Origin: Candidatus Kryptonium thompsonii | Lineage (GTDB): Bacteria > Bacteroidota > Ignavibacteria > Kryptoniales > Kryptoniaceae | Direction of reading: 5' to 3' | Assembly (NCBI GenBank): GCA_001442925.1 | Contig: LDXX01000007.1 | Location: 62,001 to 126,000 of the forward strand | DNA: 64,000 bases | Shown: positions 1 through 64,000 of the stretch, in pieces | Layout: each line of letters opens with the position of its first letter | Numbering within the stretch: the first letter of the stretch is position 1 | Translations under genes and position numbers: made by a program | The notes under the pieces: generated by a model | What the model saw: the letters and a program-made list of their open reading frames with translations, nothing else | Told to the model about the DNA's origin: nothing | Database searches by the model: none

Positions 1-1
1 T

Positions 2-556
2 CTTCTTTCATCGTGCACCGCAAACCAATTGATGGCTGGGAAAATAATTGGGCTTGGCATGGTTGGATTAACTCAAATGCTTGTGTGGGCTTTGATTGGA
101 TTTTATTTTATTTCTGGATATGCACTTACATCAATAAATCTTGAGGTATTGGGTATTTCTTTGATTTATTTTGTGCTTGGTTATCTTTTTTATTCCGCTA
201 TTTTTGTTGCGATTGGGGCGCCTGTAAATTCGGAGTATGAGGCTCAGCAAGTTGCTGGATATGTGGGTATTTTGATGTTTTTGCCGATTGCCTTTGCTTT
301 TTTAATTATGCAAAATCCAGATTTGCCATTTATAAAAATTTTATCTTTCATTCCAATCTTTACTCCTTCATTCATGGTTGCACGGATTCCGATAAAAATG
401 CCAGCGCTTTGGGAAATTTTGGGGACAATATTTGTGCTTGCTTTGTCAATTTTAGTAATGATTTGGGTCGCTGGGAGAATTTTCAGGATTGCAATTTTAA
501 GTTATGGGAAATTTCCAAGTTTTAAGGAGCTAATTTCTTGGATTCAAACAAAATAG
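2..556 (+). CDS. ABC-2 type permease, C-terminal part (truncated by window start)
   Basis: The reading frame is open to the window edge, so the start lies upstream and only about 184 residues are visible. They hold about five hydrophobic segments and end in a cytoplasmic tail (GRIFRIAIL, then GKFPSFKEL) like that of NatB/YhaP-type ABC-2 permeases, where the last helix is followed by a short amphipathic tail. By family it would be the membrane half of an ABC exporter whose ATPase gene probably lies upstream, outside the window. The substrate cannot be told from this fragment. The first ATG in frame (position 32) falls inside a region conserved in such permeases (QLMAGKIIG), so it is not the start. 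Confidence 0.75.
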   Translation, partial: LLSSCTANQLMAGKIIGLGMVGLTQMLVWALIGFYFISGYALTSINLEVLGISLIYFVLGYLFYSAIFVAIGAPVNSEYEAQQVAGYVGILMFLPIAFAFLIMQNPDLPFIKILSFIPIFTPSFMVARIPIKMPALWEILGTIFVLALSILVMIWVAGRIFRIAILSYGKFPSFKELISWIQTK

Positions 557-567
557 GGGGCTATTCA

Positions 568-1215
568 ATGTATGATGTTTCCTTTTTAACTCTTATGATA
601 AGTACCGCATCTATAGCATTTCTTCATGCGCTTGCGCCTGACCATTGGCTTCCGTTTATAATGATAGGACGGGCGCAGAAATGGTCGATAAAGAAATTGA
701 TCTTTGTAGCCTTTATAGCTGGGATTGGACATGTTGGTTCGTCCGTTTTGCTTGGACTTTTGGGTTTGTTTATTGGTATGGAGTTAAGCAAGCTTGAGGG
801 GCTTGAAGCGTTGCGTGGTGAAGTTGGGTTATGGCTTTTGATCGGTTTTGGGGTTGCCTATGCCATTTGGGGGTTAAAACACGCAAGGCATCCGCACAAA
901 CATGAGATCGTTGATGAAAAAATTTTAAATAAAAAAGTTGTCACTGTCTGGACATTGTTTGCTATTTTTGTTCTTGGTCCTTGTGAACCTTTGATCCCGC
1001 TCTTCTTTATCTCACTTAAATTTAAACTTGCGGGAATTCTTACAGTGGTAATAGTTTTCAGTGTTGTAACTTGGTTGATGATGATCGGGCAAGCGTTAAT
1101 TGGTTATCTTGGAATTAGGCTTATTAACTTTGAAAGACTTGAGCGATATTCGCACACAATTGCTGGGGTTGTAATCGCTCTTACGGGGATTTTTATACTT
1201 ATCTCAGGAATATAG
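568..1215 (+). CDS. UreH/NicO-like polytopic membrane protein
   Basis: This 215-residue protein has about six membrane segments. Two polar motifs lie in the helices: HALAPDHWLPF near residue 17 and GIGHVGSS near residue 49. Paired HxxxPDH and GH motifs in helices are the signature of the UreH/NicO/TauE-like membrane families, which are linked to nickel or other metal handling. A His-rich loop (HARHPHKHE) in the middle supports metal binding. Metal transport is inferred from family and motifs; no urease or hydrogenase gene is nearby. The ATG at 568 was chosen because a GGGGG ribosome site (about 555-559) precedes it; an in-frame TTG at 538 overlaps the upstream gene. Confidence 0.6.
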   Translation: MYDVSFLTLMISTASIAFLHALAPDHWLPFIMIGRAQKWSIKKLIFVAFIAGIGHVGSSVLLGLLGLFIGMELSKLEGLEALRGEVGLWLLIGFGVAYAIWGLKHARHPHKHEIVDEKILNKKVVTVWTLFAIFVLGPCEPLIPLFFISLKFKLAGILTVVIVFSVVTWLMMIGQALIGYLGIRLINFERLERYSHTIAGVVIALTGIFILISGI

Positions 1216-1282
1216 AAATTTGGGCATTCAAAAATTAGTTCAAGTTCAAGAGCGAATAAGTTCCTGTGTAAACTTTTAAAAG

Positions 1283-2143
1283 TTAAAGAGGGAATTCTGA
1301 GATATTAAATCTTGTGTCAAGTTCGACATACTTTTTCCCTTGCTTTACGGTGGCGCAGTCCGCATAAGGGTCATGTTCAAAGAATAAAATCCAGTTCTCT
1401 TCAACCGCTCTTTTTAAAAGTTTTTTCTTTTCTTCCATTGTTATAAGAGGTTGCAGGTCGTAAGCCATGACATAAGGTATTGGGATGTGTGAAGAAGTTG
1501 GGATTAAATCGCCACAATAGACAATTGTTCTCGTTCCATCCGAAACTTTAACAAGTTGCTGACCAAAAGTGTGTCCATCGGAAATGATAAGTTCAATTCC
1601 ATCAAAGATTTCAAATTCCCCATCAACGATTTCAAGTTGATTAAACTCAATCAATGGAAGAAAATTTTCAGGTAGATAGCTCGCTCTATCTTTTTCATTT
1701 GGGTTCATTGCGAGTTCAAGATTGCGTTTTTGAACATAGTAAGTTGCGTTTTTAAAAGTTGGTCTTATAATTCCATCTGAATCAATCATAGTTGCACCAC
1801 CTGCGTGGTCAAAATGTAGATGGGTTAATATAACATCGGTTATATCATCTGTTTTTAAACCAATTTTTGCAAGGGAATCTTCAAGTGTATATTTTGTGTG
1901 ATCGATGCCGTAGATGTCAGCATATTTTTCCTCCCATTTTTTACCTATGCCAGTGTCCACAAGAATTCGTTTATTATCTCCAATGATCAAGAGCGTTCTT
2001 AAGGCAAGTTCAATTCTATTTCTATCATCGCTTGGATTTAATTTATCCCATATTGTTTTGGGTACAATTCCAAACATTGCGCCACCATCAAGCTTGAAAC
2101 GACCTGTTTCAATAGCATAAATTTCATATTTACCGATTTTCAT
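1283..2143 (-). CDS. Metallo-beta-lactamase fold hydrolase
   Basis: The 286-residue protein has the binuclear zinc motif THLHFDHAGG, with H108, H110, D112 and H113. Further metal ligands follow in ISDGHTFGQQ, VYCGDLI and FFEHDP. Length and layout resemble the N-acyl-homoserine-lactonase-like/MBL hydrolase group, which opens lactones or cuts other esters. There is no signal peptide, so it is probably cytoplasmic. Its stop-side neighbour on the plus strand is convergent; upstream its start overlaps the stop of the DUF309 gene by 14 bases, so the two are co-transcribed. The substrate cannot be predicted. Confidence 0.8.
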   Translation of the reverse strand: MKIGKYEIYAIETGRFKLDGGAMFGIVPKTIWDKLNPSDDRNRIELALRTLLIIGDNKRILVDTGIGKKWEEKYADIYGIDHTKYTLEDSLAKIGLKTDDITDVILTHLHFDHAGGATMIDSDGIIRPTFKNATYYVQKRNLELAMNPNEKDRASYLPENFLPLIEFNQLEIVDGEFEIFDGIELIISDGHTFGQQLVKVSDGTRTIVYCGDLIPTSSHIPIPYVMAYDLQPLITMEEKKKLLKRAVEENWILFFEHDPYADCATVKQGKKYVELDTRFNISEFPL

Positions 2144-2507
2144 TTTTATCTACGAGTTTTATTTTTGGTAAATTTTCAAAGTTAAAGTTTTCATTGGGTG
2201 GGGTGTTTTCTATTTTTTCAAGCCATAATTTAACTTCTGAGAGAAGCTCTGAAAGTTTTACATTCATATAGATTTCGGGGTAATCGTTGAGTTTAGCAAT
2301 TGCTTTTTTGAGCTGGCTTGTTGCACCACGGAAATTTAAATTTGTAAGATGATAGAATCCAACGGCTATGTGAATTAGTCCGTGGTAAAATTTTTTTATC
2401 TCGGGGTTTCGTTCTTCGTTCCAAATCTCTTCAAGTGTATCGTGGCACTCGAAGAAAAGCTCGCTGTTAAATTCTTGCACCCCTTTTAGAAATCTATCTA
2501 TAGACAT
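2130..2507 (-). CDS. DUF309 family protein
   Basis: This 125-residue all-helical protein carries the DUF309 signature near its N-terminus: FFECHDTLEEIW, then FYHGLIHIAVGFYHL. The conserved His and Glu residues in these two helices (E19, H21, E25, H42, H46) suggest a metal- or ligand-binding helical bundle, but the function of the family is not known. It overlaps the hydrolase gene downstream by 14 bases on the same strand, pointing to translational coupling. Family assignment is by motif. Confidence 0.75.
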   Translation of the reverse strand: MSIDRFLKGVQEFNSELFFECHDTLEEIWNEERNPEIKKFYHGLIHIAVGFYHLTNLNFRGATSQLKKAIAKLNDYPEIYMNVKLSELLSEVKLWLEKIENTPPNENFNFENLPKIKLVDKNENR

Positions 2508-2526
2508 TTTTAACTATTTTTTGCTA

Positions 2527-2910
2527 TCACTTCTTTAAATCAATGAGAAGTTGAATAACTGTATCAATTCTTTGGTTGAGTTGAGCTATTTGAGAGTCAA
2601 TTTTTTGATTGAGTTGGGCTATTTGTGTATCAATTTTTTGATTAAGTTGAGTTATTTCCTGTCTCAGTTGTCCTATCTCTTGTCTTAATTGTCCTATCTC
2701 CCGTCCCATTTCTTGCCTCAGTTGCCCCATTTCCTGTCTTAACTGACCAACCTGCGTGTCTATCTTATTGTTAAGATATCTAAAATCCTCTTCCTGTCTT
2801 CGTCTTATCTCGTTTACCACTTCAAGTATGCTCTTCGTTCTTTCATCTACAACTTCATATATGAGTTCGAGTGTAACCTTCTTTATTGCCTTCGTTAGTA
2901 TTTCTTTCAT
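2527..2910 (-). CDS. Coiled-coil repeat protein of unknown function
   Basis: A short N-terminal domain (MKEILTKAIKKVTLELIYEV) of about 45 residues is followed by a repetitive coiled coil to the C-terminus. The first coil block repeats every seven residues (QLRQEMG, QLRQEIG). The second repeats every eleven (QLNQKIDTQIA, QLNQKIDSQIA, QLNQRIDTVIQ). The DNA under these blocks is itself a set of imperfect tandem repeats (about 2545-2760). It has no signal peptide or catalytic motif; oligomerisation is the only role that can be inferred. The ATG at 2910 was chosen because the upstream extension to 2979 reads as low-complexity non-coding sequence. Confidence 0.6.
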   Translation of the reverse strand: MKEILTKAIKKVTLELIYEVVDERTKSILEVVNEIRRRQEEDFRYLNNKIDTQVGQLRQEMGQLRQEMGREIGQLRQEIGQLRQEITQLNQKIDTQIAQLNQKIDSQIAQLNQRIDTVIQLLIDLKK

Positions 2911-3119
2911 GAGAATTTTTATTGTGTTTCTTAAACAAAACCTCACCATTAATATAGCACTAATTTTGTTTAAAGTCAAAGGGATACAATGTTGCTGGGG
3001 TTTCCCATGCTCTGTTGGCTTGGAGGGAAATTTTCAATGGTTTAATGATATTTTGGATAAAAATTTGGAATAGCGCTCGTTTGTTTTTAAATTTTTTAAA
3101 AACAAAGCGACTTGATTTG

Positions 3120-4298
3120 ATGCGGAGTCGACTTGGTGTTATTTTTTTGACTGTTTTGATAGATTTGATAGGGTTTGGGATTGTAATTCCGCTTTTGCCT
3201 TTTTATGCGCTTAATTTCGGGGCAAAATCGTATCAAATTGGTTTGCTGGTCTCTTCGTTCTCATTCATGCAATTTATTTTCAATCCTATATGGGGAAGAA
3301 TTTCGGATAGAATTGGCAGAAGACCTGTAATACTTATAAGTGTTTTCGGCTCATTTGTTTCTTATTTAATTTTTGCGTTGGCTGATTCGCTTTGGGTTTT
3401 GTTTTTATCAAGGATGCTTGCTGGTTTTATGGGGGCAAATATAGCGACGGCACAGGCATATATTGCGGACATAACTCCACCTGAGGAAAGGGCAAAAGGT
3501 ATGGGAATAGTTGGAGCTGGATTTGGGATAGGTTTTGTTGTTGGACCATTAATAGGTGGGATCTTAAGCAAATTTGGTTATAATTTCCCGATATTCTTTG
3601 CTTCAGGACTTTCGCTTTTAAATTTTTTTCTTGCATTAAAATTTCTCCCCGAACCTCATTCTCGTAAATTTGAATCTCGTGGGTTAAGTTATAGTCAGGG
3701 GATTTCAGGGTTGTTTCAAAATAAAGTTTTAATTTTTCTTTATTTCACCTTCTTCGTGATAACATTTGGAATATCGATCAACTATGTTGTTTTTCCGCTT
3801 TTTACGAAGGATGTATTTAATTTTGATGCTTCACACAATGGGTTGTTGTTTGGCTATGTTGGGATTATAGGTGTAATGACGCAGGGTTATTTAGTTGGAA
3901 AATTTACAAAAAGATTCAGCGAGGAAAGGGTTTTAATAGCGGGGACATTTTTAATGTGCTTTGGTTTGTTTGGTATGATATTTTCGGTGCATTTTTTTCA
4001 ATTTTTAACTTTTACAACTTTTTTTACATTTGGTAGCGGGATAACGACGCCAACTGTGTTAAGTTTGATTTCAAGGCAAGCAAAGTCTGAAAATCAGGGA
4101 GTTACGCTTGGGTTAGGTCAATCGTTATCAAGTTTGGCTCGTGTATTTGGTCCATCAACAGGTGGTTTTCTTTACGGTAATTTTGGTCAAAGATCGCCGT
4201 TCGTTCTGGGTGTGTTAGTGATGGCTGTGAGCTTTTTGTTTGCCATTGGAATTTACAATGGGGAAAAATCTAAAAGTGAATTGGGAGTGAAATGCTAA
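3120..4298 (+). CDS. MFS multidrug/tetracycline-type efflux transporter
   Basis: This 392-residue protein has twelve membrane helices. The MFS loop 2-3 motif GRISDRIGRRP and the helix 5 motif GAGFGIGFVVGPLIGG are characteristic of drug:H+ antiporters of the TetA group (DHA1). The protein sits in the inner membrane and by family exports a small hydrophobic compound; the substrate is unknown. The ATG at 3120 gives a normal cytoplasmic N-terminus before the first helix; longer in-frame starts exist upstream but add sequence unlike the family. It overlaps the next gene by seven bases, so the two form an operon. Confidence 0.85.
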   Translation: MRSRLGVIFLTVLIDLIGFGIVIPLLPFYALNFGAKSYQIGLLVSSFSFMQFIFNPIWGRISDRIGRRPVILISVFGSFVSYLIFALADSLWVLFLSRMLAGFMGANIATAQAYIADITPPEERAKGMGIVGAGFGIGFVVGPLIGGILSKFGYNFPIFFASGLSLLNFFLALKFLPEPHSRKFESRGLSYSQGISGLFQNKVLIFLYFTFFVITFGISINYVVFPLFTKDVFNFDASHNGLLFGYVGIIGVMTQGYLVGKFTKRFSEERVLIAGTFLMCFGLFGMIFSVHFFQFLTFTTFFTFGSGITTPTVLSLISRQAKSENQGVTLGLGQSLSSLARVFGPSTGGFLYGNFGQRSPFVLGVLVMAVSFLFAIGIYNGEKSKSELGVKC

Positions 4299-5194
4299 CT
4301 TTGATTTTAATTCTACTTTTGATTCTGTTCTTCGCTTATTTTGCCATTGTTAATTTTGTTGGTCCATCAATTATTTTGAAACCAAAGCAGAAAAATTTTT
4401 TGGTTGATGGGAAGATGATTACATCTCCGTTGGATCTCGGTCTTGAGTACGAAAATGTTGAGATAAAATCGTTTGATGGCACAATTTTAAAGGGTTGGTT
4501 AATTCAAGCGGATAAGGAACCAATTGGAAGTGTGATCTACATCCATGGGACTTATACGAATAAAGCCTTTGGGTTGAAAAGGGCGCAATTTTTAAAAGAG
4601 GCTGGATATAATGTTCTTCTTGTCGATCTTCGTTATCATGGTGAAAGTGGTGGGGAGTTTTGCACATATGGTTATCTTGAGAAGTTTGATATTTCGGATT
4701 GGATAAGTTTTCTATTAAAGAGATTTCCTGATGTTCCAGTTGCGCTTTTTGGGGTTTCGCTTGGAGGGGCAATTGCAATCCAAACTGCTGGAATAGATAA
4801 CAGGGTTAGTGCAATTATATCTGAGGGAAGTTTTGCAAATTTTTCGGATTTAGTTTTTGAACATCAGGAGAAGAAATTCAAATTTGCATCAAGGTTTTTG
4901 ACCAAAAAAGTTCTTGAGAATGTTGAGAGAATCGCTGGTTTCAAAATTGATGATGTCGCACCACTTGAATATGTTAAGAGGGTTTCATGCCCAATTCTTT
5001 ACATTCATGGTAAAAATGATGAAACAGTGAAACCATGGCATTCAACGGTTTTACATCGTTATACTCTTAAAGGTGAAATTCTTCTCGTTGATGGAGCTGG
5101 GCATGTGAACTCTTGGGAAGTTCTTGGGGATAAATACAAAGAAAAAATCATTGAATTTTTAAAGGAGAATTGCAATAAAAACAAAGCGTTGTGA
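4292..5194 (+). CDS. Membrane-anchored alpha/beta hydrolase
   Basis: A single N-terminal membrane helix (about residues 2-20) anchors a catalytic domain. The nucleophile elbow is ALFGVSLGGAIA (Ser in GVSLG), the acid is in HGKNDETVKP, and the histidine is in GAGHVNSW. An oxyanion-hole motif (YIHGTYTNK) comes earlier. This is the serine aminopeptidase/Bem46-YqkD-like hydrolase layout, about 300 residues as usual. The natural substrate is unknown. The start overlaps the MFS gene by seven bases and purE follows after three bases, so it lies within a compact operon. Confidence 0.82.
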   Translation: MLTLILILLLILFFAYFAIVNFVGPSIILKPKQKNFLVDGKMITSPLDLGLEYENVEIKSFDGTILKGWLIQADKEPIGSVIYIHGTYTNKAFGLKRAQFLKEAGYNVLLVDLRYHGESGGEFCTYGYLEKFDISDWISFLLKRFPDVPVALFGVSLGGAIAIQTAGIDNRVSAIISEGSFANFSDLVFEHQEKKFKFASRFLTKKVLENVERIAGFKIDDVAPLEYVKRVSCPILYIHGKNDETVKPWHSTVLHRYTLKGEILLVDGAGHVNSWEVLGDKYKEKIIEFLKENCNKNKAL

Positions 5195-5197
5195 ACT

Positions 5198-5656
5198 ATG
5201 CCAAAGGTTGCAATTTTAATGGGAAGTAAAAGCGATGAGGAGATAATGCAATTTTGTGAAAAGTATCTCCAATATTTTGGCGTTGATTATGAGAAAAAAG
5301 TTTTATCGGCGCATAGAAATCCTATTGAGACAATTGAATTTGCTCGAAATGCCGAATCAAATGGTTTTAAAGTCATAATAGCGGGAGCTGGAATGGCTGC
5401 ACATTTACCGGGGGTCATAGCTGCAAATACGACTTTGCCTGTAATCGGTGTTCCGCTTCCTGCATCTGAGTTAAATGGTGTCGATGCCCTTTATTCAATT
5501 GTTCAAATGCCGCCAGGAATACCTGTTGCAACCGTCGCAATTGGAAAAGCGGGTGCGATAAATGCGGCTGTTCTCGCAGTGGAAATACTTGCCCTACAAG
5601 ATGAGGAGTTAAAAAGAAAACTTGAAGAATTTAAAAAGCAAGGTTCAAAATTATGA
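5198..5656 (+). CDS. purE: N5-carboxyaminoimidazole ribonucleotide mutase
   Basis: PurE converts N5-CAIR to CAIR in purine synthesis. The 152-residue protein starts with [17 protein letters not shown], the phosphate-binding GSxSD loop, and has the class I signature VLSAHRNP followed by [14 protein letters not shown], which hold the catalytic Ser-His pair. Length matches bacterial class I PurE. The partner purK is not in the window. The stop overlaps the start of the PfkB kinase gene by four bases. Confidence 0.95.
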
Positions 5657-6555
5657 AGTATGGACTTATTGGACACTTATGTCTTGATGTAATTCACTTG
5701 GCAGATGGCACGGAAGTTCAAAGCTACGGCGGTATATTCTTCTCTTTGGCTTCGCTTGCTAATATAGTTGATGATGGAGATATAATTTATCCTGTTTTCG
5801 GGGTTGGTGATGTTGATTACGATAAATTTATCGAGAGGATAAAAAATTATTCAAATGTTGTAACAGATGGTATCTTCAAATTTGAGGGGTTTACCAATCG
5901 AGTTCATCTTTTTTATCAAGACAGAAAGGAGAGAACCGAATGTTCAATGCACATTGCGAAGCCAATTGAATTTGAGAGATTAAAAATTTTACTTGACGCT
6001 GGAGTTGATGGAATTTTTATAAATATGATTTCTGGATTTGATATTGAGTTTGAGGTTTTAAAGCGATTGAGAAAGAATTTCAATGGTTATATTCATTTTG
6101 ACATTCACAGTGCAACGCTTGGGGTTGACGAGCGAAATATAAGGTTTAGAAGGAGGATGCTTGATTGGAAGGAGTGGCTTGAAAATGTTGACACAGTTCA
6201 AATGAACGAATTTGAAGCAAGATCGATCGGCGAGGGATGGTGGAATGATGATATGCTTGCGGAGAATGTTTTAAATCTTGGCGTTAGGGCGATGGTGATA
6301 ACAAGAGCGAGCCTTGGCGCAACGGTTTATTATTTTGATGATGAAATTAAAAGGGCGGATTTTAAAGCTTATGAGGTTGATGTGGTCGATCCGACTGGTT
6401 GCGGTGATGTCTTTGGTTCGGCTTTCTTTTATAAATATTCGAAAACTTTGGATCCATTGGTTTCGACCGAGTTTGCAAATTATGTTGCGGGATTGAACGC
6501 AACAATTCCAGGTTCAACCGAGATAGATAAACTTAGGGAGCTTGTGAAAAGATGA
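5653..6555 (+). CDS. PfkB-family sugar/nucleoside kinase
   Basis: The 300-residue protein ends with the PfkB signature [16 protein letters not shown], whose Asp is the catalytic base and whose Gly-rich turn forms the anion hole. An N-terminal [12 protein letters not shown] segment matches the substrate-binding region of ribokinase-like enzymes. It phosphorylates a small hydroxylated substrate such as a sugar or nucleoside; the exact one cannot be read from sequence. It lies between purE and rfbD with four-base overlaps on both sides, so the three genes share a transcript though not an obvious pathway. Confidence 0.85.
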
Positions 6556-7451
6556 GGGTTATGGTGACTGGAGCGCATGGGCTTTTAGGGCAAGCTGTTT
6601 TGAAGTTATTTTTGAAGAGCACTAACTCTGAAATTCTTGCAACGGCGAAGGAACCGAGAACATTCCTTGATTTTGGCGGATTTGATTATACTATGCTTGA
6701 CATAACATCGAGAAGCGATGTTAAAAACCTTGTCGTTTATTTCCGCCCAGATGTTATAATTAACACAGCTGCATACACTAATGTTGATGGCTGTGAGCAA
6801 AATCGTGAACTTGCATGGAGGGTAAATGTTGAAGGGGTTAGGAATCTTGTTCATTCGGCAAGGAGGGTCGATGCAAAGCTAATTCACATCTCAACCGATT
6901 ATATATTTGATGGCAAAAATGGTCCATATACTGAAGAGGCGATCCCAAATCCAATTAATTATTACGGGAGGACAAAACTCGCAAGTGAAAATGAAATAAA
7001 AATTGGGGGGATAAGGTTTGCAATTTTAAGAACGAATGTTTTATATGGTGTTGGGAAAAATGTTAAAAGCAATTTTGCTCTTTGGCTTTATGAGAAGCTT
7101 TCAAAAGGTGAGAAGATAAAAGTCGTGACAGATCAAGTTGGGAATCCAACTTATGTTGATGATCTTGCCTTTGCGATTTTGAAGGTTGTTGAGTTTGATA
7201 AAGAAGGGGTTTACAACATTGGGGGAAGGGATTTCGTGGACAGGTATACATTTGCTATAAAACTTGCAGAAATTTTCGGATTTGATAAGGAGCTTATAAC
7301 TCCTGTTAAAACATCGGAGTTGAACCAAATTGCACCACGACCTTTGAAGTCTGGACTTATAACTTTCAAGGCAGAAGCTGAGCTTGGTTTTAAACCTTAT
7401 GGTGTTGAAGATGGGATTTCGGAGTTCAAGGCACGGCTTGAGGAAGTTTGA
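6552..7451 (+). CDS. rfbD: dTDP-4-dehydrorhamnose reductase
   Basis: RfbD reduces dTDP-4-keto-L-rhamnose to dTDP-L-rhamnose for surface polysaccharides. The 299-residue protein has the Rossmann motif VTGAHGLLGQAV at the N-terminus, the RfbD-typical NTAAYTNVDGCEQN segment, and the SDR catalytic Ser-Tyr-Lys set in HISTDYIFDG and YYGRTKLASE. No rfbA, rfbB or rfbC lies nearby, so the related substrate role (other NDP-sugar reductases of the family) remains possible. It is the last gene of the run that begins at 3120. Confidence 0.85.
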   Translation: MRVMVTGAHGLLGQAVLKLFLKSTNSEILATAKEPRTFLDFGGFDYTMLDITSRSDVKNLVVYFRPDVIINTAAYTNVDGCEQNRELAWRVNVEGVRNLVHSARRVDAKLIHISTDYIFDGKNGPYTEEAIPNPINYYGRTKLASENEIKIGGIRFAILRTNVLYGVGKNVKSNFALWLYEKLSKGEKIKVVTDQVGNPTYVDDLAFAILKVVEFDKEGVYNIGGRDFVDRYTFAIKLAEIFGFDKELITPVKTSELNQIAPRPLKSGLITFKAEAELGFKPYGVEDGISEFKARLEEV

Positions 7452-7525
7452 GTTTATGCTTTATTTTTGGTAAAATAAATAAAGTAAAAAGTTAAACTTG
7501 TTGAAAATAAATCAGTGTTAAAAGA

Positions 7526-8794
7526 ATGCTTGATTTGAAATTTATTCGTGAAAATCCTGATATTGTGAGGCGGGCGATTGAATTAAAGGGGGAGAAAGAT
7601 CATGTTGACGAAATCTTGCGACTGGATGCGAGGCGAAGGGAGCTGATTAAAAAAGGTGATATGTTGAAAGCGAGACGAAATGATGTAACCGAAGAGATAG
7701 CAAATTTGAAGAAGCAGGGCAAAGACGCTACTGAATTAATTGAGGAAATGAGAAAAGTTTCCGATGAAATTAAAGCGATTGATTCCGAACTTAAAAAGGT
7801 TGAGCTTGAACTTGAAAATTTTTTGCTTTGGGTTCCAAACATTCCACATGAGTCTGTTCCAATTGGGAAAGACAAGGAAGATAATGTTGTTGTAAGAACA
7901 TGGGGTGAGATTCAAGAGTTTGATTTTGAGATAAAGGACCATTTAACGCTTGGTAAGAAGCTTGGTATAATTGATTTTGAATGTGGGGCTAAGTTAACGG
8001 GTAGTGGTTTCCCTGTTTACATTGGGAAAGGTGCGACGCTTGAGAGAGCGTTGATAAATTTTATGCTTGATCTTCACATTCAGAAGCATGGTTATGTTGA
8101 AGTTTTTCCCCCTTTTCTTGTAAATGAAGCATCGATGCGTGGAACGGGGCAAATTCCGAAGTTAAAAGATGATATGTATTATTGTCCTGAGGACGATTTA
8201 TATTTGATACCAACTGCTGAAGTTCCAGTTACAAATATTCATCGTGATGAAATTCTTGATATAAGTGAGCTTCCCAAAAAATATGTTGCTTATTCTGCAT
8301 GTTTTCGGCGTGAGGCGGGGTCGTGGGGGAGAGAAACTCGTGGATTTTTAAGAGTTCATCAGTTCAATAAAGTTGAGCTTGTTAAATTTACAACACCAGA
8401 GTCTTCTTATGACGAGCTTGAAGCTCTTGTGAGGGATGCTGAGGAAGTGCTTCAACTTCTTAACATTCCATATAGAGTTGTTTTGCTTTGCACAGGGGAT
8501 ATGAGCTTTTCTTCGGCGAAAACATATGACATAGAAGTTTGGTCCCCAGCTGAGAAAAAATGGCTTGAGGCATCAAGTTGTAGTAATTTTGAAGATTTTC
8601 AGGCGAGAAGGATGAATATAAGATTTAGAAGGGATAAAAAATCAAAACCTGAGTTCGTCCATACGCTCAATGGTTCGGGACTCGCAACATCTCGGTTGAT
8701 GGTTGCGCTCTTGGAAAATTATCAAACTCCTGAAGGGAAAGTGATAGTTCCCAAGGTTTTGCATAAATATACGGGTTTTACAATCATTGAATAA
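7526..8794 (+). CDS. serS: Seryl-tRNA synthetase
   Basis: SerRS charges tRNA(Ser) and tRNA(Sec). The 422-residue protein begins with [17 protein letters not shown] and a long antiparallel coiled-coil arm (about residues 30-100) that binds the long variable arm of the tRNA. The class II catalytic core follows, with motif 2 in [18 protein letters not shown] and motif 3 in [17 protein letters not shown] 74-base gap separates it from rfbD, so it may have its own promoter; its stop overlaps the ORF region of the next gene closely. Confidence 0.96.
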
Positions 8795-8819
8795 TCAAAA
8801 ACAAAACTGTGTGAGTGGA

Positions 8820-10829
8820 ATGAAAAAGAACGTTGCTCTGATTATGTTAATTTTTGTTTTCTCAAGTTGCACATTTTTGAGAAATATTGGATTGGTTGAA
8901 AAGAAAGAATATGTGGCAAAAGTTGGGAAAGAGATAATAACGCTTGATGAGTTTGAAAAATCGTTTGCCAAGAATAATGGTGGTTATGCAAAAGCAAAGA
9001 GTAAATCGCTTGAGGATAGGAAAAATTACCTTGATCTTTTAGTCAAATTTAAGCTTAAAGTTCTTGAGGCAAGAGCACAAAAACTTGATAAAGATCCAAA
9101 TATTCAAAAAGAGATAAACGATTATTATACAACCCTTGCTCTCTCATACCTTACAAAAAGGGAAGTCGTCGATCCTGGCATAAGGCAACTTTATGATAGA
9201 AGAAAAGAGGAGATAAGGGCAAAGCATATTTTAATTGAAATCCCAGGTGGAGCTCATGGGGGCTCATCCGTTGATACATCGATGGCTTATAAAAGGGCAA
9301 AAAGCGCAATTGAAAAGCTTAACGCTGGGGCTCCATGGGATTCGGTCGCTCTTGAATTTTCCGATGACCCAAGTGTAATTTTCAACAGGGGAGATCTTTA
9401 TTATTTCACTGCTGGGATGATGGTTCCTGAGTTTGAAGATGCGTGCTATTCAATGAAAGTTGGAGAGAGAACAAAGGAACCTGTTAGGACAAAGTTTGGA
9501 TATCATATTATTGAAGTTATCGACAGGCGTCCCCGAGTTGAGATGGTTAGGATCAGTCATATTGGAAAGAAAGTAGATAGAAAGGCTACCCCTGAGGATA
9601 CTTTAAATCTTTATAATGAGATGAAGGCTGTGCTTGACAGTTTGAAACAAGGCTATGATTTTGCTGAACTTGCCAAGAGACATTCAGATGATAAATTCTC
9701 AAACGAAAGGAACGGGGATGCTGGATATTATGGTAGAGGTCAGGCGTATAGAGAAATTGATCAATTTATGTTCAATGCAAAGGTTGGGGATATAAGCGAT
9801 ATAATAAGAACGAGATGGGGCTATCATATTGTTAAAGTAACTGAAATAGTTCCTGTGAAACCATTTGATGAAGTCATCGATGATTTAAGTAAGCTTTATC
9901 AATCGTATCGGTTTGAATATGATTTTAAAAAATATGTCGAGAGGTTGAAGAAGGAGTATAATTTTAAACTTAATGATCAAACATTTGAACTTTTCGTTTC
10001 AAAGGCGGATACATCTAAGACAACTTCGCATTCGAACTGGGATAGCGTTTATACAAATGAAGATAGAGCTAGGGTTTTATTTTGGTATGCGGATCAAAAA
10101 ATGACACTTGATTCAGCGATAAGTATAATAAAGACAAACGCAGAATTTTCGGGTAGAAAACTTGATCGTCAAAACATCAGCAGTATTCTTGATAGGTTGG
10201 TTGAAATGAAACTGGTAGGATATAGAGCAAGAAATGTTGAGAAAATTTATCCTGAGTTTAAAAACGAGTTGAAAGAATTCGTCGATGGGATTTTGCTTTA
10301 TCACATTGAGCAAAAGATGGTTTGGGATAAAGTGGATTTAAGCGAGGCGAAGTTGAGAGAGTATTACGAAAATAACAAGGAAGAATATCGTTTCCCAGAT
10401 AGAGTTAGGTTTAGTGAGATATGGGTTAAAAGTGAATCGCTTGCTAAGGATATTTATTCCCAGATTAAAAATGGGGTTCCGTTTGATTCGCTCGTTGTGA
10501 AATACACTGAGAGGGCGGGGATGCGAGAGAAATTGGGTGATTGGGGACTTGTAGCTTCGTCTGAAAATGAGATCGCATGGAAGGCTTGGAATATGAAGGT
10601 CAATGAAATTTCTGAGCCGATAAAATTTCAGGGTGGATATTCGATAATAAAGGTGACAGGTAAGGAACCAAGCAGAATAAAAACATTTGAGGAAGCATTT
10701 AGTGAAGTTGCAAGTGCAGTTCAAGAGCAGGAATTGAAACGCCTTGAGCGGGAATGGGTTGAAAATTTAAAAAAGAAATATAGAGTGGTAATAAGTGAGA
10801 AAACACTTGAAAAAGCTTTTAATCGTTAG
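8820..10829 (+). CDS. Lipoprotein with three parvulin-type peptidyl-prolyl isomerase domains
   Basis: The signal peptide ends in a lipobox (VFSSC, Cys near residue 18), so the 669-residue protein is lipid-anchored outside the inner membrane. After a SurA-N-like helical region come two clear rotamase domains, each ending in the typical GYHIIEV or GYHIVKV strand (about residues 130-245 and 250-345). A third, more divergent one lies near the C-terminus (GDWGLVASSEN to GGYSIIKV). By family it is a chaperone/isomerase for secreted and outer-membrane proteins. The ATG at 8820 is chosen for its lipoprotein signal; a longer frame from 8787 overlaps serS. Its 3' end overlaps the next gene by 35 bases. 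Confidence 0.85.
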   Translation: MKKNVALIMLIFVFSSCTFLRNIGLVEKKEYVAKVGKEIITLDEFEKSFAKNNGGYAKAKSKSLEDRKNYLDLLVKFKLKVLEARAQKLDKDPNIQKEINDYYTTLALSYLTKREVVDPGIRQLYDRRKEEIRAKHILIEIPGGAHGGSSVDTSMAYKRAKSAIEKLNAGAPWDSVALEFSDDPSVIFNRGDLYYFTAGMMVPEFEDACYSMKVGERTKEPVRTKFGYHIIEVIDRRPRVEMVRISHIGKKVDRKATPEDTLNLYNEMKAVLDSLKQGYDFAELAKRHSDDKFSNERNGDAGYYGRGQAYREIDQFMFNAKVGDISDIIRTRWGYHIVKVTEIVPVKPFDEVIDDLSKLYQSYRFEYDFKKYVERLKKEYNFKLNDQTFELFVSKADTSKTTSHSNWDSVYTNEDRARVLFWYADQKMTLDSAISIIKTNAEFSGRKLDRQNISSILDRLVEMKLVGYRARNVEKIYPEFKNELKEFVDGILLYHIEQKMVWDKVDLSEAKLREYYENNKEEYRFPDRVRFSEIWVKSESLAKDIYSQIKNGVPFDSLVVKYTERAGMREKLGDWGLVASSENEIAWKAWNMKVNEISEPIKFQGGYSIIKVTGKEPSRIKTFEEAFSEVASAVQEQELKRLEREWVENLKKKYRVVISEKTLEKAFNR

Positions 10830-11586
10830 TTTAATTCTGTTGGCTGGCTGTAGTAAAAAAACGACAAATAATGATTACATTGCCAGGGTTAAGGATGAAT
10901 ATCTTTTGAGGCAGGAGCTTGCTGGAATGGACTCAAATTTTGTGAGAAGTTATGTGGATGAGTGGGTGAATAACAATTTGCTTTATGTGGAAGCTGTTGA
11001 AAGGGGATATGGAACAAATGATAAAATTGAGCGGATGGTTAATGACTTTAGGAAGTCGCTCGTGATTAATTCATTTATTCAAAATGAGATAATTTCAAGG
11101 GCGATGAAGATTTCTGACGAGGAAGTTATGGAATTTTATCAAAAACATCAGGATGAGTTTATACTTGATAGACCTGTTGTTAAAATTGGATATATTAAAT
11201 CTTTATCACGCACTGATGCCGTGGCTTTAAGAAGCAAAATCTTGAAAGCAAAAGACTTTAAAACAGCTGTTGAAGATTTGTCTAAGGAACAAGGCGTCGC
11301 TGAAGTTGTAACGATGCAATATTTTGATCAATTCAACATCCCATCAGCTGAGTTATGGCGTGTGGCTTGGAGCTTGAATAAGGGTGAGATATCGTTTCCA
11401 GTTAGAGCTGGAGATGGTTACTTTTTGATTTATCTTTACGATAAAAAAGAGGCTGGAAGCAAAGCAGATTTTGATTTAATCGTTGATGATGTCAGGGAGA
11501 GGGCAATTGTCGACAAACAAAATCTTTTGCTTGACAGTTTAATCACGGAATTGAAAAGAAAATATCATTATGAGGTGAAATGGTGA
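10795..11586 (+). CDS. Lipoprotein, SurA/PpiC-like with degenerate parvulin domain
   Basis: This 263-residue protein starts with a GTG inside the previous gene (35-base overlap) and has a lipoprotein signal ending in LLAGC. The region after it matches a SurA-N/PrsA-like helical chaperone domain. The following segment (YFDQFNIPSAELWRVAWSL, then GDGYFLIYLYD) keeps the shape of a parvulin domain but lacks the usual GYHI strand and active-site pattern, so it probably does not isomerise proline. Position between two clear isomerase genes suggests a shared role in outer-membrane protein folding. The tight overlap makes translational coupling likely. Confidence 0.75.
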   Translation: MRKHLKKLLIVSLILLAGCSKKTTNNDYIARVKDEYLLRQELAGMDSNFVRSYVDEWVNNNLLYVEAVERGYGTNDKIERMVNDFRKSLVINSFIQNEIISRAMKISDEEVMEFYQKHQDEFILDRPVVKIGYIKSLSRTDAVALRSKILKAKDFKTAVEDLSKEQGVAEVVTMQYFDQFNIPSAELWRVAWSLNKGEISFPVRAGDGYFLIYLYDKKEAGSKADFDLIVDDVRERAIVDKQNLLLDSLITELKRKYHYEVKW

Positions 11587-12860
11587 GATTGAAAATTTTA
11601 TTTTTGATGCTTGTTTTGAACTTAGCATATGCTCAGCAAAAAGTCCTTGATAGAATAGTTGCAATTGTCGGAAACGAGGTCATACTTGAATCTGATTTAA
11701 ATTACCAAACCTATATCTTTGCAATTCAGAACAATTTAAACCCCAATGATCCAAACCTTAAAAGGTATGTGTTGGAGGAAATGATTAATGATAAACTTAT
11801 TTTGACGCGAGCAATTGAAGACACGATTGTTGTTTCGGATGATGAAGTTGACAGGCAAATTGAAGCGCAGGTTCAAGCTTTGGTTCGGCAGTATGGTTCG
11901 GAGCGAAGATTAGAAGAAATTTACGGTATGCCGTTGGGGAGGATAAAGCGTGAACTAAGAGAGGATGTTAAAAAGAGATTGATGATAGAAAAATTGAAGC
12001 AACAAAAATTTGGAACGTTGACTGTATCTGGTTATGAGGTCGAGCAATTTTATAATACCTATAAGGATAGCTTGCCTGAGGTTCCCGAAACGGTTGAATT
12101 ATATCATATTATGATGATTCCGAAGCCCGTTGATTCAGTTGAACAGGCGATTTACCAAAAAGCCAAATCAATCCTTGATAGCATAAGAGCGGGCGGTGAT
12201 TTTAAGTATTTTGCTGAAACTTACTCAGATGATAAAGCGACGGCGAAAGATGGCGGAGATCTTGGATGGGTGAGGCGTGGTATGTTTGTTAAAGAATTTG
12301 AGGAGGCAGTGTTCAGATTGCAGGAAGGGCAAATTTCAGATGTTGTGCGGACTCAATTTGGATATCATATAATTCAACTTATTGAAAGAAGAGGGGAGCA
12401 AGTTCACCCAAGACATATACTCTTTAAAATTCCGCTTACTGAGGAAAGTGATAAAATGGTGATTTCAAAACTTGAAGAGATAAGATATAAAATCATTTCA
12501 AAGCAGGGCAAATTTGAGGAGATGGCTAAGAAGTATAGTGAAGATGAACAAACAAGAATGCAAGGTGGCTATCTTGGGATGATCCCAGTAAAGGAACTTG
12601 AACCCGAACTTAAAGAGGTGGTAAGTTCATTAAGTGATGGGGATATTTCTCAGCCGATAAAAATGAAATATGGAAACTCTTATGCTTATCATATCGTATT
12701 TCTAAAAAGAAAAATTCCTGCGCACAGGATGGATTTAAAAGATGATTATATGAGGATTTACCAATATGCGTTAATTGAAAAGCAGAACCGTGAGTATCAG
12801 AAGTGGGTTGATAAGTTGAGAGAGGAAGTTTATGTTTACATTGATGAAGATTTTAGATGA
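11580..12860 (+). CDS. surA: Periplasmic SurA-type peptidyl-prolyl isomerase
   Basis: The signal peptide ends at AYAQQ and is followed by the SurA N-terminal signature VLDRIVAIVGNEVILESDL. Two parvulin domains come next, with GGDLGWVRRGMF and GYHIIQLIERR marking the first, and GGYLGMIPVKEL and YAYHIVFLKRK the second. The order signal, SurA-N, parvulin, parvulin and the length of 426 residues match SurA. It escorts outer-membrane barrel proteins through the periplasm and isomerises prolines. It overlaps the preceding lipoprotein gene by seven bases. Confidence 0.88.
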   Translation: MVRLKILFLMLVLNLAYAQQKVLDRIVAIVGNEVILESDLNYQTYIFAIQNNLNPNDPNLKRYVLEEMINDKLILTRAIEDTIVVSDDEVDRQIEAQVQALVRQYGSERRLEEIYGMPLGRIKRELREDVKKRLMIEKLKQQKFGTLTVSGYEVEQFYNTYKDSLPEVPETVELYHIMMIPKPVDSVEQAIYQKAKSILDSIRAGGDFKYFAETYSDDKATAKDGGDLGWVRRGMFVKEFEEAVFRLQEGQISDVVRTQFGYHIIQLIERRGEQVHPRHILFKIPLTEESDKMVISKLEEIRYKIISKQGKFEEMAKKYSEDEQTRMQGGYLGMIPVKELEPELKEVVSSLSDGDISQPIKMKYGNSYAYHIVFLKRKIPAHRMDLKDDYMRIYQYALIEKQNREYQKWVDKLREEVYVYIDEDFR

Positions 12861-12923
12861 AACCATGTTGCGCTGTTTTCAAAGTATTAAATTTAAAGTT
12901 TAACAAAATTTATGGAGGTTGGG

Positions 12924-14255
12924 ATGAAGGCAAAGCTTTTAATTTTGATGCTTTTACCAGTGTCAATTTTGTTAGCCCAAGGCAAGGTTGGCAAGATTGA
13001 TTTTATTGAATATGATCTTCCAAATGGTTTACATGTGATTTTGCACGAAGATCATTCCGCTCCGATTGTTGCTGTTGATATCTGGTATTATGTTGGCTCG
13101 AAAAATGAAGATCCAGAGAGAACTGGGTTTGCGCATTTGTTTGAACATATGATGTTTCAGGGTTCGGCGAATGTAAAAAAAGCGGAGCATATGGCATATA
13201 TTCAAAAAGCAGGTGGAACTTTTAATGGCTCAACAAATTGGGATAGAACAAATTATTTTCAAGTCGTTCCATCAAATCAATTGGAGCTTGTTCTATGGCT
13301 TGAATCAGACAGGATGATGAGCTTAAATGTTAATCAAGAAAATCTTGACAATCAGCGCGAGGTTGTGAAGGAAGAAAGAAGGTGGAGAGTTGACAATCGT
13401 CCTTATGGGACGCAGTGGGAGGAAACATTTAAACGGCTTTTCAAAGTCCATCCATATAGATGGCCTGTGATCGGATATATGGAGCATTTGAACGCTGCAA
13501 CTCTTGATGAAGTGAAAAGATTTTTTGATACTTACTATGTTCCAAATAATGCGGTTTTGGTTATAGCTGGCGATATTGATGTTGAGAAGACGAAGAAACT
13601 TGTTGAAAAATATTTCGGCGATATTCCAAGGGGAAAGTATGAGATCAAAAGGCCCAATGTTATTGAACCACCTTTGACTCAGCAAGTTAAAGATACAATT
13701 TATGACAATATAAGATTGCCTGCTGTTTTTATCGCTTTTAAAATTCCAAAAGATGGCGAAAAAGATTTTTACGCATTGGATCTTCTCTCAAATATATTGG
13801 GTTCGGGTAGAAGTTCACGGCTTTATCAGAAACTTGTCTATGAGAAAAGGATAGCACAAAATGTGAATGTGTATGCAATAGGGATGGAAGATGCTGGTGT
13901 TTTCAAGATAGATGCGTATTGCTCAATAGGTCATACCCCTGAAGAAGTTGAAAAAGAAATATGGAATGAAATTGAAAAAATTCGCACGGAGCTTGTTTCT
14001 GAAAAAGAACTTCAAAAAGTAAAAAATCAATTTGAATCTCAGAGAATATCTGGGTATCAAACGGTTTTACAAAAAGCTGATCAACTTGCACATTATTATG
14101 TGATTCACAAAAATACCAATGAGATAAATTTAGAACTTGACAAAATTTTATCTATAACCAGCGAGGATATACGTGGGGCTGCGGTTAAGTATCTTAAACC
14201 TGAAAATTCCGTAGTTCTTTACTATCTTCCAAAGGAACAACGTGCTTCAAAATAA
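12924..14255 (+). CDS. M16 family zinc peptidase, catalytic
   Basis: The secreted protein has a signal peptide ending at LLAQG and the inverted zinc motif HLFEHMMFQG (HxxEH). The downstream acidic ligand is expected near VVKEERRW, which fits the second metal Glu of the M16B group. Length (444 residues) equals one half-clam unit of this family. It degrades peptides in the periplasm. The ATG at 12924 is preferred over 12912 because a GGAGG ribosome site (12914-12918) lies just ahead of it. Confidence 0.88.
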   Translation: MKAKLLILMLLPVSILLAQGKVGKIDFIEYDLPNGLHVILHEDHSAPIVAVDIWYYVGSKNEDPERTGFAHLFEHMMFQGSANVKKAEHMAYIQKAGGTFNGSTNWDRTNYFQVVPSNQLELVLWLESDRMMSLNVNQENLDNQREVVKEERRWRVDNRPYGTQWEETFKRLFKVHPYRWPVIGYMEHLNAATLDEVKRFFDTYYVPNNAVLVIAGDIDVEKTKKLVEKYFGDIPRGKYEIKRPNVIEPPLTQQVKDTIYDNIRLPAVFIAFKIPKDGEKDFYALDLLSNILGSGRSSRLYQKLVYEKRIAQNVNVYAIGMEDAGVFKIDAYCSIGHTPEEVEKEIWNEIEKIRTELVSEKELQKVKNQFESQRISGYQTVLQKADQLAHYYVIHKNTNEINLELDKILSITSEDIRGAAVKYLKPENSVVLYYLPKEQRASK

Positions 14256-14269
14256 AATTTGTTTGACTG

Positions 14270-15607
14270 ATGAAAGTTTTAAAACTAATCTTTTTACTGG
14301 TTATGGCAAATGTTCTTTTCAAGCCGACTGAGATTTATTCTCAAAGCGAAGGGAGAATTGATTTTGTTGAATTTACACTTGAGAATGGACTTCATGTAAT
14401 ACTTCATGAGGATCATTCAACCCCAATCGTTGCTGTAAATGTATGTTATCATGTGGGTTCAAAGAATGAAAAGCCTGATAAAACAGGCTTTGCTCATCTT
14501 TTTGAACATTTGATGTTTGATGGTTCAAAGAATGTTAAACGAGGTGAATTTGATAAATATATAACTCAAGCTGGCGGTTATGATAACGCTTATACAACTG
14601 AAGACAAGACAAATTATTACGAGGTTCTCCCGTCAAATTATCTCGAACTTGCTTTGTGGCTTGAATCGGACAGAATGCTTGGTTTTTCAATTCAAGAGAT
14701 AAGTTTGATCACGCAAAGAGAAGTTGTAAAGGAAGAGAGAAGATGGCGTTATGAAAATAGACCTTATGGTTCCGCGTGGATAAAGATTTCTGAGAAAAGT
14801 TTTAAAAAGCATCCATATCGTTGGCCTGTCATTGGTTATCAGGAACACCTTGATAGAGCGAGCATGGATGATGTCAGGGAATTTTATGAAACATTTTATG
14901 TGCCAAACAACGCCGTTCTTGTGATAGCTGGTGATATAGACATAGAAAAAACGAAGAGGCTTGTCGAAAAATATTTCGCTGAAATTCCGAAAGGTCCAGA
15001 CAATATCCCGCGTCCACCTGCTGAGGATGAATTAAACGATAGTGAAATTAGGGAAATCGTTGAAGATGTAAATGCCCCATTACCGGCTGTTTTTATGAGT
15101 TATAGAATTCCCGAAGAAGGGAATGAAGATTCATACGCTCTTGCTTTACTTTCAAATATACTTTCAGTTGGTGAAAGTTCAAGGTTATATCAGCGCCTGG
15201 TTTACAAAGATAAGATAGCAAATGAGGTTGAGACTTACGCTGATGCAAGAGAGCATCCTGGATTGTTTTTAATTTATGCAATTTCAAATCCTGGATTTAA
15301 TTCTGACACGCTTGAAAAGGTTATTGACGAGGAAATTGAAAAGATAAAAAATTATGGGGTTGAGGAAAAGGAGCTTGAAAAGGCGAAGAACAAGGTTGAG
15401 TCTGCACTTGTGGCTGCGAGGCAAACGGTTCAAGGCAAGGCGGATCTTCTGGCGCACTATTATACATTCTACAAAAAACCTGAGTTAGTTAACAGTGAGA
15501 TAGAAAAATACAGAAAGGTAACTGTCGACGATGTAAAGAGAGTCGCTATAAAATATTTAGATCGAACAAAGCGTGTAATTTTGCATTATCTCCCGAAAAC
15601 AAATTAA
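14270..15607 (+). CDS. M16 family zinc peptidase, catalytic paralogue
   Basis: This 445-residue secreted protein (signal ending near IYSQS) is a close paralogue of the preceding gene. It has the same HLFEHLMFDG zinc motif, the REVVKEERRWR segment and the GVIGYxEHLD region at matching positions. The pair looks like a tandem duplication. It lies 14 bases downstream, so both are expected on one transcript. Differences are concentrated between the two motifs, which may change substrate preference; that is inference. Confidence 0.87.
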   Translation: MKVLKLIFLLVMANVLFKPTEIYSQSEGRIDFVEFTLENGLHVILHEDHSTPIVAVNVCYHVGSKNEKPDKTGFAHLFEHLMFDGSKNVKRGEFDKYITQAGGYDNAYTTEDKTNYYEVLPSNYLELALWLESDRMLGFSIQEISLITQREVVKEERRWRYENRPYGSAWIKISEKSFKKHPYRWPVIGYQEHLDRASMDDVREFYETFYVPNNAVLVIAGDIDIEKTKRLVEKYFAEIPKGPDNIPRPPAEDELNDSEIREIVEDVNAPLPAVFMSYRIPEEGNEDSYALALLSNILSVGESSRLYQRLVYKDKIANEVETYADAREHPGLFLIYAISNPGFNSDTLEKVIDEEIEKIKNYGVEEKELEKAKNKVESALVAARQTVQGKADLLAHYYTFYKKPELVNSEIEKYRKVTVDDVKRVAIKYLDRTKRVILHYLPKTN

Positions 15608-15639
15608 ATTAGGATAACAAAATTTTTGGAGGAAAAAAT

Positions 15640-17070
15640 ATGTTGAAAAAATTTTGGGCATTTTGTATGGTGATATTTCTATTATCTACATCAGCTTCAA
15701 ATTCGCAAGAAAAGGTCGATAGAACAAAGCCGCCGAAACCAGGTCCAGAGAGCAAAGTTAAATTCCCTTCTTATTTTGAAAAAACTCTTTCAAACGGCTT
15801 GAAGGTTATCGTTGTTGAAAATCACGAACAACCGATTGTTTATGTCAGTTTTGTTGTTAAAAGTGGCTCTACTTACGATGGAAATCTTCCAGGGCTTGCA
15901 AGCGTGACGGCGGAACTTTTAACTAAAGGAACAAAGACCAGAACTGCAACGCAAATTGCCGAGGAAATTGATTTCGTTGGCGGTTCACTAAGTGCAACTG
16001 CTTCGTGGGATGCTACAAATGTGAATGTTCTTGTCTTGAAGAAGTATCTCGGTGTTGGAATGGACATCCTTCAAGATGTGGTTTTAAATCCAACTTTTCC
16101 TGATGAAGAACTTGAAAGGATTAGAACACAAAGACTTGCGTCGATCAAACAATCTAAAGCTGAAGCTGGCTACCTTGCCAGTGTGAGATTTTCAAAGGAA
16201 CTTTTTGCTGGACATCCTTATGGTAATGAAAGCGGAGGGAATGAAGAGTCAATTCAAAAGATAAAAAGAGATGATATTGTAAAGTTCTACGAAACGCATT
16301 TTATCCCGAACAATTCTTTTATAATTTTCGCTGGCGACATCACGCCAAGCGAGGCAGTTTCACTTGTTGAAAAATATTTTAAGGGGTGGAAGAAAGGTCC
16401 AAGCCCCCATAAGAAATTCCCCGAAGTTAGTGATATATCTCAAACAAGGGTTGTCATCGTTGATAAACCTGGAGCAGTTCAATCGGCGATAAGGATAGGC
16501 CATCTTGGGATTGACAGAAAAAATAAGGATTATGTAAAAGTTTACACTCTTAACACATTGCTTGGTGGTTATTTTAACTCAAGGATAAATATGAATTTGA
16601 GAGAAACACACGGATATACTTATGGTGCTTTTAGCTCATTTGATACAAGGCTATATCCCGGTCCTTTTGTTGTTTCGGCGGACGTGAGAAATGAAGTAAC
16701 TGATTCATCAATTACCGAGGTATTGAAGGAGTTGAAGAGAATAATTGAAGAGCCAGTTCCTGAGGATGAATTGAAAATGGCTAAAGATTATATCGTTGGC
16801 TCTTTCCCGTTGCAAATTGAAACCCCAGCTCAAGTTGCTGCAAGGATTATGACAATTGAAATCTATGGATTGCCGAAAGATTTTTATGATAAGTTTAGAG
16901 AGGAAGTTAAGAAGATAACGCCGAAAGATATTCAGGAAACAGCAAGGAGATATTTGCATCCGGATAAACTTCTAATTGTCGTTTCTGGGAATTCAAAGCA
17001 AATAAAACCAGTCCTTGGGAAATTTGGTCCGGTCGTTGTTTATGACGCAGATGGAAATAAAATTGAGTAA
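15640..17070 (+). CDS. M16 family protein, non-catalytic subunit type
   Basis: The 476-residue secreted protein (signal ending near ASNSQ) belongs to M16, but the zinc motif HxxEH is replaced by GLASVTAELLTKG, so it cannot bind zinc in the usual way. It keeps the Arg-Tyr pair of the inactive partner in NLRETHGYTYGAFSS. In M16B heterodimers one subunit carries the zinc site and the other this R/Y substrate clamp. It therefore probably pairs with one of the two upstream catalytic proteins. A GGAGG site (15629-15633) precedes the start. Confidence 0.87.
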   Translation: MLKKFWAFCMVIFLLSTSASNSQEKVDRTKPPKPGPESKVKFPSYFEKTLSNGLKVIVVENHEQPIVYVSFVVKSGSTYDGNLPGLASVTAELLTKGTKTRTATQIAEEIDFVGGSLSATASWDATNVNVLVLKKYLGVGMDILQDVVLNPTFPDEELERIRTQRLASIKQSKAEAGYLASVRFSKELFAGHPYGNESGGNEESIQKIKRDDIVKFYETHFIPNNSFIIFAGDITPSEAVSLVEKYFKGWKKGPSPHKKFPEVSDISQTRVVIVDKPGAVQSAIRIGHLGIDRKNKDYVKVYTLNTLLGGYFNSRINMNLRETHGYTYGAFSSFDTRLYPGPFVVSADVRNEVTDSSITEVLKELKRIIEEPVPEDELKMAKDYIVGSFPLQIETPAQVAARIMTIEIYGLPKDFYDKFREEVKKITPKDIQETARRYLHPDKLLIVVSGNSKQIKPVLGKFGPVVVYDADGNKIE

Positions 17071-17140
17071 GTAAACAACTTTTGATTTTGTGCAGGTGAA
17101 ACTGAATTAACAAATTTTTAAAATTTAATTTTTTGCAAAA

Positions 17141-18130
17141 GTGAATAAAGAAAAAAGCGATGTCGAGCTCGTTCAAGAGCTAAACGAGGCATATAAGAAA
17201 ATTAGAAATGAGATATCAAAGGTAATTGTAGGTCAGGATAAGATAATTGAGGAGTTGTTAATTGCTTTATTTGCTCGTGGACATTGTCTTCTCGTTGGTG
17301 TTCCTGGGCTTGCGAAGACATTATTGATAAAAACGCTTGCACAGGTTCTCGATTTGAAATTTAGCAGGATTCAATTCACCCCTGACCTTATGCCAAGCGA
17401 TATAACTGGAACTGAGATAATTGAGGAGAATGTAAGCACTGGTGAGAAATTTTTTAAATTTGTCAAGGGTCCAATTTTTGCAAATATAATTCTTGCAGAT
17501 GAGATAAACCGAACCCCGCCGAAGACGCAATCCGCTCTTCTTGAGGCGATGCAGGAATATCGTGTGACGGCTGGTGGGCAAACTTATGAGCTTGAACAAC
17601 CCTTTTTTGTTCTTGCAACGCAAAATCCAATTGAAATGGAGGGAACATATCCGTTGCCTGAAGCTCAGCTCGATCGATTTATGTTCAACATCTGGATAGA
17701 TTATCCGAGTTTTAATGAAGAAATTGAAATTGTGCGCAAAACAACAAGTTTATATCAGCCCAATGTTGAGAAAGTTTTAACTAGGGATGAGATTCTAAAA
17801 CTTCAAGAAATTGTGAGAAAGGTTCCAGTTGCTGACAATGTGATTGAGTATGCGGTCAATCTTGTAACCTTGACTAGACCAAGTTTGAATGGGGCACCCG
17901 ATTTCATCAAGCGATGGGTGAGCTGGGGTGCAGGTCCGAGAGCTTCACAATATCTAATACTTGGGGCAAAAGCAAAAGCTGTGCTTGATGGCAGATTTAC
18001 ACCAACAATCGACGATGTTAGATCCGTAGCATTGCCAGTCTTAAGGCATCGTCTTGTCACGAACTTTAATGCCGAAGCTGATGGTGTTTCAAGCGTTGAA
18101 ATAATAGAAAATCTTTTAAAAATAATTTAG
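17141..18130 (+). CDS. MoxR-type AAA+ ATPase
   Basis: The 329-residue protein has Walker A in LLVGVPGLAKTLLIK, Walker B in IILADEINRTPPKTQ, and the MoxR-typical ALLEAMQE and FVLATQNPIEMEGTYPLPEA segments. MoxR proteins are chaperone-like ATPases that often activate von Willebrand-factor-domain partners or metal enzymes. No DUF58 or VWA gene follows, so the partner is elsewhere. It starts with GTG after a 70-base gap, and the next gene follows ten bases downstream with a GAGGTG ribosome site. Confidence 0.9.
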   Translation: MNKEKSDVELVQELNEAYKKIRNEISKVIVGQDKIIEELLIALFARGHCLLVGVPGLAKTLLIKTLAQVLDLKFSRIQFTPDLMPSDITGTEIIEENVSTGEKFFKFVKGPIFANIILADEINRTPPKTQSALLEAMQEYRVTAGGQTYELEQPFFVLATQNPIEMEGTYPLPEAQLDRFMFNIWIDYPSFNEEIEIVRKTTSLYQPNVEKVLTRDEILKLQEIVRKVPVADNVIEYAVNLVTLTRPSLNGAPDFIKRWVSWGAGPRASQYLILGAKAKAVLDGRFTPTIDDVRSVALPVLRHRLVTNFNAEADGVSSVEIIENLLKII

Positions 18131-18140
18131 AGGTGAAATC

Positions 18141-18908
18141 ATGTTAGAAAATTTTCAAGCGTCTCAGGAACCAAGTTTTGTTGAGGAAGTTAAACCAATG
18201 CCTTTCATCGACAAATTGACGGGTGTATTTACAGCACCAGCCGAAGTTTTTGAAAATCTTGTCAAGTCAAAACCCAAGACGGTCGATTGGCTTGCTCCGG
18301 TTGTTATATTAATTGTGCTTGCTATCTTGTCAAATTTTTTAAAGTTTAGCAATGAGCGGATAAAAGATTCGTTAATTGCTTTCCAAGAGCAAAGGATAGA
18401 CAAGCTTGTTGAAGAGGGTAAAATGACTGAAGAACAAGCTGAAATGGCGAAAGAAGGAATGGAAGTATCTAGTGGGATGCAACAAATTTTTAGTGTGATC
18501 GGAGTTTTGATCGGCATTCCAATTTTATTTTTAATTGTGACACTTGTTTATTTTTTGCTTGGGAAATTGTTCTTAAAGGGTAATGTTGACTTCATGACCA
18601 TTTTTTCGATTTATTCATTGTCCAGTTTAATTGGTTCAGTTGGGGTTATTGTTGCAACAATTCTTGCTTTTGTGACGGGTTCGTTTTTTGCGAGCGCAAG
18701 CCCTGCAATCTTCATGGAGGCTTCAAGCAATAAAGCATATATGCTTGCGTCAAAAATTGAAATCTTTACACTTTGGCAACTTGCTGTTTTCGCTATTGGG
18801 ATGGCAAAGGCTTTCAATAAAGATTATCTTTCGGCTTTTGCAGTTGTATTTGGGGCGTGGGCTGTATGGGTTGTGTTAAGTTTATTCATCCCGTTTTTAG
18901 GTGGCTAA
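18141..18908 (+). CDS. Yip1-like membrane protein
   Basis: The 255-residue protein has a soluble N-terminus with PFIDKLTGVFTAPAEVFENL, the usual opening of bacterial YIP1-domain proteins, followed by about five membrane helices. Between helices one and two is a charged stretch (about residues 70-108, EEGKMTEEQAEMAKEG). The role of bacterial Yip1 proteins is unclear. A strong GAGGTG ribosome site precedes the ATG, and the 3' end is followed at once by the next gene. Confidence 0.75.
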   Translation: MLENFQASQEPSFVEEVKPMPFIDKLTGVFTAPAEVFENLVKSKPKTVDWLAPVVILIVLAILSNFLKFSNERIKDSLIAFQEQRIDKLVEEGKMTEEQAEMAKEGMEVSSGMQQIFSVIGVLIGIPILFLIVTLVYFLLGKLFLKGNVDFMTIFSIYSLSSLIGSVGVIVATILAFVTGSFFASASPAIFMEASSNKAYMLASKIEIFTLWQLAVFAIGMAKAFNKDYLSAFAVVFGAWAVWVVLSLFIPFLGG

Positions 18909-18930
18909 TTTAATATCTGAGAGATATCCA

Positions 18931-19821
18931 ATGTTGAAGTTTTTATTTTTGTTTATCTTGTTGGTGAATATAGGCAATGGTGGTCCCAGCGATTCTTCGA
19001 CTGTCATTGTTAAAAAAAATCAAATAAGTAAGTTAAGGCTTGGTGTAGTTGCGGCTGGGACCGTCGGTTTTGGGATTTTAACTTATGATTATTTTAATCG
19101 GGTTTGGTGGAAACCAACAAAAGTTAAAAAATTTATTTGGCGCGATGATTGGAACGATGTTTTAAAGGCTGATAAGGCTGGACATCTCTATGCTTCCTAT
19201 GTTCTTTCGAATGTATATAAAAGCATCTTTAAGTGGGTTGGTTTCAGTGGGAAGACAGCGTCTTTGTTTGGTGCCGGAATAAGCACGCTTTACGAGGTTG
19301 GTGTTGTTGAGCTTACAGATGGTTTCACAACTCAATGGGGTTTCAGTCCGACCGATGTGATTTCAAATATGATTGGAGCTTTTTTCCCAGTGGCACAGGA
19401 GTATTTTCCGGGGCTTCAGGCGGTAACTTTTAAATTTAGCTATACTCCATCTGGTTATACATGGCTTGATTATTTGCGCGTGGGAAGCTTGAAGGATGCG
19501 CTTTATAAAAAACAGTTTCATACCGACTACAATGGCATGACGTTTTGGATGAGTTTCGAATTTCAAAGATTACTTCCGGAGCAGGTTGAAAAATTTATCC
19601 CCGATTTTTTGAATCTCGCCGTTGGATATGCCGTGAGAAATATAAATTACAGCGGTGGGGGATATACAGAACTTTACATTGCAATTGATTACAATCTTTT
19701 GAAGGTTGACACAAAAATTGATGTCTTGAATCGAATTATCTATACCCTTAATTACATTCATTTCCCAGCGCCAACTTTAAGGATTAAACCTAAATTGAAA
19801 TTTTACTATCTTTACTTTTAG
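18931..19821 (+). CDS. DUF2279 (YfiM-like) envelope protein
   Basis: This 297-residue protein begins with a hydrophobic signal (MLKFLFLFILLVN) and has the DUF2279 pattern: DKAGHLYASYVLSNVY, then STLYEVGVVELTDGFT and GFSPTDVISNMIGA. The last third is beta-rich and aromatic, which suggests association with the outer membrane. The family is uncharacterised. The ATG at 18931 is preferred over an in-frame start at 18901 that overlaps the Yip1 gene, because it places the signal sequence at the N-terminus. Confidence 0.7.
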   Translation: MLKFLFLFILLVNIGNGGPSDSSTVIVKKNQISKLRLGVVAAGTVGFGILTYDYFNRVWWKPTKVKKFIWRDDWNDVLKADKAGHLYASYVLSNVYKSIFKWVGFSGKTASLFGAGISTLYEVGVVELTDGFTTQWGFSPTDVISNMIGAFFPVAQEYFPGLQAVTFKFSYTPSGYTWLDYLRVGSLKDALYKKQFHTDYNGMTFWMSFEFQRLLPEQVEKFIPDFLNLAVGYAVRNINYSGGGYTELYIAIDYNLLKVDTKIDVLNRIIYTLNYIHFPAPTLRIKPKLKFYYLYF

Positions 19822-19841
19822 CTAAAAAATTCGGCTCTATA

Positions 19842-20804
19842 ATGCAAAAGCACTTTATTTTTACTTTGATGCTCTTCTTTGCTTCCTGCTCAAGCAATAA
19901 AAACCCTGATGTTTTCGAAACCAGCGGGACTGTCGAATCAAGGGAAGTAATAGTAAGTTCGGCGGTTGCTGGAAAAATTGTTAAAATTAATTTTGATGAG
20001 GGCGATAAAGTTGATAGTGGCTTTGTGCTTTGTCAGGTTGATACCGAGTTAATCTACCCGAAGTATTTAGAAGGGAAAGCACAGGCAGAGATGCTTTATT
20101 CACAGTATCAGCTTCTTTTAAAAGGGGCAAGGAGCGAGGAGATTGAAGCAATGGAGGAGGTTGTCAATCGTGCAAAGGTTAACTTTGAAAATGTGGAAAA
20201 GCAATTTGAGCGAATTAAGGCTTTATATAACGAGGGGATAGCGACGCAGGAACAATTTGACAATGCTAAGGCACTTTACGAGGCGAGCAAAACTCAATAT
20301 GAGGAGGTAAGGAAAAAGCTTGAAATTTTGAAGAAAGGTGCGAGAGAAGAGGAAATAAAATCTGCACTTGAAAATTATAATCGAGCTGTTGCATATATGA
20401 AAAGCGTTGAGATCCAGTTGAAGAAGTCAAAAATCGTATCACCAATTTCGGGTTTTGTTATCGAAAAGTTCATTGATGTTGGTGAGTTTGTCTCAATTGG
20501 ATCTCCAATTGCGAAAATTGCAAACCTTGATGAAGTTTATGTGAGAATTTATGTGCCTGAAAAGGAACTCGTATACATAAGGATTGGCGATTCTGTAAAT
20601 GTTAAGATTGATTCTTACCCTGATAAAGTTTTTAAAGGGAGAATTGTTTTTATTTCACCAAAGGCTGAGTTCACCCCCAAAAGTGTGCAGACGAAGGAGG
20701 AAAGGACGAAGCTTGTCTATGCTGTTAAAATTAAAGTTAGAAATGAAAACGGGGTTTTTAAGTCAGGGATGCCAGCGGATGTTGAAATAATTAAATCAAA
20801 GTGA
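19842..20804 (+). CDS. HlyD-family membrane fusion protein
   Basis: The protein starts with a lipobox-type signal (LFFASCSS) and then a split biotinyl-lipoyl-like domain around a long coiled-coil hairpin (about residues 75-190). The HlyD-type closing segment is SKIVSPISGFVIEKFIDVGEFV, shown here only by its ends: SKIVSPIS and GEFVSIGS. It is the periplasmic adaptor linking the inner-membrane ABC exporter encoded by the next three genes to an outer-membrane channel. The layout resembles the YbhG-YbhF-YbhS-YbhR system. The substrate is not known. Confidence 0.88.
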   Translation: MQKHFIFTLMLFFASCSSNKNPDVFETSGTVESREVIVSSAVAGKIVKINFDEGDKVDSGFVLCQVDTELIYPKYLEGKAQAEMLYSQYQLLLKGARSEEIEAMEEVVNRAKVNFENVEKQFERIKALYNEGIATQEQFDNAKALYEASKTQYEEVRKKLEILKKGAREEEIKSALENYNRAVAYMKSVEIQLKKSKIVSPISGFVIEKFIDVGEFVSIGSPIAKIANLDEVYVRIYVPEKELVYIRIGDSVNVKIDSYPDKVFKGRIVFISPKAEFTPKSVQTKEERTKLVYAVKIKVRNENGVFKSGMPADVEIIKSK

Positions 20805-20810
20805 TAAGAG

Positions 20811-21746
20811 ATGTTTGATGTTGAAACATTTGAACTTACGAAGAAGTTTGGGGATCTGATAGCTGTTAACTCAGTTAGTTTAAAAATTGAGAGCGGTGAA
20901 ATTTTTGGTCTCCTTGGTCCAAACGGTGCGGGCAAGTCAACACTTGTTCGACTTCTTTGTGGGTTACTTAAACCAACTTCAGGAAGCGCCATCGTTGGTG
21001 GATTTTCAATAACTGAAGAACCCGAGAAAGTTAAGAAAATAATTGGGTATATGTCTCAAAGATTTGGATTGTACGATGACTTAACAGTTGAGGAAAATAT
21101 AAGTTTTTATGCGGGGATTTATCTGAACGATAGAAAGCTTGCAAAACAAAGAACAGAAGAAATCATTGAGCAACTTTCATTTCAAAAGTATAGAAAGACA
21201 CTCGCGATGCATCTTTCTGGTGGGTGGAGGCAGAGGCTCTCGTTTGCAACTGCAATTGTTCACGAGCCAAAGATTGTTTTCTTGGATGAGCCAACTTCTG
21301 GTGTTGATCCTGTTTCAAGAAGGCAGTTCTGGGATCTCGTTTACCAACTTTCAGCAAAGGGTAAAACTGTTCTTGTGACGACGCATTATATGGATGAGGC
21401 AGAAAGATGCAATAGGGTTGCCTTCATATCCCAGGGTAAAATACTTGCTGTTGATCCCCCAACGGAGATAAAACAAAAATATATGCGGGGTGAGGTTATA
21501 AATATCATCCCTGATGATTTGATGTTTTGCTACAATGTTCTTTCATCTCTTGATTTCATTGAAGATATTGGTATTTTTGGAGACTCAATTCATATCGTTG
21601 TTCAAAATGCTGATGAGAAGATCTCGGAAATTGAAAATTTTTTGCGGAGAAAGAATTTGATGTTTAAAAGAATAGAGAAAATCCAACCGTCAATTGAAGA
21701 TGTCTTCGTCGCACTTACAAAAAATAAGAGCTCAAGCACTTCTTAA
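20811..21746 (+). CDS. ABC transporter ATPase (YbhF-like)
   Basis: The 311-residue protein has Walker A GLLGPNGAGKST, the Q-loop region YMSQRFGLYDDLTVEEN, the signature LSGGWRQRLSF, Walker B KIVFLDEPTSGVDP, and the H-loop VLVTTHYMDEAERC. It powers the exporter formed with the two permeases downstream and the HlyD-type adaptor upstream. Its 3' end overlaps the first permease by 53 bases. Confidence 0.93.
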   Translation: MFDVETFELTKKFGDLIAVNSVSLKIESGEIFGLLGPNGAGKSTLVRLLCGLLKPTSGSAIVGGFSITEEPEKVKKIIGYMSQRFGLYDDLTVEENISFYAGIYLNDRKLAKQRTEEIIEQLSFQKYRKTLAMHLSGGWRQRLSFATAIVHEPKIVFLDEPTSGVDPVSRRQFWDLVYQLSAKGKTVLVTTHYMDEAERCNRVAFISQGKILAVDPPTEIKQKYMRGEVINIIPDDLMFCYNVLSSLDFIEDIGIFGDSIHIVVQNADEKISEIENFLRRKNLMFKRIEKIQPSIEDVFVALTKNKSSSTS

Positions 21747-22860
21747 TATCATTTCAAAAGAGTTCACCCAATTAAGTCGTGATGTTAGAAGTGTTATAAT
21801 AATTGTCCTAATTCCGTTATTTCTCCTGATTGTCTTTGGATATGGTGTTACAATGGATATAAAGAATGTTAACCTTGTCATTTGTGACTTTGATAGAAGT
21901 GAATTCAGCAGAAACTTCATCGAAAAATTTATATCTTCAGGTTTTTTTAGCCTTTATGATGAAGTTGAAAGCATCGATGCGATTGATCGTTATTTAATTT
22001 CTGGAAAAGTTAAAGTTGGGATAATCATCCCGGCGAATTTTTCAAATGAAGTTGGGGCGGGGAGGACGGTGAAGGTTCAAATTATAATTGATGGAAGTGA
22101 TGCAAATACCGCCAATGTCGTTCTTGGCTATGTTCAACAAATAATACAAAGTTTCTCAAGCGACATCATAGCGAATTTTATTTTTAAAAAAACAGGTAAG
22201 TTGATTTCAACTGTTGATCTAAAGCCAAGAGTATGGTTTAACCCCGAGCTTAAAAGTGTTAATTTTTTTATTCCTGGTTTGATGAGCTTGATAATGATGA
22301 TAATGACTGTTTTGATGACATCGCTTTCTATTTCGCGCGAGCGGGAGCTTGGATCTTTTGAGAAATTAATTTCCACCCCATTAAGTCCTTTCTTTATTAT
22401 AACAGGCAAAGCAATACCTTATGCAATTCTTGCATTTTTCGATTCAATTTTAATTTTACTTGCTGGTAGAATTTTGTTCGGTTTGGAAGTGAAAGGAAGT
22501 TTATCACTGCTTCTTTTGATAACAGCTGTTTTTATACTTTGCGGATTAAATCTCGGATTGATAATTTCAACGATTACGAAATCTCAACAAGCAACTATGG
22601 CGGTCGCTTTTATATCGACCGTTGTTCCATCTTTTGTTTTATCAGATTTTGTTTTCCCAATAAGAAATATGCCATTTGTTTTGCAGTTAATTTCATATTT
22701 TATACCCGCAAGGTATTATCTTGAAGTAATTCGTGGTGTCATATTGAAAGGGAACGGGGTTTGGGAACATATTTCAAGTATATCGATTTTGTTTGTCTTT
22801 ATGGTTTGGACATTTGGTGTTGGGACGATGAGGTTGAAAAAATTAATGAGGGAAATTTGA
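21694..22860 (+). CDS. ABC-2 permease (YbhS/YbhR-like), first copy
   Basis: The 388-residue protein has one N-terminal membrane helix, a large extracytoplasmic domain (about residues 50-190), and five C-terminal helices. The domain order and the segment SISRERELGSFEKLISTPLSP (shown by SISRERELGS and EKLISTPLS) match ABC-2 transporters of the YbhS/YbhR type. It overlaps the ATPase gene by 53 bases; no later in-frame ATG gives a credible N-terminus. The next permease begins in the stop codon (TGATG). Confidence 0.85.
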   Translation: MKMSSSHLQKIRAQALLNIISKEFTQLSRDVRSVIIIVLIPLFLLIVFGYGVTMDIKNVNLVICDFDRSEFSRNFIEKFISSGFFSLYDEVESIDAIDRYLISGKVKVGIIIPANFSNEVGAGRTVKVQIIIDGSDANTANVVLGYVQQIIQSFSSDIIANFIFKKTGKLISTVDLKPRVWFNPELKSVNFFIPGLMSLIMMIMTVLMTSLSISRERELGSFEKLISTPLSPFFIITGKAIPYAILAFFDSILILLAGRILFGLEVKGSLSLLLLITAVFILCGLNLGLIISTITKSQQATMAVAFISTVVPSFVLSDFVFPIRNMPFVLQLISYFIPARYYLEVIRGVILKGNGVWEHISSISILFVFMVWTFGVGTMRLKKLMREI

Positions 22861-23981
22861 TGTTTAGGGTTTGGACTGTCTTTAAAAAAGAAATATCGCA
22901 GCTTCGAAGAAATCGTCTTCTCGTTAGGATAATAGTTATAGCCCCTATAATTCAACTTTTTATACTTGGCTATGCGGCGACATTCGAGGTTAAGAATATG
23001 CCCATTGCAATTTATGATGAGGATAAAAGTAGTTTTGTTCGTGAAATTGTTGATGCATTAAATTCAACGGAAACATTTAAAGTTGCTCTTCATCTGGAAA
23101 ATTTAAATCAAATTGACTATGTGCTAAAAAGGGGGACTGCAAATATAGTTGTAATATTCAGACATGGCTTTGAAAGAAAAATAATGAGGGGAGAAAAAGT
23201 TGAGCTTCCAATCATAATTGATGGAACTAACGCCAATTCAGCAACGATTGCTATGGGGTTTATGTCAAGCATCGTGATGGATAAGTTTATAGCTGTCATT
23301 GAAAGCAAACTTTCAAATGTGGGAATAAAGTCTGTTCCAATGTGCCAGCCTGAAATAAGAATATGGTTTAATCCAGAGATGAGATCAACAGCGTTCATAA
23401 TTCCAGGGTTGATCGGTATGATACTTATAACTGTTACATTAGTGGTAACATCTATGACGATGGTTAGAGAGAAAGAGCAAGGAACAGTGGAACTTTTACT
23501 TGTCACACCCATTAAGCCTTATGAATTATTGCTTGGCAAAATTTTGCCTTTTATTTTGATAGGTTTATTTGATGCGATTGCGATTATACTTGTTGGGAAA
23601 TTTTGGTTTGGTGTTCCATTGCGTGGGAGTGTTTTTTTGCTTTTTATCTCTGTTTTTGTTTTTCTTTTAACGACGCTTGGGCTTGGGATTTTTTCATCGG
23701 TTATATCGAGGACGCAACAGCAAGCGTTGATGACTGCTTATTTTTTCGCCATGCCAAATATAGTTTTATCTGGTTTTGTTTTTCCCGTTGAAAGCATGCC
23801 ATATGTAATAAGGTTTATCACAAACTTTATGCCGTTGAAGTATTTTTTGATCATTCTTCGGGGGATTTTTTTGAAAGGGGCTGGGTTAGAGGTTTTGTAT
23901 CCACAGATTTTAATTCTTTTGGGCTTTGGAATCATTATATTTGGTTTTAGCGTTTTTAGATTCAGGAAATATTTAGGATGA
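22860..23981 (+). CDS. ABC-2 permease (YbhS/YbhR-like), second copy
   Basis: This 373-residue paralogue of the preceding permease has the same topology and the same coupling segment (VREKEQGTVELLLVTPIKP in short, VREKEQGTVE). The two are expected to form the heterodimeric membrane channel of the exporter. The ATG at 22860 overlaps the upstream stop codon by one base. A 112-base gap follows before hrcA, so this is probably the last gene of the exporter operon. Confidence 0.87.
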   Translation: MFRVWTVFKKEISQLRRNRLLVRIIVIAPIIQLFILGYAATFEVKNMPIAIYDEDKSSFVREIVDALNSTETFKVALHLENLNQIDYVLKRGTANIVVIFRHGFERKIMRGEKVELPIIIDGTNANSATIAMGFMSSIVMDKFIAVIESKLSNVGIKSVPMCQPEIRIWFNPEMRSTAFIIPGLIGMILITVTLVVTSMTMVREKEQGTVELLLVTPIKPYELLLGKILPFILIGLFDAIAIILVGKFWFGVPLRGSVFLLFISVFVFLLTTLGLGIFSSVISRTQQQALMTAYFFAMPNIVLSGFVFPVESMPYVIRFITNFMPLKYFLIILRGIFLKGAGLEVLYPQILILLGFGIIIFGFSVFRFRKYLG

Positions 23982-24093
23982 TGAATTTAGGTTGGTTTCG
24001 GACTTGAAAAACTGTTTAATTTTTTGTAATTTTGTAATACAAAACTGCCCAAAATTTAAAAGTTAGCGCATGTGCACCTGGAGGTGAATCACT

Positions 24094-25143
24094 ATGGCAA
24101 ATAGAGAGTTGACACCTAGGGAGAAGGTGATTTTAAACTATATAGTTCAAGAGTTCATAACGACCGCTACTCCTGTGGGTTCAAGGTATCTGGTTAGGAA
24201 ATATAATCTCAATTTAAGCCCTGCAACTGTAAGAAATGTGATGGCGGATCTTGAGGACCTTGGATATATATGGCATCCGCATGCATCCGCTGGAAGGATA
24301 CCAACGGATAAAGGATATCGGTTTTATGTTGATAACCTTCTTGAAGTAAGCGACTTAAGTGAGGCGGAAAAGGAAACAATAAAAAATGCTGTAAGAAACA
24401 AAAGTGAACTTGAAGAAGTTTTAAGACATGTTTCAAAATTAATTGGAAAAATATCCAAGCAATTAAGCATTGCCTCGACACCGCAGATAAATGATGCTAT
24501 TTTGACAAAGATTGATATAATCAGTCTATCTGAAACAAAATTGCTTGTTGTGTTAACAATACACTCTGGGCTTGTGCGAACGATGGTTCTTGAGGTTTCG
24601 AGTGAGGTCTCCAGAGATAAACTTGATTTTGTAAAAGCTGTGTTGAATGAACGCCTTACTGGTTTAACCCTAAAACAGATTAGAGATACATTTGCGGTGA
24701 GGGTTTGTGATATTGAACCAGATTACAAGGAAATAATCAATGTCTTGGTTAAGTCATCTGAGAAATTATTTTATGATTTTTATGAGATTGACAAAATTCA
24801 CATTGGTGGTGTTCCAGAGATATTTGAACATCCAGAGTTTAGTGATTTAGAAAAGGTTCGTAGTATAATGGAACTTGTTGAAAATGAAGATGAGATAATT
24901 CAAATCTTTCAGGTTTTGAGAACTCAAGCTGGAAAGAAATTTGAAACCGATAAGGTTGTCATTTCAATTGGTTCAGAAAATCCTGAAGATAGGTTGAGGG
25001 ATTATACCTTGATCGCATCTGAATATAGAATAGGTAATGTTTCGGGAGTAATTGGTTTGATAGGTCCAAAGCGCATGAATTACAGTAGGATGATTCCAAT
25101 TGTAAATTATACATCTAAAGTTCTTTCGGGTGTTTTAGATTGA
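24094..25143 (+). CDS. hrcA: Heat-inducible transcription repressor HrcA
   Basis: HrcA represses heat-shock genes by binding CIRCE operators. The 349-residue protein begins with an N-terminal winged helix (LTPREKVILNYIVQEFITT, ending SPATVRNVMADLEDLGY) and the diagnostic HPHASAGRIPTDKGYRFYVD, here split as HPHASAGRIP and TDKGYRFYVD. A GGAGGTG ribosome site precedes the ATG. grpE and dnaJ follow, the common hrcA operon order. No clear CIRCE repeat was found in the 112 bases upstream. Confidence 0.95.
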   Translation: MANRELTPREKVILNYIVQEFITTATPVGSRYLVRKYNLNLSPATVRNVMADLEDLGYIWHPHASAGRIPTDKGYRFYVDNLLEVSDLSEAEKETIKNAVRNKSELEEVLRHVSKLIGKISKQLSIASTPQINDAILTKIDIISLSETKLLVVLTIHSGLVRTMVLEVSSEVSRDKLDFVKAVLNERLTGLTLKQIRDTFAVRVCDIEPDYKEIINVLVKSSEKLFYDFYEIDKIHIGGVPEIFEHPEFSDLEKVRSIMELVENEDEIIQIFQVLRTQAGKKFETDKVVISIGSENPEDRLRDYTLIASEYRIGNVSGVIGLIGPKRMNYSRMIPIVNYTSKVLSGVLD

Positions 25144-25179
25144 TGTTGTAAATTTAAAACAAAAAATATAGCCGTGGCT

Positions 25180-25866
25180 ATGTTAAAAGATAAAGAAGCT
25201 AAGCCTATGAATATTGAAGACGAGGAACAAAAAATGACAGAGCATATCACATCAGAGCAAAAATCGAGCGAAGAAGTACCTGAAACTACAGAACATATCG
25301 ATGAAATCGAGGCTCTTAAAATTGAAAACGAAAATTTGAAAAAGGAGCTTAACGAATATAAAGATAGATTGTTGAGAAAGGCGGCTGAGTTTGAAAATTA
25401 TAGAAAACGACTTGAAGCTGATCTTTCAAATGCTCTTAAATATGCAAATGAAAAGCTCTTGCTTGAAATTTTACCAATTGTAGATGATCTTGAGCGTTCT
25501 ATCGCAAGTGGGAAAGAAAAGTCAGATTTTGACTCGTTTTATCAGGGCATTAAAATGATTTATACGAAGTTGATGAAAGTTCTTGAAGCGCACGGTGTCA
25601 AACCATTTGAATCGATTGGGAAACCATTTGATGTTTACTATCATGAGGCGTTGTTAAGAATTCCGCGAGACGATGTTCCACCTGATACCGTTGTTGATGA
25701 GGTTGAGCGTGGTTATATGTATTATGATAAAGTTTTGCGCCATGCGAAGGTGATAGTTTCAAGCCCTGTTGAAAGTTTAAAGGAAACGGGCAAAACTGAG
25801 GAAAGCGATCAGAAAATAGAGCGAGGGAACGAATTTAATTTTGGTGATGACCACAGGCAGGAATGA
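25180..25866 (+). CDS. grpE: Nucleotide exchange factor GrpE
   Basis: GrpE releases ADP from DnaK. The protein has an acidic, disordered N-terminus, a long helix (about residues 45-85), and the GrpE core with RKAAEFENYRKRLE, ILPIVDDLERSI, and the closing beta domain ending YMYYDKVLRHAKVIVS. The start is uncertain: a GTG at 25174, the ATG at 25180 and an ATG at 25207 are all in frame and none has a strong ribosome site. dnaK is not in the window. Confidence 0.93.
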   Translation: MLKDKEAKPMNIEDEEQKMTEHITSEQKSSEEVPETTEHIDEIEALKIENENLKKELNEYKDRLLRKAAEFENYRKRLEADLSNALKYANEKLLLEILPIVDDLERSIASGKEKSDFDSFYQGIKMIYTKLMKVLEAHGVKPFESIGKPFDVYYHEALLRIPRDDVPPDTVVDEVERGYMYYDKVLRHAKVIVSSPVESLKETGKTEESDQKIERGNEFNFGDDHRQE

Positions 25867-25959
25867 ATTTGAAGTTGTAAAATTCCCCCTAGTCAAATTC
25901 TTGATGAAAGGGGAATAATAATTTAATCTGAAACAAAAGTTAAGTTTACTTGTTGGCTA

Positions 25960-27084
25960 ATGCCTAAGAAAGATTATTACGAAATACTTGGCGTTCCAAG
26001 GAATGCGACTACTGAGGAGATAAAGAAGGCGTATAGAAAACTGGCGATGGAATATCATCCGGATAGAAACCCTGGAAATAAAGAAGCGGAAGAAAAGTTT
26101 AAAGAGATCACGGAAGCTTATCAAATTTTGAGCGATCCGGAAAAGCGAAAAAGATACGACATGTATGGTCATTCTGGGATAAGTGAGAGTGATTATATTC
26201 ATTTCACAGATGTTCATGATATATTTGAAGTTTTCCGGGATATTTTTGATTCATTTGGTGGTGGATTTTTTGATGACTTCTTCGGGACGAGGACGCAAAC
26301 GCGAAAAGTTCAAAAAGGAATACCTGGCTCGGATAGGAAGTTACGTTTAAAGTTAACACTTGAGGAGATTGCTACTGGAGTTAGAAAAAAATTGAAGATT
26401 AAGCATTTCAAGGTATGTGATGCATGTGGTGGAACGGGAGCGAAATCAAGGGGTGGATATGCTGTATGCCCTGTTTGCAATGGAACTGGTGAGGTAAAGC
26501 AAGTTCGTCGTGGGTTTTTCGGACAGATGGTCACGATTACTACATGTGCAAATTGCGGTGGTGAGGGCAAGGTTATAAAAGAACCGTGTAATGTGTGTGG
26601 TGGTGAAGGCAGAGTTTATGGAGAGAGTATGGTTGAAGTTGACATTCCGGCTGGTGTGAAAGAGGGAAACTATTTAACAATTCGGGGTTATGGGGATGCA
26701 GGGATAAGAGGTGGACCGTCTGGTGATTTGATCGTTGTGATTGAGGAAGAACCGCATCCACTTTTTGTGAGGAAGGGGAATGATATTTATTACACGCTTT
26801 TGATAAGCTTCCCCGAAGCGGTGCTCGGCTCCGAAGTTGAGGTGCCGTATATCAATGGAAGTACTATAAAACTTAAAATAGAACCCGGGACATCATCGGG
26901 GAAAGAGATAAAACTTAAAGGCAAGGGATTACCTTCGGTCGATAAAAATTCAAGGGGTGATTTTATCGTTAAAGTTGATATATGGGTTCCCGATAAGGTT
27001 ACGGAAGCTGAGAAAGAACTACTCCAGAAACTTTTGAAGGAAGGTAAGAATATAAAACCTAACGCTGATAAGAAGCGCAATTAA
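25960..27084 (+). CDS. dnaJ: Chaperone DnaJ
   Basis: The 374-residue co-chaperone has a J domain with the HPD motif (YHPDRNPGN), a Gly/Phe-rich linker shorter than usual ([10 protein letters not shown]), and four zinc CxxCxGxG motifs ([36 protein letters not shown]). It stimulates DnaK and works with the grpE product encoded 93 bases upstream. A perfect hairpin terminator follows the stop codon. Confidence 0.96.
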
Positions 27085-27098
27085 TTAATTTTGCAAAG

Positions 27099-27133
27099 AA
27101 GCCCTTGAACTCCGAAAGTTCAAGGGCTTTTTA
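27099..27133. terminator. Bidirectional rho-independent terminator
   Basis: A perfect 13-base-pair stem (27099-27111 with 27117-27129) with a five-base CCGAA loop is followed by a T run on the plus strand and, read the other way, has A/T-rich flanks. It lies between dnaJ and the convergent amidohydrolase gene, so it probably ends transcription from both sides. Confidence 0.9.
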
Positions 27134-27140
27134 ATTCCTA

Positions 27141-28469
27141 CTACTTTAACAAACCAAGACGACGATATTTTTCGAGATATTTCTCGTAAAGTTTGGTCTG
27201 CCTGTTGGTTAAATCAACTTTTCTTCCCTGAATAAATTCATAAACAACTTGTGTGGGAATTTCAAGCGGGTCTCCAGTTGTGACGATAAGCGTTGCATCT
27301 TTCCCAGGTTCAATTGAACCAACTTTATCTGCAACTCCAAGTATTTCGGCTGGATAGATTGTTATGGCTTTAAGAGCTTCGTCCTTTGGCAGACCAAATG
27401 CAGCACAAGTTGCAGCTTGATATGGAAGATTTCGTTCATTATAGTATCCTCCTTCTCCACCGATGCAGAACTTAACACCTGCTTTGTAAAGTTTGTATGC
27501 TACAGTAAATGGCTCATCATATTCAGAATCTCTGGTAGATGGCAAGCGGTGAATGTTCGTTAGTATCACTGGTATATTTTTATTTTTTAGAACATCGGCA
27601 ACCTTCCAAGCATCACTTCCGCCGACGATGACGATTTTAACTTTCTCACTTTCAGCCCATTCGATTGCTGACAAAATTTCTTTTGATGAATTAGCGTGGA
27701 CAAAGACGGGAACTTTTCCTTCAAGCACAGGTATCATCGCTTCATACTTTAAATCGGTTTCATGGTAAGGTATTCCTTTTTGAGCTTCGGATTCTTTTGC
27801 TTTTTTGTAGGCTCTTGCTTTTTGAAATGTTTCACGAATTAATTGAAGTCTTCTTTCCGTCTCTTTCTTTAGTTCCTCAGGGCTTTGTCTTGAAAATCTA
27901 ACCGTTGAAGGTGGTATCATCCTTGGCCAGTAAATGTGAAGTCCAACTGGGGCTTTTAAGGTCATTTCTTCCCAGGTCCAACCATCGAGCATCATAAGTG
28001 CAGATTGACCAGCTATAAGTTCACCTGTTGGAACAACTAAGACCGTTGTGATGCCATTTGCTCGCGTTACGGGAGGATGTTCGCTATCAGGATTAAATGC
28101 AACTTCGGCGCGGACATTTGGATTTATTAGACCAACTTCTGTAACATCACGAGTTGCTCTAACAGCGCCAATCTCTATTAAACCAACTGTTGTGAAAGCG
28201 TTGATCAAACCCGGATAAACATGTTTTCCGCTTATGTTGATTATCTCAGCGTCCTTTGGAATGTTAACATTTTTTCCAACGGCTATAATTTTACCCTTGT
28301 CAAATAAAACTACACCATTTTCAATGGTGCCTTGTGTAATTGTGTGGATTGTTCCACCGACGAGGGCGATCGGTTTATTTTGAGGTTTGCCTGGAATTAT
28401 ATCTGAAGCTATCAAATTCAAGGTAAACACAAATATTAAAGCATAAGTGAGAATAAACTTTATCTTCAT
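27141..28469 (-). CDS. Secreted amidohydrolase-like protein lacking the HxH metal motif
   Basis: The 442-residue protein has a signal peptide (to about residue 22) and the imidazolonepropionase-like amidohydrolase fold, with the closing SIEPGKDATLIVTTGDPL segment. The first metal-binding HxH that should follow GKHVYPGLI is replaced by NAFTTVG. Later His and Asp positions are also altered (VFVHANS is kept). It may be a non-catalytic relative. It lies 21 bases downstream of the larger gene at 28491-31502 on the same strand, whose first half has the same loss. Confidence 0.78.
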   Translation of the reverse strand: MKIKFILTYALIFVFTLNLIASDIIPGKPQNKPIALVGGTIHTITQGTIENGVVLFDKGKIIAVGKNVNIPKDAEIINISGKHVYPGLINAFTTVGLIEIGAVRATRDVTEVGLINPNVRAEVAFNPDSEHPPVTRANGITTVLVVPTGELIAGQSALMMLDGWTWEEMTLKAPVGLHIYWPRMIPPSTVRFSRQSPEELKKETERRLQLIRETFQKARAYKKAKESEAQKGIPYHETDLKYEAMIPVLEGKVPVFVHANSSKEILSAIEWAESEKVKIVIVGGSDAWKVADVLKNKNIPVILTNIHRLPSTRDSEYDEPFTVAYKLYKAGVKFCIGGEGGYYNERNLPYQAATCAAFGLPKDEALKAITIYPAEILGVADKVGSIEPGKDATLIVTTGDPLEIPTQVVYEFIQGRKVDLTNRQTKLYEKYLEKYRRLGLLK

Positions 28470-28490
28470 TTTAAACCTCCTTCTTTAGTT

Positions 28491-31400
28491 TTACTGTGTT
28501 GCAAGTTGTGGTTGTTGTCTTGTCGATGATTTTACCTCAAGAATTTTTTGAATTATAAATGCCCTTTGCTTTTTTATGAATCCCCTCATCATCAAATCTT
28601 CATTTCTATCAAAATATTTTCTCCCCTCAATCCATGTCTGTTCACAGATTGTATATGTTGAAAGCGGATTTCCACTCCAAATTACGAAGTCGGCGTGTTT
28701 CCCAGGTTCAAGTGAGCCAACATATTTATCAATTCGCAGTTGTTTGGCTGGATTTATTGTAACAAGTTTTAATGCTTCCTCTTCTGTCAGACCACCGTAT
28801 TTAACAGCCTTAGCAGCCTCAAGATTTAACCTTCTGGCGAGTTCATCACTGTCGGAGTTGAAAGATGTGATCACGCCAACTTTTTCCATCAAAGTTCCAT
28901 TGTGGGGAATTGCGTCGTAAACCTCAAATTTATAAGCCCACCAATCGCTAAATGTTGACGCACCTGCTCCGTGTTTTGCAATTGCTTCAGCTATTTTATA
29001 TCCCTCAAGCACATGTTGTAATGTTGCAATTCTAAATCCAAAATCCTCAGCGACCCTTAAAAGCATAAGAATTTCATCTTGTCTATAAGAGTGCGCGTGA
29101 ACAAGACGCTGACCTTTTAAGATTTCAAGTAGCGCCTCAAGTTGGAGATCCCTTCTTGGTGGAATTAAAATTTTCTTTTTGCTTTCTTCCCTATAAGTGT
29201 TCCATGCTTTTTCATAATCAAGGGCAGATTTAAAGGCATCCCTTATAATTTGTTCAACTCCCATTCTTGTTTGCGGGTATCTTGTGGTGTATCTGTCACC
29301 CCAGTTACTCTGCTTAACATTTTCGCCAAGTGCAAATTTAATTCCAGCGGGTGCTTCTTTAAATATCAACTCATCAGCTAATAAACCCCACCTATATTTT
29401 ATAACCGCATTCTGTCCACCTATCGGGTTAGCTGAACCATGTAAAATATTAGCAGCGGTGACCCCACCCGCGAGCTGTCGGTATATGTTAATATCATCAC
29501 TATTTATAACATCTTGAATCCTAACTTCGGCTGTTATAGCTTGCGTTGACTCGTTAACTCCGCCCGATATCGCTGTGTGGGAGTGAGCGTCAATTATGCC
29601 AGGGGTTACATGTTTTCCTGTTGCATCAATTACAACAGCGCCTTTTGGTGGCTCAATGTTTTTTCCAATTTTTTCAATTATACCACGGCGTATGAGCATA
29701 TCTGCGTTTTCAAGTTTACCGAGATTTGAGCATGTCCATATCGTTGCATTTTTGACCAAAACATATTCGGGTTGTTCAGGTTGTTTGGCAAAACCAAATG
29801 CTCCATCAGGGTAGACAACAGGTAAAGGTTCAAATTTAACTTTTTTAACTCTTTGCGGCGTTTCATCTCTTGGTTCTGAAATTTTAACAGCGCTAAATGT
29901 TAATCTTTCACCACTCAAAAGTTCTGCATAACCTTCGATTTTATCTTTCTTTACAAAGGCTGAAATCCTTACCACTCCGCTTATCCCAACCGAATCACCA
30001 TTGAAAGCAAGAGTTAAGTTGTTATCAAGTAAACTTACCGTAATAAGATTAACTGATTTATCATTCTTTTTAATCCTACCTCTTAAGCTTTTCAATTGAC
30101 CTGTTATGCTGAGATTTAGAGTGTCTTTATTCAAATATGCCTTCCATTCTCCCCTTGGATCAAATTCGGGTAATCCCTCAACATCATATTTTTTGCCATC
30201 GATCCATACTTGTAATATTTTTGCGCCATCTTCAAATATATTTTTATTCGTAACTACGAAATTTGCCATTTTACCTGGTTCTATTGAGCCAAGTAATTTA
30301 TCAACCCCGATAAGTTTTGCAGGTGTAATTGTCAAAGCCGAAAGCGCAACATCTTGTGGCAAGCCTCTTTCAACTGCTTCTCGAACTTTTTGTAAAAACT
30401 CCGATGTATTTTCAAGCCGATATGTTGTAAACGCGAATGTTATACCTGCTTCATACAATCTTTTCGGGTTTTCTGGAGCATTATACCAATGTTTTAGGGT
30501 TCTAAGGTCGATGTTATCCGCGTCGTCTGGGTTTTCAACATCTGGTGGCTTTGGAAAGTTAACGGGCAATATAACTGGGAAACCTGTATTTTTTATAGCT
30601 TCCGCTCTTCGATATTCATAGCCACTTCCGATCATCGCTGCGTTAAGTGAAAATTCCTTTGCAATTTTTGCACATCTTAAAAAGTCAAGCTCATCGTTTG
30701 TTTCAAAAGTAACTAATTCACCTTTTAACGCACCTTGCAAAGCTTCAAGCGAAGAATTTACCTCTGGTCGTTGAAGTGATGGATTTTTATAGAACGCATC
30801 CCACGCAGATGCATACCATTGTGCATCGAGAAATGTTTGGCGAATTAAAGCGATGTTCCCCATCAAAGAGTTCGGATAGATATCTCTGCCGAAACCAAGA
30901 ACAAAGGCAATATGATGGGCAACTTGGGGTTTGATTGCGACATTATTTGGTGATTTGTCATCTGCAAGTGTAACAAGAACACTTTTACCTTTGAAAATTC
31001 CTTCAGTCGGAACCGAAAGGACGGCTACAAAGCCTTGAGCTCTTAGCTTTTCAGCTTCCTTTGGATCGGGTGAAAATTCGTTAATCGCAAGCTTATCGGA
31101 AAGCACGTTTGGGTTCCAGTTTGGAGCTCCTTTTTCTGGTTTTGGTTGTTGAGCTATAGGCGTAGGTTGTTGAGCTTCCCTCTGAGTTTGTTCCCTTCGC
31201 TTTGGCATCCCATAATTTGTGTAAAGATCGATAAAGCCTGGATAAAGCACCTTGCCCGATAGATCAATAATTTGTGCATCCTCAGGTATTTGAACATCCG
31301 CACCAACAGCCTGAATTATCCCGTTTCGGACAACAACCGTGCCCTTCTCAATTACTTTTCCTGGAGATTGAACAATTTTAACATTGGTAAATGCAAAAAC

Positions 31401-31502
31401 CTTGGGTGGGTTATCGCGTAAGCCTTCAACAGGCTTCGTATATTGTTGAGCGAAAAGCAAAATTGGAAATGTGAATAGTAGAATGAATAAAATTTTTCGC
31501 AT
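28491..31502 (-). CDS. Secreted double amidohydrolase (one degenerate, one intact domain)
   Basis: This 1003-residue secreted protein (signal ending at LLFAQQ) has two amidohydrolase units separated by a beta-rich linker (about residues 455-580). In the first unit the HxH site is lost (IDLYTNYG). In the second it is intact: IDAHSHTAISGG, then VHAHSYR, LQHVLEG and FNSDSDE supply the metal ligands. Both units end with the typical GSIEPGK or GSLEPGK segment. By family the active unit hydrolyses cyclic amides or dipeptides in the periplasm. The ATG at 31502 has a GGAGGTG ribosome site; an upstream in-frame GTG sits inside that site. Confidence 0.85.
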   Translation of the reverse strand: MRKILFILLFTFPILLFAQQYTKPVEGLRDNPPKVFAFTNVKIVQSPGKVIEKGTVVVRNGIIQAVGADVQIPEDAQIIDLSGKVLYPGFIDLYTNYGMPKRREQTQREAQQPTPIAQQPKPEKGAPNWNPNVLSDKLAINEFSPDPKEAEKLRAQGFVAVLSVPTEGIFKGKSVLVTLADDKSPNNVAIKPQVAHHIAFVLGFGRDIYPNSLMGNIALIRQTFLDAQWYASAWDAFYKNPSLQRPEVNSSLEALQGALKGELVTFETNDELDFLRCAKIAKEFSLNAAMIGSGYEYRRAEAIKNTGFPVILPVNFPKPPDVENPDDADNIDLRTLKHWYNAPENPKRLYEAGITFAFTTYRLENTSEFLQKVREAVERGLPQDVALSALTITPAKLIGVDKLLGSIEPGKMANFVVTNKNIFEDGAKILQVWIDGKKYDVEGLPEFDPRGEWKAYLNKDTLNLSITGQLKSLRGRIKKNDKSVNLITVSLLDNNLTLAFNGDSVGISGVVRISAFVKKDKIEGYAELLSGERLTFSAVKISEPRDETPQRVKKVKFEPLPVVYPDGAFGFAKQPEQPEYVLVKNATIWTCSNLGKLENADMLIRRGIIEKIGKNIEPPKGAVVIDATGKHVTPGIIDAHSHTAISGGVNESTQAITAEVRIQDVINSDDINIYRQLAGGVTAANILHGSANPIGGQNAVIKYRWGLLADELIFKEAPAGIKFALGENVKQSNWGDRYTTRYPQTRMGVEQIIRDAFKSALDYEKAWNTYREESKKKILIPPRRDLQLEALLEILKGQRLVHAHSYRQDEILMLLRVAEDFGFRIATLQHVLEGYKIAEAIAKHGAGASTFSDWWAYKFEVYDAIPHNGTLMEKVGVITSFNSDSDELARRLNLEAAKAVKYGGLTEEEALKLVTINPAKQLRIDKYVGSLEPGKHADFVIWSGNPLSTYTICEQTWIEGRKYFDRNEDLMMRGFIKKQRAFIIQKILEVKSSTRQQPQLATQ

Positions 31503-31581
31503 CTTTTTCACCTCCGCTTTTTGTTAATTTAAGGTTTTAATTTTTTCTTTTTAGTCGTATCACTTGGATTAAATGTTTCAA

Positions 31582-31656
31582 AAATAAAAAGCGGTGAGGG
31601 GCGAGGGAGGAACCCACTCACCGCGGGGGATAGCCCTGGGCGGGGATAACCCAGGG
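31582..31656 (-). terminator. Terminator hairpin pair downstream of gatB
   Basis: On the minus strand a first hairpin (31650-31656 with 31634-31640, seven base pairs) is followed by a second with an eight-base-pair closing stem (31617-31624 with 31591-31598). A T-rich tract follows at once (complement of 31582-31590). The second hairpin is a good rho-independent terminator for gatB. Both hairpins are very GC-rich compared with the surrounding sequence. Confidence 0.75.
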
Positions 31657-31678
31657 TGTGGGAAAACATCAAGACCTC

Positions 31679-33139
31679 TTACCCATTAACTTTTACTCTC
31701 ATTTCCTCAAGCTTTCTTTTTAAAACTTCATTTACTATTTTGGGGTTAGCTTTACCCTTTGTTAATTTCATAACTTCACCAACGAAATATCCAAATAATT
31801 TATCTTTCCCAGCAAAGTACCTTTCTACATTTTCTTTATTGCCTTCAAGCACTTTTACGACCACTTCTTCAATGAAACTTTCATCACTTATCTGGAGAAG
31901 CCCTTTTCTTTCAATTAAAGAATCAGGTTCTTCACCAGTTTCAGATATTTCCTCAAGTACCATCTTCGCCGTTGTCTGATTGATTTTGCCCTCATTTACC
32001 AAGTTAATCAACATCGCCAGATGCTCTGGCTTCACTTTAAAATCAGCAATGTCAATCTGACGCTCATTTAAAATTTTTAAAACCTCAACCATTATCCAGT
32101 TGCTTACAGATTTATAGTCATCAATATATTTCACACATTGCTCATAGTAATCGGCAAGGGCTTTTGAAGAAGTTAAAACCTCGGCATCATATTTCGGTAA
32201 TTTGTATTGTTTCATAAATCTATCTCGTTTCTCCTCAGGTAGCTCAGGTAGCGACTTTTTAATTTCATTTATCCATTCCTCGGGGACAACAACTGGAACA
32301 AGATCGGGCTCGGGGAAATATCTATAGTCATGTGCTTCTTCCTTTGAGCGCATCGGTCTTACAACCCCAGCACCTGCATCCCAAAGCAACGTTTCCTGAA
32401 TAACGGTTCCGCCACTTTCAAGAATTTGAATTTGACGGTTTATCTCATATTCAAGCGCTTTTTCAACATTCTTAATTGAATTCATATTTTTAACCTCTGT
32501 CTTCGTCCCAAGTTTTTTCTCGCCTTTCAGCCTAACTGAAACATTGGCATCACATCTTAGCGAACCTTCTTCCATGTTGCCATCGCATATATCGAGATAT
32601 TGGACAAGTTGTCTAATCTTTGTCAAATAAAGCGCAGCCTCTTGCGGTGTGTTTATGTCTGGCTCAGTTACAATCTCAAGAAGTGGAACCCCGCACCTGT
32701 TTATGTCGATAAGTGTATCAACATCTTGATCATGAATTGATTTACCAGCATCTTCTTCCATGTGAATTCTTCTCAATCTGATTTTTTTCTTTTCACCGTT
32801 TTTAAGTTCAATCTCAACATAGCCATCGTAACAAATTGGTTCTTCATACTGCGAAATCTGATAGCCTTTCGGGAGGTCGGGATAGAAATAATTTTTTCTG
32901 GCAAAAATTGAATAGGTTCGGATTTTGCAATGAGTGGCAAGTCCAAGCTTTATTGCAAATTCAACAACCCTTTTGTTCAAGACAGGCAAAGTCCCAGGCA
33001 TGCCGAGGCAAATTGGGCAGACATTTGAATTCGGCGGAAGTCCAAACTTGGTCGAACAACCGCAAAAGGCTTTTGAATTCGTCAGAAGTTGAGCATGGAT
33101 TTCAAGACCTATAACCGCTTCATATTTATCGGCAAACAT
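31679..33139 (-). CDS. gatB: Asp-tRNA(Asn)/Glu-tRNA(Gln) amidotransferase subunit B
   Basis: GatB binds the misacylated tRNA and performs the kinase/transamidase step of the GatCAB complex. The 486-residue protein begins with the typical [21 protein letters not shown] and a zinc-type CGCS...CPIC set, followed by [10 protein letters not shown] and the [14 protein letters not shown] segment. The C-terminal YqeY-like tail domain ends with [16 protein letters not shown]. gatA and gatC are not in the window. It is transcribed away from the ComEA-like gene. Confidence 0.96.
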
Positions 33140-33246
33140 GGGAACTTAAATCGTTTTCTTTTTTGAAAGTTAAAAAAATTATCAGAATAAAGCAAACCGA
33201 TAGGCTATTTTAAATAAATTTCAAGCGCTCGTTGCCAGGATGATTC

Positions 33247-33774
33247 TTGATAAAGTTGAAATATTTTTTTAAATTTGAAAAGTCTAAAAAATTCAATTTG
33301 CCTTTGAGAAATCTCATTAGAAAAATAAACGATGCAATCGGATTAACGAAATCGGAAAGCATTGTTTTTTGGTTTTTAATACTTGCCTTTACTTTCGGAA
33401 TCGTTGTAAAACTTGTTTATGGCGACGCTGTGAAGGATGAATCTTCAAAGTTTGATTATTCGGTCTTTGATGAAGAGTTTGAAAAAAGGTCGGCTGAAAT
33501 CGAAAAATTTGTTTCGAATAAAAGCAATACTATATCTGAAAATTTCGTTGGGAAAGACGCAGAATCCGTAATTTCATCATTTAAAGTGAATATAAACACA
33601 GCTACCAAGGAAGAGTTGATGAAAATCCCAGGCATTGGCCCGAAGACGGCTGAACAGATAATCAAACATAGGGAAGTTTACGGTGAATTTAAAAGAATTG
33701 AGGATATAATGAATGTTAAAGGTATAGGTCAAAAGAAGTTTGAAAAAATGAAAAATTATTTAACAACAAACTAA
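33247..33774 (+). CDS. ComEA-like helix-hairpin-helix protein
   Basis: A single membrane helix (about residues 38-58, IVFWFLILAFTFGIVVKLV in short) anchors the protein, and the C-terminal 65 residues form a double HhH domain: VNINTATKEELMKIPGIGP and IEDIMNVKGIGQKKFEKM. This is the ComEA type, which binds double-stranded DNA outside the membrane during natural transformation. The start is a TTG at 33247; no ATG gives a complete N-terminus. It is followed by pilin-like and PilM-like genes, which fits a DNA uptake or pilus role. Confidence 0.75.
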   Translation: MIKLKYFFKFEKSKKFNLPLRNLIRKINDAIGLTKSESIVFWFLILAFTFGIVVKLVYGDAVKDESSKFDYSVFDEEFEKRSAEIEKFVSNKSNTISENFVGKDAESVISSFKVNINTATKEELMKIPGIGPKTAEQIIKHREVYGEFKRIEDIMNVKGIGQKKFEKMKNYLTTN

Positions 33775-33791
33775 AACGAAAGGAGAGGAAA

Positions 33792-34232
33792 ATGGCACAA
33801 GCAAAGGCGAAAGGTTCAATCATACTTGAAATTTTGATAGTTGTTTTAACTGGAATTCTGATCTACACAATTTACGATCCTGCGATGAAGATTAGAGCTG
33901 AAGAGGAGCTGAAAAAGGTATGCAGATTTAGAATGAAGAATATAAGGCAGGCTGAGCTTAGATACTTTGACGAATACGAGAGATATACAGGAAACATCGA
34001 CTCACTCATCGCATTCATAAAAGAAAAGGCTTTGCCTGATTCAATTTTCTTCTCAACCGCCGCAGAAAAATTTAACCCCGACTCACTTCGTCGCTGTCCA
34101 AGGATAAATGAACCTTATATAATGGGTGCTGACTCGCTTGGTAAGTATTACTGGGTTGAGTGTCCATATGGTCATGGAACAATTGGCTCAAAGGAGAAAC
34201 CAGAGGATGTGAATAAAGTCTCATGGGAGTAA
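33792..34232 (+). CDS. Membrane-anchored pilin-like protein of unknown function
   Basis: The 146-residue protein has an N-terminal membrane helix (about residues 11-29) directly followed by a charged, helical stretch and a soluble domain with several paired Cys residues (CRFRM, RRCPRI, VECPYGHG). The helix-then-soluble layout resembles a pseudopilin, but the usual cleavage motif with Glu at position 5 of the helix is not clear. A strong GGAGAGG ribosome site precedes it. Neighbours are a ComEA-like gene and a PilM-like gene. Confidence 0.5.
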   Translation: MAQAKAKGSIILEILIVVLTGILIYTIYDPAMKIRAEEELKKVCRFRMKNIRQAELRYFDEYERYTGNIDSLIAFIKEKALPDSIFFSTAAEKFNPDSLRRCPRINEPYIMGADSLGKYYWVECPYGHGTIGSKEKPEDVNKVSWE

Positions 34233-35114
34233 ATGATATTTATCACCGCAAAATTGGGCGGAGAACGACTTGATTTAGTAGAAGTCGAAGAACTTTCAAA
34301 GAAGCTAATTTTAAAAAAAACTTTAAGCTATAACATAAATCTCAATTCATTTTCGCCTGGAAAAGTTGAGGAGATAGCATCGCTTATTTCTTCATCAATC
34401 AGGATAAATGAAAAAATTACACGGATTTCATTTTGTCTTGAAACTGATTTTGCTTTTTTAAATGTGATCCCTGTTGATGCGGATTTGCCAGATCAAGATT
34501 TAAATGAACATTTACTTTGGGAAATTTCACAGTATTTCCCCGATGAATCAGGTCAAGGTTTCATAGTTAAAGGTTATAAATTTGGTAGCGGTAAGATACA
34601 ACGACTGCTTATCGCTGGCGTAAGGAAAGAGATAGTTTCGTTTTTAAAATCTATAGTTGATAGATTGAATTTGAAAATTCAGATAATTGATATTGACCAT
34701 TTCTCTGCCGAAAATTGTTTAAGGGAAAGGATAAGCCCTGTGAGATCACGCTATTTTTACAGCGATTTCATGCTTGTGGGGTTAAAGCGTAAAAGGATTG
34801 ATGTCAGCGTTTTTAAAGATTATGAGTTTCAAAGGTATTTTTATTGGATCGTTGGCAATGAATCAGACCTGAGATATTTTGTGATAAAATTAATAAATGA
34901 CAATGTTCTGGCTGGATTTGAAAAATTTGTTTTTTATGGAGATGTGCTTGATGGAAATATGATCGACTTTATAAGTGGTATGCTTGGAAATAAATTTTTA
35001 GTTTTAAATCCACTTGATTCGCCTTTGTTTCTTGATGTAAAGGTTGACCCAAAATTGGCACCTGTCTATGCACCGAATATAGGTTTAGCTTTCAGGATGT
35101 TATGGTCAGAATAA
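34233..35114 (+). CDS. PilM/GspL-like actin-fold protein
   Basis: The 293-residue soluble protein has the general PilM layout: an N-terminal strand-rich lobe, a middle segment with ETDFAFLNVIPVD and LNEHLLWEISQYFP, and the typical end PVYAPNIGLAFRM. PilM is the cytoplasmic ATP-binding platform of type IV pili and competence systems. Sequence is divergent and nucleotide-binding residues are not certain. It starts directly after the pilin-like gene's stop and overlaps rsmD by 13 bases. Confidence 0.55.
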   Translation: MIFITAKLGGERLDLVEVEELSKKLILKKTLSYNINLNSFSPGKVEEIASLISSSIRINEKITRISFCLETDFAFLNVIPVDADLPDQDLNEHLLWEISQYFPDESGQGFIVKGYKFGSGKIQRLLIAGVRKEIVSFLKSIVDRLNLKIQIIDIDHFSAENCLRERISPVRSRYFYSDFMLVGLKRKRIDVSVFKDYEFQRYFYWIVGNESDLRYFVIKLINDNVLAGFEKFVFYGDVLDGNMIDFISGMLGNKFLVLNPLDSPLFLDVKVDPKLAPVYAPNIGLAFRMLWSE

Positions 35115-35656
35115 TTACTGGGAAATATAAAGGGCGTTTGTTGAAGCTTGCTAAGGGAAACGATATAAGACCAACTTCTGATAGGGTGAAGGAAGCACTT
35201 TTTAATGTTCTCGCAAGTAGGATTAATTTTGAAAACCTTTTAGTTCTTGATTTATTCGCTGGAACTGGTGCACTTGGTTTTGAGGCGCTGAGTAGAGGAG
35301 CTGAAAAGGTTATTTTCGTTGACAATCATCGTGGAGCTTTGAGGATGATAAAAGAGAATGCGCAAATGCTCGGTTGCTCTGAAAAAGTTTTTGTAGTTAA
35401 TGACGACGCTTTAAATTTCATCGAATATACCAATGAGAAATTTGACCTTATCTTTGCAGATCCCCCCTATATGTATCCCCATATTGATAAACTTGTTCAC
35501 AAAATTTGGGAAAAGAAGTTGTTGAGCGAGATTGGATTCTTTTCACTTGAGCACGATTCGGGTATTGTTTTCACATCTGAAACGACACCTTTTGAGGTTG
35601 AAACAAGGAGAGCGTTTGGGAAGACTGCATTCACAATTTTTAAATATAAGGAGTGA
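35102..35656 (+). CDS. rsmD: 16S rRNA (guanine(966)-N2)-methyltransferase
   Basis: RsmD methylates G966 of 16S rRNA. The 184-residue protein starts with VRIITGKYKGRLLKL and has the SAM-binding motif VLDLFAGTGALGFEALSRGA and the catalytic DPPY motif (FADPPYMYP). The order rsmD-coaD is common in bacteria. It overlaps the PilM-like gene by 13 bases and coaD follows after six bases. Confidence 0.93.
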   Translation: MVRIITGKYKGRLLKLAKGNDIRPTSDRVKEALFNVLASRINFENLLVLDLFAGTGALGFEALSRGAEKVIFVDNHRGALRMIKENAQMLGCSEKVFVVNDDALNFIEYTNEKFDLIFADPPYMYPHIDKLVHKIWEKKLLSEIGFFSLEHDSGIVFTSETTPFEVETRRAFGKTAFTIFKYKE

Positions 35657-35662
35657 TGAAAG

Positions 35663-36166
35663 GTGAAAAGAATTGCAATTTACCCAGGGACATTTGATCC
35701 GATAACGAATGGACATATCGATGTGATAGAGCGTGCGTCAAGATTATTTGATAAAGTTATAGTCACCGTCGCAAAGAATGTCGCCAAAACACCACTCTTT
35801 ACAGTTGAAGAGAGAATCAAAATGATTAAAGAAGTTGTGAAAAATTTTGATAATGTTGAAGTTGATAGTTTTGACGGTCTTCTTGTTGATTACGCAAAGA
35901 TGAAAAATGCGGTTGCTATAATAAGGGGGTTACGTGCAGTTTCAGACTTTGAGTATGAATTTCAGATGGCTCTGATGAACAGAAAGATATGTGATATAAC
36001 AACCGTCTTTCTTGTTCCCCACGAGAAATACACATATTTAAATTCGACGATAGTTCGAGAGATAGCTTCATTTGGTGGAGATGTTAGCAACTTCGTTCCG
36101 AAGATAGTTGAGAAAATGCTTAAGGAGAAGTTTAAACAAAAGCGAAATATGAGAAGGAAAGCTTGA
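35663..36166 (+). CDS. coaD: Phosphopantetheine adenylyltransferase
   Basis: CoaD transfers AMP to 4'-phosphopantetheine in coenzyme A synthesis. The 167-residue protein begins with IAIYPGTFDPITNGHIDVIERA (nucleotidyltransferase TxGH-type motif, here TNGH) and has IIRGLRAVSDFEYEFQMA and the ISSxxxR-equivalent NSTIVREIASFGG. It starts with GTG preceded by GAAAGG. Its stop codon overlaps the start of the next gene (TGATG). Confidence 0.96.
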   Translation: MKRIAIYPGTFDPITNGHIDVIERASRLFDKVIVTVAKNVAKTPLFTVEERIKMIKEVVKNFDNVEVDSFDGLLVDYAKMKNAVAIIRGLRAVSDFEYEFQMALMNRKICDITTVFLVPHEKYTYLNSTIVREIASFGGDVSNFVPKIVEKMLKEKFKQKRNMRRKA

Positions 36167-37359
36167 TGCCGAAACTTTCTGAAAAAATACTTAACTTGGC
36201 TGAGTCAGAAACACTACGCATCTCCGCACTTGCAAAAAATATGAAAGCCCAAGGTATTGATGTCGTTTCTTTAAGCGCTGGTGAGCCAGATTTTCCAACG
36301 CCTGAGCATGTAAAAGAAGCAGCGATTCAAGCGATTAAAGAAAATTTTACAAAATACACACAAAATCAAGGAATACCGGAGTTAATAAATGCAATAATTG
36401 AAAAGTTTCGGCGTGATAATAACATTGAATATAAACCCACCGAGATACTTGTATCAAACGGCGCCAAACATTCAATTTTTAATGCTTTGCAAGCGATATG
36501 TAATCCTGGTGATGAAGTGATAATCCCAGCTCCATACTGGGTAAGTTATCCATCGATGGTTGCTCTTGTAGATGCGAAACCGGTTATTTTGAAAACTGAT
36601 ATAAGGTCAAGTTTTAAAATAACCCCAGAACAACTTAAAGAAACAATAACAGAGAAGACGAAGGCATTAATTTTTAATTCACCGTCAAATCCAACTGGAA
36701 CAGTTTATACTGAAGATGAGATAAGAAAGATCGCTGAGGTTGTATATGAAAAAAATATCTTTGTGATTTCGGATGAAATTTATGAGAAAATCATTTATGA
36801 AGGAAAACATTTTAGCATGGCTTCAATTAAAGAGTTGAAAAACCTTGTCATAACTATCAACGGTGTTTCGAAAGCATATGCTATGACGGGCTGGAGAATC
36901 GGTTATCTTGGGGCAAGTGAAGAAATTGTCAAACTTGCGAACAAGGTTCAAGGGCAAATGACTTCAAATGCAAGTTCAATTTCTCAAAAAGCAGCACTTG
37001 CTGCGCTAACCGGACCACAGGAGCCAGTTCGAAAAATGGTAAATGAATTCAAAATAAGGCGTGATTTTCTTTGTTCTGAATTGAAGCAGATTCCAGGAAT
37101 TGAAGTTTTTGTCCCATCGGGTGCTTTTTATGTGTTTCCGAAGGTTTCAGCTTACTATGGACGAAGTTATAATGGTATGGTTATAAAGAATTCAAACGAT
37201 TTTTGTGAGTTTCTTTTGAAAGAAGAAAAACTTGCAATCATTCCCGGAGATGCCTTTGGAATGGATGAATATGTTAGGATTTCTTACGCTGCTTCAATGG
37301 AAGAGTTAATGAAAGGAGTTGAAAGATTCAGAAGGGCAATTGAAAAGTTGAGTGATTAA
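36166..37359 (+). CDS. Class I aminotransferase (aspartate aminotransferase type)
   Basis: The 397-residue PLP enzyme has the class I features SAGEPDFPTPEHVK, NSPSNPTGTVY, VISDEIYEKIIYEG and the Schiff-base lysine in NGVSKAYAMTGWRIGYLG. The closing RISYAASMEELMKGVERF holds the Arg that binds the substrate carboxylate. It most resembles the AspC/prephenate aminotransferase Ib subgroup, so aspartate or prephenate are likely amino-group partners. The ATG at 36166 overlaps the coaD stop. Confidence 0.92.
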   Translation: MPKLSEKILNLAESETLRISALAKNMKAQGIDVVSLSAGEPDFPTPEHVKEAAIQAIKENFTKYTQNQGIPELINAIIEKFRRDNNIEYKPTEILVSNGAKHSIFNALQAICNPGDEVIIPAPYWVSYPSMVALVDAKPVILKTDIRSSFKITPEQLKETITEKTKALIFNSPSNPTGTVYTEDEIRKIAEVVYEKNIFVISDEIYEKIIYEGKHFSMASIKELKNLVITINGVSKAYAMTGWRIGYLGASEEIVKLANKVQGQMTSNASSISQKAALAALTGPQEPVRKMVNEFKIRRDFLCSELKQIPGIEVFVPSGAFYVFPKVSAYYGRSYNGMVIKNSNDFCEFLLKEEKLAIIPGDAFGMDEYVRISYAASMEELMKGVERFRRAIEKLSD

Positions 37360-37449
37360 CTTAAGGTTTGAAACCATTTGGTAATTTTGTTTTGTTATTT
37401 AAATATGCAAAAGCAAATCAAAAACAAAAGGAGGTGAAATGAGTTAGGT

Positions 37450-37698
37450 ATGCCAATCTATGAATATCAATGCGATAGTTGTGGCTATATCTTTGAGGAA
37501 TTTCAGGGGATAAACGATCAGACAGTTATAATTTGCCCAAAATGTGGCGGAAGCGCAAAAAGAAAAATAAGTGCTGGCGTTGGATTAATTTTCAAAGGTT
37601 CAGGGTTCTATATAACTGATTACAAACGTGGTAATTCATCATCAAAATCAAAAAGTGAATCAGAATCGGGGGGATCAAAGTCTGAAAAATCCGATTGA
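37450..37698 (+). CDS. FmdB-type zinc ribbon protein
   Basis: The 82-residue protein has the opening MPIYEYQCDSCGYIFEEFQ and a second pair CPKCGG, a complete zinc ribbon of the FmdB/CxxC-CxxC-SSSS family. The C-terminus is a low-complexity Ser/Lys/Glu tail. The family is thought to act in regulation, without clear proof. An AGGAGGTGA ribosome site lies about 20 bases upstream, so spacing is unusual; another in-frame start was not found. Confidence 0.85.
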   Translation: MPIYEYQCDSCGYIFEEFQGINDQTVIICPKCGGSAKRKISAGVGLIFKGSGFYITDYKRGNSSSKSKSESESGGSKSEKSD

Positions 37699-37710
37699 TG
37701 AACAAATCAG

Positions 37711-37727
37711 GGGCGGGTTTCCCGCCC
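37711..37727. terminator. Intrinsic terminator hairpin between convergent genes
   Basis: A perfect seven-base-pair GC stem (37711-37717 with 37721-37727) with a TTT loop lies 13 bases after the FmdB gene and 11 bases before the end of the minus-strand phosphotransacylase gene. AT-rich tracts flank both sides, so it could stop transcription in either direction. Confidence 0.7.
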
Positions 37728-37737
37728 AAATTTAATT

Positions 37738-38643
37738 TCACATCACCATTAAAACCCCAAGTGCAATTGAATTCAATTTTGCCTCCATTTTGTCCGATCT
37801 TGATGGAATTAAAACTGGAGCTTTCGCACCGATGATCACATGTCCAATCTTGTAATGAGCAAAGTAAGTCAAGCTTTTCCCAAGTATATTGCCACTTTCT
37901 ATATTTGGCACAATTAAAATATCAGCCTTGCCTGCGACATCTGATTTTATTCCCTTTTCAAAAGCCGATTCTTCTGATATAGCAAGGTCAAGCGCAAGGG
38001 GACCGTCTATTATACAGCCCGTAATCTTGCCTTCAGCGTTGAGTTGTTTTAATTTTACCGCATCTGTTGTTGATGTTAATTCTTCAATCACTAACTCAGT
38101 TGCGGATAAAATTGCAACTTTTGGGTTTTCAATTCCGAGTTTGTGTGCGACTTCAACGGCATTTTTTATTATCTCAATTTTTTGCTCAAGCGTTGGGTTT
38201 AAAACTACTCCCCCATCGGACATCAAGATAAATTTTGATTCGCTATTTTTCTCAGGATATTCAAAGATGAAAACATCACTTAACAATCTTCCAGTTCTTA
38301 ACCCAGATTCTTTGCTTAGAACCCCCTTCATTAAAGTTGTAGTATCGACCTTGCCTTTTAAAATAACATGTGCTTCACCATCTCTAACAAGTGAGATTCC
38401 GATGGAAACAGCTTTTTCGGTTTCTTTTTCGTCAATAATTTCAAATTTGGTGGAGTCTTCGCCTAAATTGTCGATCATTTCAGCGATTTTTTTTGAATCC
38501 CCTATTAAAATTGAGTTTGCTATCTTTTGTCTTCTTGCTTCAATTGCTGCTAGAAGTGCTGATTCTTGATGTGCGCAAATTACAGCTATTGTTTTTTCTG
38601 TCCCTTTTACTTTTTCGAGAAGTTCTTGAAAGTTTCTTATCAT
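37738..38643 (-). CDS. Phosphate acetyl/butyryltransferase family protein
   Basis: The 301-residue protein matches the phosphate acyltransferase (PTA/PTB) fold: AVICAHQESALLAAIEARR at the start, VILKGKVDTTTLMKGVL, LMSDGGVVLNPTLEQK, and VPNIESGNILGKSLTYFA near the end. These enzymes move acyl groups between CoA and phosphate. Length and sequence fit phosphate butyryltransferase more than the larger Pta. No kinase (buk, ackA) is adjacent. It overlaps the haem gene upstream by four bases. Confidence 0.85.
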   Translation of the reverse strand: MIRNFQELLEKVKGTEKTIAVICAHQESALLAAIEARRQKIANSILIGDSKKIAEMIDNLGEDSTKFEIIDEKETEKAVSIGISLVRDGEAHVILKGKVDTTTLMKGVLSKESGLRTGRLLSDVFIFEYPEKNSESKFILMSDGGVVLNPTLEQKIEIIKNAVEVAHKLGIENPKVAILSATELVIEELTSTTDAVKLKQLNAEGKITGCIIDGPLALDLAISEESAFEKGIKSDVAGKADILIVPNIESGNILGKSLTYFAHYKIGHVIIGAKAPVLIPSRSDKMEAKLNSIALGVLMVM

Positions 38644-40025
38644 TTTTCACTTAAAATTTTATTTGCGGTTTTTTCAGCGCTGATAACGCAATCGCCAACA
38701 GAAATGCCCCCGCGATAGTTGGCACATAGATAAATTCCTGGGTTTTCTTTTTCAAATTCATCAATCATGGCCATAATTTTAAGATGACCAACATTATATT
38801 GTGGTATCGCTTTCTCCCATCTTGAAATCCAAACAAACTTAGGCTCACCTTTGACTTTCATTATATCTTTTAATTCATCGCTGACGATTTTAATTAATTC
38901 ATCATCGTTCTTAAGGGCGAGTTCGGGTTGCCTTGTTCCCCCAACAAATGTGGTGAGCTCAACATATCCTTCTGGAGCTCGCTTTGGAAATATAGCTGAA
39001 TTCCATAAAGTGCCAAGAATTTTTCTTCTTTCTTTTTCGGGGATCAAATAACCGAAGCCATCAAGTTCCACTCCGATTTGTTCTTTTTCATATCCGAAAA
39101 TAACCTCGGCGACGGGCGGGTAATAAATTTGTTTGAGCGCACTTTCGATTTTATCGGATAATTTTTTAAGAATTTCGCTCGCAGCATAGGCTGGGGTCGA
39201 AACTACAACCACTTCGGAGAAAAGATTTTCAGTTCCTCCATCTTTTTCAAATTCAACGATGTATCCTTTTACATCCTTCTTGATCGATTTAACTTTTGCA
39301 CCTGTTATCACAGAATTTCCAAGATAATTTGCAATGGCATTTGGAAGTGTTCCCATCCCATCAAGGAATGAAAACATTTTTGCAGTAATTTTTGCTTTTT
39401 CCTCTCTCTTTTTTCTTTCTTTAGCACCTTTAATTGTTCCGATGATTAGTCCACCATATTTTTCTTCAAGCGCATAAAGTCGCGGAAATGCTGAACGAAC
39501 ACCGAGTTTTTCTGGGTCTCCAGCATATACCCCAGCAACAAATGGATTAATTGTGTAGTCAAGAAATTCTTTCCCAAGTCGTCTTCTAACGAATTGAGCC
39601 ACTGTTTCCTCCCAGAATGGATCACCTGTTGTATTTTTTGCTCGCCCGTGAAATGGCTCAAGCATTATGCGAAGTTTTCCGCGCCAGCTCCATAACTTGC
39701 TTTTAAAAAACTCCTGCGGTTTCATTGGAATTGGATATAATTTGCCGTTTTTAAAAATGTATCGCTTGTTTGAAACTTCACTTGCATAAACCATTTCATT
39801 CGAGATGCCAACTTCGTCGATTATCTGTTTTAAAAGTGGCGTCGTTTCAAGCGCACTGTTTGGTCCGAGTTCAACAAGGTAATCGTTTATTCTCTTACTT
39901 TTCATTGTACCGCCGACTTCGTTTTCTGCCTCAAGAACCGTAACATTTAATCCATTCTTTTTTAAAAGAAATGCTGTTGTAAGTCCAGATATACCTGCGC
40001 CGATGATTATTGCATTATTTTTCAT
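38640..40025 (-). CDS. hemY: Protoporphyrinogen oxidase (oxygen-dependent HemY type)
   Basis: The 461-residue flavoprotein begins with the FAD-binding dinucleotide motif AIIIGAGISGLTTAFLLKK and has ELGPNSALETTPLLKQII, typical of HemY/PPOX. The C-terminal segment LCANYRGGISVGDCVISAEK closes the FAD site. It oxidises protoporphyrinogen or, in coproporphyrin-type pathways, coproporphyrinogen. It overlaps hemH by 11 bases, so the last two steps of haem synthesis are coupled. Confidence 0.92.
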   Translation of the reverse strand: MKNNAIIIGAGISGLTTAFLLKKNGLNVTVLEAENEVGGTMKSKRINDYLVELGPNSALETTPLLKQIIDEVGISNEMVYASEVSNKRYIFKNGKLYPIPMKPQEFFKSKLWSWRGKLRIMLEPFHGRAKNTTGDPFWEETVAQFVRRRLGKEFLDYTINPFVAGVYAGDPEKLGVRSAFPRLYALEEKYGGLIIGTIKGAKERKKREEKAKITAKMFSFLDGMGTLPNAIANYLGNSVITGAKVKSIKKDVKGYIVEFEKDGGTENLFSEVVVVSTPAYAASEILKKLSDKIESALKQIYYPPVAEVIFGYEKEQIGVELDGFGYLIPEKERRKILGTLWNSAIFPKRAPEGYVELTTFVGGTRQPELALKNDDELIKIVSDELKDIMKVKGEPKFVWISRWEKAIPQYNVGHLKIMAMIDEFEKENPGIYLCANYRGGISVGDCVISAEKTANKILSEK

Positions 40026-41022
40026 CTTTTACAGCCTCCAAGACTATGTTTTTAAGAGCTTCAATAAATGTTTCAGAATCATTCAAGGCTTCTGCAACGA
40101 CAAATTTTTTAACACCATTTTTGATGGCTATATCCCTGACGAAGATTCCAAGTTCATAAAGTGTTTCGATATTATCTGAGACAAAGCTAAGCGGGACAAC
40201 AAGCATATTTTTAATTCCTTCTTTGGCAAGTTTCTGCACAGTTTCAACCGTTGATGGCTCAAGCCACTTTACAGGGCCAACTTTGCTTTGGAAACATAAT
40301 TCCGTCCTTATATTTTTGTAAATTTCCTTTCGTTCCGATTTGTTGCGAAGATAATCAAGTATAGCGTTGTATGATTTTATTGTCTCATCAAGGTATGGGT
40401 CACCATTTTTGATAAATTTAACGGGTACGCTGTGAGCGCTAAATATAAGTACGAGATTTTCAAGGTCATCCATGTTGAAATTTGCCATCGCTTCTTCAAT
40501 TCGTTCAACCATTGCCTTAACATAAATTTCATTGTTGGGATAACTTTTTATTTCAATTATCTCTTTGTTGTCTATGTTTAGTTTTTTCAGCGAGCGATAA
40601 AATTCATTAAAGCTTGAGCCAGTTGTCGTGGTTGAATACTGTGGGTAAAGCGGAAGTAGGATAATTTTTTGTGTATCATCTTTAAGTGCCATCTCAAGCG
40701 CTTCATTTATCAGCGGGCGCCAATATCTCATCCCAATGTAAACTTTACAATCAAGAAATGGTTTAAGCTTCTTCTCGAGAAGTTTGGCTTGAACGAGTGT
40801 ATAACTTAAAATTGGTGAGCGACCGCCGATTTGCTGGTAATATTTTATGACTTTTTTTGCTCTTAATTTTGAAATTAGCCGTGCGAAGACTTTTTGAGTC
40901 GCTTGGGAAAATGGAAATTTAAATATGTCTGGATCTGAAAATAAATTGTAGAGAAACCTTTCAACATTTTTTATTGAATCTGGACCGCCGAGATTTAAAA
41001 GAATGATTCCATATTTGGGCAT
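40015..41022 (-). CDS. hemH: Ferrochelatase
   Basis: HemH inserts Fe(II) into the porphyrin. The 335-residue protein begins with YGIILLNLGGPDSIKNVERFLYNLFSD (in short LLNLGGPDS), has GMRYWRPLI, PLYPQYSTTTTGSS, and the metal-site FSAHSVPVKFIKNGDPY, and ends LVVPLSFVSDNIETLYEL with the conserved acidic pair. It lies one base from the amidohydrolase gene upstream and overlaps hemY downstream. Confidence 0.95.
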   Translation of the reverse strand: MPKYGIILLNLGGPDSIKNVERFLYNLFSDPDIFKFPFSQATQKVFARLISKLRAKKVIKYYQQIGGRSPILSYTLVQAKLLEKKLKPFLDCKVYIGMRYWRPLINEALEMALKDDTQKIILLPLYPQYSTTTTGSSFNEFYRSLKKLNIDNKEIIEIKSYPNNEIYVKAMVERIEEAMANFNMDDLENLVLIFSAHSVPVKFIKNGDPYLDETIKSYNAILDYLRNKSERKEIYKNIRTELCFQSKVGPVKWLEPSTVETVQKLAKEGIKNMLVVPLSFVSDNIETLYELGIFVRDIAIKNGVKKFVVAEALNDSETFIEALKNIVLEAVKDEK

Positions 41023-41023
41023 T

Positions 41024-42295
41024 TTAAAATTGTTTTGAGTTTTTCACTATTTTTCCATCCTTCATCACGAACTTAACATCTTTGAGAACGGATATGTCTT
41101 TTAATGGGTCGCCTTTGACGGCAATTATATCAGCAAGTTTTCCCGGTTCAATACTTCCAATTTTATCCTGCCATCCAAGAAGTTCTGCTGCGACGCTCGT
41201 GGCTGACTTGATCGCATCCATTGGCTTCATTCCATATTTAACCATAAGTTCAAACTCTTCAGCGTTTGAACCATGCGCTTCCGTCAAATCGCTCCCGAAA
41301 GCAATTTTAACCCCAACCTTTAAAGCTCGTTTGAATGTTTCTGCGTGAAGTTTAACTGTGTTCTCAATCATTTTTTTAACTTCTGGGCTTAAACCCTCTC
41401 GCTTCGACCAACGGTAATAAGCAAGCAATGTTGGACAGTAATAAACCCCTTTTTCCTTCATAAGTTTAAGCGTTGGCTCGTCAAGATATAAACCATGCTC
41501 GATTGAAGCAACGCCCGAATTTACAGCTTTTTGCGCAGCAATTGATGAATAACAATGCGCAGCAACTTTCACATTCATCTTATTTGCTTCCTCAACGATC
41601 GCTTTAAGTTCATCATCTGAAAATGTAAGATACCATGTTAATGAATCGGCAACCTCACTACGCCTCCTCCTTGAATCGGCATATATTTTTATCCAATCAG
41701 CTCCATATTTTATTTGTTCTCTTACCGCTTTCCTCGCCTCGTCAACCCCGTCGACAAGTTGTGCTCCTGTTGGAACCTGTATCTCCCATGAGTATCCCAT
41801 AAGTGCATATCCCCCTGTGACAGAAAGTGCACGAGTTGAAACTTGCATCCTTGGACCTGGAATTATGCCTTGATCAATCGCTTTTTTTAAATCGACATCC
41901 GCATATCCAGCCCCCTCGGTTTCAAGGTCTCGAACGGTTGTAAATCCAGCTTCAAGGGTTTGTTTGGCGTGTACAACCGCTCTTATCGTTCGATATGGGA
42001 TTGATTCTTTGAGAAGTTGGTCATCGTAGTTACCCTCATGAAGGAAGAAATGAACATGTGCATCAATTAACCCCGGCAACACGGTCATATCCGAAAGGTC
42101 GATAACATCTGCATTTTCAGGTATCTTAAAATTTCCAACTTTTTCGATCTTATTTCCGCTGATCAAAATCAAAACATTTTTCTTGACCTCGTCGCTTTTA
42201 CCATCAATTAGGGCGCCACATTTTATAACGGTGGGCTTTTCTTGGGACAGGGCGATAAGGAAGGGGATTAAAAGCAAATAAAATATTTTTCGCAT
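41024..42295 (-). CDS. Secreted amidohydrolase (imidazolonepropionase-like), intact active site
   Basis: The 423-residue protein has a signal peptide (to about SLALSQE region, residues 1-18) and complete metal ligands: LIDAHVHFFLHEG, the carbamylated-Lys region GADWIKIYADS, AAHCYSSIAA, ASIEHGLYLD and AFGSDLTEAHGS. It ends with the SIEPGKLADIIAVKGDPL segment. Close relatives act as Xaa-Pro or Xaa-Arg dipeptidases. It is the first gene of the minus-strand haem run and diverges from the CRISPR region. Confidence 0.88.
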   Translation of the reverse strand: MRKIFYLLLIPFLIALSQEKPTVIKCGALIDGKSDEVKKNVLILISGNKIEKVGNFKIPENADVIDLSDMTVLPGLIDAHVHFFLHEGNYDDQLLKESIPYRTIRAVVHAKQTLEAGFTTVRDLETEGAGYADVDLKKAIDQGIIPGPRMQVSTRALSVTGGYALMGYSWEIQVPTGAQLVDGVDEARKAVREQIKYGADWIKIYADSRRRRSEVADSLTWYLTFSDDELKAIVEEANKMNVKVAAHCYSSIAAQKAVNSGVASIEHGLYLDEPTLKLMKEKGVYYCPTLLAYYRWSKREGLSPEVKKMIENTVKLHAETFKRALKVGVKIAFGSDLTEAHGSNAEEFELMVKYGMKPMDAIKSATSVAAELLGWQDKIGSIEPGKLADIIAVKGDPLKDISVLKDVKFVMKDGKIVKNSKQF

Positions 42296-42380
42296 TTTAT
42301 TTTGTGATTTTATTTTGAATTTCAGTTAAATATAACTCAAACAATTGAATAAATTCAAGAGCATTCTCGTTTACTTAAAA

Positions 42381-42410
42381 TGGTATCCGCTTTTATCAAT
42401 AAGGATACCA
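42381..42410. promoter_or_regulatory. Inverted repeat upstream of the type III-A operon (possible operator)
   Basis: Perfect eight-base arms TGGTATCC (42381-42388) and GGATACCA (42403-42410) are separated by 14 bases, with arm starts 22 bp apart, about two helix turns. The repeat ends about 60 bp upstream of the -35 box of the type III promoter. It is not followed by a T run, so an operator is more likely than a terminator. Confidence 0.5.
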
Positions 42411-42472
42411 GTTTGGTGTGATAGTAGAAAGTTGAAATTTTTATGTGGATGAATTTATGTTCGTTTCTGAAC

Positions 42473-42501
42473 TTGACATTTGTTTAAAAGTTTATTATAT
42501 T
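42473..42501 (+). promoter_or_regulatory. Sigma-70-type promoter of the type III-A operon
   Basis: TTGACA (42473-42478), a 17-base spacer, and TATATT (42496-42501). The same -35/17/-10 layout with closely similar spacer bases recurs in the CRISPR leader at 60337-60365. Transcription would start near 42508, about 100 bases before the chosen cas6 start. Confidence 0.7.
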
Positions 42502-42524
42502 ATTAGGGCTATGGTTTGGTTTAC

Positions 42525-42536
42525 GTTCTTTGATAG
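42525..42536 (+). promoter_or_regulatory. boxA-like antitermination element in the type III-A leader
   Basis: GTTCTTTGATAG lies about 17 bases after the predicted transcription start and matches the boxA core (GTTCTTTGA) of bacterial rRNA leaders, where NusB-NusE bind RNA. A second copy occurs in the leader of the type I-B operon at 51863. Activity is inferred from sequence only. Confidence 0.45.
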
Positions 42537-42615
42537 TGTGCTTAAGACTTGACATAGTCTCTTGATAAACTTGAACGATAGGATGGGGGGTAGAAGAAAA
42601 TTAATTTTTTCAGGT

Positions 42616-43446
42616 ATGCGTTTAGAGGTAAACTTAATTTCTTCTGGGGATAACCAATTAAGTTTAAATTACAACCATTTTATTGCGGGGTTAATTTACA
42701 GGGTTATAAGTTTGCACTCCGAGAGGTTTGCTCGGAGAATTCACTCTGGGGGATTTAAATTGAATGGGAAAGTATTTAAGATGTTTACATTTTCTAAAAT
42801 TTTCTATTTTAATGGGGCTCATGTTGAAGATTCGCATATTGTAATTCCAAGTAATTCTGAAATATCGTTTCTAATCTCGTCTCCGTATGAGGAATTTGTT
42901 AAAGATTTCGCCTTTGGTTTAACTAAGGCTGATAAGATATGGATTTCTGAACAGAAGAATCTTTATATCTTGAAGTCCGTTGAGGTTATATTTGAACCGA
43001 AGATATTTGATGGTGATCCAAAAGAGGTAATTGAGGTTGAAGGTGTCTTTATATCTCCCCTTGTTGTTTCAAAGGTTGATGCGCTTGGGAGAAGAATTTT
43101 TTTGGGTTGTTTTGATGCTGAGGTCCCGTATCTTATTCGTAAAAATTTGTTTGAGAAGTTTACCGCATTTTATAAATACGAGCCAGAGGATGAATTCGAT
43201 TTTGTTTTTAATCTCAATTACATCGTGAAAAAGCGGTGGAGAAAGCTTATAACTATAAAAGCGGGGAAGAAAGAAGAAACCAAAATTCCCTGTATGGTTG
43301 CTCCGTTTAAATTGAGGGGAACGCGCAGGATTATAAAATTTGCTTGGGATGTTGGGCTCGGGGAGAAAAATTCAATGGGTTTTGGGATGTGGGATATCGC
43401 AAAACCACGGAAGAAAAATAAAATTTTAGGGGAAAATGGATTTTGA
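42616..43446 (+). CDS. cas6: CRISPR RNA endonuclease Cas6
   Basis: Cas6 cuts the pre-crRNA within each repeat. The protein starts MRLEVNLISSGDNQLSLNYN, usual for Cas6, and ends with the Gly-rich RNA-binding loop DVGLGEKNSMGFGMWDI. A His-Ser-Gly pattern (HSERFARRIHSGGFKL) near residues 37-50 lies where the catalytic His is often found. This is the only cas6 in the window, so both CRISPR systems must use it. Starts at TTG 42562 or ATG 42583 are also in frame but add residues unlike the family. It overlaps cas10 by 11 bases. Confidence 0.88.
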   Translation: MRLEVNLISSGDNQLSLNYNHFIAGLIYRVISLHSERFARRIHSGGFKLNGKVFKMFTFSKIFYFNGAHVEDSHIVIPSNSEISFLISSPYEEFVKDFAFGLTKADKIWISEQKNLYILKSVEVIFEPKIFDGDPKEVIEVEGVFISPLVVSKVDALGRRIFLGCFDAEVPYLIRKNLFEKFTAFYKYEPEDEFDFVFNLNYIVKKRWRKLITIKAGKKEETKIPCMVAPFKLRGTRRIIKFAWDVGLGEKNSMGFGMWDIAKPRKKNKILGENGF

Positions 43447-45997
43447 AAAAGCTAAAAAAGCTGTAATCGTCGCATCTATTTTTCATGACATTGGTAAATT
43501 CTGGCAGAGAGCTGTCCGTGGTAATGAAGGGCTCTCGCATTCGACATTAGCCCTTGAATCTGAACTATGCCCTGAGTTTGGCAAGTACAGACATGTTTTG
43601 TGGACGAGTGAGTTTTTTGAGTCATTTGAAAAATTTTTCCCGATAGATGTGTCAGAGAAGTTGACCGATGAGGCGCTTGATAATGTTAAAAATTTATCGG
43701 CAAGGCATCACAAACCATCTACGCCTTTACATTATATAATCCAACAAGCTGATTGGCTGAGTAGTGGTATGGACAGGGTAAAGACGGCTGATGCCCAAGA
43801 TGAGGAAATAGGTGCTTTTAGGGAGAAGAAATTGATTTCTATTTTCAGTTATGATATGTCAGGCAATGGAAAGAATTGGGTTTACAACTTGACAACGCTT
43901 AAACCGACCGACGATGTTTTTCCTTTCGAAGAAAAAGAGAGGGTTGATTTAACTGGTGAATATGCGAGGCTTTGGGTTCAATTTATTGAAGATTTTAAAA
44001 ATGCAAGTGTTTTGGGGAAACATTTCAATATTTGGGTGGGCTCAATTTTAAGCATACTTGAAAGATACACATGGTGTATCCCAAGCTCAACAAAAGATGT
44101 ACCAGATGTTTCACTTTATGATCATCTTAAGACAACATCCGCGATTGCTCTCGCTTTGTTCTATTATCACCATGCGACACACAGTTTAAATTCGATTGAT
44201 AATATTAAAGATAAAAAGGCGAAAAAATTTCTTTTTATTGTTGGAGATTTAAGCGGGATTCAGGACTTTATATATTCTTTGTCGATTACGAATGTCAAGG
44301 GCGCAAGTAAAATTTTAAGGGCAAGGTCATTTTATTTGCAGGCGATTGTTGAGATGGGGGTTTATTATATTTTAAATGCTTTGGGTCTTTCCCCTGTCTC
44401 TGTTATAATGAACGCGGGTGGTCGTTTCATAATTCTTGCTCCGAATCTTGACACCGTGAAGGAGAAGCTAAAAGAGATCGAGAGAAGAATTTCAAAATGG
44501 CTATTTGATGAATTCAATGGTAAGATTTCGCTCAACATTACATATGATGTTGAGGTTTCAGGCGAAGATTTGATGCAAGATAAATTTAGAAATGTACTGC
44601 AGGAGATTCAACTATCGGCGGAACGGAAAAAGAGACGCAAGTTCTTTGAACTTTTTGGGGAAGGGCATAATGGATTTGTGCTTGACAAGTTATACAATGA
44701 ACTTCGACGAAACGGTCATTGCCAAATCTGTGATGAAAATCCTGGGGTTAAATCTTTAGTGGATGAAACGGGTGAAGCAATTAAAATTTGTAGGCAGTGT
44801 GATACTTTTTTGAATCTTGGCCGATGGTTGATTGAATCTGAAGCAGTTTCGTATACAACTGGAAAGATTCCAGGTGTTAATAAAAGCGTTGAGGTTTTTG
44901 AAGGGCTTCATTTTAATTTACACAAACTTCACGAGATAAATGTCACTGAGGATTATTATTACATTGAACTTTTCAAGATTGAGGAAGGATTCCTATATCC
45001 TGTGAAATTTTTGGCGAACTATGTCCCAGTGTGGAGGATGGAAGAGGAAGAAATTTTTAATCATGTTCGTGAGATAGAACAAACTTTCGATAAAGCCGCA
45101 AATAGAGTCAAGACATTTGGTGAGATCGCTGAGGTTGGGTTGGTTGAGAGAAGAAATGGGGAAATCACGAAGGAAGGGAAAGCAATGCTTGGGATTTTAA
45201 AAGCCGATGTTGACAACCTTGGGAGCATTTTCTCAAGTGAACTTGGGGAAGAGTTCGCAAAGCATTTAAGCATTTCGAAATATGTAACTTTAAGTCGAAA
45301 TATGGATTTCTATTTCGCCGGATATTTAAATCATCTACTTGAGGAGAAGTATAAAAATGTCTATGTTGTCTATTCCGGTGGGGATGATCTTGTTTTGGTT
45401 GGCGAATGGAAAGATATAATCGAAGTTGCGGAGAAAATTTATAAAAAATTTAGAGAGTTTACGACATGGAATAGGGGTATAACTTTAAGCGCTGGTATTG
45501 CTCTTATTGGCCCGAGATATCCGATTAATAGAGGTATTTTGATGGCAGATGAGTTTCTTGAAAAATCAAAAGGAAGCGAGGGAAAGGATAGTTTGACTAT
45601 TTTTAACACGACTGTAAAGTGGAAACTTTTGCCAAAACTGTGGGAGTGGCGAAGTTATTTTGAAAAATGGCTTACTTCAACTGAATCGAAAGTTAAAACA
45701 ACATTTATGCATAGGTTATTGACTTATCAAAGAATGGCTAAAGATTATTATGAAACTAAGAATCCGAATGGATTAAGGTTTACATATCTTTTGAAGTACG
45801 ATGTGGCAAGAAACATTGTTGAAAGGAAAGGTGGCAGGATAGTAAAGGGTGAGGAAGAGATGAGTAAGTTGTTTGAACTTGTTGAGAACAATTTGAAGGA
45901 AGAGTACAAGGAACTTTGGATTGCGCTTCATATCCCGATTTTTTATGTTCTTTACAAATACAGAGGTAAAAAATTAAAAGGAGGTCAAAATGGCTGA
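43436..45997 (+). CDS. csm1: Cas10/Csm1, type III-A large subunit with HD and cyclase sites
   Basis: The 853-residue protein has an N-terminal HD nuclease motif (FHDIGKFW, H17-D18), a zinc site (CQICDEN and CRQCD), and a Palm domain with the cyclase motif SGGDD at residues 647-651 (GGDD at 648-651). The first Palm domain holds LFIVGDLSGIQDFIYS. All key residues for single-strand DNA cleavage and for cyclic oligoadenylate synthesis are present, so it should make the second messenger when target RNA binds. Its stop overlaps csm2 by eight bases. Confidence 0.95.
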   Translation: MDFEKAKKAVIVASIFHDIGKFWQRAVRGNEGLSHSTLALESELCPEFGKYRHVLWTSEFFESFEKFFPIDVSEKLTDEALDNVKNLSARHHKPSTPLHYIIQQADWLSSGMDRVKTADAQDEEIGAFREKKLISIFSYDMSGNGKNWVYNLTTLKPTDDVFPFEEKERVDLTGEYARLWVQFIEDFKNASVLGKHFNIWVGSILSILERYTWCIPSSTKDVPDVSLYDHLKTTSAIALALFYYHHATHSLNSIDNIKDKKAKKFLFIVGDLSGIQDFIYSLSITNVKGASKILRARSFYLQAIVEMGVYYILNALGLSPVSVIMNAGGRFIILAPNLDTVKEKLKEIERRISKWLFDEFNGKISLNITYDVEVSGEDLMQDKFRNVLQEIQLSAERKKRRKFFELFGEGHNGFVLDKLYNELRRNGHCQICDENPGVKSLVDETGEAIKICRQCDTFLNLGRWLIESEAVSYTTGKIPGVNKSVEVFEGLHFNLHKLHEINVTEDYYYIELFKIEEGFLYPVKFLANYVPVWRMEEEEIFNHVREIEQTFDKAANRVKTFGEIAEVGLVERRNGEITKEGKAMLGILKADVDNLGSIFSSELGEEFAKHLSISKYVTLSRNMDFYFAGYLNHLLEEKYKNVYVVYSGGDDLVLVGEWKDIIEVAEKIYKKFREFTTWNRGITLSAGIALIGPRYPINRGILMADEFLEKSKGSEGKDSLTIFNTTVKWKLLPKLWEWRSYFEKWLTSTESKVKTTFMHRLLTYQRMAKDYYETKNPNGLRFTYLLKYDVARNIVERKGGRIVKGEEEMSKLFELVENNLKEEYKELWIALHIPIFYVLYKYRGKKLKGGQNG

Positions 45998-46397
45998 AGA
46001 AAAATATTTTTTGAGAAAAACAAGTGATGACAAATGGGTAATTAAAGAAGAAATGGTGACAACTAAGGCTGAGAAATGGGCAGATGAGTTCATTGGTCGT
46101 GATCCTAGAAAACCTGAGTTGAAAAGTGCACAGTTGAGGAAGTTTTATAATGAAGTTAGAGCCCTTGCTGATAGGGTTGAGGTGGAGGGATTTGAAAAAG
46201 TCAAACCGCTAATTAAAATGTTAAAGGTGAAGGTTAATTATCAAAAGGGTCGAAAACTTGTTCCTGAAAAATTTGTTGATTTCATCACAGAGTGTGTTGA
46301 TCAGGTAAACGATAAGGAAGATTTTCTTGATGGTTTCGTTAAGCATTTTGAAGCTGTAGTTGGGTATTATTATGGCAAAGCTGAAAAATTTGATTAG
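45990..46397 (+). CDS. csm2: Csm2, small subunit of type III-A complex
   Basis: The 135-residue helical protein follows cas10 directly and precedes csm3. The segment KSAQLRKFYNEVRAL, then LKVKVNYQKGRKLVPEKFVDF, is the typical Csm2 core, which forms the inner filament along the crRNA-target duplex. An AGGAGGTC ribosome site lies inside the end of cas10. The length is normal for the family. Confidence 0.9.
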   Translation: MAEEKYFLRKTSDDKWVIKEEMVTTKAEKWADEFIGRDPRKPELKSAQLRKFYNEVRALADRVEVEGFEKVKPLIKMLKVKVNYQKGRKLVPEKFVDFITECVDQVNDKEDFLDGFVKHFEAVVGYYYGKAEKFD

Positions 46398-46428
46398 TTA
46401 AAAAACAAAATTAGGAGGTTTTTCAGCT

Positions 46429-47127
46429 ATGAAACTTGTCAAATATAAGGTTGTCACTGGAAAAATTAAGCTTTTAACAGGGCTACACATCGGGGGTAGC
46501 AGTGATATAATTGAAATCGGTGGAATGGATAATCCTGTAATAAAACATCCAGTAACCAACGAGCCTTACATCCCGGGCTCGTCGCTTAAGGGTAAAATAA
46601 GAAGTTTAATTGAGTTAGCTTATGGAAAAGTTAATAGTAATGGAGAAGTTCATAAGTGTTTAGATGTAAATTGTCCAGTTTGCAGGGTGTTTGGTAGCTC
46701 GCCAGATAATGAGGCGAGTGCACTAAAGCGGGGTCCAACGAGAGTTATATTCAGAGATGTATTTATTGATGAGGGGTACAAAAAGGAAATGGAGCGGAAA
46801 GGGCTTACAGTTTATGATATAATTGAAGAAAAGGCGGAAAATGTTTTAAATCGTATCACTGCAGAGGCGAAGCCGAGAAGACTTGAAAGAGTTATCCCGG
46901 GTGTAGAATTTCGCTTCGAGTTAGTATATCGTGTTTTTGATACTGGAGATGGAGGTCAAAAGGATGAAGAATTGTTTGAAAAGGTTATTCGAAAAGGTTT
47001 GAAGCTTCTTGAACTTGATTGTCTTGGTGGATATGGAAGCAGAGGGAGCGGGAAAATTAAGTTTGAGGGTGTTGAAATTAAAGATTATGCTCCCGAAAAT
47101 TTAAAAATAGAAGTTGAAGAGTCATGA
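46429..47127 (+). CDS. csm3: Csm3, backbone RNase of type III-A complex
   Basis: The 232-residue RAMP protein has LLTGLHIGGSSDIIEIGG followed by MDNPVIKHP; the Asp of MDNP (D34) corresponds to the catalytic Asp that cuts target RNA every six bases. It also has YIPGSSLKGKIRSL, a zinc-type CLDVNCPVCRVFG, and the Gly-rich GGYGSRGSGKIKF. Several copies line the crRNA. A strong AGGAGG ribosome site precedes the start. It overlaps csm4 by four bases. Confidence 0.95.
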   Translation: MKLVKYKVVTGKIKLLTGLHIGGSSDIIEIGGMDNPVIKHPVTNEPYIPGSSLKGKIRSLIELAYGKVNSNGEVHKCLDVNCPVCRVFGSSPDNEASALKRGPTRVIFRDVFIDEGYKKEMERKGLTVYDIIEEKAENVLNRITAEAKPRRLERVIPGVEFRFELVYRVFDTGDGGQKDEELFEKVIRKGLKLLELDCLGGYGSRGSGKIKFEGVEIKDYAPENLKIEVEES

Positions 47128-48068
47128 AAGCGTATAAGGTAAGTTTTGAGATAAAAAGCTCAACCATCACTCCATTTCAATCTGACACACTTTGGGGTTA
47201 TTTTGCGTGGGCGTGCTTTCACATATGGGGCGAGAAATTCGGCAGAGAATTTATCGATGCGAATAAAAATGGTAGTCCAACGCTTGTGTCGAATGCTTAT
47301 CCCGAGGGTTATTTACCTGTGCCGATAATTGAGATTAAGAGAACCGAAAAGATTGAGAAGGGGGAAATCTTTAAACAAGTGAAAAAAAGGAAGTTTATGA
47401 AGATTGAAAATTTTGAGAAAATAAAGGATGAATTAGAATGGAATAAACTTTTTGAAGTTTTGGTGAATGAAATCAAAGATGAAACAGAAAACAGAAAAGT
47501 TTGGGAAGTTGAAACACAGACTGTGATGAGGAATAAGATTAGTCGATTAACTTTTACAACTTCAGGTTTTGGTGAGCTGTTTGGAACTGAGGAGACATTT
47601 TATGGTTCTAATGTTAAATTATGGTTTGCGGTTAAAACCGACTTTCTGAGCAAGGAACAGATAGAAGCGATTTTGAAGTATATTGAACTATCGGGGTTTG
47701 GAGCGGATGCTTCTATAGGTAAGGGGAATTTGAAATTTACATCAATTGAGAATTTTAAACTTCCTGAAAGTGAAAATCCAAACGCTTTTATGACAATTTC
47801 AAATTTTATCCCGACAAAGGATGATTTAGATAATGTTGATGGTACAAACTTATGGTATAAGATTTTTACAAAGTATCCAAAAGTAGGCGGACATTTTGCC
47901 TTGACTGATCCGTTTAAGAAACCGCTCGTTTTTATGGAAGCGGGTTCTGTTTTTAAAGTAAAGACTCATAAAGATTTTTATGGTCAGATATTAAATGGTG
48001 TTCACTCGAATCCAGATATAGTTCAGTTTGCTTATGCTTTTCCTTTAAAAGTTAGAGTGGGGGTGTGA
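47124..48068 (+). CDS. csm4: Csm4, crRNA 5'-handle-binding subunit
   Basis: The 314-residue RAMP protein begins with YKVSFEIKSSTITPFQSDTLWGYFAWA, usual for Csm4/Cas5-like proteins, and has two ferredoxin-like halves with a Gly-rich segment GFGADASIGKGNLKF. It caps the complex by binding the 5' handle of the crRNA and Cas10. It overlaps csm3 by four bases and csm5 starts one base later. Confidence 0.92.
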   Translation: MKAYKVSFEIKSSTITPFQSDTLWGYFAWACFHIWGEKFGREFIDANKNGSPTLVSNAYPEGYLPVPIIEIKRTEKIEKGEIFKQVKKRKFMKIENFEKIKDELEWNKLFEVLVNEIKDETENRKVWEVETQTVMRNKISRLTFTTSGFGELFGTEETFYGSNVKLWFAVKTDFLSKEQIEAILKYIELSGFGADASIGKGNLKFTSIENFKLPESENPNAFMTISNFIPTKDDLDNVDGTNLWYKIFTKYPKVGGHFALTDPFKKPLVFMEAGSVFKVKTHKDFYGQILNGVHSNPDIVQFAYAFPLKVRVGV

Positions 48069-48069
48069 A

Positions 48070-49149
48070 ATGGCGGAGATTTATAAAGTTAAATATCAAA
48101 TCTTAACACCAATTCACATTGGCACTGGGGAGGATTTGACACCGTTTGATTATGTCATCGTGGATGATAATTTTCATAGGGTAAATGCAGATGAAATCAT
48201 TTCAAGTTTAAGCCAGGAACAACTCAATAAATTTTATGCGCTCATTGAACAAAATAACATAACAAGTTTAAGAGAGCTGATCGCTGGAAATTTTGATGAA
48301 AAAAGATTTTCGAAGTATAAGGTTAAAGTGACTAAGAATGTGGCTGAAAAATACCAGTGGAATTTAAGAAATGTAAACAACCAACTTTTGATATCGCCAT
48401 TTGTAAGGGTGGATGGGGATTTTAAACCTTATATCCCTGGTAGTTCAATTAAAGGTGCAATAAGAACCGCTATTATCGATCGGGTTGCTAAAGACAATCC
48501 TGAAATGATCAAGCGGATTACAAGTAATGAAAAGGAGTACAAATCAAACACTTGGGAACACAAGTTGCTCAAAGCTGTAAGAGTTGATCAAAAGAAAAAG
48601 GAAGAGAAAGTTGACATTTCAAAAGACCCATTTAGAGCGTTAAAGATCTCGGATGTTTTTGTTTCAAATGAGGTGATGAGGATAGGTGAGGTTTTAAACG
48701 CAAGAGTTGATGAGCGGAGAAATAGACTTGCAACGGTCGGAATTCAAATGATAAAAGAGGTCATTGCAGGTGAGATTATCACTGGCGGATCAGTTGAGTT
48801 TGAAGGCGAAATAATAATTGATGATTTCCTGCCCAAAGTTGAAGGTGTGTCGATGCCTTTAACAAAAGATTTTATAATTCAGTCGTGCAATCAGTTTTAT
48901 AATGAAGAGTTTAAACGAGAGCAAGAGTTTTACGAATTTGCAACCGATATGAATGAGATTATCGAGAAAATGAGAAGTTTGTTGAGGGTGAAGCAGAACG
49001 AGTGTGTTGTTAGAGTGGGACGCTTTTCAGGTGTGTATGCGGTCACCATAAATGCAAGAAAACCGCATAATAAAAAGTGGGGAACAACGAGGAATTTGTT
49101 TGAAGGGAGATATCCAATGGGGTGGATGAAGATAAAGTTTGTAGGTTAA
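48070..49149 (+). CDS. csm5: Csm5, crRNA 3'-end subunit
   Basis: The 359-residue RAMP protein has the paired motifs YQILTPIHIGTGEDLTPFDYV (in short TPIHIGTGE) and YIPGSSIKGAIRTAI, and ends with a Gly-rich tail (GRYPMGWMKIKF). It sits at the 3' end of the crRNA and helps recruit trimming nucleases. It completes the standard csm1-csm5 set. The next gene starts 23 bases downstream behind a GGGAGAG ribosome site. Confidence 0.92.
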   Translation: MAEIYKVKYQILTPIHIGTGEDLTPFDYVIVDDNFHRVNADEIISSLSQEQLNKFYALIEQNNITSLRELIAGNFDEKRFSKYKVKVTKNVAEKYQWNLRNVNNQLLISPFVRVDGDFKPYIPGSSIKGAIRTAIIDRVAKDNPEMIKRITSNEKEYKSNTWEHKLLKAVRVDQKKKEEKVDISKDPFRALKISDVFVSNEVMRIGEVLNARVDERRNRLATVGIQMIKEVIAGEIITGGSVEFEGEIIIDDFLPKVEGVSMPLTKDFIIQSCNQFYNEEFKREQEFYEFATDMNEIIEKMRSLLRVKQNECVVRVGRFSGVYAVTINARKPHNKKWGTTRNLFEGRYPMGWMKIKFVG

Positions 49150-49172
49150 AATAAAAAATTGGGAGAGAATTT

Positions 49173-50006
49173 ATGAAAGAATTTCACATAATTAATGTCG
49201 GCAATTCGCTTCTTTCGAATTTCCAAAGAAATAACCCTGAAATAAGCAAAATTCAACAGTCCGACAACGATTTTTGGAAAAAGGCGATCGATGATGTGAA
49301 TTTTATGGAGGAGATTTTTCGTTTTCTTGAGTCGAACCCCAAAGAAAGATCAGCCGAGATGAATACTTTTCTAAGGGTGGTTGAAGGTAAGAATCCGAAG
49401 GAGATTGAGGTTTATTTATCTGGCACAAATACTTATTCAAATGAGATATGCGTTAGGACAATTCAAAGATATTTAAGGGATAAAAATTTTATCGTTTATG
49501 ATAATCCCGAATTTCCAGGATATTTTCTTGAGGTTAACAATTATGATGAGAAATACGCGAAAGATGAATTCGTTAGAGGCATTGCCGAGATGGTTGATAG
49601 ATTTATTTATCTTGCGCTTAAAAAGAAGGAAGAGGGATATGAAGTATTTATGAATCCAACTGGTGGTTTTAAGGCACATGTGATTGCTTGTGCGCTTGCT
49701 GGATTTCTTACGGGATGTAAAGTTTATTACATGAACGAAGAGTTTAGGAATGTTATTTTTATGCCTGAGTTATTTTATCTGCCGAAAGGTAGAGAAGTTA
49801 AATTGCTCGAAATTTTGTCAGATAGAAGACCAAGGAGTGGGGCAGAATATAAAAGTATAGCGGATAAATTTGTAAATGAGCTCGAGCGCTTGCGAGTTTA
49901 TGGACTTGTTGATGTTGAAACGGATGATGATGGAAAGCCTTTTAGGGTTAAAATAACTGCCCGTGGGATCTTGTTTTTGAATACATCTAAAGAAGTTCAA
50001 AGATAG
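49173..50006 (+). CDS. CARF-winged-helix protein (Cas_APE2256/Crn1-like)
   Basis: The 277-residue protein starts with FHIINVGNSLLSNFQRN, the Rossmann-like CARF opening (NVGNSLL), and has the ligand-loop signature FMNPTGGFKAHVIACALA. The C-terminal 70 residues look like a winged helix (RSGAEYKSIADKFVNELERL, then a beta wing GKPFRVKITARG). No HEPN RxxxxH motif is present, so it is not a Csm6/Csx1 RNase. Relatives in this family include ring nucleases that destroy cyclic oligoadenylate; a DNA-binding regulator is the other possibility. It lies between csm5 and the CARF-sigma-54 activator in one operon. Confidence 0.8.
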   Translation: MKEFHIINVGNSLLSNFQRNNPEISKIQQSDNDFWKKAIDDVNFMEEIFRFLESNPKERSAEMNTFLRVVEGKNPKEIEVYLSGTNTYSNEICVRTIQRYLRDKNFIVYDNPEFPGYFLEVNNYDEKYAKDEFVRGIAEMVDRFIYLALKKKEEGYEVFMNPTGGFKAHVIACALAGFLTGCKVYYMNEEFRNVIFMPELFYLPKGREVKLLEILSDRRPRSGAEYKSIADKFVNELERLRVYGLVDVETDDDGKPFRVKITARGILFLNTSKEVQR

Positions 50007-50019
50007 GAGGTAAAAGCAT

Positions 50020-51738
50020 ATGTCTAAGCAGAAAAATATATTAGTTGCGGTGCTTGGTTCAACACCGCAGATTTTAACTGAAACACTCTGGTGTTTGAAA
50101 AAGGAAAAAGGAATAGATATTGATGAGGTTTTTGTTATAACAACGCAGTTTGGCAAAAAGTTGATATGCGAGGGCAACCCGAGTATAGGTTTACCACCAC
50201 TTTTAAATGGTGTCTTTGAAAAGTTCTGCAAAGAATTTGGGCTGAGGACAAAATTTAACGAGGGGAATATAAAAGTTATAAGGGATGAAAAGGGAATTGA
50301 ACTTGAGGACATAAGAGATGACAGACAAAATGAAATAGCTGCTGATTTCATAACTAACGAAATACGAAGGATTGTAAGTAGAAAAAATGCGGTATTACAT
50401 TGTTCCGTTGCTGGTGGAAGGAAGACGATGTCGGTTTACGCAGCGCTTGCAATGACGCTTGTTGGTAGAAAGCAAGATAAACTTTACCATGTGCTTGTTT
50501 CACCGCCCGAGATCGAAGGGAATCCACAATTTTTCTATAAACCAGAAATTCCAATTGAAATTGAACTTAACAGTGGAAAGAAAATCTCAACAGATAAAAT
50601 AGAGATAACACTTGCGGAGATACCTTTTCTCAGACTTGGGGAGAAATATCTGAATATTTTTCCTGAAAAAATTTCATACACAGAACTTGTTGAACGAATT
50701 CAGAATTATGTTAATTTTGAAAAACCAGCCATAAGTGGTGATAGGGGTGAAGCAATTGAGATAATAGGTGAGAATAAAAAATTTAAAGAAGCCCTTAAGA
50801 TATTGGAAAAGTATGCAAAAAATGACAAGATCAAAGTTGTTTTGCTTGTCGGTGAAAGTGGAACTGGAAAGGAATTATTCGCGAATTATTTTCACCGAAT
50901 TGGGAGCAGAAGCGATAAAAAATATCTTGCGATCAATTGTGCCACTATTCCTGAAACCCTTATTGAAAGTGAGCTTTTTGGTCATGTTAAAGGTGCATTC
51001 ACAGGTGCATCAAAAGATAAGAAGGGAATTTTTGAGGAATGCCATGGAGGAGTTCTATTTCTTGACGAAATCAATAAAACGAATCCAGCTTTTCAGGAAA
51101 AACTTCTTAGAGTTATTGAGTATGGTGAATTTATGCGTGTTGGAGGTTTGGAAATGAAAAAGGTGGATGTAAGAATAATAATTGGGCTTAATCAGGAACC
51201 AAGTGAGTGGCTTAAAAGTGGAAATGTTTTACCGGACTTTTATAACAGAATAGTAGGACATCAAGTCAGAATTCCACCTTTGCGGGACAGAAAAGATGAT
51301 ATACCCATCCTTGTAAATCACTTTGTAAATAAATATTCCACTCTTTATGAGAAAAATATTAAGGGTGTATCAGATGAGATAATGCATGTGTTCTTGGATG
51401 ATTATGATTGGAGTTTTGGAAATGTGCGTGAACTTGAGAGAGTTATAGATGCCATGATCGCGAGAGCGGATGATAATGAACAAATTTTAACAAATTTACC
51501 TGAATATTTTGAGTTTAAAATAAAAGCGCAGGAACAAAATATAAAGGGGATAATCGAAGAAATTTCAAGGGGTAAAAATTTAACCCTTGCTGAACTTAAC
51601 AGAGAATATATTAAGTTTAAGCTTCATGAAAATGGTTACAATGTTAGCAAAACAGCAAAAGACCTAGGCCTAAAGAGGAGCACACTTCAAGGCAAGATGA
51701 AAAAGCTTGGGGTAGAGGTGCCCAAATATCGGCGCTGA
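50020..51738 (+). CDS. CARF (Cas_NE0113)-sigma-54 activator AAA+-Fis fusion
   Basis: This 572-residue protein joins three parts. Residues 1-185 are a CARF domain of the Cas_NE0113 type (ILVAVLGSTPQILTETLW, HCSVAGGRKTMSVYAAL, HVLVSPPEI). Residues 245-490 are a sigma-54 activator AAA+ domain: Walker A GESGTGKE at 278-285, intact sigma-54 contact loop GAFTGA at 325-330, Walker B GGVLFLDEIN, Arg finger in PPLRDRKDDI. Residues 525-572 are a Fis-type helix-turn-helix (NVSKTAKDLGLKRSTLQGKM). The layout parallels RtcR, which also has an N-terminal CARF. It should bind cyclic oligoadenylate and open sigma-54 promoters. An AGGAGG site precedes it; two dyad sites lie at its 3' end. Confidence 0.92.
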   Translation: MSKQKNILVAVLGSTPQILTETLWCLKKEKGIDIDEVFVITTQFGKKLICEGNPSIGLPPLLNGVFEKFCKEFGLRTKFNEGNIKVIRDEKGIELEDIRDDRQNEIAADFITNEIRRIVSRKNAVLHCSVAGGRKTMSVYAALAMTLVGRKQDKLYHVLVSPPEIEGNPQFFYKPEIPIEIELNSGKKISTDKIEITLAEIPFLRLGEKYLNIFPEKISYTELVERIQNYVNFEKPAISGDRGEAIEIIGENKKFKEALKILEKYAKNDKIKVVLLVGESGTGKELFANYFHRIGSRSDKKYLAINCATIPETLIESELFGHVKGAFTGASKDKKGIFEECHGGVLFLDEINKTNPAFQEKLLRVIEYGEFMRVGGLEMKKVDVRIIIGLNQEPSEWLKSGNVLPDFYNRIVGHQVRIPPLRDRKDDIPILVNHFVNKYSTLYEKNIKGVSDEIMHVFLDDYDWSFGNVRELERVIDAMIARADDNEQILTNLPEYFEFKIKAQEQNIKGIIEEISRGKNLTLAELNREYIKFKLHENGYNVSKTAKDLGLKRSTLQGKMKKLGVEVPKYRR

Positions 51739-51764
51739 CGATATATGGGCGCCGAAATATCGGC
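51720..51764 (+). promoter_or_regulatory. Two dyad enhancer sites 31 bp apart (predicted activator binding sites)
   Basis: Two 14-bp sites differ at one base: GCCCAAATATCGGC (51720-51733) and GCCGAAATATCGGC (51751-51764). The second is a dyad with arms GCCGA/TCGGC around AATA. Their centres are 31 bp apart, about three helix turns, so both face the same side of DNA. They are centred about 126 and 95 bp upstream of the predicted sigma-54 start, the usual place for upstream activating sequences. The first overlaps the stop codon of the activator gene. Confidence 0.65.
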
Positions 51765-51825
51765 AGTTTATTTCCCACGTTGATCAAACCTTCGAAAATC
51801 TTTTCAAATTTTAGGGTTTTGGGCT

Positions 51826-51842
51826 TTGGCATAGTGTTTGCA
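51826..51842 (+). promoter_or_regulatory. Sigma-54 (-24/-12) promoter of the type I-B operon
   Basis: TTGGCATAGTGTTTGCA matches the -24/-12 consensus TTGGCACN5TTGCA at all but one key base. The invariant GG (51828-51829) and GC (51840-51841) are separated by exactly ten bases. Transcription would start near 51853. Caveat: TTGGCA could also serve as a sigma-70 -35 box, but the matching -10 at 17 bases (TAATTA) is poor. Confidence 0.65.
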
Positions 51843-51862
51843 CATTATTAATTATGGCTTTT

Positions 51863-51874
51863 GTTCTTTGAGAG
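51863..51874 (+). promoter_or_regulatory. boxA-like element in the type I-B leader
   Basis: GTTCTTTGAGAG lies about ten bases after the predicted transcription start and shares GTTCTTTGA with the element at 42525 in the type III-A leader. A G-rich stretch with five runs of three or more G (51881-51918) follows before the first gene. Confidence 0.45.
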
Positions 51875-51953
51875 TTTGGCGGGGGATAGGGGGAGGGGAA
51901 ATGGAAGGGCTGGCGGGGTTTAATGAATTAAAAACATATAAGGAGGTGAAAAA

Positions 51954-52094
51954 ATGAACAAGATAATTTTTGATCTTCCCGTACCGATAATACTTATCCT
52001 TCTTGGGATAATGATGCTTAGTGAAGAAAAGAAAAAAGTAAACGTTGAAGACAATGGTGTGATTGAAGTGACGAAGAAAGAATTTGATGCATAA
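51954..52094 (+). CDS. Small single-pass membrane peptide heading the type I-B operon
   Basis: A 46-residue frame starts at an ATG with an excellent AGGAGGTGA ribosome site (51941-51949). A short polar start is followed by a hydrophobic helix (about residues 8-22, VPIILILLGIMML) and a charged tail rich in Lys and Glu. It matches no family I recognise. It is the first gene after the predicted sigma-54 promoter, ahead of a DUF4258 gene and the cas genes. A membrane-acting role in defence is possible but is inference. Confidence 0.65.
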   Translation: MNKIIFDLPVPIILILLGIMMLSEEKKKVNVEDNGVIEVTKKEFDA

Positions 52095-52122
52095 AACAAA
52101 ATAAAGAAAGGATGCCTAAATA

Positions 52123-52458
52123 ATGAAATTTACAGCGCACGCAATTAAAAGAGTTAATATGAGAAGGATAAATAAAGAAATGATTGATATGGCGCTTAAA
52201 TATGGCATCAGGGTCTACAATGCAGGGGCAAAATTTGTTTTCGTCAGAAAGAAAGATATACCAGATGATTTACCAGCGAGAATTGCTGAAAAGATAGAAG
52301 GTCTTGTTCTGGTTTTAAATCCAGTTGACAATACAGTTATCACAGTTTACAAAAATCGTAAAGAGTTAAAGAGGATTAAAAGAAAGGTAAAAAGATATGA
52401 TAAGGAAAGCGGTGGAAAGTTCCCACGAAGGATTTTCAAGATTTCGGAGCTATTCTAA
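52123..52458 (+). CDS. DUF4258 family protein
   Basis: The 111-residue basic protein opens with KFTAHAIKRVNMRRINKEMI, the DUF4258 pattern (His, Arg-rich helix, RxI), then FVFVRKKDIPDDLP and VDNTVITVYKNRKEL. DUF4258 proteins are small alpha-beta proteins of unknown activity, sometimes found with toxin or defence genes and compared to RelE-like or RNase folds. The tail is very Lys/Arg-rich, which suits nucleic acid binding. It lies 28 bases after the membrane peptide and 30 before cas8. Confidence 0.75.
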   Translation: MKFTAHAIKRVNMRRINKEMIDMALKYGIRVYNAGAKFVFVRKKDIPDDLPARIAEKIEGLVLVLNPVDNTVITVYKNRKELKRIKRKVKRYDKESGGKFPRRIFKISELF

Positions 52459-52488
52459 AAATTTGAAAATCAATTTCGAACGAAACAT

Positions 52489-53793
52489 ATGGCTCAAATT
52501 TACATCATAACTGGGAATCCATTCGTTGATGCTGGAATTTATGTTATATCCGAGTTAGCCAGGAAAGAAATCGAAGATGTAGATGTCGACGATTTGAGAA
52601 ATTTGTCCGGCAAAATCATCGATGTTTATTCAAATGATAAATGGGGTAGGATGCTTGATTTAATTTTCACAAAGAATCATCCGATGAGACATCCAAGTGT
52701 AGGGGGCAGGGAATACTATGAAAAATTTTTGTTGGGGCTTCTATCTGATTTGAGCCCGCTTTCGGATTCGGGTGCTTGTGTTTCTTGTGGCAAGAGGAAT
52801 AAAAGCAGAGTGGAAAGGAAATTTGGGATCGGGAAAGAACTTGTCCCACTGACGGGTTCTGGTGATTTTGTTAATTTCTTTCCGATGGCTTCGCTTGGAC
52901 TTGAGATGTGCTCAGCTTGTTTGCTTGCGATTCAGTTTATGCCGATTTTTCTTCATTATTGTGCTGGAAAGCTCTTGCTTCTTCATTCAAATTCAGGTAA
53001 GGTGATGAGATACTGGGCAAAGATTGGGGTTAGCAATTTTGATGCGCAAATCGTGTTTGGCAATTTTACAGGTTGTTATTCAAATAATATCAATGATCCT
53101 GTTAGCTCATTTTTTAAAAGCATTGAGGATGTAGTAATGAAATATGAAGAGAATTGGATTGAAGAGGATGCGTTTATAAGGTTCTACTATTTCGTCAATC
53201 CGGGACAAAGTCCATATGTTGAAATTTTTGATGTCCCTTCGCCCGTTTTCAGATTTATCGCTTATGTTAAGCAGGCGGATGCTTATGCAGAATGGAAAGA
53301 AATGGTGGGTAGAGCCTATGATGGGCGCAAAAACAAAGTTTATTTAAGACTGTTAAGCGGGGAAAGCATAGTTAGATACTTCTTTAGGAATAAGGGCGAA
53401 AGAAGGGTTTTCGGGAATTGGAATCTTTTAAAATTCTATTTAAAGGAGGTGAAAGGGATGAACGAGGAAAGAATCAACGCAATAAGGGAATTTTCGGACA
53501 GGATAGCAACGGTAATTAAAAGTCTTGGTTCGATTAAGCGACTTAATCAGCTTGAGACGGCTGAAAATTACGCGCAATTCAGAAATGTGTTAAGATTTTT
53601 AATTAAAGACAGTCTGAGGGCTAAGTTTGAAAAGCCGATTTTGGAATTTGATGAATATGTTAAGTTGATTTTGCCCGAAGGGGCGACGGGATGGAATGAG
53701 GTCAGAGATTTGATATTGTTTAGAATCTACGAAGTTTTACACAGTTGGCTTATTGAGATAGAAGGTGAAAAGGAAGCGAGCGAACAAATTTAA
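52489..53793 (+). CDS. cas8: Cas8 (Cst1, CXXC-CXXC type), type I-B large subunit
   Basis: The 434-residue protein has two zinc pairs, CVSC at 97-100 and CSAC at 141-144, the mark of the CXXC-CXXC (Cst1/Cas8a1) group found in type I-B (Tneap) loci. The N-terminus (IYIITGNPFVDAGIYVI) is typical. It should recognise the PAM and recruit Cas3 as the large Cascade subunit. An ATG-internal AAAGGAGGTGAAAGG sequence near 53446 could start a separate small subunit from the ATG at 53459, as seen for some Cas8 genes; that is inference. Confidence 0.85.
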   Translation: MAQIYIITGNPFVDAGIYVISELARKEIEDVDVDDLRNLSGKIIDVYSNDKWGRMLDLIFTKNHPMRHPSVGGREYYEKFLLGLLSDLSPLSDSGACVSCGKRNKSRVERKFGIGKELVPLTGSGDFVNFFPMASLGLEMCSACLLAIQFMPIFLHYCAGKLLLLHSNSGKVMRYWAKIGVSNFDAQIVFGNFTGCYSNNINDPVSSFFKSIEDVVMKYEENWIEEDAFIRFYYFVNPGQSPYVEIFDVPSPVFRFIAYVKQADAYAEWKEMVGRAYDGRKNKVYLRLLSGESIVRYFFRNKGERRVFGNWNLLKFYLKEVKGMNEERINAIREFSDRIATVIKSLGSIKRLNQLETAENYAQFRNVLRFLIKDSLRAKFEKPILEFDEYVKLILPEGATGWNEVRDLILFRIYEVLHSWLIEIEGEKEASEQI

Positions 53794-53828
53794 AATTCTC
53801 AAACAAAAATTATGGGGGTGATACAACC

Positions 53829-54860
53829 ATGCTTATGGCAACAGGATATATTTTAGTTGATGCTCCGCATTCGGCATTAAACAATGCTGGAACTGATATT
53901 AGTGAAAGGGCGGAAAACATTGTGCGGGTTAAGGCGATAAGAAGAGGTGGGGATATTTATCCCTATGTTTCGGCGCAGGCGTGGAGATTTTGGTGGAGGA
54001 TGACATTGCAAGAGATGTTTGAGTGGGAACTTTCACCGGTTGAAAGAACTGAAAAAATCGCTTTCACTAAAGCGAACCCATTCAAATATCCAGATGATGA
54101 TATCTTTGGATATATGAGGGCTGTGAAAGAAGGCAAAACTGATAAAACAGTCACGCGAGTCTCGCCGTTGAAGTGCTCCCCGCTTGTCTCTGTGTTAAGT
54201 GTTGAACCAGTTCAAGACTATGGAGTTATGGCAAGGCAAGAAGGCGATCCAGTTCCATATGAGCATGAATTTTATTCAACAATCTTACACGGTGTTTTTT
54301 CGCTTGATCTAACAAGGGTCGGGGTTTTTTACTTGAAGAGTCAAGCGGGATTTAGAAATATTGATGAAGATATAATTGAAAGAGACGAGGAATTAAAAGA
54401 AAGTCTTAATGAAGTGGGAGCGAGAAGGATCAATGATGTCTATGTGCTTCCACCGGATGTCAGAGCCAAAAGAGCAAAGGAGACAATCCTTGCGCTTGCT
54501 TATTTGTTCGGCGGAGCTAAGCAGACGCAACATTTGACAGATGTCGCGCCTAAATTTGTTATCTTGGCAATTGTAAGGGGCGGGAATCACATATTTATGA
54601 ATCTTGCTCATGAGAAAAATGGGAAAGTTGAGTTTAATTATCAAGGGTTGAAGCAAACATTGATTGACTACAGCGATGTGATTTTATCCGATGTTTATGT
54701 TGGAATTATGCCTGGATTTTTAGATGGGTTGGATGGTAAATTCAGGGCTGAATTTGGTGAATTTAGATTTGGTGAAAATAGGGGCGTTATAATTTCAAGC
54801 CCGAAGGAGGCTATTGAAAGATTTGCTGGGCTTGTTAATGATGTTGTCACCAATATGTGA
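53829..54860 (+). CDS. cas7: Cas7 (Cst2/DevR family), type I-B backbone
   Basis: The 343-residue protein begins ATGYILVDAPHSALNNAG and has RAENIVRVKAIRRGGDIYPYVSAQAWRFWWR (in short YPYVSAQAWRFWWR), the Cst2/DevR signature of Cas7 in type I-B. It has FGGAKQTQHLTDVAPKF toward the C-terminus. Six or so copies coat the crRNA. A GGGGGTGAT ribosome site precedes it. A strong hairpin lies between it and cas5. Confidence 0.92.
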   Translation: MLMATGYILVDAPHSALNNAGTDISERAENIVRVKAIRRGGDIYPYVSAQAWRFWWRMTLQEMFEWELSPVERTEKIAFTKANPFKYPDDDIFGYMRAVKEGKTDKTVTRVSPLKCSPLVSVLSVEPVQDYGVMARQEGDPVPYEHEFYSTILHGVFSLDLTRVGVFYLKSQAGFRNIDEDIIERDEELKESLNEVGARRINDVYVLPPDVRAKRAKETILALAYLFGGAKQTQHLTDVAPKFVILAIVRGGNHIFMNLAHEKNGKVEFNYQGLKQTLIDYSDVILSDVYVGIMPGFLDGLDGKFRAEFGEFRFGENRGVIISSPKEAIERFAGLVNDVVTNM

Positions 54861-54865
54861 AAAGA

Positions 54866-54885
54866 CCGCGGGTTCACGCCCGCGG
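54866..54885 (+). terminator. Intercistronic hairpin between cas7 and cas5
   Basis: A perfect seven-base-pair GC stem (54866-54872 with 54879-54885) with a TTCACG loop starts five bases after the cas7 stop. It lacks a proper T run, so it may protect the cas7 end of the mRNA or cause partial termination, which would favour Cas7 over downstream products. Confidence 0.6.
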
Positions 54886-54916
54886 GTTAAATGTTAAAAT
54901 AAAATAGTTTAGAAGT

Positions 54917-55555
54917 ATGGAAGTACTCAGGGTGAAAATAACTGGAATTATGGCTTCCTTTAGAGATCCAAAGTTTGTATCTGGTGTTCAACCAACACTT
55001 GAGGTTCCACCGCCGAGCACTGTTCTCGGTTTGATGTCGTCCGCCTGTGGAAAAATTCTTAGTCCAAATGATGTCGAATTCGGTTATGTGTTTTTATACA
55101 AAGATAAAGGGAAAGATGTTGAACTAATTTACGAGTTGACATTAAAGACAAAATACAGTGCTAAGTCAAATGTTGTGATAAGAGAGTTTCTAACTTTTCC
55201 TGAACTTTACATTTACATTACGGATTTGGGATTTGAAAAGTATTTTCGTTTTCCGATGTTTCCATTACTTCTTGGTAGAACCCAAGAGCTTGCAAGAGTT
55301 GAAGAAGTGAAAAGGGTTGAACTTAAGCAGACCAAGCCAGTTAGATTTGGACATACCATTGTTCCATTTGATTTCAAAGGCGTTGGGGGAGTTTTAATAG
55401 CATTGCCACTTTACTTTGAATATAATCCCTTTGAACCGAGGATAGGGCAAAGAATACAACCGTTCATTCTCGTTAAAAGTTTTATAAACTATTCACATCA
55501 ACCAATGTTTTATGATGAAGAAAAAAACTGGGGGATATACTTTTATGGGCAATAA
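54917..55555 (+). CDS. cas5: Cas5, type I-B crRNA-handle subunit
   Basis: The 212-residue protein has the Cas5 N-terminal RAMP signature VKITGIMASFRDPKFVSGVQ and VPPPSTVLGLMSSACGK, with later YITDLGFEKYFRFPMFPLLLGRTQELA (in short FPLLLGRTQELA). It binds the 5' handle of the crRNA in Cascade. It follows cas7 after 56 bases and a hairpin. The next gene starts inside its last four codons. Confidence 0.9.
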   Translation: MEVLRVKITGIMASFRDPKFVSGVQPTLEVPPPSTVLGLMSSACGKILSPNDVEFGYVFLYKDKGKDVELIYELTLKTKYSAKSNVVIREFLTFPELYIYITDLGFEKYFRFPMFPLLLGRTQELARVEEVKRVELKQTKPVRFGHTIVPFDFKGVGGVLIALPLYFEYNPFEPRIGQRIQPFILVKSFINYSHQPMFYDEEKNWGIYFYGQ

Positions 55556-56009
55556 TCTAAAACTTATACTTCTAATTTTAACTTTACTTGTAGCATTTCA
55601 AACCAAAGCGCTTTCGCAGATTCCAATTGAAGTAGTTGATTACTCAGAGGATATGGTTGGTCAAATGTTGGTTTACCGTGTTAAGGAGAAATTCAGGGAA
55701 TCTAATATATTTTATCTCCCTTTAGTCCCAAAGGGATTCAGGTTTAGAGTACAGATCAGCACAATGGATAGGTTCAAGGGCGATGATTCACGCAGTAATC
55801 TTTCAACGATGTATTCTGTGATTTGGCTTTTATATGATGATGAGAAATTTATATTTCCAATCTATCTTGATCATACCCTTGGTTATTCTGGAAGGGATGT
55901 CGTTGGGAGCACAGCAGAGGAGATTGTTGCGAGAACTGATAAAATCATCACTCAATTTGGTGAATTATTAAAGATGTTGGATAAGCTTTTAAAACCAGAA
56001 GGTAAATAA
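55545..56009 (+). CDS. Secreted protein of unknown function inside the cas operon
   Basis: The 154-residue protein begins with a clear signal peptide (NLKLILLILTLLVAF, cleavage near KALSQ), then a mixed alpha-beta domain with no family I recognise and a C-terminal helix (QFGELLKMLDKLLKPEG). It overlaps cas5 by 11 bases and cas3 starts one base after its stop, so it is translationally tied to both. A longer frame from 55512 lies inside cas5 and hides the signal sequence. An exported protein within a Cascade operon is unexpected. Confidence 0.7.
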   Translation: MGNNLKLILLILTLLVAFQTKALSQIPIEVVDYSEDMVGQMLVYRVKEKFRESNIFYLPLVPKGFRFRVQISTMDRFKGDDSRSNLSTMYSVIWLLYDDEKFIFPIYLDHTLGYSGRDVVGSTAEEIVARTDKIITQFGELLKMLDKLLKPEGK

Positions 56010-56010
56010 A

Positions 56011-58245
56011 ATGAGATGGAAGATACTTGCAAAGGCTGAGCCAGAAAAAACACTTTACGAGCATATACTTGATGTTTTGAAAGTGTTAAGCGAAATGATG
56101 AAAATTTATTCAGATGTCCCAAGGCTTTGCGGCGAAGCAGATTTTTGGGATTATGTTTTTTATGCTCTTTTCTTCCACGATTTTGGGAAGTCGGCAATTG
56201 GGTTTCAGGAGGCTTTAAGAACGGGGAGGAGATGGGGATATAGGCACGAAATAATCTCCGCAGGTTTTGTTTCATGTCTTGAGTATGAGGATAGAATTAA
56301 AAGATTGATCGCGCTTGGCATCGCAAGTCATCATAAGGAACTTGATGAGCTTAAGAAAGGATATTCAACAATAAGCCAAAATTCACCCGGATACGAAAGG
56401 TATATAAACGCGCTGAGGGAGGTTGGTGAAAATTTTGATGAGCTTGTTGAGATGATGAAGTTGATACCAGAGTTGAGCCAAGAATTTATCGGGAAGAGAT
56501 TGATAAATTTTAATTTGCCAAGCTCAGTTGACGATCTTGTTGATGTTTTTAGGTTTGCGATAAAACCGTATGAAGATATCAAAGATTCTGAAATTGATAG
56601 GTTGACATGGTTGAGACTTGTTTTTATGCGTGGTTTTGTTCTCGGTTGTGATTATCTGGCATCATCTAACAATTTTGAGATCCCGAGGTTGGGAGCGGAG
56701 ATTTCAAGGTTTATCAAATTTGAGAAGTTAAACGATATACAGTTGAAGTTACGACGAGCTGATGAGGTGAGGGGAAAGGATATAATTTTAGTTGCTCCAA
56801 CTGGATACGGGAAAACCGAGGCATCTTTGTTCTGGGTGGAAAGCAATCAAGATGATGTGATGGCGAAGAGAGTTTTTTATATTTTGCCTTACACGGCGAG
56901 CATAAACGATATGTTTAAAAGGTTCGTGCAGTACTTTGGCGGAGAGCTTGTGGGGATCAAACATTACAGAGCTGGATATTTTCTTTATAAATTTTTCAGA
57001 GATAGAGAATATACCCCGGAAGAAGCAAAGAAAATTGCAAGTGCTTTTGTTGATTTAAGCAAGAAGATCTACAAGCAGTTTAAGCTCATAACTTATCTTC
57101 AACTTTTGAAGGGAATATTTGGAGTTGATGGTTTTGAGATGGAACTTTCAGAAATGGCGGGTGGATTGGTGGTGCTTGATGAAGTTCACTCATATAATGC
57201 AAAGATCATAGCCCTGTTGGTTGAAGCGTTGAAAATTTTAAAAAATCAATTTGGGGTTAAGGTTTTGATAATGTCCGCAACCTTTCCGAAGTTTTTGCGT
57301 GAAATTTTTGAAACGGAAGTTGGAATTAAAGAATTAGTAAATGTCGATGAAAGTGAATTGCGAAAGATCTCAAGACATAGGATCAACCTTATAGATGATA
57401 ACATTTTAAATGGCGTTGATTTAATTAAAAATTTCCTAGTAAAAGGTTTGAGAGTTCTTGTCGTTTGTAATACGGTGAAAAGGGCGCAGGATGTTTACAC
57501 TGTTTTAAGTGAATACGCAAGAGGAAAAAGCAAACTCGTCCATTCAAGATTTGCACTAGTAGATAGGGAGAGGATTGAGGGAACTTTAAAAGATGAAAAT
57601 GTTCAACTCCTTGTTGGGACGCAAGCGATTGAAGTATCGCTTGATATTGATTTTGATGTACTTTTCACAGATGTAGCTCCGGTTGACAGATTAATTCAAA
57701 GATTTGGACGAGTAAATAGAAGAGGAAGGATGGACTGTGCCGATGTTTATATTTTCAATGAGTATCTTGATGAGGACTTAAAAATTTACGAGAAGGAAAT
57801 ACTTGAAAGAACGATAGCGGGGCTTGGGAAGGTAAAGCGGATAAATGAGTTTGATATTTTAAATCTTATAGAGGATGTTTACAGTGAGGGGTTTACAGAG
57901 AAACAAAAGAAAATTTTTGAGGAAACAAAGGAAAGTTTCTTGAGATTGAGAAGTAGCATTGTCCCCATGTTTAAAAATCCGATCAATGAAGAGGATTTTA
58001 ATAGTTTAACTGGCTTTGTCGAAGTTGTCCCATCGTATTATGAAGATGATTATTTGAGCGCATATGAAGAGGGGAATTACTTTGATACGGTTAAGTTTTA
58101 TCTTCCGCTTGCTTATTCTCAATTTTTCAAGTTGGCGAAAATGGGACAGATTTACAAGCGTCAACCCACAGTTTTTTGTCGCGCTAAGTATGATAAGGAA
58201 CTTGGTCTTTTGGTTGATGAATTTGAAACAAACATACTTGAATAG
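56011..58245 (+). CDS. cas3: Cas3, HD nuclease-helicase
   Basis: The 744-residue protein has an N-terminal HD domain (FFHDFGKSA, H56-D57; RHEIISAGF; ASHHKEL) and a superfamily 2 helicase with Walker A APTGYGKTE (262-270), DEVH box at 390-393, SAT motif MSATFP, and motif VI QRFGRVNRRGR. It unwinds and degrades target DNA marked by Cascade. Nuclease and helicase are fused, as in standard type I. cas4 follows directly at the stop codon. Confidence 0.96.
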   Translation: MRWKILAKAEPEKTLYEHILDVLKVLSEMMKIYSDVPRLCGEADFWDYVFYALFFHDFGKSAIGFQEALRTGRRWGYRHEIISAGFVSCLEYEDRIKRLIALGIASHHKELDELKKGYSTISQNSPGYERYINALREVGENFDELVEMMKLIPELSQEFIGKRLINFNLPSSVDDLVDVFRFAIKPYEDIKDSEIDRLTWLRLVFMRGFVLGCDYLASSNNFEIPRLGAEISRFIKFEKLNDIQLKLRRADEVRGKDIILVAPTGYGKTEASLFWVESNQDDVMAKRVFYILPYTASINDMFKRFVQYFGGELVGIKHYRAGYFLYKFFRDREYTPEEAKKIASAFVDLSKKIYKQFKLITYLQLLKGIFGVDGFEMELSEMAGGLVVLDEVHSYNAKIIALLVEALKILKNQFGVKVLIMSATFPKFLREIFETEVGIKELVNVDESELRKISRHRINLIDDNILNGVDLIKNFLVKGLRVLVVCNTVKRAQDVYTVLSEYARGKSKLVHSRFALVDRERIEGTLKDENVQLLVGTQAIEVSLDIDFDVLFTDVAPVDRLIQRFGRVNRRGRMDCADVYIFNEYLDEDLKIYEKEILERTIAGLGKVKRINEFDILNLIEDVYSEGFTEKQKKIFEETKESFLRLRSSIVPMFKNPINEEDFNSLTGFVEVVPSYYEDDYLSAYEEGNYFDTVKFYLPLAYSQFFKLAKMGQIYKRQPTVFCRAKYDKELGLLVDEFETNILE

Positions 58246-58749
58246 ATGATATTCGAGAATCCGCGCATCACAGGGGTGATGGTGAATTATTATTTTCATT
58301 GTAAACGTCAGCTTTGGCTATTTGCAAATCAGATCACTATGGAGCACAGTTCCGAACTTGTTTTGATAGGTAAAATTTTAAGCGACGCATTTTACAAAAA
58401 CAGAGATAGGGATATTAATATCGACAATATGATCATGATCGATTGGTTTGATTTTGATGGTGGTATAGTTCATGAGGTGAAAAAATCAGATTCTTTTGAA
58501 GAGGGTCATATATGGCAGGTGAAGTATTATATTTACTACCTTAAGAAGAAGGGGATGAATGCGAAGGGGAAGATAAATTATCCAAAGTTAAGAAGAGAGA
58601 TTTATGTTGAGCTTGGGGTTGGGGATGAGGAGAAAATTGTAGAGTTGTTAAATGAAATAGTTGAAATTGTCAGAGGTGAGATACCCCCGGTTAAAACTAA
58701 TCGAGTTGAGTGCAAAGGATGCAGTTATTTTGAATTTTGTTGGTCTTAA
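58246..58749 (+). CDS. cas4: Cas4 nuclease
   Basis: The 167-residue protein has an N-terminal Cys (YYFHCKRQLWLF), the RecB-type motifs GKILSDAFY, EVKKSDSFEEGHIWQVKYYIYYL (in short EVKKSD and WQVKYYI), and a C-terminal Cys cluster CKGCSYFEFCW, the iron-sulphur ligands. It trims prespacers and selects the PAM with Cas1-Cas2. The start follows the cas3 stop without a gap. Confidence 0.92.
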   Translation: MIFENPRITGVMVNYYFHCKRQLWLFANQITMEHSSELVLIGKILSDAFYKNRDRDINIDNMIMIDWFDFDGGIVHEVKKSDSFEEGHIWQVKYYIYYLKKKGMNAKGKINYPKLRREIYVELGVGDEEKIVELLNEIVEIVRGEIPPVKTNRVECKGCSYFEFCWS

Positions 58750-58771
58750 AAACAAAAGTTTTTCATCTTTT

Positions 58772-59842
58772 ATGCCGAAGCCATATTACATATTTTCTTC
58801 TGGGATTTTGCGAAGGAAGGATAATACTCTTTACTTTGAACCACTTGAGGAAGGTAATTTCGAAGAGGATGAAGATATACTTTGTTTCGTTGGTTATCCT
58901 GAAAGAGATTGTGAAGATCGTTCGGCAAAGCGCAAGCCGATCCCAGTCGAGGATATTGATTCAATTTATATTTTTGGTGAGATGACATTTAATGTCAAGT
59001 TTTTTAATTTCCTATCTCAAAACAATATCATTTTGCATATTTTTAATCATTATGGTTTTTATTCCGGGAGTTTTTATCCTCGCGAGTTCTTGAATTCAGG
59101 GAGACTACTTATCAGGCAAGTTGAACATTATCTTTTTGATGAGTTGAGACTTTTTCTTGCGAGAAAAATTGTTGACGGTGCGAGTTATAATATGTTAAGA
59201 AATTTGAAAAATTATCTTTCTAATGACGAGCTTGAAATTTACATTGAAGCGATCGAGGTTGAAAGAGTTAAGATAGAATCGTGTGGGGATATTCATGAAC
59301 TTATGGCGTGCGAGGGTCATATAAGAAGTGCATATTATATGGCTTGGCCTCATATAGTGAACGATGAGTTCTTTTATTTTGACAAGAGGACTAAGCAACC
59401 GCCCGGGAACGCGATAAACGCTCTTATATCTTTTGGGAATTCGATGCTTTACACGGTTGTGCTTGGTGAGATTTATAAAACTTATCTTAATCCTACGATA
59501 AGTTATTTACATGAGCCGTCTGATAGGAGATTTTCATTAGCCCTTGATCTTGCTGAAATTTTTAAGCCAGTAATTGTTGACAGGTTAATTTTCAGGATGA
59601 TAAATCGAGGTCAGCTCAGCAGGGAACATTTTGTTGGCGAGTTAAATTTTTGTTATCTTTCCGAGGAAGGTAGGAAGATATTTGTGAGGGAATTTAATGA
59701 ATTTCTTGAGTCAACTGTGAAGTATAAAAAGTTTAACAGAAATGTGTCGTATAGGGGATTGATTCGGCTTGAGTGTTATAGGTTGATAAAGCATCTTTTG
59801 GGGGACGAGGTATATGAACCACTTAAAGTTTGGTGGTATTAA
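58772..59842 (+). CDS. cas1: Cas1 integrase (type I-B)
   Basis: The 356-residue protein starts MPKPYYIFSSGILRRKDNTLYF and has the catalytic Glu in ACEGHIRSAYYMAW, the His in SYLHEPSDRRFSLALD, and the Asp in LALDLAEIFKP. It integrates new spacers at the leader. The open frame extends upstream to 58661 inside cas4, but that stretch does not match Cas1; the ATG at 58772 does. Cas2 follows. Confidence 0.95.
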   Translation: MPKPYYIFSSGILRRKDNTLYFEPLEEGNFEEDEDILCFVGYPERDCEDRSAKRKPIPVEDIDSIYIFGEMTFNVKFFNFLSQNNIILHIFNHYGFYSGSFYPREFLNSGRLLIRQVEHYLFDELRLFLARKIVDGASYNMLRNLKNYLSNDELEIYIEAIEVERVKIESCGDIHELMACEGHIRSAYYMAWPHIVNDEFFYFDKRTKQPPGNAINALISFGNSMLYTVVLGEIYKTYLNPTISYLHEPSDRRFSLALDLAEIFKPVIVDRLIFRMINRGQLSREHFVGELNFCYLSEEGRKIFVREFNEFLESTVKYKKFNRNVSYRGLIRLECYRLIKHLLGDEVYEPLKVWWY

Positions 59843-59863
59843 AAACGAAGTTTTGTTTTTGTC

Positions 59864-60124
59864 GTGTATTATATAATTGTTTATGATGTTGAGGAGAAGC
59901 GGGTTAATAAAGTTTGCAAATTATTGCGTAGATATTTACACTGGGTTCAAAATTCTGTTTTTGAGGGCGAGTTAAGTGAGGGGAAATTGGCTGAGTTGAA
60001 GTTCAAACTTTCTCAGATAATAGATCCTGAGGTTGATTCTGTGATAATTTACACTTTGTGGGGTAAGTGGAAGGGCAGGGAGGTTATAGGGTTAAATAAG
60101 AATCCAGTTGATAGTTTAATTTAG
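59864..60124 (+). CDS. cas2: Cas2
   Basis: The 86-residue protein begins with a GTG and YYIIVYDVEEKRVNKVCKLL, the Cas2 beta1 strand and Asp, and has the QNSVFEGELSEGKL and IIYTLWGKWKGREVIGL segments. It is the structural partner of Cas1. It lies 21 bases after cas1 and is followed by a strong terminator, so it closes the operon. Confidence 0.94.
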   Translation: MYYIIVYDVEEKRVNKVCKLLRRYLHWVQNSVFEGELSEGKLAELKFKLSQIIDPEVDSVIIYTLWGKWKGREVIGLNKNPVDSLI

Positions 60125-60135
60125 TTTTAGCTATG

Positions 60136-60170
60136 GGGTTGACCTTGGGTCAACCCTTTTTTATTTTTTT
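60136..60170 (+). terminator. Rho-independent terminator after cas2
   Basis: A perfect nine-base-pair stem (60136-60144 with 60148-60156) with a TTG loop is followed by a long T-rich run. It separates the cas operon from the array leader, so the array needs its own promoter. Confidence 0.92.
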
Positions 60171-60409
60171 ATAATATTCGTTATTACATTTCCGAGAATC
60201 GCGTGAAGAAGTTAGCACATTAATTTTTGAATAATTTATTGATTTACAATCAAAAAGTCGCACTCTGACATAAACTAAGACATTTTGTCAGGGAGGTTGG
60301 CGGAAAAATTTGGGGTATGGGTTAACATTTAGGCTCTTGACTTTTGGTGGAAAATTTATTATATTATAGTGTCTGAATTTTGATAGGTTTAAGTTTTATT
60401 TTATGGTGG
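60171..60409 (+). promoter_or_regulatory. CRISPR leader with array promoter
   Basis: The AT-rich region between the cas2 terminator and the first repeat contains no gene. TTGACT (60337-60342), a 17-base spacer and TATATT (60360-60365) form a promoter that closely matches the one at 42473, including most spacer bases. Transcription would start near 60372, about 38 bases before the first repeat. An inverted repeat CTGACA/TGTCAG (60265-60270 and 60286-60291) lies upstream. Confidence 0.8.
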
Positions 60410-63400
60410 GTTTGAATCGAACCTGTGAGGGATTGAAACATGATAACTTCTCTGAAGCACCGTGTTTAAATCTTCTTGTTTGAATCGAACCTGTGAGGGA
60501 TTGAAACAAACTGGGACCTGCATAATGTTCGCATTTATTTATGTTTGAATCGAACCTGTGAGGGATTGAAACTAAATTTTTGGATACCCCCCCTCCATTT
60601 GAGAGAGTAGTTTGAATCGAACCTGTGAGGGATTGAAACACTATGTTCTTTTGAAACTCAAAATCTAAAAGAGAAAGTTTGAATCGAACCTGTGAGGGAT
60701 TGAAACTAAATAATTTTGATGAGATGTTCAGGGAGCAATTTAGTTTGAATCGAACCTGTGAGGGATTGAAACGAAACTAATTGTTCGCGCTTAATGGGGT
60801 CTACTTCCGTTTGAATCGAACCTGTGAGGGATTGAAACATATCTCCTCTGCCCACCAACTTGATTAAAACACGGGGTTTGAATCGAACCTGTGAGGGATT
60901 GAAACATTGTTTGTGTTAAAGTTTTATCAATCCTTTCTTTTGTTTGAATCGAACCTGTGAGGGATTGAAACTTCCAGACAACCGCACCTTTTCATCAAGG
61001 CGTTTAGTTTGAATCGAACCTGTGAGGGATTGAAACGTTTATAGGGATTATCAAAAACCCTCGCTGGGATATGTTTGAATCGAACCTGTGAGGGATTGAA
61101 ACTTAAAACCCTTTTATGTCTTCGCAAGAAATAATAAACTGTTTGAATCGAACCTGTGAGGGATTGAAACATAAAAAAGATTATTGACCCGTTTTTAAAT
61201 TCAACATGTTTGAATCGAACCTGTGAGGGATTGAAACTTGAGGGCTACATCATAGCCCTGCGACCCAATAATAGTGTTTGAATCGAACCTGTGAGGGATT
61301 GAAACCAAGAAATAATAAACTTATTTGTACAACTTACGTGTTTGAATCGAACCTGTGAGGGATTGAAACACGATTATAAGCCAAAAGTGCTAAATCGGGA
61401 TTTTGAGTTTGAATCGAACCTGTGAGGGATTGAAACAAGTATTTGTCGCAGGGTCATACGCCTCATTCGTGGAGTTTGAATCGAACCTGTGAGGGATTGA
61501 AACATAAATTATTTTATCCCAATATCTTCTTTCAATTTCAGTTTGAATCGAACCTGTGAGGGATTGAAACTTTACGCCGAATGACCTCAAAATTCTCTGA
61601 AGTTCTTGTTTGAATCGAACCTGTGAGGGATTGAAACACGGGCATTGATTCAAATGGGGAAAGATCCCGCAAATTAGTTTGAATCGAACCTGTGAGGGAT
61701 TGAAACTCGCTTGCAATAGCGGGGATTAACAAATCTTCTATGTTTGAATCGAACCTGTGAGGGATTGAAACTCCAATAATGTTTAGCCCCCCACTCTTCT
61801 TCTCGTCCTGTTTGAATCGAACCTGTGAGGGATTGAAACGAAATTAATTGTTCACGCTTAATTGGGTCTACTTCCAGTTTGAATCGAACCTGTGAGGGAT
61901 TGAAACGTAAAAACAATTGCTTCCCCAAATTCTTCTTTTGCTTGTTTGAATCGAACCTGTGAGGGATTGAAACCCTATCATGCCCTAAAATATATCCGCC
62001 ACTTGTCGTTCTGTTTGAATCGAACCTGTGAGGGATTGAAACCGGGGCAAAATCAGCAATTGGAGCGAATTTTAACACGTTTGAATCGAACCTGTGAGGG
62101 ATTGAAACTGAAGTCGTTTGACAGCATTTAAAATCTCCTCATCAATGTTTGAATCGAACCTGTGAGGGATTGAAACTTGGGAATGAAATAAAAAAGTGTA
62201 TTGCTCACACCGTTTGAATCGAACCTGTGAGGGATTGAAACAAAAATATTCTAACTTCTTCACCCCTTACAAGTTTTGTTTGAATCGAACCTGTGAGGGA
62301 TTGAAACTTTCATTTATAATCTCATCATTCTTAAATGGCTTTTGTTTGAATCGAACCTGTGAGGGATTGAAACGGATAAACCGCCCGTGGATGTGTGGGA
62401 GCAAATTATGTTTGAATCGAACCTGTGAGGGATTGAAACTTATTTGTTTTTGAAAGGGACAATTTACAAGCATTAGTTTGAATCGAACCTGTGAGGGATT
62501 GAAACACCTTTGCGATGACCAATTTATCCTTTACCCTCGCAAGTTTGAATCGAACCTGTGAGGGATTGAAACTTTAAGATTGCTTCTCAATGGGAGCAAA
62601 ATTTATTTTGTTTGAATCGAACCTGTGAGGGATTGAAACAATTTGAAGAATTGCAAAATGAATATGAGCAACTCGTTTGAATCGAACCTGTGAGGGATTG
62701 AAACGCTGTTAAGTAGGGACGCCCCCCATAATTTACAAAGTTTGAATCGAACCTGTGAGGGATTGAAACAATTTATTTGCCTCCTGCTCAGCTTTCCGAT
62801 TTATGTTTGAATCGAACCTGTGAGGGATTGAAACTGGGGAAATTAAATCCGAAAGAAACGAAAGAAATCCTGTTTGAATCGAACCTGTGAGGGATTGAAA
62901 CATTTAGACTTTTGGGGAACAAATAAAACGACATTGTTTGAATCGAACCTGTGAGGGATTGAAACATAAGTTGATTGATTTATTTGACAATAACATTGAA
63001 TAGTTTGAATCGAACCTGTGAGGGATTGAAACTATAGTTTGGAACATAACTACCCGCTTTATTGAGAGGTTTGAATCGAACCTGTGAGGGATTGAAACTT
63101 AGCATTAATATAATTTTCCAGTGTAATTCTGGAAGTTTGAATCGAACCTGTGAGGGATTGAAACTTTCGGAAATAATTTCCTTTAATTGCTGATCAATTT
63201 CGTTTGAATCGAACCTGTGAGGGATTGAAACTTTTTAAATGATTTAAAACTTGTTCTTTTAAAAATTCGTTTGAATCGAACCTGTGAGGGATTGAAACTG
63301 ACAAATAAAACAAATAGAATTATATTAGTAGTGAAGTTTGAATCGAACCTGTGAGGGATTGAAACGCTGTTGTTTGGTGAGTTCTTCTTGTTCGCGCCCC

Positions 63401-64000
63401 GCGTTTGAATCGAACCTGTGAGGGATTGAAACAAAAATTTTTATGGCTATGGGATAAAATATCTGCTTGGTTTGAATCGAACCTGTGAGGGATTGAAACT
63501 TAAAAGATTTTTAAGAAAATCTCTTAATTTTTTCGTTTGAATCGAACCTGTGAGGGATTGAAACAGATTTTTTACTCCAATGCCAAAGGGAGCAACAAAG
63601 TTTGAATCGAACCTGTGAGGGATTGAAACATGGGAAATTTATGGATTATTTAAGTTTTGATTTTTGTTTGAATCGAACCTGTGAGGGATTGAAACAATGA
63701 ATTTTCAATTGTTTGTGTTAAAGTTTTATCAGTTTGAATCGAACCTGTGAGGGATTGAAACTAAATTAATTTTACAATATGCTCCGGTAAAAGCCTATGT
63801 TTGAATCGAACCTGTGAGGGATTGAAACAAGCTATTCACCCCAATGGCGCCCGGTTTTACCTAAGTTTGAATCGAACCTGTGAGGGATTGAAACTTACAA
63901 ACCGCAAATTTCGGCGATATCCTCCTCATTAGTTTGAATCGAACCTGTGAGGGATTGAAACTCCTGCTACGTAAAAATACTTTCTCATTTTGCCTCCGTT
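60410..64000 (+). CRISPR. CRISPR array, 54 full repeats seen, continues past window
   Basis: Fifty-four copies of a 30-bp repeat (begins GTTTGAATCG, ends GAGGGATTGAAAC) start at 60410 and the last begins at 63932. All copies read are identical. The 53 complete spacers are 34-39 bases. After the last repeat come 36 bases and then GTT at the window edge, the first bases of the repeat, so the array continues. The ATTGAAAC end, the leader at 60171-60409 and the operon direction all give plus-strand transcription, with newest spacers near 60440. Repeats of this end type are common in type I-B and type III systems. Confidence 0.99.

Follow-up and report, generated by a model that had tools for sequence, protein, structure and literature searches.

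Overlapping spacers point to a TC-centered 5′ PAM for a Cas8b1 type I-B CRISPR array in Candidatus Kryptonium thompsonii

The analyzed stretch of DNA (the window) is a 64,000 nt piece of the 2.59-Mb genome of Candidatus Kryptonium thompsonii. It carries a CRISPR-Cas locus, all on the + strand, in the order cas6, III-A effectors, two CARF proteins, cas8b1-cas7-cas5-cas3-cas4-cas1-cas2 and array. The Cas6b-like cas6 (42562–43446) probably serves as shared crRNA processing gene. It is followed by cas10/csm1, csm2, csm3, csm4, and csm5 (43436–49149; TIGR02578 gives 692 bits for Cas10/Csm1), and with Cas10/Csm1 and Csm2–Csm5 all present this part was classified as type III-A. The next segment (49173–51738) encodes a Csm6/CARF7-like CARF protein and a CARF-AAA-HTH regulator. 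The latter (50020–51738, +), located between the III-A and the I-B genes and conserved in the congeners, combines a CARF domain with a sigma-54-type AAA ATPase and an HTH domain in one protein (RtcR/PspF-like), which suggests transcription under cyclic-oligoadenylate control.

The I-B part consists of cas8b1/cst1, encoding the large subunit of Cascade (52489–53793; TIGR01908 148 bits at a cut-off of 19.4, and Cas8b according to PADLOC), cas7 (cst2/devR, 53829–54860), cas5b (cas5t, 54917–55555), cas3 (56011–58245), cas4 (58246–58749), cas1b (58661–59842), and cas2 (59864–60124). As the family match of cas1b begins at residue 38–42, its true start is probably downstream of 58661. The presence of Cas8b1/Cst1, of Cas7, Cas5b, and Cas3 in one operon, and of Cas4, Cas1b, and Cas2 adjoining the array identifies the system as the Cas8b1 variant of type I-B. 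Cas8b1 is the expected PAM reader, and Cas4 the expected selector or trimmer of PAM-bearing prespacers. A single repeat type and a single adaptation module lie beside both effector sets, which is the layout of shared I-B/III loci. An ORF of 165 aa with a hydrophobic N-terminal stretch is located between cas5 and cas3 (55512–56009, +); it has no Pfam match, and G003 and G004 carry it at the corresponding position with 56–59% identity. Directly before cas8b1 lies a DUF4258-like ORF of 111 aa (52123–52458, +), which scores below the Pfam cut-off and is 58–86% identical in the congeners.

The leader extends from cas2 to the first repeat (60125–60409, +) and gives the direction of the array. The window part of the array (60410–63961, +) is made up of 54 identical 30-nt repeats, GTTTGAATCGAACCTGTGAGGGATTGAAAC, and spacers of 34–39 nt, and the full array of 96 repeats runs past the window to the contig end. 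As the array reads rightwards from the cas2-side leader and the repeats end in ATTGAAAC, the usual 5′ handle (Vink et al., 2021; PMC8482600), we infer that the crRNAs have the sequence of the + strand and that the PAM side of a type I system is 5′ of the spacer. Inside the array, the bases beside the spacers are AAC, the end of the repeat. Four degenerate repeats of this type form a small isolated array on another contig of the genome (L014, about 8077–8424; G000:C2).

A first-pass annotation of this DNA had numbered the spacers and described two overlapping pairs, each with one spacer containing the bases 5′ of the other's protospacer. Its numbering and coordinates were exact, and both pairs were recovered with the flanks it had reported. 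Spacers 8 (60906–60941, +) and 50 (63696–63731, +) have 24 nt in common, ATTGTTTGTGTTAAAGTTTTATCA, and spacer 50 holds TTCA (63704–63707) at the PAM position of the spacer 8 protospacer. Spacers 11 (61103–61140, +) and 14 (61306–61339, +) have 16 nt in common, CAAGAAATAATAAACT, and here TTCG (61121–61124), at the PAM position of the spacer 14 protospacer, is read out of spacer 11. First-order Markov shuffles of the same 54 spacers predict 0.01 pairs of at least 16 nt and 0.8 pairs of at least 12 nt. A third related pair had been missed: spacers 6 (60773–60808, +) and 22 (61840–61876, +) are identical at 33 of 36 positions, and since they start at the same base no flank can be read from them. 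The pair 60440/64820, matching at 12 of 13 positions, was at chance level and was dropped. The array beyond the window contributed four further readings, one of them for spacer 27 (62177–62211, +) from the variant spacer C7:127085, which overlaps it at 26 of 31 positions. The full array thus gives six informative readings, TTCG and TTCA from the two pairs above and TTCT (spacer 27), TTCA, ATCT, and TTTG from beyond the window, with TC at -3/-2 in five and TTC at -4 to -2 in four of the six.

As two readings are weak proof, the method was widened to the full array and to four congeners carrying the same repeat type. Including the window's genome this yielded 1109 spacers, 1098 of them distinct; 786 came from G004 alone, in which all 802 repeats were recovered. 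An all-against-all ungapped comparison of the 1098 distinct spacers found 548 overlapping pairs, compared with 2.0 in Markov null sets. After spacers with the same start had been collapsed, 223 distinct protospacer starts remained, each with at least four upstream bases; about 95% of these readings stem from the single congener G004, and those within one cluster share viral sequence and are therefore not fully independent. Every flank was taken from another spacer and none from a virus. We carry the G004 motif over to the window on the basis of the homology of the orthologs (Cas8b 63%, Cas7 76%, and Cas1 71% identical) and of the TC in five of six readings from the window's own genome. The readings outside G004 have TC in six of seven cases. 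Two observations on array history were made in passing (L019 366–860; L019 2757–3022 and L021 6704–6969). In the G001 array a run of four spacers occurs twice, and six spacers, five of them consecutive, are common to G001 and G003 despite their being separate species.

The viruses themselves were sought in several collections. Eight queries against IMG/VR found no protospacer; one was a degenerate DNA pattern for spacers 6/22, one an alignment of the proteins of the most-targeted gene, and six were degenerate peptides derived from overlapping spacers. An extended alignment of the most-targeted gene had no match in GTDB genome contigs, nor did its consensus in phages or in PHROGs. The window's array used as query against phage and plasmid collections gave no credible match, and in the seven genomes of the genus the spacers of the window's genome matched only the arrays themselves, apart from weak chance matches. 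We conclude that the viruses are absent from these collections as searched, which for IMG/VR means as probed by eight patterns and does not amount to proof of absence as such. In G004 (802 repeats; arrays L022–L034, L039, and L040), 73 spacers target one small, highly variable gene. Its product of about 60 aa contains ...VQNGKYVFLEWQGAIPGDV... and has no relative in IMG/VR, GTDB genome contigs, or phages.

Among the 223 starts, C is found at -2 in 61% (0.81 bits) compared with a background of 15%, T at -3 in 61%, and C at -1 in only 9%. The dinucleotide TC at -3/-2 occurs in 39% of the flanks vs 4.6% of the background (p about 1e-56). When only the exact overlaps were used (n = 60), TC was seen in 47% vs 4%, and C at -2 in 70%. 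A pyrimidine stands at -3 in 80% and at -2 in 88% of the 223 starts, as is typical of the 5′ pyrimidine PAM of Cas8b1 type I-B systems, and YYD flanks make up 68% vs 28% in the background. About 30% of the flanks are non-YYD, exact overlaps included. Slippage by one base was considered as the source of the non-TC flanks and rejected, as TC is not notably raised in the neighboring registers. Positions -5 to -8 showed no enrichment (almost zero information), and the downstream flanks gave no signal. The idea that the array reveals its PAM in the absence of any virus sequence was thus borne out by the enrichment of flanks read from spacer-spacer overlaps.

The motif had originally been read as TTCN, with TTC at -4 to -2 expected to dominate. 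A true four-base motif of this kind would agree with both pairs of the window and with the four TTC readings among the six of its genome, and TTCA is indeed the commonest tetramer among the flanks, as TTC is the commonest trinucleotide. However, TTC accounts for only 22–32% of the flanks (22% vs 2.2% background at n = 223), and TCN and YYD dominate instead. Position -4 carries about 0.04–0.08 bits compared with 0.8–1.1 bits at -2, and ATC, CTC, and GTC flanks are common. T precedes TC in 50 of 87 readings, and in 19 of 28 when only exact overlaps are counted, but also in 34 of 72 and 12 of 25 background TCs, respectively. T at -4 is therefore not required and mostly reflects the T-richness of the targets, with a mild preference at most. 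In addition, the I-B PAMs characterized so far are 3 nt long (PMC13199841). We consider a four-base TTCN motif very improbable. What stands of the original reading is a motif 5′ of the protospacer and of I-B type; the information lies at -3 and -2, C is shunned at -1, and T at -4 is nearly uninformative. The motif is TCN, with TCD preferred and YYD tolerated, and not strict TTCN, two forms that the two window overlaps by themselves cannot tell apart. The flanks might also be ascribed to chance or to the composition of AT-rich targets with no PAM involved, given that the targets are T-rich and that the two initial examples were chosen after the fact. The enrichment already refutes this: the share of C at -2 climbs from 15% to 61–70%, C becomes scarcer at -1, and the effect is confined to -3 to -1. 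The same overlap method was also applied, with strict repeat sets, to the second repeat type of the genus (GTGAGAATTGAACCAGTGTGGAATTTAAAC in G004, with a close variant in the window's own genome), for which there are 115 spacers. It gave CC at -3/-2 in seven of nine readings, all nine from the G004 array, although the targets of the two repeat types overlap. The overlap method thus returns a separate motif for each system, and the TC preference cannot be put down to the targets. In the window's genome, the second repeat type belongs to a second I-B-like locus (L087, about 5890–16588; G000:C1), which has an array of 35 repeats and its own cas1, cas4, cas3, and large subunit.

From the spacer overlaps, the enriched flanks, the genes present, and the different motif of the second repeat type, we conclude that the array was very probably loaded by the neighboring I-B adaptation genes from prespacers beside a TC-centered PAM. 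Cas4, Cas1, and Cas2 would pick prespacers just 3′ of this PAM (TCD preferred, YYD tolerated), the PAM strand being the one with the spacer's own sequence. Repeated sampling of the same viruses would then produce overlapping spacers, so that one spacer holds the PAM of another. Cas8b1-Cascade would use the motif to distinguish targets from the array itself, which has the repeat's AAC at these positions, and the I-B system of the window is predicted to carry out PAM-dependent DNA interference. The spacers may also guide the neighboring III-A complex. Alternatively, the motif could be only a footprint of acquisition by Cas4/Cas1/Cas2, with defense consisting mostly of PAM-independent RNA targeting by III-A. 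The complete III-A set adjoining the array and the roughly 30% of non-YYD flanks would fit such a footprint, as would the orientation of the spacers. In clusters in which only one strand is open, so that the coding frame can be resolved, antisense spacers outnumber sense ones by 170 to 44 (79% antisense), a ratio above the 108:53 (67%) given by TC opportunity (p 8e-5); this strand test treats related spacers as independent, one cluster alone having 73 members. Against a mere footprint stand the intact cas8b1/7/5/3 operon and the conservation of cas8b in G002, G003, and G004, and we regard it as rather unlikely. The preferred flank (T)TCD mismatches the repeat tag AAAC at each position from -4 to -1. 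This mismatch and the excess of antisense spacers are suggestive of spacer content being selected by both the III-A complex and the I-B Cascade, a possibility that we put forward tentatively.

With loading beside a TC-centered PAM as the preferred reading, the biology is ordinary for a I-B system with Cas8b1, and the motif is what would be expected of the known type I-B family. What makes the result valuable is how strongly the PAM is supported by a reading free of virus sequence. The PAM is well supported and belongs to a Cas8b1 I-B system with no viruses in the collections searched, and the result shows that in deep arrays spacer-spacer overlaps alone suffice for reading a PAM and also separate two I-B PAMs in one genus. 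The closest measured PAM is that of Thermotoga maritima I-B1 (Cas8b1), for which YYD was accepted and AAC rejected in vitro with purified components (PMC13199841). The TC-centered motif fits this biochemical YYD, and both systems have Cas8b1, a repeat ending in AAC, pyrimidines at -3/-2, and a disfavored C at -1, whereas the motif of the window comes from spacer overlaps and has C over T at -2. The type I-B1 PAM of Hungateiclostridium thermocellum is TTN/TNA (Table 1 in PMC13199841); Cas8b1, the AAC repeat end, and T at -3 are again shared, but that system favors T at -2 where the window system favors C. For ‘Ca. Kryptonia’, combined I-B/III-A loci with arrays, very large spacer sets, and viral targets have been described (PMC4737851), and the supplement of that study gives a manual PAM prediction for the I-B spacers; we take the resemblance of those loci to the window's, where I-B and III-A genes likewise accompany an array, as a lead. 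Vink et al. (2021; PMC8482600) described arrays shared by I-B and type III systems with a PAM and a coding-strand bias, and list TCN, TCA, and CCN among the I-B PAMs. Their arrays resemble ours in that a single array and adaptation module accompany both effectors and in having a PAM, and their bias towards mRNA-pairing spacers agrees with the suggestive antisense excess seen here; they were analyzed through database protospacers instead of spacer-spacer overlaps. In the Sulfolobales CRISPRome (PMC6858448), overlapping spacers were tiled into viral contigs and PAMs were obtained from protospacer flanks. Spacer overlap thus served there, too, as virus-free information, but for assembly and not for PAM reading.
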